Virus record (IMG/VR): IMGVR_UViG_3300049811_000642 | Span: 1 to 32,032 of that record | From: a virus | Reading direction: 5' to 3' (one strand) | DNA length: 32,032 nt | Shown: positions 1 to 32,032 of the stretch, piece by piece | Layout of the letters: every line of letters begins with the position of its first letter | Position numbering within the stretch: the stretch's first letter is position 1 | Notes under the pieces: model-generated | Told to the model about the DNA's origin: nothing | The model's input: the letters and a program-made list of their open reading frames with translations, nothing else | The model's database searches: none | Program-made: the position numbers and the translations under genes

Positions 1-3000
1 CTGTCCGGCGAGTAGCGCCCGCTGGCATCCGTGCCCAGCACGGTGACGGTGTTCTCCGGGCCGACCCCGGCCGCGGCACGCGTCCGCTGCACCGCCAGAT
101 AGCTCGCCTCGAACAGCTCCGGCTGGACTTCGCGGTCGATACCGTGATTGCGGTAGGCGGTGCGCAGCAGCCCGCGGTCGGCCTGTTCGGGGGTGGGCGG
201 GGTCCAGTCGGGGATTCGCGCCAGATGTTGCCGATGCTCGTCCAGCGCCTGCGTCAGCCGGCTGCGGGTCAGCTCCAGCTCCAGCGTCCGCTGGGCGTCG
301 GCCGGTGCGCCCTGATGTGTCCATCCGCTGTCCGGGTCGCGGCGGTAGTGCTTGCCGTCGGAGGCCTGCAGCAGATCCGGATCGAGGGCGACGGTCACAG
401 CCCTGGGTATCTGCGGGTTGGGCGTCTGGTCGTAGCCGTACAGCTTGTGCCCCACTTCATAGCGCGCCGCGATCTCGGCCGGGCCGGCGCGCAGATTGCT
501 GTCGATGGTCTGCACCGCCTGCGCGCTCAGCTCCGCGGCCCGCTCGGGCGGGGCCGTGATCGTCTCGAACTTGTTCGCGACACCGCGATGGTCCTCGTCC
601 AGAACCACCTCGCGCATCCATTTGCCGGTGTCCGCCTGATACACCCAGTCCCGTGTGCGCAGGCTGTGCATGTCGCTGTCGTTTGCCGGCTGCACAAAGG
701 GGTTGCGCGGCGTGGGCACCTCGCCCAGAGCCAGCTCCACCGCCCGGGCACTGGCGGTCGCGCTCAGCTCCCGGTGCTTGTCGGGCTGGGCGGCGAACTC
801 CTGCTTCCGTAGCACCTCGCGACCATCGTCCACCAGGTCGGCGCGCAGGTCTTCGCGGACCCACTGGCCGCGTTTGTATTCCCAGTCCACGCCCTCGCTG
901 CGGATGTTGACGATGCCGTAGTTCTGCCACCAATCCACGCCGCGCTCGAAGGCTTTCCCGAACAGGTAGGCCTCACCCATCGCCAGCGTGGCGGCACCAC
1001 CCGTGCTCATGCCCATCGCGGCGGCCGTCGTGGTCGCGGCCACGCCTCCTACCAAGACGCCCGTGGTCTGTGCGATCTGGCGGTCATAGGCCGCGTCCTT
1101 CGCGGTCTCGTTGCCCAGGGTGTTCTTGAACACCTGCGCGCGTTCACGGGTCTGCAGCCACTCGTAGCCGGTCAGCCCCACTTCGACGGCGACGCCACCC
1201 AACGCAGACCACCGTGCCCTGGCCCGCGTGATCGCTTCGGGGTCGTAGGGCAGGACGACGGTCTTCTCGTCGCGCGCCAGGCGCGCCATCAGCCCCTCGG
1301 CGCCGGCCTGCTCGGGCGGGCCGACATGCGGCGTGCGCTCCACCGGGCGGGCCTGCGCCTGCAGGCGGCGGGTCATGGCGCCGGCCGGTTCGGGCGTCTG
1401 GTCCGGCAGGTGGACCACCTGGCCCGGCTGGGCGAGGTGGGCGTAGTCCGGCGCCAGCGCCCTCACCTCGCCGGCCGGCGTCATGCGGTCGATCTTCGGC
1501 CAGCTGCGGAACAGCGTATTGCCCTCGGTCGAATGGTGGACGACGTTCATCCGCATGTCGGTGGTTTCGTGCACCCGCGCGAACACGGGCTCGCCCAGCA
1601 GCGCATTGCGGTAGTCGGTCATCAGGTTCAGGCTGCGGTCGGCCAGGCCGCCGCGGAAGTAGCTGCCGCCCACGTCCGAATGCGCGCCCGCCACCGTCAC
1701 GCTGAAGAACCGTCCGTCCGCGGAGTGCCCTTCGGGGATGATGCGGTCCACCGGGAACAGGCCGCGCTTTTCGTCCGCCGCATTGACCTGGAAGCCGGAT
1801 ACCACCGAAGGCGGCAGACGGCGGTCGAAGAAGTCCTGCAGGTAGCCGGTCGGCACCGGGTCGTACAAGCCCACCGACATAGGCATCTGCCCGGGCGCAA
1901 TGTGATACCGCGTATGGGTCCTGACCGTATTGCCCTGCTCGTCGAGCGATTCGACCGCGCTCGTCGGGTCGGGGAAGCCGCGTTCGTGGATCATCCGCGC
2001 CAGCAGCGGTACCGTGCTGGCGCCCCGGCTGAAGCCTTCGAGGTGGGTGCTGATCCTGGCCTGCGGGTCGGCCATGAGTATTTCGTCGACGCGCTTTGCT
2101 AACCTCGCATACATGTCTTCGGCGCGTGCGAGTGAGGTGCGACCCGTAGCGCCATCGACAGTATTATCAAAAAAACTCGATTGAGTCCCCGGGCCCTCCT
2201 TATAAACAACGTCAATATTTTGAATACCAGATTTCTTCAGCCCGAATATGGCGTCTCTCAGCTTGGCAACATTGGTCGCATGCAGCGGGTCTTTCTCGAC
2301 ATCATTGCCAGTGCCATCCAGCAGGCCAAATAACATGTAGGAATGCGGGTCCTTGCGGTCCCACAGCGCCGGCACCTTGAACTCGCGCATCTGCGCCGCC
2401 GCGCGCTCGTAGCTCTGCAACTGCTCGCGGCTGGCGATGTCGTGCGGCACATCGTCGTAGGGCAGCCCGTCCGCATCCAACCTGACCCGCGTCTTGCCAG
2501 ACCAGGCGTTTGCCATGCTGTCGTCCAGCCCGTCGAGCGTCCGCCCGATCAGGGACCTGGGCGCGGAGGCGGGATTCGGCTGTGGCAACGCCGGCGGCGT
2601 CCGAAGGCTCTCCAGGTGGCCCATGCCGGCCTGCGCGTAGTCGCTGGGCGCGGCCATGCGGTCGGCCAGCGGCCGGGTCACCACGGTGAACGCCGGCGGC
2701 TGCGCCGCCACGGCCGTGCCCGTGAAGTAGGCGCGGCTGTCGATCAGCAGCTCACCGGCATCGCCTGTGAGTGGCATGCCGGCATAATTGACGGCCACAT
2801 TCAATTTGCCCACGTTCTCATAGGACCGCGCCTGCACCGCCTCGAACGCCGCGTGGCCGCCGCGGTCGGCCTGCAGGTTGGCCAGGTGGAGGCGGTCGAT
2901 GTCTTCGATGGTGGTCACCCGCTCGTTCGCCAGCACGCGCGGCAGCTCGCTGGCCGCGAACACGCGGTCCGGCTGGGCGAAGCTGGTGATGGTCCGCACC

Positions 3001-3422
3001 TCGCCCACCGTCTCGGCCGCGAACCGGGCCGAGACGATGTCCCAAGCCCCATCCGCGACGCGCTGGCCGTCCGGGCCGACCGTGCCGAACAGGAACTGGT
3101 TCGCCGATGTGCCCGGGTCCCTCGGGTTGGTGCCGTAGATACGTTCCAGCGCATCGGCCAGCGGCCTGTTCGCCTTGTCGGGCGAGAAGATGTCCAGGAA
3201 GCGGAACGCCTCCGTGTTGTCGAGGACGCGGATGTCCTCGCCCGCCCTCATCAGCCCGTTGACCACATCCGACGACCACACCCCTTCGGCGGTCTTCCCG
3301 CTGTAGAGGATGGTCAGCGCCCCGTCCGCGCGGACCGCCAGCCGTCGAACGATGTCCCTCAAGTCGTCCGCGGATTGGGCCTGTTCAAGCAACGCATTGG
3401 CCTCGGTCAGGGAAATGTCCAT
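1..3422 (-). CDS. DUF2235 (Tle1-type) phospholipase effector, C-terminus beyond window edge
   Basis: The frame is open from ATG 3422 to the left edge (1140 codons, no stop seen), so the C-terminus is missing. DUF2235 alpha/beta-hydrolase motifs appear in order: LLDGTGND near residue 367, the nucleophile elbow GFSRGAS near 464, LYDPVPTG near 517 and AHSDVGGSYF near 580. This family includes Tle1 phospholipases, antibacterial effectors of type VI secretion and, in xanthomonads, type IV secretion, which hydrolyse membrane phospholipids of rival cells. The N-terminal 350 residues match no family I know. After the hydrolase comes a glycine/alanine-rich hydrophobic stretch near residues 770-800, then a region ending in LGTDASGRYSPD, a phrase typical of large xanthomonad effectors. 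An XVIPCD type IV secretion signal, if present, would lie off the edge. It is the last visible gene of a minus-strand cluster, 11 nt after its upstream neighbour. The ribosome binding site is weak (GGGGCG). Confidence 0.85.
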   Translation of the reverse strand, partial: MDISLTEANALLEQAQSADDLRDIVRRLAVRADGALTILYSGKTAEGVWSSDVVNGLMRAGEDIRVLDNTEAFRFLDIFSPDKANRPLADALERIYGTNPRDPGTSANQFLFGTVGPDGQRVADGAWDIVSARFAAETVGEVRTITSFAQPDRVFAASELPRVLANERVTTIEDIDRLHLANLQADRGGHAAFEAVQARSYENVGKLNVAVNYAGMPLTGDAGELLIDSRAYFTGTAVAAQPPAFTVVTRPLADRMAAPSDYAQAGMGHLESLRTPPALPQPNPASAPRSLIGRTLDGLDDSMANAWSGKTRVRLDADGLPYDDVPHDIASREQLQSYERAAAQMREFKVPALWDRKDPHSYMLFGLLDGTGNDVEKDPLHATNVAKLRDAIFGLKKSGIQNIDVVYKEGPGTQSSFFDNTVDGATGRTSLARAEDMYARLAKRVDEILMADPQARISTHLEGFSRGASTVPLLARMIHERGFPDPTSAVESLDEQGNTVRTHTRYHIAPGQMPMSVGLYDPVPTGYLQDFFDRRLPPSVVSGFQVNAADEKRGLFPVDRIIPEGHSADGRFFSVTVAGAHSDVGGSYFRGGLADRSLNLMTDYRNALLGEPVFARVHETTDMRMNVVHHSTEGNTLFRSWPKIDRMTPAGEVRALAPDYAHLAQPGQVVHLPDQTPEPAGAMTRRLQAQARPVERTPHVGPPEQAGAEGLMARLARDEKTVVLPYDPEAITRARARWSALGGVAVEVGLTGYEWLQTRERAQVFKNTLGNETAKDAAYDRQIAQTTGVLVGGVAATTTAAAMGMSTGGAATLAMGEAYLFGKAFERGVDWWQNYGIVNIRSEGVDWEYKRGQWVREDLRADLVDDGREVLRKQEFAAQPDKHRELSATASARAVELALGEVPTPRNPFVQPANDSDMHSLRTRDWVYQADTGKWMREVVLDEDHRGVANKFETITAPPERAAELSAQAVQTIDSNLRAGPAEIAARYEVGHKLYGYDQTPNPQIPRAVTVALDPDLLQASDGKHYRRDPDSGWTHQGAPADAQRTLELELTRSRLTQALDEHRQHLARIPDWTPPTPEQADRGLLRTAYRNHGIDREVQPELFEASYLAVQRTRAAAGVGPENTVTVLGTDASGRYSPD

Positions 3423-3433
3423 AAGCGCCCCGA

Positions 3434-3877
3434 CTAGAAACCGAAAGTCACGATGGTGTTGTCGATCTGCTTTCTGGCCCCGTCGTAGCCCCTCGCCGTG
3501 AGGGCTTCTTTCAGGACGGACAGCGCAGCCCGGCGTTCCTCGTCGCTGGTGTCGGACGGTTGGAAATCGACGATGCCGCTCCACGCCACGATATACGGCG
3601 AAGCGCTCAGCGTGCCGGACCCTTTTCCGATGCCCACCTTGATGAGATAGCGCTTGCCGTCGACCTGCAGACTGAATTCGATCCAGTAGTCGCCATCACG
3701 GGCAGGATTCGAGCCACGTATCTGTCTGAGGATGATGTTTCGCTCCCGATCGATGGTCCATTGCGGGGCGTAATTCTCCGGCAGCGTCTTCTCGCCCGGA
3801 TACGCGGCGAAATACGCCTTGCCAAGCCCATAAGTCTCGATATCCTCGGCGGACACGTATTCATTGACGAACGCCAT
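3434..3877 (-). CDS. Hypothetical protein, candidate immunity protein for the adjacent phospholipase effector
   Basis: This is a 147-residue soluble protein without signal peptide or membrane segment, and I do not recognise its family. The ATG at 3877 is preferred because GGAGAG lies about 8 nt upstream; a GTG one codon earlier (3880) is also possible. The sequence has mixed polarity, with alternating beta-like segments in the middle (DYWIEFSLQVDGKRYLIKV) and a C-terminal helix followed by TIVTFGF. It ends 11 nt before the effector start and begins 16 nt after the 252-residue gene, so the three are probably one transcript. Small genes next to antibacterial lipase effectors usually encode immunity proteins. 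Here that is inference from position only: it lacks the lipobox or signal peptide common in Tle1 immunity proteins, so a chaperone or adaptor role is equally open. Confidence 0.75.
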   Translation of the reverse strand: MAFVNEYVSAEDIETYGLGKAYFAAYPGEKTLPENYAPQWTIDRERNIILRQIRGSNPARDGDYWIEFSLQVDGKRYLIKVGIGKGSGTLSASPYIVAWSGIVDFQPSDTSDEERRAALSVLKEALTARGYDGARKQIDNTIVTFGF

Positions 3878-3893
3878 CACGGCTCTCCACGAG

Positions 3894-4652
3894 TCAAAAG
3901 GTTTGGGTCCACGCCAGCATCAGGTCGCGCAGCCTATCGCTGTTCCTGACCGCCGGGTCACGGGGCTGCTTCAGTTCCACCAGACCGCGCATGTACACAT
4001 TGATCGTGCGGTCATTGACTTCGAGAAGGATGTCAACATCACGTGATCGATCCTCCAGGCCCCACCCATCCTTGACCTCATGCTCTTGCGCGTTATGCAG
4101 AATCAGTCGATCTGGAAAAATTTTTTCCAGATCGACCTTCGTGTTTCGTCTAACGCCATCCATAGCTGTCCACCATATTTCAATGGGGGGCGGGAAAACG
4201 TCCTCTTTCGAAACGATGTATCCAGCGGTCCAATGCTCTTTCCAGTCAGGTGAATATGGCTCACCTGACGGTTCAATATCGTCTTTTTCTTGCACTAGAT
4301 TAGCTTTGGAGAAAATAACGCGACAGCGCAGCGTGTGATAGCACCGCGCATCAAAGCTAAACCTGTCGAACCGCAGCGGCCACGGCTCGCGCGGCACTTT
4401 TTTCTTGAATAGCTTTCCGAGAATAAACATTTCAGCACCCTTTGGATCGATGGGAATGTCGTCTACTGCAACCGCCGCCTGTATTGGGGCGGCGGGCTTG
4501 GGTAGGTTGGGCTTGCGTTTGGGCCGCACGGGCAAGCCGCCGGGCGGCAATGGGCCATGCTCGCACAGTGTCTTTTCGTTTGCGATCTGGAGATCACGCA
4601 GAAGCTGGAGATCGTGATGTCGATCGTGCTTAGGAGGCTGAGGAAGGGCCAT
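3894..4652 (-). CDS. Hypothetical protein in the phospholipase effector cluster
   Basis: This is a 252-residue protein of unknown family. ATG 4652 is chosen because AGGA sits about 8 nt upstream; an ATG two codons earlier (4658) would put that site only 2 nt away. The first 70 residues are proline- and lysine-rich and look disordered (KHDRHH, PVRPKRKPNLPKP). From about residue 90 a folded part begins: WPLRFDRFSFDARCY, then a beta-rich segment with several tryptophans (WKEHWTAGYI, IEIWW). The C-terminus has DVDILLEVNDRTINVYMRG, also beta-rich. No signal peptide or transmembrane helix is visible. Its location 16 nt upstream of the small hypothetical gene and the effector suggests an accessory, adaptor or second immunity function. 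The base composition here (4.0-4.4 kb) is more AT-rich than the flanks, which fits an exchanged effector/immunity cassette. Confidence 0.75.
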   Translation of the reverse strand: MALPQPPKHDRHHDLQLLRDLQIANEKTLCEHGPLPPGGLPVRPKRKPNLPKPAAPIQAAVAVDDIPIDPKGAEMFILGKLFKKKVPREPWPLRFDRFSFDARCYHTLRCRVIFSKANLVQEKDDIEPSGEPYSPDWKEHWTAGYIVSKEDVFPPPIEIWWTAMDGVRRNTKVDLEKIFPDRLILHNAQEHEVKDGWGLEDRSRDVDILLEVNDRTINVYMRGLVELKQPRDPAVRNSDRLRDLMLAWTQTF

Positions 4653-4750
4653 GCACATTTTCCTGTTATCTGCATCGCCCGGCTTAATCGATAACTACGC
4701 CTTGGCGCACGATGATCGCCGAGAAACCGCAGGCAGCGACCAGCATAATA

Positions 4751-5380
4751 TTACTGATCCGTCATCCACATAAATTCATGGGGAATTATTGTGAGAATGG
4801 AGTAAATCCAAAGCGCCATGCCGATCACGATCCATAACACATTAGACGCCGTGATTCGCCTATTCGTTGCGCCCGCGGCATCCCCGCAAGCGCGATTTGC
4901 TGCTCTTTGCGTCTGCAAAAGCGCAAGACCCGCCAGCGCCATACCGATTACGTTGACGACCAGGGACAATGTTGGCGACAAGTAGTATCGCGCAAGCAAT
5001 ATTGCAAAAGGCTGTTCGATGGCTGCCAGCACGTAAAGACTCGCCCAAAAACCTGGAGACCAAACGTACCCGACATTGTTTTTTTTGATTCTTGATGCGA
5101 TCAATTCATTCAGGGTGTGCGCAGTGAATATAGAAAAAAAGGCCCGCGGCATAGGCCATATATCGTGGTTTGTTCTGGCCTTATAGCAACTCCAGTGCCG
5201 CCAGAACCAATAGAATGTATACCAGCCTGCAGTGGCGAAGAAGAGGATCAGCATCTTCGGGCTTGAGACGATATAAAAAGGCGCGTCCGATACATCGGGG
5301 AGCGTAGCCGATGTGCCTATGCGCGCAGCCGGTGGCGCATACACGTTGTTTCCGCTGTCTTTCGAGACATTGCTGCTCAT
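4751..5380 (-). CDS. Four-helix integral membrane protein of unknown function
   Basis: The open frame reaches 5518, but ATG 5380 has AGGA 7-8 nt upstream and starts MSSNVSKDSGNNVYAPPAA, so 209 residues are called. The short N-terminal stretch with NVYAPPAA resembles the leader of a family of small xanthomonad membrane proteins whose first helix follows FYIVSSPKMLILFF. About four hydrophobic helices can be seen: residues 40-60 (ILFFATAGWYTFYWFW), 100-120, 125-150 (SLVVNVIGMALAGLALL) and 175-200 (NVLWIVIGMALWIYSI). There are no catalytic motifs. It lies between the TPR gene (147 nt upstream) and the effector cluster (about 100 nt downstream) on the same strand. Whether it belongs to the effector operon cannot be told. 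Confidence 0.8.
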   Translation of the reverse strand: MSSNVSKDSGNNVYAPPAARIGTSATLPDVSDAPFYIVSSPKMLILFFATAGWYTFYWFWRHWSCYKARTNHDIWPMPRAFFSIFTAHTLNELIASRIKKNNVGYVWSPGFWASLYVLAAIEQPFAILLARYYLSPTLSLVVNVIGMALAGLALLQTQRAANRACGDAAGATNRRITASNVLWIVIGMALWIYSILTIIPHEFMWMTDQ

Positions 5381-5527
5381 GTGAGATTCCTGTACGGCTT
5401 CAAAGTTTTTGGCCGCGATCAAATATCGCGTGGCAGGTCTTTGTGCTCCGAATCGGGCGTCGGAAGCGGGGCGAGTGGCAGCGGTAGCCCATCGAAAATA
5501 TATATCGGCGGACTGCACAATTGATTG

Positions 5528-6397
5528 TCATTTCCTTTGTTTTGCGTTTATGGTCGCCACACGGGCATAAAGCTCTTCCGCCTCCTCGAAACGCCCATTG
5601 GCACGATACAAGCCTGCCAGCTGGACGAGATAAATGGCCACGCCCTCCGATTCTGCGCCCGCTATTCTTTCCCTTATCTCAATCGCTTGCCTCAGGTTGA
5701 CCTCGGCATCATCATATGCGCGCATCCCTTCAAGTGCGCGAGCAATACCGCTGAGGTTGATGGCCACATGATCGCTATCATGTCCCATGCATCTTTCATT
5801 GATCTCCAGGGACTTTCGGTACATTGAAAGTGCATTGGGGTATTCGCCTTTGGCGATAAGCCGACTAGCCAAAAGATTGTAGACGGCCAATAAATCGAAA
5901 GCGTTTTCTTCGAGAGATCTTAAATATATATCGGCAAATATTGAGAAATGACGATCCGAGTCCTGGTGATTTCTTTTTTGAAGATAATATTCAGATAGCA
6001 CGTAATGCATGTCGGCCGCATACAGGCTTTCGGGTCCAAAGGATTTTTCATAAATGGACAATGCGCGCCTCAATAGCGGCTCCGCCTTGTCCGCGTCGCC
6101 GCCAGTGAGCAAGTGGATTGAAGCGATTCTCTTGAGACTTGTTGCAACGTCAGGGTGGAAAGTGCCTGAATTTTTTTCTGCCACCTGCAGAGCCTTTTCC
6201 GCTATCTCCATGGCTTCAATGCGCTCGCCTTTGTTGATCAATGAAAGTGATTTTTCGTGCAGCTTAGCCCAATCACTCCCTGCGCCATTTGGCATTTCCT
6301 TTCGCTCAACGAAGGCACATCCATTTGCACTGGTCGCGAATGCATCGCCAAACGGTATGCAGATTATTGCCATTGCAAAAAATAAGATCCGAACCAT
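5528..6397 (-). CDS. Secreted or periplasmic tetratricopeptide repeat protein
   Basis: ATG 6397 is chosen over the frame start at 6436 because AGGAGG lies just upstream with good spacing and the protein then begins with a signal peptide (MVRILFFAMAIICIPFGDAFA). The remaining ~268 residues are helical repeats of the kinesin-light-chain/TPR_12 kind, about 42 residues long: ALQVAEKNSGTFHPDVATSL, ALSIYEKSFGPESLYAADM, SLEINERCMGHDSDHVAINL and AIEIRERIAGAESEGVAIYL are equivalent segments. Such domains bind peptides or partner proteins; no enzyme domain is attached. It is 289 residues long and stands alone, with about 500 bp of upstream noncoding DNA. A single CGTTAACG site lies about 100 bp upstream of the start. 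Confidence 0.82.
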   Translation of the reverse strand: MVRILFFAMAIICIPFGDAFATSANGCAFVERKEMPNGAGSDWAKLHEKSLSLINKGERIEAMEIAEKALQVAEKNSGTFHPDVATSLKRIASIHLLTGGDADKAEPLLRRALSIYEKSFGPESLYAADMHYVLSEYYLQKRNHQDSDRHFSIFADIYLRSLEENAFDLLAVYNLLASRLIAKGEYPNALSMYRKSLEINERCMGHDSDHVAINLSGIARALEGMRAYDDAEVNLRQAIEIRERIAGAESEGVAIYLVQLAGLYRANGRFEEAEELYARVATINAKQRK

Positions 6398-6891
6398 TTC
6401 ATTGCCTCCTTTCGTTCGCCACTGAATTTTAATCAAACCATGTAATTAATCGTGCTCAATTCGCACTGCTCATTCGTGCCACGATATCGCCCCGTTAACG
6501 CAGAGTCGACAGCATTAGGAAGCGCAGCATCTCGCAGCCGCTGCCGAGTATGGCGCACACCTCTCTGATCATGAGTAGCCATCCTTCGATTGTTGATTTG
6601 GCAGTTCTGATTGACACTCATTCCGATCAAGTGCCTCGATTCGAGGCGCGCATGTGCATGTCTAGAGATCTATCATGCGGTGCGCTGGGCGAGTGCGCAA
6701 ACGGAAGGCTAGTATGCCTCTCTTCACTGGGGGCGGGGATCTGCTTCATGTCACGCACTTGTGCATGTCTATTCTGTATAGATAAATAGCAGCAGCGTTG
6801 CGAATAGGCGCGCGACCGCTATAACCAGATCGGCTACGATCTCGATGCGCGTCCTTCTGTCCATGACGCGTCCATGCTGGCGCGGGCGCAA
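6398..6891. other. Intergenic region without a supported gene
   Basis: About 490 bp between the TPR gene start and the end of the csrA-like gene. Short open frames exist on both strands, but none has a ribosome binding site plus protein-like composition. The DNA is noticeably more AT-rich than average. It should contain the TPR gene promoter and the 3' end of the csrA-like transcript. The only marked site is CGTTAACG at 6493-6500. Confidence 0.5.
6493..6500. promoter_or_regulatory. Solitary CGTTAACG palindrome upstream of the TPR gene
   Basis: This 8-bp palindrome matches the core seen upstream of the S24-type repressor (8860-8867) and of the duplicated secreted-protein gene (12477-12484). 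It lies about 100 bp upstream of the TPR gene start. A regulatory role is inferred from the shared sequence only. Confidence 0.35.
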
Positions 6892-7290
6892 TCAAACACA
6901 CTCCCTGCGCCTGGCCGACTGGGCGTTGCGGATGCGGTGATAGATCTCTTCGCGGTGGACGGCCATCTCCAGCGGCGCGTCGATGCCCATGCGCACCTGG
7001 GCGCCGGAGGCCTTGGCCGGCTGCCCGGCCTGCCCGCCGCCGCCGATCCACACCACCACATCGCGGCCGATGCGCAGGGAGTCGCCCAGCAGCAGCGTGG
7101 CCTCGTAGCAGCGCCTGCGCCAGATGCGCCGGCAGGGCAGCAGCGCGGTGTCGGTGTCGTCGGTGACGTTCACGCCGGCCGGTGCGGTCAGGGCCACGGT
7201 GATATGTCCGCCCACCTTGCCCTGCACTGTGATGCGGATGTGGTCGCCGATCCGGATGCTTTCGCCCACGCGGCGGGTCAGGACCAGCAT
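6892..7290 (-). CDS. Single-chain tandem CsrA-like RNA-binding regulator
   Basis: This is a 132-residue protein, twice the length of CsrA (about 60-65). ATG 7290 has GGAGG 4 nt upstream. Residues 1-45 are a CsrA N-terminal half (MLVLTRRVGESIRIGDHIRI, then VALTAPAGVNV). After a linker with Cys and Arg (residues 48-62), residues 63-123 are a second CsrA repeat: LLLGDSLRIGRDVVV, VRMGIDAPLEMAVHREEIYHRI. CsrA is a post-transcriptional regulator that binds GGA motifs in mRNA leaders as an intertwined dimer, each RNA site being built from LTRR on strand beta1 of one subunit and VHREE on beta5 of the other. Here repeat 1 keeps LTRR and repeat 2 keeps VHREE, while the opposite pair (ATLLLGDS and GVNVTDD) has lost them. 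The chain could therefore fold as a pseudodimer with one working site. That is inference from motifs. The gene follows another csrA-like gene by about 100 bp. Confidence 0.85.
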   Translation of the reverse strand: MLVLTRRVGESIRIGDHIRITVQGKVGGHITVALTAPAGVNVTDDTDTALLPCRRIWRRRCYEATLLLGDSLRIGRDVVVWIGGGGQAGQPAKASGAQVRMGIDAPLEMAVHREEIYHRIRNAQSARRRECV

Positions 7291-7291
7291 G

Positions 7292-7323
7292 GCGCCTCCA
7301 ATCCTGCAGAATGCAGGAGGCGC
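7292..7323 (-). promoter_or_regulatory. Leader hairpin covering the ribosome binding site of the csrA-like gene, with two GGA motifs
   Basis: On the transcribed strand an 8-nt arm GCGCCTCC (7323-7316) pairs exactly with GGAGGCGC (7299-7292), one base before the ATG. Inside, TGCA pairs with TGCA around a TTC loop, leaving GGATT as a one-sided bulge. The fold buries the Shine-Dalgarno GGAGG and presents a second GGA (CAGGATT) close to the CsrA consensus. This is the layout expected for CsrA autoregulation, though function is inferred. Confidence 0.6.
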
Positions 7324-7394
7324 AAGGAGAGCAAGTCGCGCGCGATGGCGGGGTGCCGTCGGTCTCGGGGGATTGCGGGCATGGGGGCTGCCTT

Positions 7395-7844
7395 TCATTG
7401 TGCTTTCGCGGCAACACGACGGCGCGCAGCGCCGCGTGGCTCGCGTGTGACGGTGGCGCCTTCGGGCGCGTGTACGGTGAGCGCGGTGTTGCGCAGGGGT
7501 ACCGTGCCGTCCTGCGCGCGCAGCCTGTGCACGCTTATCCGGTATCCGTCCACGCAGAGCGCCTCGCCGTCCTGCAGCCACAGCAGCAGGAGCCGCCTGC
7601 CCATCGCCGACGCGAGCACGCGCTCGGGCTCGTCCGCGCCCGCAATGGCGCAGCCTTCCGGGACTTCGACGCACAGCGCGAGGGTGCGCCTGCCTTTCCG
7701 CTGCCCGCTCCAGCCCAGCGGCACGATGTCGATGGCATCCGCCACCCGGAGCCGTTCGCCGGCCCTGCAATCCACGGTGACCAGATGCTCGTCCCTGCGC
7801 TGCGATGGGACATAGATAGCAAATGTTGTGCGCCACCACAACAC
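7395..7844 (-). CDS. Degenerate tandem CsrA-like protein
   Basis: The open frame codes for 149 residues from GTG 7844, which has no clear ribosome binding site. A CTG at 7784 preceded by AGGGA at good spacing would start the protein at (M)VTVDCRAGERLRVADAIDI, aligning residue for residue with MLILTRRVGESLMIGDDVTV of CsrA; the start is therefore uncertain. Two CsrA-like repeats can be aligned: residues 21-70 (RAGERLRVADAIDIVPLG then LALCVEVPEGCAIAG) and residues 83-135 (LLLLWLQDGEALCVDGYRIS then TALTVHAPEGATVTRE). Neither repeat retains the RNA-contact signatures LTRR or VHREE. The gene lies directly upstream of the better conserved tandem CsrA gene on the same strand. A non-RNA-binding partner or antagonist is one possibility; decay is another. 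Assignment rests on pattern alignment by eye. Confidence 0.6.
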   Translation of the reverse strand: MLWWRTTFAIYVPSQRRDEHLVTVDCRAGERLRVADAIDIVPLGWSGQRKGRRTLALCVEVPEGCAIAGADEPERVLASAMGRRLLLLWLQDGEALCVDGYRISVHRLRAQDGTVPLRNTALTVHAPEGATVTREPRGAARRRVAAKAQ

Positions 7845-8027
7845 GCAATAGGATACGGCTGACCCGCCCCAAGCGGCGTCCCTGGGGCGCGCGAGCGTCC
7901 GATAATGCTTGCCCGCCCGGCACGCCGGCCTGCGTCTTGTGCAGACCTTCGGCCCATGGCGCCCGCTTCAGCCTGCGAACGCCGGCATGGGCACGACACA
8001 CGCCCCTTATCCGATGGAGACCCACCG

Positions 8028-8282
8028 ATGCACATGAAGATCGCCCTTGTCGCCTGCGTTGCGCTGGCCGGCTGCAGCACCCCGGAACCGGTGCAAACCG
8101 TGGACTGGTACAAGGACCATGCACCTGAGCGGCAGGCGATGGTCGCCAAGTGCCGCGCCAACCCCGGCGAACTGGAGGCCACGCCCAACTGCGTCAACGC
8201 CATCCGCGCGCAGAACCAGTTGGACAACGCGCGCCGTGGTCTGGCGCCGCTGACGCCCCTCCCGTCGAGCACGTCGCCCTGA
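8028..8282 (+). CDS. EexN family lipoprotein
   Basis: This is an 84-residue lipoprotein. ATG 8028 is preceded by GGAGA about 9 nt upstream; a second ATG at 8034 is also in frame. The signal peptide MHMKIALVACVALAGC ends in the lipobox LAGC, with Cys16 as the lipidated residue. The mature part carries the EexN signature: TVDWYKDHAPERQAMVAKCR, then NPGELEATPNCVNAIRAQ, with two conserved cysteines. EexN-type proteins are small lipoproteins first linked to entry exclusion in conjugative systems, but in xanthomonads they are also scattered outside such systems. No conjugation genes are visible here, so the role is open. It is transcribed away from the csrA-like pair. Confidence 0.85.
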   Translation: MHMKIALVACVALAGCSTPEPVQTVDWYKDHAPERQAMVAKCRANPGELEATPNCVNAIRAQNQLDNARRGLAPLTPLPSSTSP

Positions 8283-8396
8283 GCAGGGGGATACGTGCCC
8301 TCGGCCGTGCGCGGTGCGCCTGTGAGCGCATGCGGTAGCGTGCGCATGCGTGCGCGTGTCGCGGCAGCTGTCTCGACCTTCACAGCGCAGCGCCGG

Positions 8397-8678
8397 TCAG
8401 AGCATGTGCCGGGGGGCTTCGACGGCCTTGCGCGCAGTGCGCCTCGTCTTACCCTTGCCGGGCTGCGCCGCCTCGGGCAGTACCCGCATCGTGTACCGCA
8501 GCGCGCCGTCCTCTTTCCTGTCGGGCGCGATGGCCTGCCCGTCGGCGGTCTGCAGCGTCTGGCCCTCGGCCAACGCCACCATCACGCCGAAGCTGCCGTC
8601 GTCGTTGAGCGTGATCTGCACACCCATGCCGCACCAGCACATGACAGGCGAAAAGGCGGGGTTGGTCTCTGCGGTCAT
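8397..8678 (-). CDS. Hypothetical protein divergent from the repressor gene
   Basis: This is a 93-residue protein starting at ATG 8678 with GGAGA 5 nt upstream. It begins MTAETNPAFSPVMCWCGMGV; the CWCGMG cluster followed by VQITLNDDGSFGVMVALAEG looks like a small beta-rich domain, and the last 20 residues are basic (KGKTRRTARKAVEAPRH). I do not recognise the family. It is transcribed divergently from the CI/S24-like repressor gene and shares a 263-bp promoter region with it that holds the GTTAACG-type operator, so it may be under that repressor. Confidence 0.65.
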   Translation of the reverse strand: MTAETNPAFSPVMCWCGMGVQITLNDDGSFGVMVALAEGQTLQTADGQAIAPDRKEDGALRYTMRVLPEAAQPGKGKTRRTARKAVEAPRHML

Positions 8679-8859
8679 ACGGGTCTCCAGAGGGGTGGCG
8701 GCGAGGATGTCGTGCGCCGGGAAGGCGCCCCGACCGCAATACCGCCGGCCGGAACGGCCCGCATGCCTTCACGACCACTCAGCCCAGGCCCGCTGCGGTT
8801 GCCGGCTCCGCACGGGTCACCTCCGATGTGGCCGGGCATGCCGGCGGCTCGGGAAGCAT

Positions 8860-8875
8860 CGTTAACGCCGTTAAT
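8860..8875. promoter_or_regulatory. Candidate repressor operator (CGTTAACG plus CGTTAAT)
   Basis: The palindrome CGTTAACG (8860-8867) is followed after one base by an inverted imperfect half-site CGTTAAT (8869-8875), flanked by GCAT and ATGC. It lies immediately upstream of the putative promoter of the S24-like gene, in the region shared with the divergent 8678 gene. Near-identical sites recur at the 11.8 and 12.45 kb promoters. Binding is inferred. Confidence 0.5.
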
Positions 8876-8880
8876 GCAGA

Positions 8881-8910
8881 TGTCAATAGCTGGCGGTTGT
8901 GCTGTAGCAT
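8881..8910 (+). promoter_or_regulatory. Possible sigma-70 promoter of the repressor gene
   Basis: TGTCAA (8881-8886) and TAGCAT (8905-8910) are separated by 18 bp, resembling -35 and -10 boxes. The ATG follows 31 bp after the -10 box and no Shine-Dalgarno sequence is visible between them. Weak call. Confidence 0.35.
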
Positions 8911-8941
8911 ATCCGCCACCCCCGCTCACCCATCGCACGCC

Positions 8942-9598
8942 ATGAACAAGTATTCCCAAGCCTTCTTCGACGCCATGAAGCGCACCGGCCTGAGCAACGT
9001 CGTGATCGCTGCGCACGTCGGCAAGGTGGGCAACAACTGCGTGGCGCAGTGGCGGTCGGGCCGTCGGCCCATTCCGGCGGAACACGCGCCCAAGGTGGCC
9101 GGGCTGCTGGGCCTGCTGCCGGAGCAGATCAGCGAGTCCTACGACCGGCTGCTGCAGGCGGGCGCGCTGTTGCCGGAAGCCACGCCCGGGCGCAATGCGC
9201 CGCCGCAGGGGCATGTGGTGCTGTCGGAGCTGGAGGATTTCGGGCGGCCGTCAGACCAGCCGCGCATCTGGCTGCCGGAGTCCATCACCCGGCGCAAGCT
9301 GGGGCTGACCCGGCCCGAGGACGTGCGCTGGACGCTGCAGCCGTCGCAGTCGATGGCGCCCGAGATCGAGCGCCACGCGCTGGTGCTGGTGGACATCACC
9401 ACGCAGCGGCCGGAGGACGTGGTGGACGGCGGCCTGTACGCCTGCGCGCTGTGGGGCCGCCCGGACATCCGCCGCATCCTGGTGCGGCGCGGCGGCTGGA
9501 CGCTGGCCGGGGCCAATGCGGACATCGAACGGGTGAGCGTGAGCGAGGAGGATCTGGCGGAGCTGCGCATCCACGGCAGCGTGATCGGCTGGATTTGA
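8942..9598 (+). CDS. CI/LexA-like (S24 fold) transcriptional repressor lacking the catalytic lysine
   Basis: This is a 218-residue protein. The open frame extends upstream, but ATG 8942 starts MNKYSQAFFDAMKRTGLSNV, the usual beginning of this xanthomonad family. Residues 1-60 form a helix-turn-helix (AHVGKVGNNCVAQWRSGRRP). The C-terminal 110 residues resemble the LexA/CI dimerisation-peptidase domain: VRWTLQPSQSMAPEIERHAL gives the Ser in an SM motif, followed by LVLVD and LYACALWGRPDIRRILVRR. At the place where S24 peptidases have the catalytic Lys (T-V-K-R) this protein has V-R-R, so self-cleavage may be lost. It probably represses its own region through the GTTAACG-type sites, and it is followed 99 bp downstream by the MASE1 sensor gene on the same strand. 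RecA-dependent induction seems unlikely without the lysine. Confidence 0.85.
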   Translation: MNKYSQAFFDAMKRTGLSNVVIAAHVGKVGNNCVAQWRSGRRPIPAEHAPKVAGLLGLLPEQISESYDRLLQAGALLPEATPGRNAPPQGHVVLSELEDFGRPSDQPRIWLPESITRRKLGLTRPEDVRWTLQPSQSMAPEIERHALVLVDITTQRPEDVVDGGLYACALWGRPDIRRILVRRGGWTLAGANADIERVSVSEEDLAELRIHGSVIGWI

Positions 9599-9697
9599 CC
9601 GGGCGGGATGGGCCTAGAATGGCCGGGGCCTCCCGGCGGGGCCAGCCTTGCGGCACCGGACAAGGACAGCGACAACACACGGAACAGGGAGCGGAAT

Positions 9698-11242
9698 GTG
9701 GGCAAGCGCTGGGGCACATACATCGCGAAGGGCGTCGCCCTCGCCCTGCTGTACGGCATCGCCTACCTGGCGCTGCGCTACGTCTCGTTCAATCAGTGGT
9801 TCCTGCCGGCAGGGCTGCGCGCGGCCTGCCTTTTGTTTCTGCCGTATCGGTATTGGCCGTTCGTGATCCTCGGCGATGCCTCGGCGGTGTTTTTCCAGCG
9901 GTTGCCGAAGCTGGATCAGTACGCTACGGCATGGGTTTATGGAGGCCCAATCCTGCTGATTGGGTCCGTTGCAATCGCCCCGCATCTCGCAAGATTGAAG
10001 CTACGGCACGCAAGAGATATGCACTTTTGGATGCCGCTGACCGCTTTGTTCATCAGTGTCTGGGCGGCCATGTGCACTTCGATCTTCAACTACGCTCTAG
10101 GAGGTCCACGCCAACCAGACAGCGCGGAGAAAGCCGTTGAGTATGTGACTGGTAATTACCTCGGAATTTTGATGTTTGTCCTCCCCCTTCTGTTTTGGCA
10201 GACCAGAAAGTGGCGGACCTATCGAATCCGTAACATGGGCAGAGACTCGCTCATTGCTTGCGTGGCTATTCTTGCGCTTTTTTTATTTGTAGAAGCCCAG
10301 CCGGGAGACGAAGGACTCTCCGAGCAGATTGCTCTTCTCCTAATGATAATCCCGGCAGCATGGCTGACGTTTTCTCACGGCTGGCATGGCGCGGCGATCG
10401 GCATATTCATCGTCAATGTTGGGACCGCTCAAGCGATGGAATACGTGGGAGTACCAAAGCACTTTGAAACCGTTTTTCTTTCCCAGATCGGCCTCAGTAT
10501 ATTTGCAGTGATCTTTCTACTCCTTGGAAGCAGGATTACGTCTCAATATGAGACCGCCCGAAGATCAGGCATCGCTGAACAAGACGCGCTAAAGCTCGCT
10601 CGTATGAGCCTGCTGTCGAATGAACCCGCTGTCCGCGACCAGCTCATCATGCTCGCCAGCATGCAGGTGCTGATGGACGACGAGCGCGATCAGCTGGCCA
10701 AGGACCTGCGCGCCAACGGCAAGGCCCATGCGGCGATGGAACTCCACCGCCGCGGCGTGGAGCACCGCCAGCTGTTCCAACTGCAGGCGCTGGTGGTCTA
10801 CCCCATCGGCATCGAACGCGACGGGCTGTTCGGCCTGCTGGACACCGAGATGTTCCGCGAGTCGCGCGCCAGCGGGGCCGTGGTGGACATGCGCTTCGGC
10901 CGCACCGACCCACGCACCCTCTCGGAGGCACTGCAGGTGTCGGCCTACCGCTGCCTGTGCCACGCCATCGACCACCTGTCGGACTGGGAGCCGACGGACT
11001 ACCGGCTGCACCTGCGCGTCTGGCACGGGCGCCTGAAGCGTGGCATCTACATCTCCGCGCACATCACCACCGCGCATGCGCGGCACGTCACCCCGCACGG
11101 CGAAAGCGCGTGGCTGCTGCTAGAGGCGCGGGTGAAGGCCCATGGCGGCCTGCTGCGCCATGGGCCGGACGGAATTCGCCTGCTGCTGGCCGAGTCCATG
11201 GACGAGCCCTCGGCCGAGCAGGAGACCAGCTTCGCCGCCTAG
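9698..11242 (+). CDS. MASE1-type membrane sensor with degenerate histidine kinase-like C-terminus
   Basis: GTG 9698 is preferred (GGGAG 7 nt upstream) over the frame start at 9608, giving 514 residues. The first ~300 residues hold about eight transmembrane helices in a MASE1-like arrangement, with the typical FNQWFLPAGLRAACLLFLP loop near residue 35. A short linker near residue 310 leads to a cytoplasmic part of about 200 residues (QLAKDLRANGKAHAAMELHR, then ALQVSAYRCLCHAIDHLSDW) that resembles the dimerisation and N-box region of a NarL-group histidine kinase. However, the H-box histidine pattern and the ATP-binding G-boxes are not recognisable. It may therefore sense a signal without phosphorylating. 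Codon use between 9950 and 10600 is visibly less GC-rich than in the C-terminal third. It follows the repressor gene and could share its transcript. Confidence 0.8.
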   Translation: MGKRWGTYIAKGVALALLYGIAYLALRYVSFNQWFLPAGLRAACLLFLPYRYWPFVILGDASAVFFQRLPKLDQYATAWVYGGPILLIGSVAIAPHLARLKLRHARDMHFWMPLTALFISVWAAMCTSIFNYALGGPRQPDSAEKAVEYVTGNYLGILMFVLPLLFWQTRKWRTYRIRNMGRDSLIACVAILALFLFVEAQPGDEGLSEQIALLLMIIPAAWLTFSHGWHGAAIGIFIVNVGTAQAMEYVGVPKHFETVFLSQIGLSIFAVIFLLLGSRITSQYETARRSGIAEQDALKLARMSLLSNEPAVRDQLIMLASMQVLMDDERDQLAKDLRANGKAHAAMELHRRGVEHRQLFQLQALVVYPIGIERDGLFGLLDTEMFRESRASGAVVDMRFGRTDPRTLSEALQVSAYRCLCHAIDHLSDWEPTDYRLHLRVWHGRLKRGIYISAHITTAHARHVTPHGESAWLLLEARVKAHGGLLRHGPDGIRLLLAESMDEPSAEQETSFAA

Positions 11243-11270
11243 GCCCGGACGCCCCTGCGGGCGCCCGGGC
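11243..11270. terminator. Bidirectional terminator-like hairpin
   Basis: GCCCGGACGCCC and GGGCGCCCGGGC pair with one mismatch around a CTGC loop. The hairpin lies between the ends of the convergent MASE1 and secreted-protein genes. No T run follows, so it is called from shape and position. Confidence 0.55.
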
Positions 11271-11277
11271 TGCGCGG

Positions 11278-11730
11278 TCACTCCGTCGCGCCCAGCGGAC
11301 GGATCAGCCAGCGGGTGGTGGTGCCGTCCTGGTAGCGCAGCACCTCCACGTCCGCGCCGCGGTACAGCAGGCTGGGCACGCCGGCGGGTAGCCCGTCGCC
11401 GGGCAGGGCCACGCGGTCGGCGTCGCTGCCGATCGGCATCACCCACGCCGTGCCGCCGATCCGTCCGGCCGCCGCGCGCACGGTGCCGCCGGCATCATTG
11501 ATCTGCACATAGCGGATGCCGTCGCGTTCAAATTGGTACACCTTCCAGGCAGGATCGGCCGCCAGATCGACCGCTTGCGGAAAGGACTCACCCAGGCCAA
11601 GCGAGGCGACCGGGCTATCACGGCCGTCGTCCGGGCAACCGCACTTCGCCCACGCGGGCGAGGCAAACAGCGTCGCGCTGGCCAGCAGAGCGAGAGGCGC
11701 GCAGGCGGAACGAGATAGATACATCGACAT
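11278..11730 (-). CDS. Small secreted protein, copy 1 of a tandem duplication
   Basis: This is a 150-residue protein. ATG 11730 has AGGAG 7-8 nt upstream and starts a signal peptide (MSMYLSRSACAPLALLASAT) ending in SPAWA, so the mature protein begins KCGCPDDGRD. The mature part of about 123 residues has a Cys-x-Cys at its start and otherwise a beta-rich pattern: WKVYQFERDGIRYVQINDAG, then GGTAWVMPIGSDADRV and YRGADVEVLRYQDGTTTRWL. The family is not recognised. The second copy at 11957-12409 is nearly identical from about residue 85 onward and differs mainly around the KCGC region. The 90 bp upstream of the start is also duplicated and carries GTTAACG-type sites, suggesting control by the nearby S24-like repressor. 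Confidence 0.85.
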   Translation of the reverse strand: MSMYLSRSACAPLALLASATLFASPAWAKCGCPDDGRDSPVASLGLGESFPQAVDLAADPAWKVYQFERDGIRYVQINDAGGTVRAAAGRIGGTAWVMPIGSDADRVALPGDGLPAGVPSLLYRGADVEVLRYQDGTTTRWLIRPLGATE

Positions 11731-11766
11731 GATGAAACTCCTTGAGTGCTGATCCGTAGGATGTGT

Positions 11767-11805
11767 GTTAACGGCCTGCGATGTCCCCATACAGCACCGC
11801 TAACG
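11767..11805. promoter_or_regulatory. Candidate repressor operators upstream of secreted-protein copy 1
   Basis: GTTAACGG (11767-11774) and CCGCTAAC (11797-11804) form an inverted pair with centres 30 bp apart. They match the perfect pair at copy 2 except for one base. They lie 37-75 bp upstream of the ATG. Confidence 0.45.
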
Positions 11806-11809
11806 ATTG

Positions 11810-11841
11810 AAGGCCCGAACGGCGCTATCGCCTCGGGCCTT
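11810..11841. terminator. Hairpin between the duplicated genes
   Basis: AAGGCCCGA and TCGGGCCTT enclose an inner stem GGCG-ctat-CGCC. It lies downstream of copy 2 and upstream of the copy 1 operators, and could isolate the two transcription units. Confidence 0.55.
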
Positions 11842-11901
11842 TCGACGGTAGCACCCGGATTCACGCGCTGAGCGTGCCCTATGGTGCCGCTCGGCGGGCC
11901 G

Positions 11902-11939
11902 GCGCCGGACGCCCTTGCGGGCGCCGGACGCCCTTGCGG
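11902..11939. repeat. 19-bp exact tandem repeat
   Basis: GCGCCGGACGCCCTTGCGG occurs at 11902-11920 and again at 11921-11939. The second copy also forms the left arm of a hairpin with GGGCGCCCG that resembles the terminator at 11243-11270. It lies just downstream of secreted-protein copy 2. Confidence 0.8.
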
Positions 11940-11956
11940 GCGCCCGGGCTGGGCAC

Positions 11957-12409
11957 TCACTGCGTCGCGCCCAGCGGGCGGATCAGCCAGCGGGTGGTGG
12001 TGCCGTCCTGGTAGCGCAGCACTTCCACGTCCGCGCCGCGGTACAACAGGCTGGGCACGCCGGCCGGCACGCCGTCGCCGGGCAGGGCCACGCGGTCGGC
12101 GTCGCTGCCGATCGGCATCACCCAGGCGGTACCGCCGATCCGTCCCGCCGCCGCGCGCACCGCGCCGCCAGCGTCGTTGACCTGCACATACTTGACGCCA
12201 TCGCGGTGAAATTCGTACACCTGCCACGCGGGGTCGGCGGCCAGATCGACGGCTTCCGGGAAAGACTCGCCCAAGCCGCTCGATGCGACCTGATTCCAAT
12301 TGCCGTCCCCGACACAACCGCATTTCGCCCACACGGGCGAAGCAAACAGGGTCGAGCTGGCCAGCAGGGCAAGCGACGCGCAGGCGGAACGAGACAGATA
12401 CATCGACAT
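11957..12409 (-). CDS. Small secreted protein, copy 2 of a tandem duplication
   Basis: This is a 150-residue paralogue of the gene at 11278-11730, starting at ATG 12409 with AGGAG at the same spacing. The signal peptide ends in SPVWA and the mature protein begins KCGCVGDGNWNQVASSGLGE. The first 30 mature residues differ most from copy 1 (GDGNWNQ against DDGRDSP), whereas the C-terminal half, including PIGSDADRVALPGDGVPAG, is nearly unchanged. The promoter region, start region and body are all duplicated at an offset of about 679 bp, so a recent duplication with selection or relaxation near the mature N-terminus is likely. Function is unknown; the signal peptide and Cys-x-Cys suggest a periplasmic or surface protein. 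Confidence 0.85.
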   Translation of the reverse strand: MSMYLSRSACASLALLASSTLFASPVWAKCGCVGDGNWNQVASSGLGESFPEAVDLAADPAWQVYEFHRDGVKYVQVNDAGGAVRAAAGRIGGTAWVMPIGSDADRVALPGDGVPAGVPSLLYRGADVEVLRYQDGTTTRWLIRPLGATQ

Positions 12410-12445
12410 GATGAAACTCCTTGAGTGCTGATCCGTAGGATGTGT

Positions 12446-12484
12446 GTTAACGGCCTGCGATGTCCCCATACAGCACCGTTAACG
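12446..12484. promoter_or_regulatory. Candidate repressor operators upstream of secreted-protein copy 2
   Basis: GTTAACGG (12446-12453) and CCGTTAAC (12476-12483) are a perfect inverted pair with centres 30 bp apart, about three helical turns, which would place both on the same DNA face. The right site extends to the full palindrome CGTTAACG (12477-12484) found at the repressor's own promoter. Confidence 0.5.
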
Positions 12485-12488
12485 ATTG

Positions 12489-12521
12489 AAGGCCCGCAGG
12501 GCGGGCGCGCCCTTAGGCCTT
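12489..12521. terminator. Hairpin upstream of secreted-protein copy 2
   Basis: AAGGCC and GGCCTT enclose an inner stem AGGGCG-ggcg-CGCCCT. It is the diverged equivalent of the hairpin at 11810-11841 and marks the outer end of the duplicated unit. Confidence 0.45.
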
Positions 12522-12902
12522 CCGACGGTAGCACCCCGATTCAAGCACCGAGCGTACTGCCTGGCCTCGTCCGGCGGGTCGGCGCTGTATGCCGCCCCGT
12601 CACCACAGCCGCTCGGGCGTGGACTCGCCAGCCCTTGCCTCTGGAGGAGCGCCCCGTAGCCATGCCGTGGAGCGCGTCACAATGTCCATGCTTCGCCGGC
12701 GGTCATTCATCGGCAAGCCGGTTCGGATAGTCTCTCCGGACTACGGTGCCGGCAGTGATGGCGCGGTCTTTTTCATGCAAAGAGAACTGGCGAGACGTAC
12801 CAAGCCGAGACGGCAAAATGCAACCGCCCGCCACACGTCGCTCATTTGCAGGTGTCCCTGCAGGGATGCACGCGGGGCATGCCTCACGAAGGGAGAACCG
12901 CA
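12522..12902. other. Noncoding region upstream of chrA
   Basis: About 380 bp. Several short open frames on both strands lack ribosome binding sites and protein-like composition. A small dyad TAGTC-N6-GACTA lies at 12728-12743 and a CCCTGCAGGG palindrome at 12857-12866. The chrA promoter must be here, but no convincing -35/-10 pair was found. No chrB-like regulator is encoded. Confidence 0.4.
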
Positions 12903-14270
12903 ATGACAGCGAAAGAAACGGCTACAGCAGGTGATCCCGGAGAGGCGCCACACCCGATGGGGTTTCGCGATGCGCTCGGCTTCTGGTTCAAGCTGGGCTG
13001 GATCAGTTTCGGCGGCCCGGCCGGGCAGATCGCGCTGCTGCACGAGGAATTGGTGGAGCGTCGGCGCTGGGTGTCGGAACGCCGCTTTCTCCACGCACTG
13101 AACTACTGCATGTTGTTGCCGGGGCCGGAGGCGCAGCAGCTGGCCACCTACATGGGCTGGCTGATGCACCGCACCTGGGGCGGCATCGTCGCGGGCGCGC
13201 TGTTCGTGCTGCCGTCGCTGTTCATCCTGATGGCCCTGTCGTGGATCTATCTGCGCTTCGGCGACGTGCCGGTCGTGGCGGGGCTGTTCTACGGCATCAA
13301 GCCCGCCGTGACGGCCATCGTGCTGCATGCCGCATACCGCATCGGATCGCGGACGCTGAAAAATCCGGCGCTGTGGTGCATCGCGGCGGCGGCGTTCGTC
13401 GGCATATTCGCCCTGTCCCTGCCGTTCCCGGCGATCGTGGCCGGAGCGGCGCTCGTCGGCTATGTGGGAGGCCGCTTCTCGCCCGCGACCTTCGTCCTCG
13501 GGGGCGACCACGGCACGGTCGGCAAGCGGCCGGCCGGACGCGCCCTGATCGACGATGCGACGCCGGTCGCGGACCATGCGCGCTTCTCATGGTGGCGATT
13601 GGCGCGCGTGGTGGCGTGCGGCGCGTTGCTGTGGGCCCTTCCGGTAGCAGGTCTGGCAGCGACGCTCGGCTGGGACCACACGCTGACGCGGATGGCCGTG
13701 TTCTTCACCAAAGCGGCGCTGTTGACCTTCGGCGGTGCCTACGCCGTCCTGCCCTACGTCTACCAGGGCGCCGTCGAGCGCTACGGCTGGCTGTCGCCCG
13801 CGCAGATGATCGACGGCCTGGCGCTCGGCGAAACGACCCCGGGGCCGTTGATCATGGTGGTGGCCTTCGTGGGCTTCCTTGGCGGCTATGCCGATCCGGT
13901 CTTCGGCCGGGACGCAACCTTCCTGTCGGGGGCGGCGGCAGCGATCCTGGTCACCTGGTTTACGTTCCTGCCCTCGTTCGTGTTCATCCTCGCCGGAGCG
14001 CCGCTGGTCGAATCCACGCGCGGCAATCTGCGGCTGACTGCGCCGCTGACCGCGATCACCGCAGCGGTGGTCGGCGTCATCGTCAACCTTGCGCTGTTCT
14101 TCGGCTATCACGTGCTCTGGCCGGATGGCCGTACCGGCACGTTCGATTGGATCGCAGCGGCACTTCTGGTCATTTCAGCATGGGCCTTGTTCCGCTGGAA
14201 GCAGAGCGTCATGCGCGTCATCGCCGCCTCCGCTTTAGCGGGGCTTGTCCTAAGTCTGATTAACTTCTGA
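12903..14270 (+). CDS. chrA: Chromate transporter ChrA (long-chain CHR family)
   Basis: This is a 455-residue protein, the usual length of two-domain ChrA. ATG 12903 has GGGAG 8 nt upstream; the open frame extends upstream to 12846 without support. It belongs to the CHR family of chromate ion efflux transporters, in which two homologous halves are each built of about five to six membrane helices. First half: GWISFGGPAGQIALLHEELV near residue 33 and LLPGPEAQQLATYMGW near residue 71. Second half: LLTFGGAYAVLPYVYQGAV near residue 275 and LGETTPGPLIMVVAFVGFLG near residue 310. The central hydrophilic loop (near residues 200-225) is short. ChrA exports chromate from the cytoplasm, giving resistance. 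It stands alone; the usual regulator gene chrB is not next to it. Confidence 0.93.
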   Translation: MTAKETATAGDPGEAPHPMGFRDALGFWFKLGWISFGGPAGQIALLHEELVERRRWVSERRFLHALNYCMLLPGPEAQQLATYMGWLMHRTWGGIVAGALFVLPSLFILMALSWIYLRFGDVPVVAGLFYGIKPAVTAIVLHAAYRIGSRTLKNPALWCIAAAAFVGIFALSLPFPAIVAGAALVGYVGGRFSPATFVLGGDHGTVGKRPAGRALIDDATPVADHARFSWWRLARVVACGALLWALPVAGLAATLGWDHTLTRMAVFFTKAALLTFGGAYAVLPYVYQGAVERYGWLSPAQMIDGLALGETTPGPLIMVVAFVGFLGGYADPVFGRDATFLSGAAAAILVTWFTFLPSFVFILAGAPLVESTRGNLRLTAPLTAITAAVVGVIVNLALFFGYHVLWPDGRTGTFDWIAAALLVISAWALFRWKQSVMRVIAASALAGLVLSLINF

Positions 14271-14382
14271 CGATCAGCAGCACAGCGCTTCCCGACTCAC
14301 AAGCCACTGAATGACGGCCGCTGCGAGGCACGGTCCGAATCTATGCTGAGGATCGAGACAAAGAAAATGGCATGAGTCACGT

Positions 14383-14797
14383 CTACTCGATCCCCATGCC
14401 TTCCTCCTCCGCGACCCGCCGCCGCAGAGCGGGGTCGTAGACCACCCCGCGCTCCGCCCGGTCGCTGTACGCCTGCCGGGCGCGCAGCGAGCGACGAATG
14501 GTCTGGCCGGTGATGGGCTTTTCGGGATACGCCTTCTGGCGCGCCCCTTCGGCCCCCCGTGAAGCCGATGGACTCCAGCGGGTCATCCTTCGGGTCGCCC
14601 TCATGGATCGCGTCGCCATGCCTGGAAGGTACTGCTTCTGGGACATTGCGCATCGCCTGTGCGCCGTCTTGGAGCGCATTCGGCTGCACGGTCACCACAC
14701 CCCACCAGAAAACGAAAAGAAGCACCGGTACGCATTGCGTACCGGGGCTGGGTCCTGTCCCGTTGGCCGGGACCTCTTGTCTGCATGACGCTGGCAT
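14383..14797 (-). pseudogene. Probable frameshifted small gene (indel in a G6 run)
   Basis: Two overlapping minus-strand frames each look coding over only part of their length. The upstream frame (from 14797) reads plausibly as DGAQAMRNVPEAVPSRHGDA, then KDDPLESIGFTG. The downstream frame reads GARQKAYPEKPITGQTIRRS, then QAYSDRAERGVVYDPALRRR, and ends VAEEEGMGIE. They meet at a run of six G (14553-14558 as C on the plus strand). With five G the two parts fuse into one continuous reading, FTGAEGARQKAYPEKP. This suggests a recent frameshift or a base-calling error in a homopolymer. The N-terminal part contains a hydrophobic segment (PVLLFVFWWGVVTV). The family is not recognised. Confidence 0.45.
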
Positions 14798-14869
14798 CTA
14801 CCGTCCGAAGCGCCCTCTGGGTCTTGGACGATGTTCAGTTGGACGGTGGCGGCGGTGATCGGCGACAGT

Positions 14870-14895
14870 TGCGTTGGCCCCACTCGACCAACGCA
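14870..14895. terminator. Inverted repeat downstream of the small-gene cluster
   Basis: TGCGTTGG (14870-14877) and CCAACGCA (14888-14895) form an 8-bp stem with a 10-nt loop about 60 bp past the last minus-strand gene. A terminator is plausible; there is no clear T run. Confidence 0.35.
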
Positions 14896-14953
14896 GCCGC
14901 ATCGTCCAGGCCCGCGGGATCTTGCGTCCTGCCGCCGCCTTCAATCGCTCCCT

Positions 14954-15229
14954 TCAGTTGGCAGCCCGCGCCGCAGCCTTGCCGAGTGCCACCTGTGCGC
15001 CAGCGACCATGTCGAGGCGCATGTTGCTGCCCGTCGCGCCCGCAGCGTAGCCGATGGCCCAGTTGAGCACGCTGGCGCGGTCATTGAGCGTCTCAGCGTC
15101 ACGGTACCGCTGCTGGTAATGCGCCAGTTCCTCTGCAGCGCGTTCGAACGCCCTGCGCACGTTTTCGAGGGCATCTGCCCCTTGCTCGATCGCGAGTTGC
15201 TCCAGCAGATGGTCGGCTCGACTGTCCAT
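14954..15229 (-). CDS. Small hypothetical protein with shared 33-bp leader
   Basis: This is a 91-residue protein starting at ATG 15229 with GGAG 8 nt upstream; the open frame reaches 15289 but lacks support there. It is largely helical: DSRADHLLEQLAIEQGADAL, then AFERAAEELAHYQQRYRDAE, a likely coiled coil, followed by VLNWAIGYAAGATGSNMRLD. The family is unknown to me. It is one of three genes here preceded by the same 33-bp element, whose nearest edge is 31 nt from this ATG. It is the last gene of the small-gene cluster in the direction of transcription. Confidence 0.65.
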   Translation of the reverse strand: MDSRADHLLEQLAIEQGADALENVRRAFERAAEELAHYQQRYRDAETLNDRASVLNWAIGYAAGATGSNMRLDMVAGAQVALGKAAARAAN

Positions 15230-15259
15230 GCGTTTGCTCCGTTGCGGCGGGTGTGGACA

Positions 15260-15292
15260 CATGAACGCGCTGTCGCGACTGGAAGCCAAGCC
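15260..15292 (-). repeat. 33-bp leader/promoter element, copy 1 of 3
   Basis: On the transcribed strand it reads GCTTGGCTTC, eight variable bases, then ACAGCGCGTTCATG. It ends 31 nt before ATG 15229. TTGGCT and GTTCAT are 17 bp apart and could be -35 and -10 boxes. Confidence 0.65.
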
Positions 15293-15371
15293 GAAGATCT
15301 GCTCCTGCCGATGGTAGACAAGCGTGGTACAGGCAGTCGCCTCGTCGAGGCGCCAACGGCAGATTCCGCGC

Positions 15372-15692
15372 TCACCACACGAAGCTCAGCGGGTTGGCGG
15401 CAATCCGTGCCAGTAGCTGTTCAAGCGGCTCCACTTCAGCGCCATCGGCGATGGGCGCCAGCAGGGTTGTGCCGGTGTCGATCAGTTCGATCCGGATGAC
15501 TTCGACGCCATTGCTGGCGTAGGCGATGTGCTTGCGCCCGGCGAGCTGGCGGTGCAATGCGTGTGGAGTCCTTGCGCGCAGCAGTTCCCGGCGCCACGCG
15601 TGGCGTCCGCGCTTGCCGGGAACCCGGACGAGCAATGAGGCGAGGAAGAATTCCTTGACGCGCTTGGCCTGTGGGGTCGGGACCTGCTTCAT
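15372..15692 (-). CDS. Small hypothetical protein with shared 33-bp leader
   Basis: This is a 106-residue protein starting at ATG 15692. The larger open frame to 15920 reads as out-of-frame sequence upstream, so the start is placed where protein-like composition begins: MKQVPTPQAKRVKEFFLASL. It is basic in its first half (RVPGKRGRHAWRRELLRART) and then reads HIAYASNGVEVIRIELIDTG and ends with PLEQLLARIAANPLSFVW. No domain is recognised; the charge pattern would suit a nucleic-acid-binding protein, which is inference. The ribosome binding site is weak. The second copy of the 33-bp element ends 29 nt upstream of the ATG. Confidence 0.6.
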   Translation of the reverse strand: MKQVPTPQAKRVKEFFLASLLVRVPGKRGRHAWRRELLRARTPHALHRQLAGRKHIAYASNGVEVIRIELIDTGTTLLAPIADGAEVEPLEQLLARIAANPLSFVW

Positions 15693-15720
15693 GGGCGTTC
15701 GATGTCCGTGTCGGGGTGAG

Positions 15721-15753
15721 CATGTACGCGCTGTTCGCGCTCGAAGCCAAGCG
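15721..15753 (-). repeat. 33-bp leader/promoter element, copy 2 of 3
   Basis: On the transcribed strand it reads GCTTGGCTTC, eight variable bases, then ACAGCGCGTACATG, with identical spacing to the other two copies. It ends 29 nt before ATG 15692. Confidence 0.65.
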
Positions 15754-15768
15754 CGTACCGCAAAAAAT

Positions 15769-15966
15769 TCACCGGTCAGCCGCCCTTCCGGTCGCGGCTT
15801 TTCGTTCATGCTCGACGCCCGCTCGATAGGCTGCTTCGAGCGCGTCTCGCAAGCGTTCGACGAAGACTTCATGGAAGTCCAGTCGGTCGGACCCACGGGT
15901 GTCCAGCGACTCGATTCCAAGGGTGACGCGGGCGATCCGCGCGATGGTGTTCTCGACTGCCTTCAT
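15769..15966 (-). CDS. DUF6900 domain protein
   Basis: This is a 65-residue protein starting at ATG 15966 with GGAGG 7 nt upstream. It is almost entirely the small DUF6900 domain: NTIARIARVTLGIESLDTRG, then SDRLDFHEVFVERLRDALEA and AYRAG. DUF6900 proteins are common on plasmids and integrative elements and have no assigned function. The gene follows the 127-residue gene at 16059-16442, with two hairpins between them. It lacks its own copy of the 33-bp leader, so it is probably expressed from the upstream gene's promoter. Confidence 0.8.
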   Translation of the reverse strand: MKAVENTIARIARVTLGIESLDTRGSDRLDFHEVFVERLRDALEAAYRAGVEHERKAATGRAADR

Positions 15967-15989
15967 GGCAAGTCCTCCGTGTCCGATGG

Positions 15990-16014
15990 GCGCATCGCCA
16001 TTGCGGCGATGCGC
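15990..16014. terminator. 10-bp perfect hairpin upstream of the DUF6900 gene
   Basis: GCGCATCGCC and GGCGATGCGC pair perfectly around a 5-nt loop. It lies between the 127-residue gene and the DUF6900 gene, 24 bp before the latter's ATG. It could terminate, stabilise the mRNA 3' end, or modulate translation. Confidence 0.5.
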
Positions 16015-16025
16015 GTGGGGAAGGG

Positions 16026-16044
16026 CGGGAGCCGGTCGCTCCCG
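16026..16044. terminator. 7-bp hairpin after the 127-residue gene
   Basis: CGGGAGC and GCTCCCG pair around a 5-nt loop, 14 bp past the stop codon at 16059. It is terminator-shaped but without a long T run. Confidence 0.5.
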
Positions 16045-16058
16045 TCTGTGGTGTGCGG

Positions 16059-16442
16059 TCAGCCGAGCCTCGCGACATACCGTGCGTCGTCGCAGCCGGC
16101 CGGATCGACGTAGAGGTAGGGGCGTCCGGGTGCGTGGACTTCGACACACAGGCGACCGTCGGCGGCGTTGCCACCCTTGCCTGCCAGCCACGCCCTAGGG
16201 CGGCTCAGGTCATCCGCGAAATCGTCGAACTCTGCAACCGTCATTTGGACTGTTTCGGTGATGTAGATGCGGTACTCGCCGGTGGCGCACATCTCGCGAA
16301 GGGAGCTGGGCTTGCGCGCGAAGGGAAGGCTGGCGCCGAGCTGCTCGACGCGAATCTTCCGACGGCCCAACCGCAGCACGCGTGGCGTTCGCACAATGCT
16401 GATGTTCATGGTGTAGGGCTCGGCGAGCGACATGGTGGGCAT
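16059..16442 (-). CDS. Conserved hypothetical protein of mobile-element type
   Basis: This is a 127-residue protein starting at ATG 16442 (AGGA about 10 nt upstream; an ATG three codons later is possible). It reads MSLAEPYTMNISIVRTPRVL, then LGRRKIRVEQLGASLPFARK, then EYRIYITETVQMTVAEFDDF, ADDLSRPRAWLAGKGG, and a C-terminal beta hairpin ending ARYVARLG. I recognise this arrangement from small proteins on integrative and conjugative elements, but no function is assigned to them. It is the first gene of the small-gene cluster and sits 147 bp past the end of the phage tail tip gene. The third copy of the 33-bp leader element ends 39 nt upstream of the ATG. Confidence 0.75.
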   Translation of the reverse strand: MPTMSLAEPYTMNISIVRTPRVLRLGRRKIRVEQLGASLPFARKPSSLREMCATGEYRIYITETVQMTVAEFDDFADDLSRPRAWLAGKGGNAADGRLCVEVHAPGRPYLYVDPAGCDDARYVARLG

Positions 16443-16480
16443 CGGTGGTTTCCTTGGGTGCGTCGGCAAGTCGACGAAGT

Positions 16481-16513
16481 CATGAACGCGCTGTGTGCGG
16501 CAGAAGCCAAGCG
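16481..16513 (-). repeat. 33-bp leader/promoter element, copy 3 of 3
   Basis: On the transcribed strand it reads GCTTGGCTTC, eight variable bases, then ACAGCGCGTTCATG. It ends 39 nt before ATG 16442 and lies between the phage tail tip gene and the small-gene cluster. Confidence 0.65.
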
Positions 16514-16588
16514 TCGATCGATGTCGCAGCGCGACTACGGGACACCTCTCGTACAGGCTTCAGGTCAGGCGCAGATTCCGCGCGCCGA

Positions 16589-19084
16589 CTACGCCAGGCG
16601 GCGCAGACTGACGCGCTCGATGCGCCCCGCGAAGGCGGCGTCGGTGGCGATGCGCAGCGCGGTGTGGGTGCTTGCAATCAGCGACTCGACGAACGTGCCG
16701 CTCGCGTTGCGCGGGGCGCTATCGATGGCTGTGGCGCCGACGAGGCCGACGCGCACCGAGCCGGCCGTGACCTGGGCCAACAGAAATTCGACGCGGTACA
16801 GCGCGCCGTCGACAAAGGCGAAGGGCTGCGCAAGATCGGTGGCGGTGCCTGCGACCTTGACCGCAGCGCCACCAGTGATCGACCAGCCGGGGCCGAGCGT
16901 CCACGCAGCCTGCGTGTCGAAGTCTGCGTTCGCGAGCTTTTCGCCGCACTCGCAGGCGATTGTCCGGATGTGCCGCTGGCGCGAGGGGAGCGCGCCGCGC
17001 CGGCTCTCGACCTCGATCCGCAGGGGAGCATCGTTCGCCAGCAGCAGCTCGACGCTGTGCTGCGTTCCGACGAGCCCGCTGGTCTCGTGCAGCACCGCGC
17101 CACTGAGCGCATGCAGCACGCGCACGGTCGTGGTCGTGCCCGGCTCGGGGCCGATGCTGCCGGCCTCGTGCTCCACCAGTCGGTCGCCCTGCAGCACACG
17201 GTCGCGATGCGCCCAGGCGAGGTCCAGGCGGGCGAAGGCCGTCGGCGGCCAGGCGGCGCCGTTGATCCGCAGCCGGCCCGGCGGATACGGCCGGGCATGG
17301 CGGGCGTCGAGCTGAACCTGCGCGATCGGTGCGAGCGCGGGATCGAGCGTGCCCTGCTGGGTGCGGGTGAGGAGCTTCGCCTCGATGGTCTCCCCCGCCA
17401 GATGTTCGGTGGGATCGGCGCCGACATAGGTATCGGTGCACCACAGGCGTGCGCCCGGTGCGTGGGACGCGGGCACCGTGTCCACGCAGCCGCGTGCGAT
17501 CGTCAAGGTGCCGGCGACGAGATCGATGGCGTCGATCCGCACCAATTCCTCGTCGATCAGCGCCTCACTGCCGACGGTGACGAGGTCCAGGTCGTGCATG
17601 TCCGCCAGCGTCGCCACCGTATCGGTTGGCCCGAGCGCAGCTGCGAGCGTCGCTGTGGCCGAGAAGTCCCCGCCCGCCACCTCCACGAATGGACCTGCAC
17701 CCGCACCTGCGGTGCGCGTGATCAGCGCGTAGCCGTAGGCCGACCCGTTCGGTCTCGCACCCAATGCGACCACGAACCCGGCATCGTCCTCGACCTGCGC
17801 CAGATCGGCCGGGCGCAGTCGTCCAGCGAGATCGCGGTACGTGGCCTCGACCAGCCGCTGCGCGGGCAGCGGCAGCGGGCGCGTGTCCGGTGGCGTCCAT
17901 GGCCCGATCACCGGCCGCAGGTAGGTGGTCGCGGCCATGCCGTCGATGTCCTGCACCAGCGTGAGCGCGAGTGCGCCGTCGGTGCGCGTCCCTTCGTCCA
18001 CCTCCAGCACCCGGACCGGCATGCGCTGCACACCCTTGCGCCGCCAGGACAGCGCGAGCACGTCGCCGCGCTTCACGCCCCACCAGCGACGGTCGACGGT
18101 GAGCTTGATCCGCTGCAGCAGGCTGCTGGCGGCGCTGGTTTCCCGTGCGGCGACGCGCTCGCACAGACTTCGGTTCCACAGACCTGGCAACGTGCGCCGG
18201 TCGGCGACGACGCGGCCCTGCGCCTGCACATTGGCCATGTTCTGGAAGGTCGCGGCGATCTCCAGATTGGAGACGCAGTCGCGTCCGAGCACGGTGACCT
18301 CGTTCACCGAACCATCGAGCAGCGGCGTCTGCCAGCTCTCCAGGGCCAGCACGCTGGTCTCATCGAGCAACGGCAACGTCGCGACATCGTAGTCCGGCCG
18401 GAACAACCGGTAGACGAACTGGCCGCGCATCGGATCGAAGGCCCACAGCCCACCGACGTGGGTGTTGACCGTCTGCAGGAAATTCCCGATCGAGTCGCCC
18501 CGCCGCCAGCCCAGGCACAGCCCGAACGCTTCGTCGTGCAACTGCTCGGCCGCGCGCAGGAAGCTCTCGCCATCGATCAAGGCGGGATCCAGACCGCAGC
18601 CCCACACCGTATCGGTGAGGCACTGGTAGTGGATATGTGCGGCGTTCATGCCGCGACCGATGCGCGCAAGTTGTGGCTGCCACACCGGTGTCGACCAGCC
18701 CTGCACGAAGCGCCCCCAGCGCTTGGCCCAGAGCTTCAGGTAGGGGTTCATCGCCCCGACCATTCCGCGGTACAGCGTGGTGCACAGACCGCGCGCCGCC
18801 GGCCACGGCCCCGGCACCTGCTGCTGCAGATAGGGCACCGGCATCTGGTCTGGCTCGCCCATGCGGATCTGCAGGGTGCCGACGAGGCCACCTTCCTTCT
18901 TGTCGCCGCCGAACAGCTGCGGCAGGTTGATTGCGAATGTGCCGCTGCCGGCGCGTTCGCCCTCGAACACGGTCTGACCGCCGACCTTCACCCCCGCGAG
19001 GTAGTCGTTCGGACCGATCGACTCGCCCATGTACAGGTACATGAAGTGCCGATAGCCGATGGTCGGCTTGCTCGACTTACCCAC
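16589..19084 (-). CDS. Phage tail tip protein with C-terminal carbohydrate-binding-like domain
   Basis: This 831-residue protein is the last structural gene. GTG 19084 is chosen because it overlaps the preceding stop (GTGGGTAA) and begins (M)GKSSKPTIGYRHFMYLYMGE, the conserved start of a family of siphophage tail tip proteins. Residues 1-380 carry tryptophan-rich structural segments (FGLCLGWRRGDSIGNFLQTV). Around residue 490 is the fibre-type segment SEALIDEELVRIDAIDLVAG, followed by RGCVDT. The last ~120 residues (LANADFDTQAAWTLGPGWSI through FAGRIERVSLRRLA) have the jelly-roll pattern of carbohydrate-binding modules such as CBM4_9. By position it replaces lambda J, the host recognition protein, so the C-terminal domain is a candidate receptor binder. 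Tail assembly and adsorption are inferred from order and pattern. Confidence 0.82.
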   Translation of the reverse strand: MGKSSKPTIGYRHFMYLYMGESIGPNDYLAGVKVGGQTVFEGERAGSGTFAINLPQLFGGDKKEGGLVGTLQIRMGEPDQMPVPYLQQQVPGPWPAARGLCTTLYRGMVGAMNPYLKLWAKRWGRFVQGWSTPVWQPQLARIGRGMNAAHIHYQCLTDTVWGCGLDPALIDGESFLRAAEQLHDEAFGLCLGWRRGDSIGNFLQTVNTHVGGLWAFDPMRGQFVYRLFRPDYDVATLPLLDETSVLALESWQTPLLDGSVNEVTVLGRDCVSNLEIAATFQNMANVQAQGRVVADRRTLPGLWNRSLCERVAARETSAASSLLQRIKLTVDRRWWGVKRGDVLALSWRRKGVQRMPVRVLEVDEGTRTDGALALTLVQDIDGMAATTYLRPVIGPWTPPDTRPLPLPAQRLVEATYRDLAGRLRPADLAQVEDDAGFVVALGARPNGSAYGYALITRTAGAGAGPFVEVAGGDFSATATLAAALGPTDTVATLADMHDLDLVTVGSEALIDEELVRIDAIDLVAGTLTIARGCVDTVPASHAPGARLWCTDTYVGADPTEHLAGETIEAKLLTRTQQGTLDPALAPIAQVQLDARHARPYPPGRLRINGAAWPPTAFARLDLAWAHRDRVLQGDRLVEHEAGSIGPEPGTTTTVRVLHALSGAVLHETSGLVGTQHSVELLLANDAPLRIEVESRRGALPSRQRHIRTIACECGEKLANADFDTQAAWTLGPGWSITGGAAVKVAGTATDLAQPFAFVDGALYRVEFLLAQVTAGSVRVGLVGATAIDSAPRNASGTFVESLIASTHTALRIATDAAFAGRIERVSLRRLA

Positions 19085-19358
19085 GGCGACGGCCCCAGGC
19101 GCGCAGGCGCTGTGCGAAGCCACGCCGCGGCGGCGAGACCACCACCGGGCGCAGCGTCGGAATCACGATCGGACGCCGCCGCCAGCGCCCGCGCAGCCGT
19201 GCAGGGACATCGAGCGCCCACAGCACGTGGAAGGCGCCTGCGGCGATTCCGAACATGCCGAACGTGCGTTCGTCGGCCAACAACAGCGCGACGCCGGAGG
19301 CGATCGAGGCGAGTGCCGCGAGCGCGATCCAGAAGGCGTAGAGGGTTCGATAGCTCAC
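19077..19358 (-). CDS. Small phage membrane protein (two helices)
   Basis: This is a 93-residue protein from GTG 19358, which overlaps the preceding stop as GTGA. Two hydrophobic helices at residues 6-26 (YAFWIALAALASIASGVALL) and 33-48 (TFGMFGIAAGAFHVLWAL) are followed by a very basic tail (RGRWRRRPIVIP, RRGFAQRLRAWGRRRG). Size, two helices and basic tail are compatible with a holin, and no other holin candidate lies in the visible module. However, it sits among tail genes, far from the endolysin gene, so a tail assembly role is equally possible. It overlaps the tail tip start by 8 nt. Confidence 0.7.
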   Translation of the reverse strand: MSYRTLYAFWIALAALASIASGVALLLADERTFGMFGIAAGAFHVLWALDVPARLRGRWRRRPIVIPTLRPVVVSPPRRGFAQRLRAWGRRRG

Positions 19359-19639
19359 AGCGGGTCCGCCTCGGATGGTGCCCCGGCGTCTGCGTGCGCC
19401 AGCGCGATCGCGCGTGCGACGAAGGGATCGTCGTGCAGGTGGGGGTAGTCGTCGACGGCGATGCCGTCCGCGCACAGCGCGCGCAGATCGATGCCGTGCT
19501 GCCGGCACCAGACGCGAATGCCCGGCGTACACAGCGGCCCGCTCGCCGGATCGATCGCGCGCACGTGGCGCAGGTGGATGCGCAGGCCGTGGTTCGACGG
19601 CCGGCTGATCGAAAGCCCGCTGCTTGACGGCACGGTCAC
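19355..19639 (-). CDS. Small phage tail-module protein
   Basis: This is a 94-residue protein from GTG 19639, overlapping the preceding stop as GTGA with GGAGG just upstream; a GTG two codons later has better spacing. Similar small proteins occur next to tail tip genes in siphophages: a beta-rich start (LRIHLRHVRAIDPAS), then GIRVWCRQHGIDLRALCADG and a final helix. No enzymatic motif is present. Function is unknown, probably tail assembly by position. Confidence 0.72.
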   Translation of the reverse strand: MTVPSSSGLSISRPSNHGLRIHLRHVRAIDPASGPLCTPGIRVWCRQHGIDLRALCADGIAVDDYPHLHDDPFVARAIALAHADAGAPSEADPL

Positions 19640-19863
19640 TTGCCTCCGCTGGCCTTGATCGGCGTCGTGCGCAGATCGCCGTAAGCCAGGACGTTGGGAT
19701 CGTCCACCCACACCTCGCCGAAGATCACCATGACCTCACGGCCTTCTTCGGCGGTCGGCACCGAGAAGTCGGCGAGCGACGGCGGCTTGGCCGATTGCGG
19801 TTTGGGGCGCATCGCGACGCTGAGCGCGATGGCGAGGATCAGCACGACGACATAGATCCACAT
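19636..19863 (-). CDS. Small phage tail-module protein with N-terminal membrane helix
   Basis: This is a 75-residue protein from ATG 19863. It begins with a hydrophobic helix (MWIYVVVLILAIALSVAM), then KPQSAKPPSLADFSVPTAEE and VMVIFGEVWVDDPNVLAYGD, ending PIKASGGK. The motif DF..PTAEEGRE with VIFG.VWVDDPNV recurs in small proteins of siphophage tail tip modules. The ribosome binding site is weak. It overlaps the next gene by 4 nt. Confidence 0.75.
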   Translation of the reverse strand: MWIYVVVLILAIALSVAMRPKPQSAKPPSLADFSVPTAEEGREVMVIFGEVWVDDPNVLAYGDLRTTPIKASGGK

Positions 19864-19974
19864 CGTGGACGGGTTCCTGTTGTGCGAGGTACGGAGCGCG
19901 GAGTGCGGGACGCGGCGAACGCGCAGCCGCCATCCGGCGCGGTCGCGCCTGGCGGTGCGTGGAAAGGGGAAGCG

Positions 19975-20772
19975 TCAGAAGACCGGGTCGTTGCCGAAGG
20001 GATTGCGCATCCCTTTCAGGGTCGGTTGGCCGCCGTAGTTGAGTTCGTTGCGGAATTTCGGGCAGCCGTTTGGCCCCAGGGTGCGGTCGCAGCCGGGGAA
20101 TGCGAGGACGTGACTGTCTGCCGCGAGCGCGGCCGGGGTCAGCAGGCGCAGCGTCGCGCCGATGTGGCGAACGATGAAGCGGCGTTCGATGCCGAGCGTC
20201 GCCGTCCACTGCAAGACGCCGCCGTCGAAGTGGCCGTCGTCGAACGTATCGAACGCTGCGGACGTGACCGTGTAGCCGGTGGCGTCGCCGAGCACCGCCG
20301 GCACCGCATGTGCGTCCGGATCGGCATTGCACAGGCCGGGCCCCTGGCTGTAGAGCACCAGCGGGCAGTTCGACTGCCAGCTGCGGCGCAAGCCGAGGGT
20401 CTCGACCGCGGCGGCAAGCGAGTTGCAGCGCAGTTTGGCGAGACTCTGCGTCTCGTCCAGGTCGGCCACGAAGCCGGTCCAGCCCAGGCGCACCTGACCG
20501 TCGCGGACCCGCACCCGCTTGAGGTCCAGGCGCAGGCGCAGCCCCGGCGGCACCGGCCGGAAGAGGTTCAGCAGCGGCAGATCCAGCGGCGCGGTGATCT
20601 CCAGCGCGTTCTTCGACTCCTCCGCCGACTGCGCGATGCGCCCGCGGGTGAGCGCGACCGGGGCGTAGCGCTGGCCTTCGACGATCGCTTGCCGCCCGGC
20701 ATCGGTGTAGCGCCAGTGGTGCAGTCCGATCGAGAAGTCGTACAGCTCGATCTCGCGCGAGAGCAGGGGCAT
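19975..20772 (-). CDS. Phage BR0599 / DUF2163 family protein
   Basis: This is a 265-residue protein; ATG 20772 is chosen because the frame upstream overlaps the preceding gene and is not protein-like. It starts MPLLSREIELYDFSIGLHHW, typical of the family. The cysteine-rich C-terminus is diagnostic: LYSQGPGLCNADPDAHAVPA, later FPGCDRTLGPNGCPKFRNEL and NYGGQPTLKGMRNPFGND. DUF2163/BR0599 proteins are tail hub-associated components in siphophages and gene transfer agents. It begins 10 nt after the preceding stop. Confidence 0.88.
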   Translation of the reverse strand: MPLLSREIELYDFSIGLHHWRYTDAGRQAIVEGQRYAPVALTRGRIAQSAEESKNALEITAPLDLPLLNLFRPVPPGLRLRLDLKRVRVRDGQVRLGWTGFVADLDETQSLAKLRCNSLAAAVETLGLRRSWQSNCPLVLYSQGPGLCNADPDAHAVPAVLGDATGYTVTSAAFDTFDDGHFDGGVLQWTATLGIERRFIVRHIGATLRLLTPAALAADSHVLAFPGCDRTLGPNGCPKFRNELNYGGQPTLKGMRNPFGNDPVF

Positions 20773-20782
20773 GCGTGCGGCG

Positions 20783-22498
20783 TCAGGGTTCTTCCGCCGG
20801 AATCCCGGCGAAGGACACGGCGCAGTCGAGCAGGCCGTCGCTGTCGGCGTGGTGGCGCAGCTCGACCGTATCGCCCGCGAGCGTGACCAGCGCGAGCCAG
20901 CAGACGATCCGGATCTGTTCGGGGACGACAACGCGGCCTAGCGCGATGTCGATGCGCAATCGTTCGGCGTCATCGCCGTTGGCGCGTATCATCTCTGAAG
21001 ATGCTTCGACGGCGCGGTAGAACACCGCGCCATCGGTCAGTTCGATGCGGACGTGGCGACGTCCCGCCTGCTGGCGCAGGCTGCGGGTGACGCCGCAGGC
21101 CGCGACGGTGAGAGTGAGCGCGGTCTCGCCGATGGTCTCGATGACTTCCAGATCGTCGGTCCAGGTCGGCAGCCACAGCGCCTCGGCCCGGCCTTGCAAC
21201 CCGTAGAGCAGGCTGCGGTGTGCGGCGCGTTCCGCGCGGCCGAACAACCGCCACGCATGCGACTGCGTTGTCCACGCCAGCCCCGACAAATCATCGGCCT
21301 GCGTGCGCCCCACCTCGCCGTCGAGCAGATCGAAGCGCCTGGCGAAGCCCGCGACCGGATCGGTTCGCTCGTCGCCGCGGTGCTCCAGCACCGGGAAGCC
21401 CCGGTAGCGTGTGGGCGGCAGTGCGGGCGACCAGTCGCAGGGCTCGGTGGCTTCGAAGCGCAGTTGCGCGGACACCAGACGGTCGGTGTGGCGCCGCAGC
21501 TCCGGCGCGTCGGTCAGACGTGCGGTGCGACAGGGCATGAGGCGGGTGCCGATGGGCCACGCGCGGCGCGTCGGCGCACGCAAGGACACACGACCGTTCG
21601 CGATCTGCACGATTTCGATCAATTCGTAGGTCGCGACATCACGCCAGAGCATGGCGAGGCTGCCGACTGCGAAGTCCAGGCCCGTGGTGTCGACCGGGAT
21701 CTCGACCGCGCCCACGACCAGTGTCGCACCAAGCCGCGTCGTATCGACGAACACCGGCAGCGCCCACGCGCGCGCCGTCCAGTCGAACAGCGCGTGTTCC
21801 ACCCAGCGGCGTTCGACGCGATCGGCGAGCACCGCGAACTCCCACGAGCGCTTGGGCGCTTCGCGCAGCGGTGTACGGGTGACGGTGCCGGCGACGGCGA
21901 TCTGGACATCGGTGAGCCAGGCGAGCGTTTCGGTCAGCGGCTCGGACCAGTTGGGCGGCAGCGTCCATGCGTTCAGGCGCAGGCCGTCGACCCGGATCGA
22001 CCGCGTCGCGCCATCGGCGAACGTCAGCACCGCGACCGCGTCAATCACCGGCGGGCCGTCGAGGCCGACCGTCAAGGTCAGCACCCGCTCCTGCAGCGGA
22101 CGCAGCAACACGGGCAGTGCAGCAGGCGCTGTCAGGGTGCTGCCCACATCGCCCTCCAGGCGCAGCGCGGCCAGCGTCTGCGGGTGGGTGCGCCAGGCAT
22201 TCCACACCGCGAGTTCGCGGGTGAGCTCGGAGACGGCGTTGCCGAGCGAGAGCACGGTCGGGGTGAGATGGATGCGATCGAAATAATCCTCGGCGAAGCG
22301 GTGCGCGAGTCGCCCGGTCGTGGGCCAGCGCAGTGCGGCCGGCGCACGAAAGGCCCCCGCGAGGGCAGTGAGACGCACGCCGTGGTACGCGGCCGGTGAG
22401 AACGCGGCCTCGCCGAGCGCATTCAACTCGGGCGAGAGCGCGGGATTGGTCGCACCGAACAGGCGCGGTGTAGGCGCGATGCCGGTCAAGGCGGCCAT
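20783..22498 (-). CDS. Phage tail protein (tail tip module)
   Basis: This is a 571-residue protein. ATG 22498 overlaps the preceding stop as TGATG and begins MAALTGIAPTPRLFGATNPA; the longer frame upstream is a shadow of the neighbouring gene. It is beta-rich throughout, with repeated segments such as AWALPVFVDTTRLGATLVVG, LVSAQLRFEATEPCDWSPAL and LYGLQGRAEALWLPTWTDDL. It resembles large structural proteins encoded between tape measure and BR0599 genes in siphophages. No enzymatic motif is seen. Its place after the tape measure indicates a distal tail or hub component. Confidence 0.8.
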   Translation of the reverse strand: MAALTGIAPTPRLFGATNPALSPELNALGEAAFSPAAYHGVRLTALAGAFRAPAALRWPTTGRLAHRFAEDYFDRIHLTPTVLSLGNAVSELTRELAVWNAWRTHPQTLAALRLEGDVGSTLTAPAALPVLLRPLQERVLTLTVGLDGPPVIDAVAVLTFADGATRSIRVDGLRLNAWTLPPNWSEPLTETLAWLTDVQIAVAGTVTRTPLREAPKRSWEFAVLADRVERRWVEHALFDWTARAWALPVFVDTTRLGATLVVGAVEIPVDTTGLDFAVGSLAMLWRDVATYELIEIVQIANGRVSLRAPTRRAWPIGTRLMPCRTARLTDAPELRRHTDRLVSAQLRFEATEPCDWSPALPPTRYRGFPVLEHRGDERTDPVAGFARRFDLLDGEVGRTQADDLSGLAWTTQSHAWRLFGRAERAAHRSLLYGLQGRAEALWLPTWTDDLEVIETIGETALTLTVAACGVTRSLRQQAGRRHVRIELTDGAVFYRAVEASSEMIRANGDDAERLRIDIALGRVVVPEQIRIVCWLALVTLAGDTVELRHHADSDGLLDCAVSFAGIPAEEP

Positions 22499-23418
22499 CA
22501 GGGCAGATCCCGCAGGGCGACGCCGAAGCTGCCGGAATGCTGCGCCCCCGTCGGCCAGCCGGCGCCGTTGCGCTGCACCGGGTTGACCGCGTGCAGCGGA
22601 TAGGCGCGCCAGCGCTCGGGGCCGTAGAGCAGCGGCTGGCTCAGGTCGAGGTGATCGAGCCGGCAGTAGCGCGCGTGGGCGAGGGTGGCGACGATCGTCT
22701 GGCCCTGCGCCTGTCGCGCCATCAGCACGTCGATCGGCAGCAGCACGGTCGCCTGGTTGAACTGCGACGGCAGCGCATGCAGCAGGCCGGCCTTGTGCGA
22801 GACGCCGAGCAGATCGCCCGGATTGCCGCCATAGGTCGTGCGCCAGCCCGCGGCGCCTTCGAGACCGCAGTGAATGACACTGCTCTGATAGGTCCCGGCA
22901 GAGCTGGCGAAGAAGAAGCCGAGCCCGGGGCCGTCGTAGGGCAGCGCACCGAGATCGGTGCCGCTGTTGGCGGCGATGAACACCCGGCAGGTCGCCGAGG
23001 TGCCGACGACATCGCCACGGAACGCGCCCGAGGCCCACAGGCCGGTGCCGCCGATCTGCGGCATCGTTGAGACGCCGAAGTTCAGGTGCTGGTGACGATC
23101 GACGTTGTAGCGCAGGACGGCGTAGACCTCGTCCGGCGTGTCGAAGACATGCAGCACGGCCTCCGCCGGCCACTGGATCGGCGCATTGCTGAAACTCATG
23201 ACCTTGACCGACTGCGGGCAGGCGCCTGTCAGCGCCGCGCCGGCCTGGCCGGTACCCGCCTGCAGGCGCAGTTCGTTCGCACTGGCAGTAAGCTGCACGA
23301 AAGCGACGCCGCGACGAAGAATGCCGTTCGCAAGCGTCCAGCCGCGCGCGGTGAGCGTCGTTTCGATCAAGGTCTTCAGCGCCGCGAAACCCGCGACCTG
23401 GCCGGTGACAGTCGCCAT
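22498..23418 (-). CDS. Phage tail protein (tail tip module)
   Basis: This is a 306-residue protein whose ATG 23418 overlaps the preceding stop as TGATG. It begins MATVTGQVAGFAALKTLIET, a helical start followed by a beta-rich body (VLHVFDTPDEVYAVLRYNVD, LWASGAFRGDVVGTSATCRV). It has a similar plan to the next protein upstream: N-terminal helix, then a compact beta-rich virion-type domain, and the two may be distant paralogues. Its specific role is unknown; position indicates the distal tail. Confidence 0.8.
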   Translation of the reverse strand: MATVTGQVAGFAALKTLIETTLTARGWTLANGILRRGVAFVQLTASANELRLQAGTGQAGAALTGACPQSVKVMSFSNAPIQWPAEAVLHVFDTPDEVYAVLRYNVDRHQHLNFGVSTMPQIGGTGLWASGAFRGDVVGTSATCRVFIAANSGTDLGALPYDGPGLGFFFASSAGTYQSSVIHCGLEGAAGWRTTYGGNPGDLLGVSHKAGLLHALPSQFNQATVLLPIDVLMARQAQGQTIVATLAHARYCRLDHLDLSQPLLYGPERWRAYPLHAVNPVQRNGAGWPTGAQHSGSFGVALRDLP

Positions 23419-24443
23419 CAGCTCATCTCAACGGCGACGTAATCGCGCCAGGTCGTGCGCGCGCCGTCCTGCAGGACGACGAAGGCGCGACCGCCGACGG
23501 CGCGGATCGCATCGACCGCCTGGCGCACGGACATGCCGGTCTGGTCGACCACCGAGCTGCCCTCCAGCTGCAGCACGTTCTCGGAAGCGTTGTTGTAGCC
23601 GGAGACGAAGCTCACGCCATCGAGCAGGCCGTAAAAGTTGCCGCTGCTGGGATAGGTGCGGGTTTCGGCGTCGTAGGCGCCGAAGCTCATGTCGTACAGC
23701 TCCAGCGGCTGCGGTTGGTGGAGGGTGCCGGCCGGCACCAGACATCGGTTCCCTGTGCCGCTGCGGCCGACGTACTCGCCCGCCAGGCCGGCGTAGGTGG
23801 TGTCGGTCGCCTGGCCATTGCCGAACGGCGAGATCTGCACCTTCTTCCAGGCGCCGCCGGCATCGCGCAGGAACAGGAACCCGTCGTTGTAGCCGGCCTC
23901 GCTGCTGCCGCGCCGGCCCTTGTACGGGAACCAGTGCAGGTCGCTGTAACGCTTCGCCTCGCGGCCATCGAAGTGGCCGGCGACGACGAGAGGCGAGGGG
24001 AATTCCTTCGGCCGTGCGTAGGCCAGCGCCTTGCCGACGTAGAGGTGCGCGTAGATCGGCGAGCCGACCTTGAGGGCGCCGACGATCCGGCGCGGACTGG
24101 CGGTCAGGAAGACCGAGATCGCCTGGTTGTGGCAGGGCACGCCGCTGGTCTTGATGCCCGGCTGCGCCTCGAACGGCGCTGCCGGCACATAGCCGATCAT
24201 GGTCGCGGCCAGCAGGTTGTAGTAATCCGCCGCGGCATTTTGGTACGCCTTGAAGCCGACAGTGATCTCCTCTTCCCCGGTGGTGCCGGTGGAGCGTAGG
24301 ATCAGTTCGCGTTCGGGGACCGAGGCATCGAAGCGCAGCGTTGTCCAACCGGCGCTCTCGGCGAGCGCGCGCAGGACATCGAGCAGTTGCAGATGGGCGT
24401 CCGGGCCTGCGCCCCTGACCAGCGTATCGATGGCGTAGGCCAT
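23418..24443 (-). CDS. Phage tail protein (tail tip module)
   Basis: This is a 341-residue protein with ATG 24443 overlapping the tape measure stop as TGATG. It begins MAYAIDTLVRGAGPDAHLQL, then VLRALAESAGWTTLRFDASV, and ELILRSTGTTGEEEITVGFK. The central part contains FLTASPRRIVGALKVGSPIY and LHWFPYKGRRGSSEAGYNDG, and the C-terminus a mixed fold (QAVDAIRAVGGRAFVVLQDG). Such proteins follow the tape measure gene in several siphophages and are virion components. It occupies the place of lambda M/L without resembling them. Confidence 0.8.
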   Translation of the reverse strand: MAYAIDTLVRGAGPDAHLQLLDVLRALAESAGWTTLRFDASVPERELILRSTGTTGEEEITVGFKAYQNAAADYYNLLAATMIGYVPAAPFEAQPGIKTSGVPCHNQAISVFLTASPRRIVGALKVGSPIYAHLYVGKALAYARPKEFPSPLVVAGHFDGREAKRYSDLHWFPYKGRRGSSEAGYNDGFLFLRDAGGAWKKVQISPFGNGQATDTTYAGLAGEYVGRSGTGNRCLVPAGTLHQPQPLELYDMSFGAYDAETRTYPSSGNFYGLLDGVSFVSGYNNASENVLQLEGSSVVDQTGMSVRQAVDAIRAVGGRAFVVLQDGARTTWRDYVAVEMS

Positions 24444-27400
24444 CAGGACCCCCCGATCCGCTGGCGCAGGAAGCTGCCGTTGCGGTCGATCACGTTGAGA
24501 ATGGTCTGCTCCAAACCCCGGCTCTGCGCCATCGACTCGGCGAGCGCATCGGTGTTGATCGCATTGATCAGGCGCAGATTGAGTTGCGGGTTCAGACCCG
24601 CTGCCGCGCGTGCGAGGCCGCCTTCGGCGAAGTTCAACCGCGGTGCGCGCGGCAGCGACACGGCCGGCGGCGCGGCGCCCGCGAAGCGGCGCGCGTGCCA
24701 GGCTTCCAGCGCGGGCATGCCGCGACGGTTGAAGTCTTCGAGGAAGGGCAAGGCGCCTGGCTGGCGCACGACGGCGGCGCGGGTGACGAACTCGAAGTCC
24801 GACAGCCACGCGGGGATGCTGTCGGATGTCGTCGTGCCCGGCCCGCGCACGTGGCCGCCGCTGGCATAGCCGCCCCCGCCGTTGAAGGTCGCCTGGGCGA
24901 TCAGTCCGGTGATGGTCGCGCCTTGGGCGATCGCCCCGGCGATCATCGGAATGTTCTGCGGAAACCCCACCTTGCTCGCCTCGGCGACGTTCTGGGCCAG
25001 CGCGATGGCGGCCTGGGCGATCGCGAACGCCTTCGACAGCGCGAACAGGGCGCGGTAGGTCGCGCTCTGCTCGCCGCCGAAGGAGCGGGCGATGTCGGCG
25101 AGCTGGCCGAAGGTGGCGGAGGCGCCCGCGAGCAGCACCTGCGTTTGCGCCGACTGCAGTTGCGCGCGTGCGGCCTGGTGCTGACGCTCGATGGCGAGTT
25201 CCTGTGCATCCCACTGCGCATTGAGGTCGGCGCGTTCGGACCGGAACTGCGCGAGCAGCGCCAGTTGCTCGGAGTGCCACGCCTCCAGCCGCACACGCGA
25301 CTGTTCGATCTGTGCGAGGTCGTTGCCGGTCTGGCCAAGGTCCGGACCGCCCGGCACGGCATCGGGTTTGCGGAACGCCTCGCGCGCCACCCGCGCCATC
25401 GCAAGGTCGTACTCGGTCTTCGTCGCGATGCCATCGCGCAGCGCATCATTGAGCAGCGCCACCTGCGCGCGCGCCTCTTCCAGCGCGACCTCGGTGGGCG
25501 TGCGCAAGCTGGCGCGCAGCGTCTGGTAGGCGCGGGTGGTCTTCTCGAGTTCGGCCTTGCGTTCGCGTTCGGTTTCGACGGCGGCGCGCGCTTTGTCGAG
25601 GGCTTCGGCTTCGGCGACGAGTTGCGCTTTCAGCGCGGGCGCTATCGCCTTCAGCGCGCCCTGCGTGGTCTCGTAGCGCAGGCGCGCGGCCTCGCCCGCA
25701 CGGATCTGGCCGGTTTCGGCCTCGCCGAGCAGCGCGACCTCGCGGCGCAGGGACTCCAGTTCGCGCTCGGCGGACTCGCGGGCGCGATCTGCGTCGGTGG
25801 CCTTGGGCTTCGGCGCGCGCGGCGTCTTCGGTGCCTGGAACTGCGCGTCGATCTGGGCGCGACGGGTCTTCTCGAAAGCCGCCAGCGAGACGCCCTCGAC
25901 CTGCGTCACACCGCCCGCGCGCAGCGCCGCGATGTCGCGTTCGAGTTCGCGCAGCTGCTGCGCCTTGGCGACCGCACGATCCTGACCGAGTGCCGCCTGC
26001 GCGCGACCGAGGGCGTTGATCGCATTGGTTTGCTTGGCCTGCGTCGCCGCCTGCGCGTCGGCTCTCGCCTGTTCGGCGTTGGCCTCGGGCTGCAGGGTCG
26101 CCTGCTCCTGGCGCAGCGAACGGATGCGCTCCTTGGTGTCGGCATCGACCTCGGGGCTGGCCAGCACCGCATCAAGTGAGTTGATGCCACCGAGTTCGCG
26201 CCACTCGTTGCCGATGCGATCGAGTTCGTCGGTGGTCTTCGCCAGCCGGAACGCGAGATCGTCGCGGCCGATGTTGCGGATCGTCTGCCAGACCCCGCCG
26301 ATGACCTTGCCGAGCGCGATCCACGCGCGCTCGAGCGAGCCGGCGCGGGCATAGGCTTCCTGCACGCGCTGCTCATGGACCTGAGCGAATGTCTCGATCG
26401 CCAGACGCGCGGCGTCGTGCGCGCGCCCCTGCGCTTCCAGCGCGCGGACATGCTGGTAGACCTCGACCGAGAGGAAGCGGTACTGCTGGTTCAGTTCGAT
26501 CAGCTGCGCGGACGGCGCGCGCGCCAGCGCGATGACCTTCCGGGTGGTGTCCTCGATCGACGCCCCGGTGAGGGTCGAGAGATCGACCGCAGCGCGTGCC
26601 GCGGCTTCGAGCGTGTCGCCTGCGACGGTGCCTGCGGCGGCCAGCGCGGTCAGCGCGGCCTCGGCATTGCCGTACTCGCCGGTCGCGCCGCCGACGCTGT
26701 CCTTCACCACGCGCAGCTGGCCGGCAGTGGTCGCAGCCGCATTGCCGCTGGCGATCAGCGCACGCTCGTAGGCCTGCGTCTCGCGGTAGCCGGAGAGTGT
26801 CGCGACCGCGACGCTGCCGATCACCGCCGCGACCAGGGAGAGGCCCGCGACCATCGGCGTGATCGCGCCGAGCAACGCGCGGGCGGCGGGCACGATGCCG
26901 CCGAAAGAGTCCTTCAACTGCCCGCCCTGCTGGATCGCGACCAGCCACGGCTTCTGGCCTCCGGCCAGGGACGTGAAGATGTCGGTGATCTGCGCTGGCA
27001 GCTGGCGCATCGCCTGCCGGGTCTGGCCGACCGAGATCCCGTACTGGTCCACCGCCCGGCGACCCACGTCGGTCGCGCGCGCCGCGGTGGCGGTCGCGGT
27101 GGCGAGCCCGGTGCGGGTCGTTGCCAGGCGCGCTTCGAGCGCGTCGGCACGACGATTGATCTCCAGCATCCGCAGTTCGGCATCGCGGCGCAGGGCCTGC
27201 GCCTGACCCAGGGCCGCGGTGCGTTCGGCTGGCGTGCGCAGTTCCTCCGGGCTCGCGGCGCTGAACACGGCCGTGGAGGCGGCGCGGCGTTCGGCGATGC
27301 GCGCCTGCTCGGTCGCCTGCTGGCGCAGGGCGGCGGCGTTGCGGGCCGCCGCCTCGGCCTCTAGACGCGCGCGTCGCTCGACCTCGGCGGTGATCGCACG

Positions 27401-27577
27401 CTGCGCGGCAAGGACGGGCGCCGCCTGCGCATCGACGGTCACGGCCCGGCCGGCGGCGCGCACCTGGCCCAGGGCACGATCGACCTGGGCCAGTGCGGTC
27501 TGCAGCCGACCGAGACTGGTCTCGGCCTGCGCGGAGTCGCCGCGGACCTTCAGGTTGAGGACGAAATCCTGGTTCAT
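24443..27577 (-). CDS. Phage tail tape measure protein
   Basis: This is a 1044-residue protein, the largest in the module, from ATG 27577. Its length would set the tail length. A signature of the prophage tape-measure domain (lambda gpH type) lies near residues 190-225: MRQLPAQITDIFTSLAGGQK, PWLVAIQQGGQLKDSFGG, followed by hydrophobic helices (ITPMVAGLSLVAAVIGSVAV). Long coiled-coil regions with Ala, Arg and Glu flank it (ELESLRREVALLGEAETGQI). The C-terminal part has FNGGGYASGGHVRGPGTTTS, SDSIPAWLSDFEFV, the usual lambda tape-measure C-terminal pattern. It acts inside the tail tube and is assembled with the G/GT chaperones encoded just upstream. Confidence 0.95.
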   Translation of the reverse strand: MNQDFVLNLKVRGDSAQAETSLGRLQTALAQVDRALGQVRAAGRAVTVDAQAAPVLAAQRAITAEVERRARLEAEAAARNAAALRQQATEQARIAERRAASTAVFSAASPEELRTPAERTAALGQAQALRRDAELRMLEINRRADALEARLATTRTGLATATATAARATDVGRRAVDQYGISVGQTRQAMRQLPAQITDIFTSLAGGQKPWLVAIQQGGQLKDSFGGIVPAARALLGAITPMVAGLSLVAAVIGSVAVATLSGYRETQAYERALIASGNAAATTAGQLRVVKDSVGGATGEYGNAEAALTALAAAGTVAGDTLEAAARAAVDLSTLTGASIEDTTRKVIALARAPSAQLIELNQQYRFLSVEVYQHVRALEAQGRAHDAARLAIETFAQVHEQRVQEAYARAGSLERAWIALGKVIGGVWQTIRNIGRDDLAFRLAKTTDELDRIGNEWRELGGINSLDAVLASPEVDADTKERIRSLRQEQATLQPEANAEQARADAQAATQAKQTNAINALGRAQAALGQDRAVAKAQQLRELERDIAALRAGGVTQVEGVSLAAFEKTRRAQIDAQFQAPKTPRAPKPKATDADRARESAERELESLRREVALLGEAETGQIRAGEAARLRYETTQGALKAIAPALKAQLVAEAEALDKARAAVETERERKAELEKTTRAYQTLRASLRTPTEVALEEARAQVALLNDALRDGIATKTEYDLAMARVAREAFRKPDAVPGGPDLGQTGNDLAQIEQSRVRLEAWHSEQLALLAQFRSERADLNAQWDAQELAIERQHQAARAQLQSAQTQVLLAGASATFGQLADIARSFGGEQSATYRALFALSKAFAIAQAAIALAQNVAEASKVGFPQNIPMIAGAIAQGATITGLIAQATFNGGGGYASGGHVRGPGTTTSDSIPAWLSDFEFVTRAAVVRQPGALPFLEDFNRRGMPALEAWHARRFAGAAPPAVSLPRAPRLNFAEGGLARAAAGLNPQLNLRLINAINTDALAESMAQSRGLEQTILNVIDRNGSFLRQRIGGS

Positions 27578-27615
27578 GAGGACGTGTTCATCGGGATCGA
27601 TTCACGGCACCTGGA

Positions 27616-27765
27616 TCACAGTCCGCCACGCAGAGACTTCACGCGCGCCTCAGCGGCGTCCCCGCCCCACACCGCCGTGGCCACGTCCTCGATGAAGTCC
27701 GCGCGACGCTGACGTTCGCCCCGGTCGACGGCCTCGAAGGTCGCGAGGAGCTGGCGCTCGGTCAT
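27616..27765 (-). CDS. Tail assembly chaperone T part (frameshift extension or coupled small ORF)
   Basis: This is a 49-residue frame starting MTERQLLATFEAVDRGERQR at an ATG that overlaps the G stop as ATGA (27765-27762), ending VKSLRGGL. It is in the -1 frame relative to G, and the frame is open far upstream. The residues before the ATG (WGDLFARLAAAGCGDLARLG) look like protein and fit the pattern of phage tail assembly chaperones, with W..L...L...G then MT..QL. The T part is therefore probably made as a G-T fusion by -1 slippage, as in lambda, or by reinitiation at the ATG. A fusion slipping at 27903-27909 would have 217 residues. Confidence 0.6.
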   Translation of the reverse strand: MTERQLLATFEAVDRGERQRRADFIEDVATAVWGGDAAEARVKSLRGGL

Positions 27766-28268
27766 GCGGCCAAGTCGGGCGAGGTCGCCGCAGCCGGCGG
27801 CGGCGAGTCGGGCGAAGAGATCGCCCCAGCGGAGGCGCCGGCCGCGAGCAGCTGTGCCTCGCGCAGCTGTGCCTCGCGAAGTTCCGCCAGCACCTCGCGC
27901 ACGAAAAAAGCCGCGTTCACCGCGAACCAGGTCGCGAGATACAGCTCCAGTTCGTCCGGCGGCAGTGCTTCGAGCCAGGCGACTTCGACATCGCCCGCCT
28001 GCGCCGCGATCGCGGGAATCACCGCGCGGTGACGTCCGAACATCCGGCGCACCTGCGCATACCGCAGCGCGCCGTCGGAGCTTGCGGCAACCAGGTCGGC
28101 GATGAAGGCCGAGGCGCGGTCTGCGACGTCCAGGCCCTCGAAGAAACCGTACTCGCGCAGGACGACCGTGCGACCGCCGAGAACCAGCGTGCGGTCCGGA
28201 TGCAGGATCGCGAGGTCGTCGGCAGCGGCGGTGTCGGATGCGGGCGCTGCGGGAAGTTTCGTGGCCAT
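27762..28268 (-). CDS. Tail assembly chaperone G (DUF6631-like)
   Basis: This is a 168-residue protein whose ATG 28268 overlaps the tail tube stop as TGATG. Residues 18-60 read LAILHPDRTLVLGGRTVVLR and EYGFFEGLDVADRASAFIAD, as in DUF6631 proteins; the central part is helical (DELELYLATWFAVNAAFFVR). The C-terminus is low complexity (SSPDSPPPAAATSPDLAA), the usual end of a chaperone whose important extension is in another frame. Position between tail tube and tape measure is that of lambda G. A duplicated REAQL comes from a 15-bp tandem repeat (27848-27877). Confidence 0.82.
   Translation of the reverse strand: MATKLPAAPASDTAAADDLAILHPDRTLVLGGRTVVLREYGFFEGLDVADRASAFIADLVAASSDGALRYAQVRRMFGRHRAVIPAIAAQAGDVEVAWLEALPPDELELYLATWFAVNAAFFVREVLAELREAQLREAQLLAAGASAGAISSPDSPPPAAATSPDLAA
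27903..27909 (-). promoter_or_regulatory. Candidate -1 frameshift slippery heptamer
   Basis: In the G reading frame the codons GCT TTT TTC contain T_TTT_TTC, a classical X_XXY_YYZ heptamer. Slipping -1 enters the frame that runs to the T stop at 27616 without a stop. The Arg/Gly-rich residues between this site and the T-like sequence are a caution. Confidence 0.5.
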
Positions 28269-29023
28269 CAGACCACCTCCGGCAGATCGAGCCGACCGAA
28301 GCCGCCGAGCAGCGGGTCGGCGGCGGCCTCGGCATCGAACAGCACCGATGCGGTCAGCTCGAACTGGCCGAACGACTCGTGGATCAGGCCGAGGTTGGAG
28401 ACCGGATTGAACTGCACCCGGTAGAGGCGCACCTGCACCGGCGCGTTGTCGAGCGAGTTGGTGCCGTCCAGATACAGGAAGCGTTCGGGCGCCGGGGTGG
28501 TGAGCATCGCCACGCTGGTGCGCGCGCCGTAGCGGTAGGCCGCGCGCAGCGGCTGAGTGAACGCAGCGAGGTTCAGCAGCTTGATCAGACCCGCGCGGAT
28601 GCTCTCGATCCGGTAGTGGGTGTTCGCCACCAGCGTCGCGGGGGCGGCGTTGCCGTCGGTGAGCACGAACTGACTGATCGTGGTGTGGTCGAGCGCGATC
28701 ACGTCATTCGCAGCGAGCCCCGGCGGAAACGCTTCGCCCGTCACCGTACCGGCGGCGATCGAGGCCTTGCTCGCGTACAGGCCGAGCAGCAGATTGTCGA
28801 TATCGGCCCAGTTGATCGCGACGGTGAGTTCGGCCTCCTTGCCCTTCTGCAGCACGGCCGAGGTCAGGCGATTGCCCGAGTAGGACTCCTTGCGGGTCTC
28901 GGTCTCGGTCTTGAGGGTGAGATCGCACTTGGGGGCATCGCCCACCCAGCGCAACGCGCCGGGGCGACCGCCAGGCAGGCGGGTGCCCAGATAGAGTTTT
29001 CCCTGGAACGAAAAGTCCTGCAT
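28268..29023 (-). CDS. Major tail tube protein
   Basis: This is a 251-residue protein with ATG 29023 overlapping the preceding stop as TGATG. It begins MQDFSFQGKLYLGTRLPGGR, then APKCDLTLKTETETRKESYS and GKEAELTVAINWADIDNLLL, the typical tail tube pattern in which the first strands and an NWADIDN-like segment recur. The C-terminus is beta-rich, ending FGRLDLPEVV. It polymerises around the tape measure to form the tail tube, equivalent to lambda V. Confidence 0.9.
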   Translation of the reverse strand: MQDFSFQGKLYLGTRLPGGRPGALRWVGDAPKCDLTLKTETETRKESYSGNRLTSAVLQKGKEAELTVAINWADIDNLLLGLYASKASIAAGTVTGEAFPPGLAANDVIALDHTTISQFVLTDGNAAPATLVANTHYRIESIRAGLIKLLNLAAFTQPLRAAYRYGARTSVAMLTTPAPERFLYLDGTNSLDNAPVQVRLYRVQFNPVSNLGLIHESFGQFELTASVLFDAEAAADPLLGGFGRLDLPEVV

Positions 29024-29328
29024 CAGACGCTCCTGGCCGATGTGTCGACGGCCGGTTCGGTGGAGGTGGGATCGGCCGTGGCGCGCGCGCGGCGGTCAGG
29101 GCGCGGCGCGGGCGCGGTGCCGGTCGGTGGGGGTGATGCGCCTTCGACGGGCACGTCGGCGTCGGACGCGGTCGGTGCGTCCGTGAGCGCAGGCGGCGGC
29201 GTGGTCAGGCCCCACGCCTCAAGCAGCTCGGCATCGGCGTCGTTGACGTTGAGTACGATGCCTTCGGGCGGCGGGTCATAGGCGATGCCCTCATGGGTGT
29301 GGGGGTGGTAAAGGCGGATGGTTTTCAT
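29023..29328 (-). CDS. Small phage protein with acidic/proline-rich tail
   Basis: This is a 101-residue protein with ATG 29328 overlapping the previous stop as ATGA. Residues 1-45 form a short folded part (MKTIRLYHPHTHEGIAYDPP, GIVLNVNDADAELLEAWGL); the rest is a low-complexity Pro/Ala/Thr/Asp stretch (PPPTGTAPAPRPDRRARATA). It lies between the Z-like minor tail gene and the tail tube gene. Function is unknown. Confidence 0.72.
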   Translation of the reverse strand: MKTIRLYHPHTHEGIAYDPPPEGIVLNVNDADAELLEAWGLTTPPPALTDAPTASDADVPVEGASPPPTGTAPAPRPDRRARATADPTSTEPAVDTSARSV

Positions 29329-29927
29329 GTGCGTGGTGCGTCGGGGGAAGATGGGGCGGACGCTCCGGCGGCGAGCCGCAGGAGACGTTCGGACTCGGCG
29401 GCGAGCACGCCGCGGGCGTAGTCGACCAATCGCTCGGGACGGCGGCCTTTGGCGAGCATTTGCGCGGCGGTGGCGCCGTACTCGGCCACCAGCGGCTGGC
29501 GTCGTTTGCCGGCATAGCGGCCTTGTTGCATCGGGCGCTTGGGGCCTTCGCGGCGGAACACCTGTGCGTTGCGATTCACGCCCACGCCCAGGAAGGCGTG
29601 CTCGCGCAGGCTGCGCTTGCCGCGGACGATCGCGGCGGTGACACCGCGTGCGGTCTGCCGTGCCGCGAAGTTCCGCAGGCCGATGCCGCGGAACCGCCCA
29701 ACGAGACGCAGACCGTCGTCGGTCGGGTCGGCGCGAAGGTCCTGGGCAACGCGGCGAGCACCGATCTGGTACTCGGCCTGGATATCGCGACGGGCTTGCA
29801 CGGGCAGCCGTCGGCGCAAGGTGCCGAGAGCGCGCGTGTGCAGGATCGGCAATCGCGAGGACAACACGGTCAGATTGCGCGAGGCGGCCAGCAGGCCGTC
29901 GAGATCGGCGTGGAAGAACGCGGTCAT
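29325..29927 (-). CDS. Phage minor tail protein Z-like
   Basis: This is a 200-residue basic protein from ATG 29927 (ATGA overlap with the preceding stop). It begins MTAFFHADLDGLLAASRNLT, then LGTLRRRLPVQARRDIQAEY and QIGARRVAQDLRAD. Helical, Arg-rich segments and a length near that of lambda Z (192) support a Z-like or gp10-like role in tail completion. The match is by size, order and composition rather than a strict motif. The order U-like then Z-like is inverted relative to lambda. Confidence 0.7.
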   Translation of the reverse strand: MTAFFHADLDGLLAASRNLTVLSSRLPILHTRALGTLRRRLPVQARRDIQAEYQIGARRVAQDLRADPTDDGLRLVGRFRGIGLRNFAARQTARGVTAAIVRGKRSLREHAFLGVGVNRNAQVFRREGPKRPMQQGRYAGKRRQPLVAEYGATAAQMLAKGRRPERLVDYARGVLAAESERLLRLAAGASAPSSPDAPRT

Positions 29928-30364
29928 CGCAGCACGCTCCGGCGATAGCGCGAGCCGAACAGCACCTGTGCCGCCATCGCGGCGACACCGTCCGGCCGGT
30001 CGAGCAGCATCGACTCCTGGAACTGCAGCGGCAGCGCCAGCGGAGCCTGCGCGAAGCCGTCCAGTGCGTCCTCGATGTCGGCGATGGTCTCGACGATGCG
30101 CTGCTGGGCGTTGTCGATCCGTACCGGCACCAGCGCCTCGACGACGAAAGTGAATTCGCGCTCCCTTGCCGAGCGCGCGTCCTCTGGATACAGCATCGTC
30201 AGCGGATAGAGCGTGATGCGGGCGGCATCGCCCGGATCGAACGGCGCGGGCTCCAGGCGCACATCACGGCCGGCATCGGTGCGATAACCACCCGCCTTGC
30301 GGAGGGTGCGCAAGCGCGCTTGCACCACTTCGAGGATCGCCCACGGGATCGGGGTCTCAGCCAT
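29924..30364 (-). CDS. Phage tail terminator-like protein (U-like)
   Basis: This is a 146-residue protein from ATG 30364, overlapping the preceding gene by 8 nt. It begins MAETPIPWAILEVVQARLRT and continues ITLYPLTMLYPEDARSARER, EFTFVVEALVPVRIDNAQQR. An N-terminal helix followed by beta strands and a size near lambda U (131) suggest a tail terminator that stops tube growth and joins head to tail. Assignment by position and fold pattern. Confidence 0.7.
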   Translation of the reverse strand: MAETPIPWAILEVVQARLRTLRKAGGYRTDAGRDVRLEPAPFDPGDAARITLYPLTMLYPEDARSAREREFTFVVEALVPVRIDNAQQRIVETIADIEDALDGFAQAPLALPLQFQESMLLDRPDGVAAMAAQVLFGSRYRRSVLR

Positions 30365-30662
30365 GCAGCACCGTTTCGGTCACGAAGCCGTCGTCGACCA
30401 CAATGTGATCGATCCGGAACCGGCCGCCGGGCACGTGCAGCGCATCGCCCGCGCGCGGTCGCCACTCGGTGTTGCGGAACTTCACCGTGGTGACCCGCGC
30501 AAGGCCCTGGCTGTAGTCGCCCAGTTCGGTGACGTTGTAGGTGATCACCACCCGCACGGGCACCGGCGGCCGGCGTCCCCGGCGCACAATGGCCGGCTCG
30601 CCGAACACCGCGAACAACGCGTCGTGCGCGGCCTCGAAGGCCGGATCGAGCGGGCTGCTCAC
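30357..30662 (-). CDS. Phage head-tail joining protein (FII-like)
   Basis: This is a 101-residue protein from GTG 30662, which overlaps the endolysin stop as GTGA. It reads MSSPLDPAFEAAHDALFAVF then PVPVRVVITYNVTELGDYSQ, TTVKFRNTEWRPRAGDALHV and FRIDHIVVDDG. This is the compact beta-barrel pattern of head-tail joining proteins of the lambda FII type, and the position after the capsid gene agrees. Confidence 0.75.
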   Translation of the reverse strand: MSSPLDPAFEAAHDALFAVFGEPAIVRRGRRPPVPVRVVITYNVTELGDYSQGLARVTTVKFRNTEWRPRAGDALHVPGGRFRIDHIVVDDGFVTETVLHG

Positions 30663-31183
30663 GCCAGATCCCGCGCGGCGTACCGCAGGTTCTCGGCTAT
30701 CCGCCGCGTCCAGCCGCGGCCGAACACCGGGAAGCGGTCGTGCTCGGCATAGAGGTCCAGACGCAGCGCGAGCAGCCGCTCGATCAGCGACGCCTCATCG
30801 GCCGAACGCAGGGCCGCGAGCGTCACCGGCCCGAGTTGCCCGTCGATCCGCACACCGGCCAACCGCTGCAGCCAGCGCACCGTGCGGCCGACGCCGTGAT
30901 TCACCGCGGCGTCGAGCGCCTGGAATGCGAGTGCGGGCGGCAACGCATCGCCCTGCAGCGGCGTCCAGAAGTCGCGCCGGTACAGTGCGATCGCCTCCGT
31001 CCGCGTGAGCTTGCCGATGGCGAGCGTCGGATACGTGCGCTGGCTGATGCCCCAGCGCGTGCGCCCGCCGGCATCGCGCGGATCGTCGGCGTCGCCGCCC
31101 TCGTGGATCAGCACGCGGTCGATCGCGCGGACAAAGCGATCCCCGGCCGGCGGCGCTGCCGCCAGCCCTTCGTGTGTGGTCAT
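30659..31183 (-). CDS. Endolysin, GH108 N-acetylmuramidase
   Basis: This is a 174-residue protein from ATG 31183. The GH108 signature is clear near residues 20-50: FVRAIDRVLIHEGGDADDPR, then DAGGRTRWGISQRTYPTL, with Glu28 in HEGG as the catalytic acid. The C-terminal half matches the peptidoglycan-binding partner domain PG_binding_3 (FQALDAAVNHGVGRTVRWLQ, IDGQLGPVTLAALRSADE). It cuts peptidoglycan for host lysis. Its position between the major capsid and head-tail joining genes is unusual, since lysis genes normally form a separate cassette with a holin; no adjacent holin or spanin is seen. It has no signal peptide. Confidence 0.9.
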   Translation of the reverse strand: MTTHEGLAAAPPAGDRFVRAIDRVLIHEGGDADDPRDAGGRTRWGISQRTYPTLAIGKLTRTEAIALYRRDFWTPLQGDALPPALAFQALDAAVNHGVGRTVRWLQRLAGVRIDGQLGPVTLAALRSADEASLIERLLALRLDLYAEHDRFPVFGRGWTRRIAENLRYAARDLA

Positions 31184-31193
31184 GGGGGACTTC

Positions 31194-32032
31194 TCAGTTG
31201 ATCGAGAGCTTGACCAGCACGCTCGGCCGCAGGCACATCGGCAGCGGGTTGGACTGCGTGTGCAGGTCGGTGCCGCGCTCGAACTTGCGCGGATCGAGCT
31301 TGGCGTACACCGGCCGGCCGAGCGTGTTGACCGTCTCGTTGAAGTCGGCCGGCGCGTTGTAGGTACCGAAGGTGTTGAGCGTGCCGATCGGGAAAGCGTG
31401 CGCTTCGCCAGGCGCGATGAACCGGCGCACGGTACCCTCCAGATCGGACGCCTTGCCACGGTACTCCTCGAACACCAGACCGCCGAAGCTGAAGCCCTTG
31501 CGGACATCGTTGATCAGCACCGCGCCCTGCTGCCACTGCGCGTAGGCGGTCTTGACGTCCTTGTGCGAAGTGAGCCCCGCGAAGAACTCCTGCGAGCACA
31601 GCACGCGCGCGCCGGTCATGAACTCGCCGAGCAGGCCTTCCTCGATCAGCGCCAAGGTCTCGATGCACTTCTGCTTGACGTCGGTGCCGTTGTTCGGGTT
31701 GTCGATCTGGAAGGGCACGTGCTGCTGCGCGATCCGGAACTCCTCGAACAGGTCGTAGAGCACGCTGCCGTCCGAATCGAGGATCTGGCCCTTGAGCGCG
31801 CCCATGCGCAGGTGTTCGAGGGTGATCGCATGCTTGTTGCGCATGGTCTCCAGGCGCTCGGCGATCACGCCTGCGACCGATTCGAGTTCGGTCTCCGAGC
31901 CGAAGGCGCGCAGGCCGGAGACTTCCTCGGGCAGGACCACGTCGTCGTGCGGAATGTGCGGCGCGACGAACGAGCGCACGCGGCGCTTGTCGTGCGCGGC
32001 GAGCGTGCCGGGCGAGCCCGGGGGCCGGGTCG
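31194..32032 (-). CDS. Major capsid protein (phage_cap_E family), N-terminus beyond window edge
   Basis: The frame stays open to the right edge, so the start lies outside. The visible 278 residues include PPGSPGTLAAHDKRRVRSFV, APHIPHDDVVLPEEVSGLRA, the hallmark N-terminal segment of the lambda gpE family; an internal GTG (31979) should not be taken as the start. Further segments are RNKHAITLEHLRMGALKGQI, LCSQEFFAGLTSHKDV and the C-terminal KFERGTDLHTQSNPLPMCLR. It forms the icosahedral head shell. The endolysin gene follows after 10 nt. Confidence 0.93.
   Translation of the reverse strand, partial: TRPPGSPGTLAAHDKRRVRSFVAPHIPHDDVVLPEEVSGLRAFGSETELESVAGVIAERLETMRNKHAITLEHLRMGALKGQILDSDGSVLYDLFEEFRIAQQHVPFQIDNPNNGTDVKQKCIETLALIEEGLLGEFMTGARVLCSQEFFAGLTSHKDVKTAYAQWQQGAVLINDVRKGFSFGGLVFEEYRGKASDLEGTVRRFIAPGEAHAFPIGTLNTFGTYNAPADFNETVNTLGRPVYAKLDPRKFERGTDLHTQSNPLPMCLRPSVLVKLSIN

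What the first reader, a model, noticed from the sequence alone, without database searches (positions are those of the whole stretch)
6892..7290. Single-chain tandem CsrA with one intact and one lost RNA site
Seen: two CsrA-like repeats in one 132-residue chain; repeat 1 keeps LTRR at residues 4-7 and repeat 2 keeps VHREE near 111-115, while each lacks the other signature. Known: in the CsrA dimer every RNA site combines beta1 of one subunit with beta5 of the other. Inferred: this chain would fold as a pseudodimer with exactly one working site, turning a bivalent regulator into a monovalent one, possibly a natural competitor of the normal CsrA.
Basis: partly seen in the sequence, partly recalled or inferred. 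Interest (0 to 1): 0.75.

Follow-up and report, generated by a model that had tools for sequence, protein, structure and literature searches.

The report
Natural one-site, single-chain tandem CsrA
A small bacterial RNA-binding regulator (CsrA) that normally works as a two-site dimer has here been doubled into one chain that keeps the residues of only one of the two RNA sites, and one genus of Lysobacter-like bacteria has kept that arrangement under selection next to a conserved membrane-sensor and repressor module.

Summary
Both halves are CsrA-like (Pfam CsrA 1.1e-23, two stretches). CsrA RNA sites pair beta1 of one subunit with beta5 of the other. Here beta1 of repeat A (LTRR, 4-7) and beta5 of repeat B (VHREE, 111-115) are kept, while their counterparts, which would form the second site, are both lost. 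Thirteen homologues show the same asymmetry: R6, V111, R113, E114 and E115 are invariant, and no member has the signature at the second site. Recent pairs have dN/dS 0.02-0.37. The family occurs in 10 of 11 genomes of one Lysobacteraceae genus and in no other genome of family, order, class and phylum samples. Paralogues that lost both sites sit upstream (7395-7784 in the window). The cassette is divergent from an S24-type repressor gene, a MASE1 membrane-protein gene and a small secreted-protein gene. RHS toxins often follow it. Every genome checked also has a normal CsrA. The pseudodimer fold is not shown: AlphaFold failed (pLDDT 36). A domain-swapped dimer with two sites remains possible. 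RNA binding and competition with CsrA are untested. I found no published tandem CsrA in the open library. New variant of a known kind.

The parts
6892..7290 (-). tandem CsrA, 'distal' type: 132 aa, two CsrA repeats (about 1-50 and 56-125), one composite RNA site kept
7270..7281 (-). codons of LTRR (residues 4-7): beta1 of repeat A, first half of the kept site
   Evidence: sequence; R6 invariant in 13 homologues
6946..6960 (-). codons of VHREE (residues 111-115): beta5 of repeat B, second half of the kept site
   Evidence: sequence; V111, R113, E114, E115 invariant
7087..7101 (-). degenerate beta1 of repeat B (ATLLL, residues 64-68): lost half-site
7153..7173 (-). degenerate beta5 of repeat A (VNVTDDT, residues 40-46): lost half-site
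7395..7784 (-). second, strongly diverged tandem CsrA-like gene ('p' type) with both RNA sites lost; open frame runs to 7844, true start unclear (no ATG)
   Evidence: aligned to the middle gene of L003/L004 at 31-32% identity; p-type repeat B profile matches CsrA at E 2.7e-6; AlphaFold gives ten strands, pLDDT 76
8942..9598 (+). S24/CI-like helix-turn-helix repressor-like protein, divergent from the csrA cassette; Arg replaces the catalytic Lys
   Evidence: Pfam Peptidase_S24 9.6e-5, just below cut-off; conserved at the other loci
9608..11242 (+). MASE1 membrane protein (544 aa) with an unassigned C-terminal part
   Evidence: Pfam MASE1 2e-23; 66% identical to the homologue at G001:C30
11278..11724 (-). 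small protein with an apparent signal peptide, convergent with MASE1 at nearly all loci
11957..12403 (-). second copy of the same small protein
3..3422 (-). neighbouring Tle1-like phospholipase effector downstream on the same strand (context, not a core part)
   Evidence: Pfam T6SS_Tle1-like_cat 2.2e-16

Best explanation
It is a natural tandem duplication of CsrA in one chain. The two repeats most likely pair with each other as the two subunits of a CsrA dimer do. Only the site built from beta1 of repeat A and beta5 of repeat B keeps its RNA-contacting residues, so the chain should bind one ANGGA-type RNA site per molecule instead of two. SHOWN: the doubling, the exact asymmetry, its conservation, purifying selection, the paralogues with no intact site, the conserved S24/MASE1 neighbourhood, and coexistence with a normal CsrA. 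INFERRED: intramolecular pairing, RNA binding and monovalency. Most likely role (inferred, weaker, about 0.3): a local post-transcriptional regulator, switched by the divergent S24 repressor and the MASE1 membrane protein. It would act on its own cassette, whose first gene often carries an ACA-N0-2-GGA site over the Shine-Dalgarno sequence, and possibly on the toxin genes that often follow. It would occupy GGA sites without the two-site bridging that normal CsrA uses.
For: Kept and lost half-sites match the two composite sites exactly in all 13 distal-type homologues. In the literature the RNA surfaces are beta1+beta5 of opposing monomers, with R44 and L4 critical (PMC7652899). Both repeats match CsrA separately and above shuffled controls. 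dN/dS is 0.02-0.37 for pairs with dS below 0.85. About 17 residues (44-60) lie between beta5A and beta1B, enough to cross one strand length, and the alpha1 helix follows only repeat B (sequence). MASE1 partners are found nearly one-to-one with tandem csrA loci in the genus, and the one genome without tandem CsrA also lacks MASE1. The ACA-N0-2-GGA motif is within 25 nt of the start of the first cassette gene in 8 of 12 non-redundant loci, against 12 of 77 other genes with a GGA there (Fisher p = 5e-4; motif chosen after looking).
Against: The structure prediction of the protein failed (three-row alignment, pLDDT 36), so the pseudodimer is not shown. The model of the paralogue (pLDDT 76) had no significant match in the PDB. 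GGA motifs at the cassette starts are not enriched in predicted hairpin loops (2 of 12 against 7 of 76). One homologue (L112) lacks beta1 of repeat A altogether and may be decaying. Arg7 is not strictly kept: G, Q or H in some sequences. No RNA or expression data exist.
Confidence: 0.6

Rival explanations
1. Two tandem chains form a domain-swapped dimer: repeat A of chain 1 pairs with repeat B of chain 2 and the reverse. Each chain again contributes to two working sites, so the protein is bivalent with wider spacing, not monovalent.
For: CsrA dimerises by strand swapping of beta1 and beta5 (PMC3791407), and nothing in the sequence forbids pairing between chains. The asymmetry fits this equally well.
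Against: A linker of about 17 residues permits the intramolecular form, which is entropically favoured. No direct test was possible.
Confidence: 0.22
2. The chain is a dominant partner or decoy for normal CsrA: one repeat pairs with a host CsrA subunit, or the chain occupies GGA sites without bridging, so it antagonises the global Csr system.
For: A normal CsrA is present in all 11 genomes of the genus. The kept site residues are identical to those of canonical CsrA. Rsm paralogues do form heterodimers (PMC9928087). Single-site CsrA dimers made with R44A lose full glgC repression (PMC7652899).
Against: No interaction or expression data. The constant S24/MASE1 linkage suggests a dedicated local circuit rather than only global antagonism.
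Confidence: 0.25
3. It is one CsrA with an insert between beta2 and beta3, in the manner of RsmN, forming a two-site homodimer.
For: Single CsrA sequences align best as residues 1-25 plus 95-125. RsmN has an insert at that place.
Against: The putative insert is itself beta3-beta5 plus beta1-beta2 of CsrA, each above shuffled controls. RsmN's insert is a helix of 16 residues, not 70 residues of strands.
Confidence: 0.07
4. A decaying duplicate with no function.
For: The upstream paralogue in the window has no clear start codon and has diverged strongly; L112 is truncated.
Against: Low dN/dS, invariant site residues and up to five loci per genome.
Confidence: 0.05

Closest known systems
CsrA/RsmA (PF02599; canonical 60-75 aa homodimer)
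   Same: Homologous repeats; identical residues in the kept site (LTRR, VHREE); C-terminal sequence after beta5 of repeat B like alpha1
   Different: Two repeats in one chain; only one of the two composite sites kept; no alpha1 equivalent after repeat A
RsmN/RsmF of Pseudomonas aeruginosa
   Same: A structurally rearranged CsrA paralogue beside a normal one
   Different: RsmN is a homodimer with two sites and a short helical insert (PMC3791407); this is a full tandem duplication
Engineered CsrA heterodimers with R44A in one subunit (Mercante et al. 2009, described in PMC7652899)
   Same: One working and one dead RNA site
   Different: Laboratory construct; here the one-site state is natural, covalent and conserved
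RsmQ of plasmid pQBR103 (PMC9928087) and csrA paralogues on mobile elements (csrT of Legionella ICEs, from memory)
   Same: Accessory CsrA paralogues able to interfere with the host system
   Different: Those are single-domain proteins; this one is tandem and sits with S24 and MASE1 genes

Membership tests
CsrA family (PF02599) as a homology group | Significant match to the CsrA profile | tested here: met
   E 1.1e-23, 83.4 bits against a cut-off of 27, two stretches
CsrA family (PF02599) as a homology group | RNA-contact residues of beta1 (L4, R6) and beta5 (V42, R44, E45/E46 equivalents) | tested here: met
   Present once, split over the two repeats; R6, V111, R113, E114, E115 invariant in 13
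Canonical CsrA/RsmA | Single-domain chain of about 60-75 residues | tested here: not met
   132 aa, two repeats
Canonical CsrA/RsmA | Two equivalent RNA sites per dimeric unit | tested here: not met
   By sequence only one composite site keeps its residues; not met per chain, while the quaternary state is unknown
Canonical CsrA/RsmA | Two five-stranded sheets with swapped beta1/beta5 | tested here: inconclusive
   AlphaFold pLDDT 36 for this protein; paralogue predicted with ten strands but no significant PDB match
CsrA family function | Binding of ANGGA/GGA RNA | not testable with these tools
   Needs EMSA, ITC or CLIP
RsmN-type CsrA | Short helix inserted between beta2 and beta3, one CsrA copy per chain | tested here: not met
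   The extra segment is CsrA beta3-beta5 plus beta1-beta2

The most novel reading that the evidence does not exclude
A dedicated regulatory module in which a catalytically inert S24 repressor and a MASE1 membrane sensor control a set of single-chain CsrA proteins. One has a single RNA site and one or two have none, and together they set translation of adjacent polymorphic-toxin genes through monovalent GGA binding, with the zero-site paralogues acting as partners or anti-CsrA subunits.
Probability: 0.17. Interest if true: 0.85.

Novelty: new variant of a known kind. Interest (0 to 1): 0.68.

Why it matters
Whether CsrA needs two RNA sites has been studied with engineered one-site dimers. Here evolution appears to have made and kept a one-site version in a single chain, beside a normal CsrA and beside zero-site paralogues. 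That gives a ready-made system to test what bivalency contributes (bridging, sequestration by sRNAs, repression strength) and how a CsrA antagonist or single-site repressor can arise.

Tried and rejected
Fold search with the paralogue model gave no significant match; 4kji (RsmN) appeared at Z 3.8, within noise. Viral hits L079-L082 to the second half were chance matches to the peptide IWRRRCYE. Plasmid and phage hits are ordinary single-domain CsrA. GGA in hairpin loops at cassette starts is not enriched. ANGGA counts downstream of the gene were not interpretable because they coincide with Shine-Dalgarno sequences. I suspected an integrative element because of the small lipoprotein at 8028-8282, but found no conjugation genes in the window. 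MASE1 is not specific to tandem CsrA: it occurs with the small secreted protein in many other genomes of the family without S24 or CsrA. The literature search gave no paper on tandem or single-chain CsrA; only open-licence papers are held.

Full report
CHECK OF THE OBSERVATION. The gene lies on the minus strand, 7290..6892, and encodes 132 residues. LTRR is at residues 4-7 and VHREE at 111-115, as reported. Pfam CsrA matches at 1.1e-23 in two stretches, and the two stretches also appear in the DNA-level search. By register (GESIRIG to GDSLRIG, TAPAGV to DAPLEM) the equivalents of LTRRV and MAVHREE in the other repeat are ATLLL and VNVTDDT, so each repeat lacks the other's signature. To exclude a single CsrA with an insert, the two inner pieces were compared alone with a profile of 47 single CsrA sequences: beta3-beta5 of repeat A scored 23.8 (E 1.9e-5; best of 60 shuffled controls 13.6) and beta1-beta2 of repeat B 28.1 (E 2.9e-6; best control 17.9). 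It is a true tandem duplication.

SITE LOGIC. In the CsrA dimer the two RNA surfaces are made of the parallel beta1 and beta5 strands of opposing monomers, and L4 and R44 are critical (review PMC7652899; strand order in PMC3791407). In a pseudodimer site 1 is beta1A+beta5B and site 2 is beta1B+beta5A. Here both halves of site 1 are kept and both halves of site 2 are lost. This is a concerted pattern, not random decay.

RELATIVES. Relatives with the full tandem were found first in two Lysobacter-like MAGs (L003, L004; 52-53% identity) and then in whole genomes. Among 13 distal-type proteins the invariant columns include R6, V111, R113, E114 and E115. At site 2 none has the signature. L112 lacks beta1A and L097 is cut by a contig end. 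Pairwise dN/dS for distal genes is 0.02-0.37 for pairs with dS below 0.85; the most distant pairs give 0.28-0.42 near saturation. Ten of the 11 genomes of the genus of G001 have the family, with up to five loci per genome. Only G001 itself appeared in samples of 398 (order) and 369 (class) genomes at E <= 1e-12; in 398 genomes of the phylum the other hits at E <= 1e-10 are C-terminal pieces only, as single CsrA gives. In 297 family genomes full tandem hits fell in the same genus. All 11 genomes also encode a canonical CsrA.

PARALOGUES. Upstream of the distal gene there are one or two further tandem genes at most loci. The 'q' type (LTCR, no REE) and the 'p' type (VDC, no REE) have lost the signatures of both sites. 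In the window the p type is at 7395-7784; its middle-gene homologues in L003/L004 are 31-32% identical, and its predicted model has ten strands (pLDDT 76). In triplets and pairs the genes overlap or lie within about 15 bases, suggesting translational coupling; in the window the gap is 104 bases. A tree of repeats groups the A repeats of all three types, in line with one old tandem duplication followed by gene duplication, but the sequences are short. Two loci (L091, L119) carry a q gene only, and three (L101, L102, L116) a distal gene only.

MODULE. At 15 or more loci the cassette is divergent from an S24-type repressor-like gene, followed by a MASE1 membrane protein and, convergent, a small protein with an apparent signal peptide. 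In the genus, MASE1 hits go with tandem csrA loci nearly one-to-one, and the genome without tandem CsrA has no MASE1 hit. The S24 proteins have Arg where the catalytic Lys would be and mostly lack the Ser, so they should not self-cleave (inference). MASE1 plus the small protein is older and wider: 58 of 297 family genomes have MASE1 homologues, and in sampled loci it lies with the small protein but without S24 or CsrA. In one genome (G139) S24-MASE1 lies in a prophage-like region. Downstream of the cassette, seven loci have an RHS-cluster giant protein (c4; Pfam RHS for L118). The window has a Tle1-like phospholipase effector 3.5 kb further on. Others have housekeeping genes, so toxin linkage is frequent but not obligatory.

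POSSIBLE TARGETS. The first cassette gene has ACA-N0-2-GGA within 25 nt of its start in 8 of 12 non-redundant loci, against 12 of 77 other genes with a GGA there (Fisher p = 5e-4; the motif was chosen after looking at the leaders, so this is a lead). The window's own leader does not fit the motif. Predicted hairpin placement is not enriched.

MECHANISM. Most likely a single-chain pseudodimer with one ANGGA site (0.6). The main structural rival is a swapped dimer of two chains with two sites (0.22). The structure prediction of the protein itself was useless (pLDDT 36), so this step is inferred. Competition with canonical CsrA is plausible: it coexists in every genome, its site residues are identical, Rsm heterodimers are known (PMC9928087), and one-site dimers lose full glgC repression (PMC7652899). 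It is untested. In the related Xanthomonas citri, CsrA represses an antibacterial type IV secretion system (PMC7286519), which makes a CsrA variant near antibacterial toxins interesting but proves nothing.

NOVELTY. No paper on tandem or single-chain CsrA was found in the open library. No PDB chain matches with both repeats. It is a new variant of the CsrA family, not a new kind of protein.

Noticed in passing
window 14297-32032: Prophage-type genes (tape measure protein TMP_2 at 24443-27577, lysozyme-like protein near 30659, tail genes) follow about 14 kb that looks like host chromosome; the record is classed as viral but the finding lies in the host-like part.
   Followed up: partly
window 14954-16442 and L089 12476-14342: The same small phage-type genes lie beyond the S24/MASE1/CsrA module in the window and in G001 contig 3, so the module and this prophage are neighbours in two genomes.
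   Followed up: no
window 3-3877: Tle1-like phospholipase effector (1140 aa, runs off the window edge) with small neighbouring genes that may be immunity proteins.
   Followed up: no
L003 6706-10500; L110: A 700-aa protein with no Pfam hit downstream of the cassette, followed by repeated genes that resemble Imm49-type immunity proteins (by eye): a possible unrecognised polymorphic toxin.
   Followed up: no
window 9608-12403 and 58 of 297 family genomes: MASE1 protein with an unassigned C-terminal region of about 230 residues, paired with a convergent small secreted protein: a conserved two-gene unit of unknown function in Lysobacteraceae.
   Followed up: partly
window 11278-12403: The small secreted-protein gene is duplicated (148 aa each, nearly identical).
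   Followed up: no
L159 (G139:C1:1772001-1781000): S24 + MASE1 + small secreted protein behind phage replication genes and before baseplate genes, as if carried by a prophage behind its repressor.
   Followed up: no
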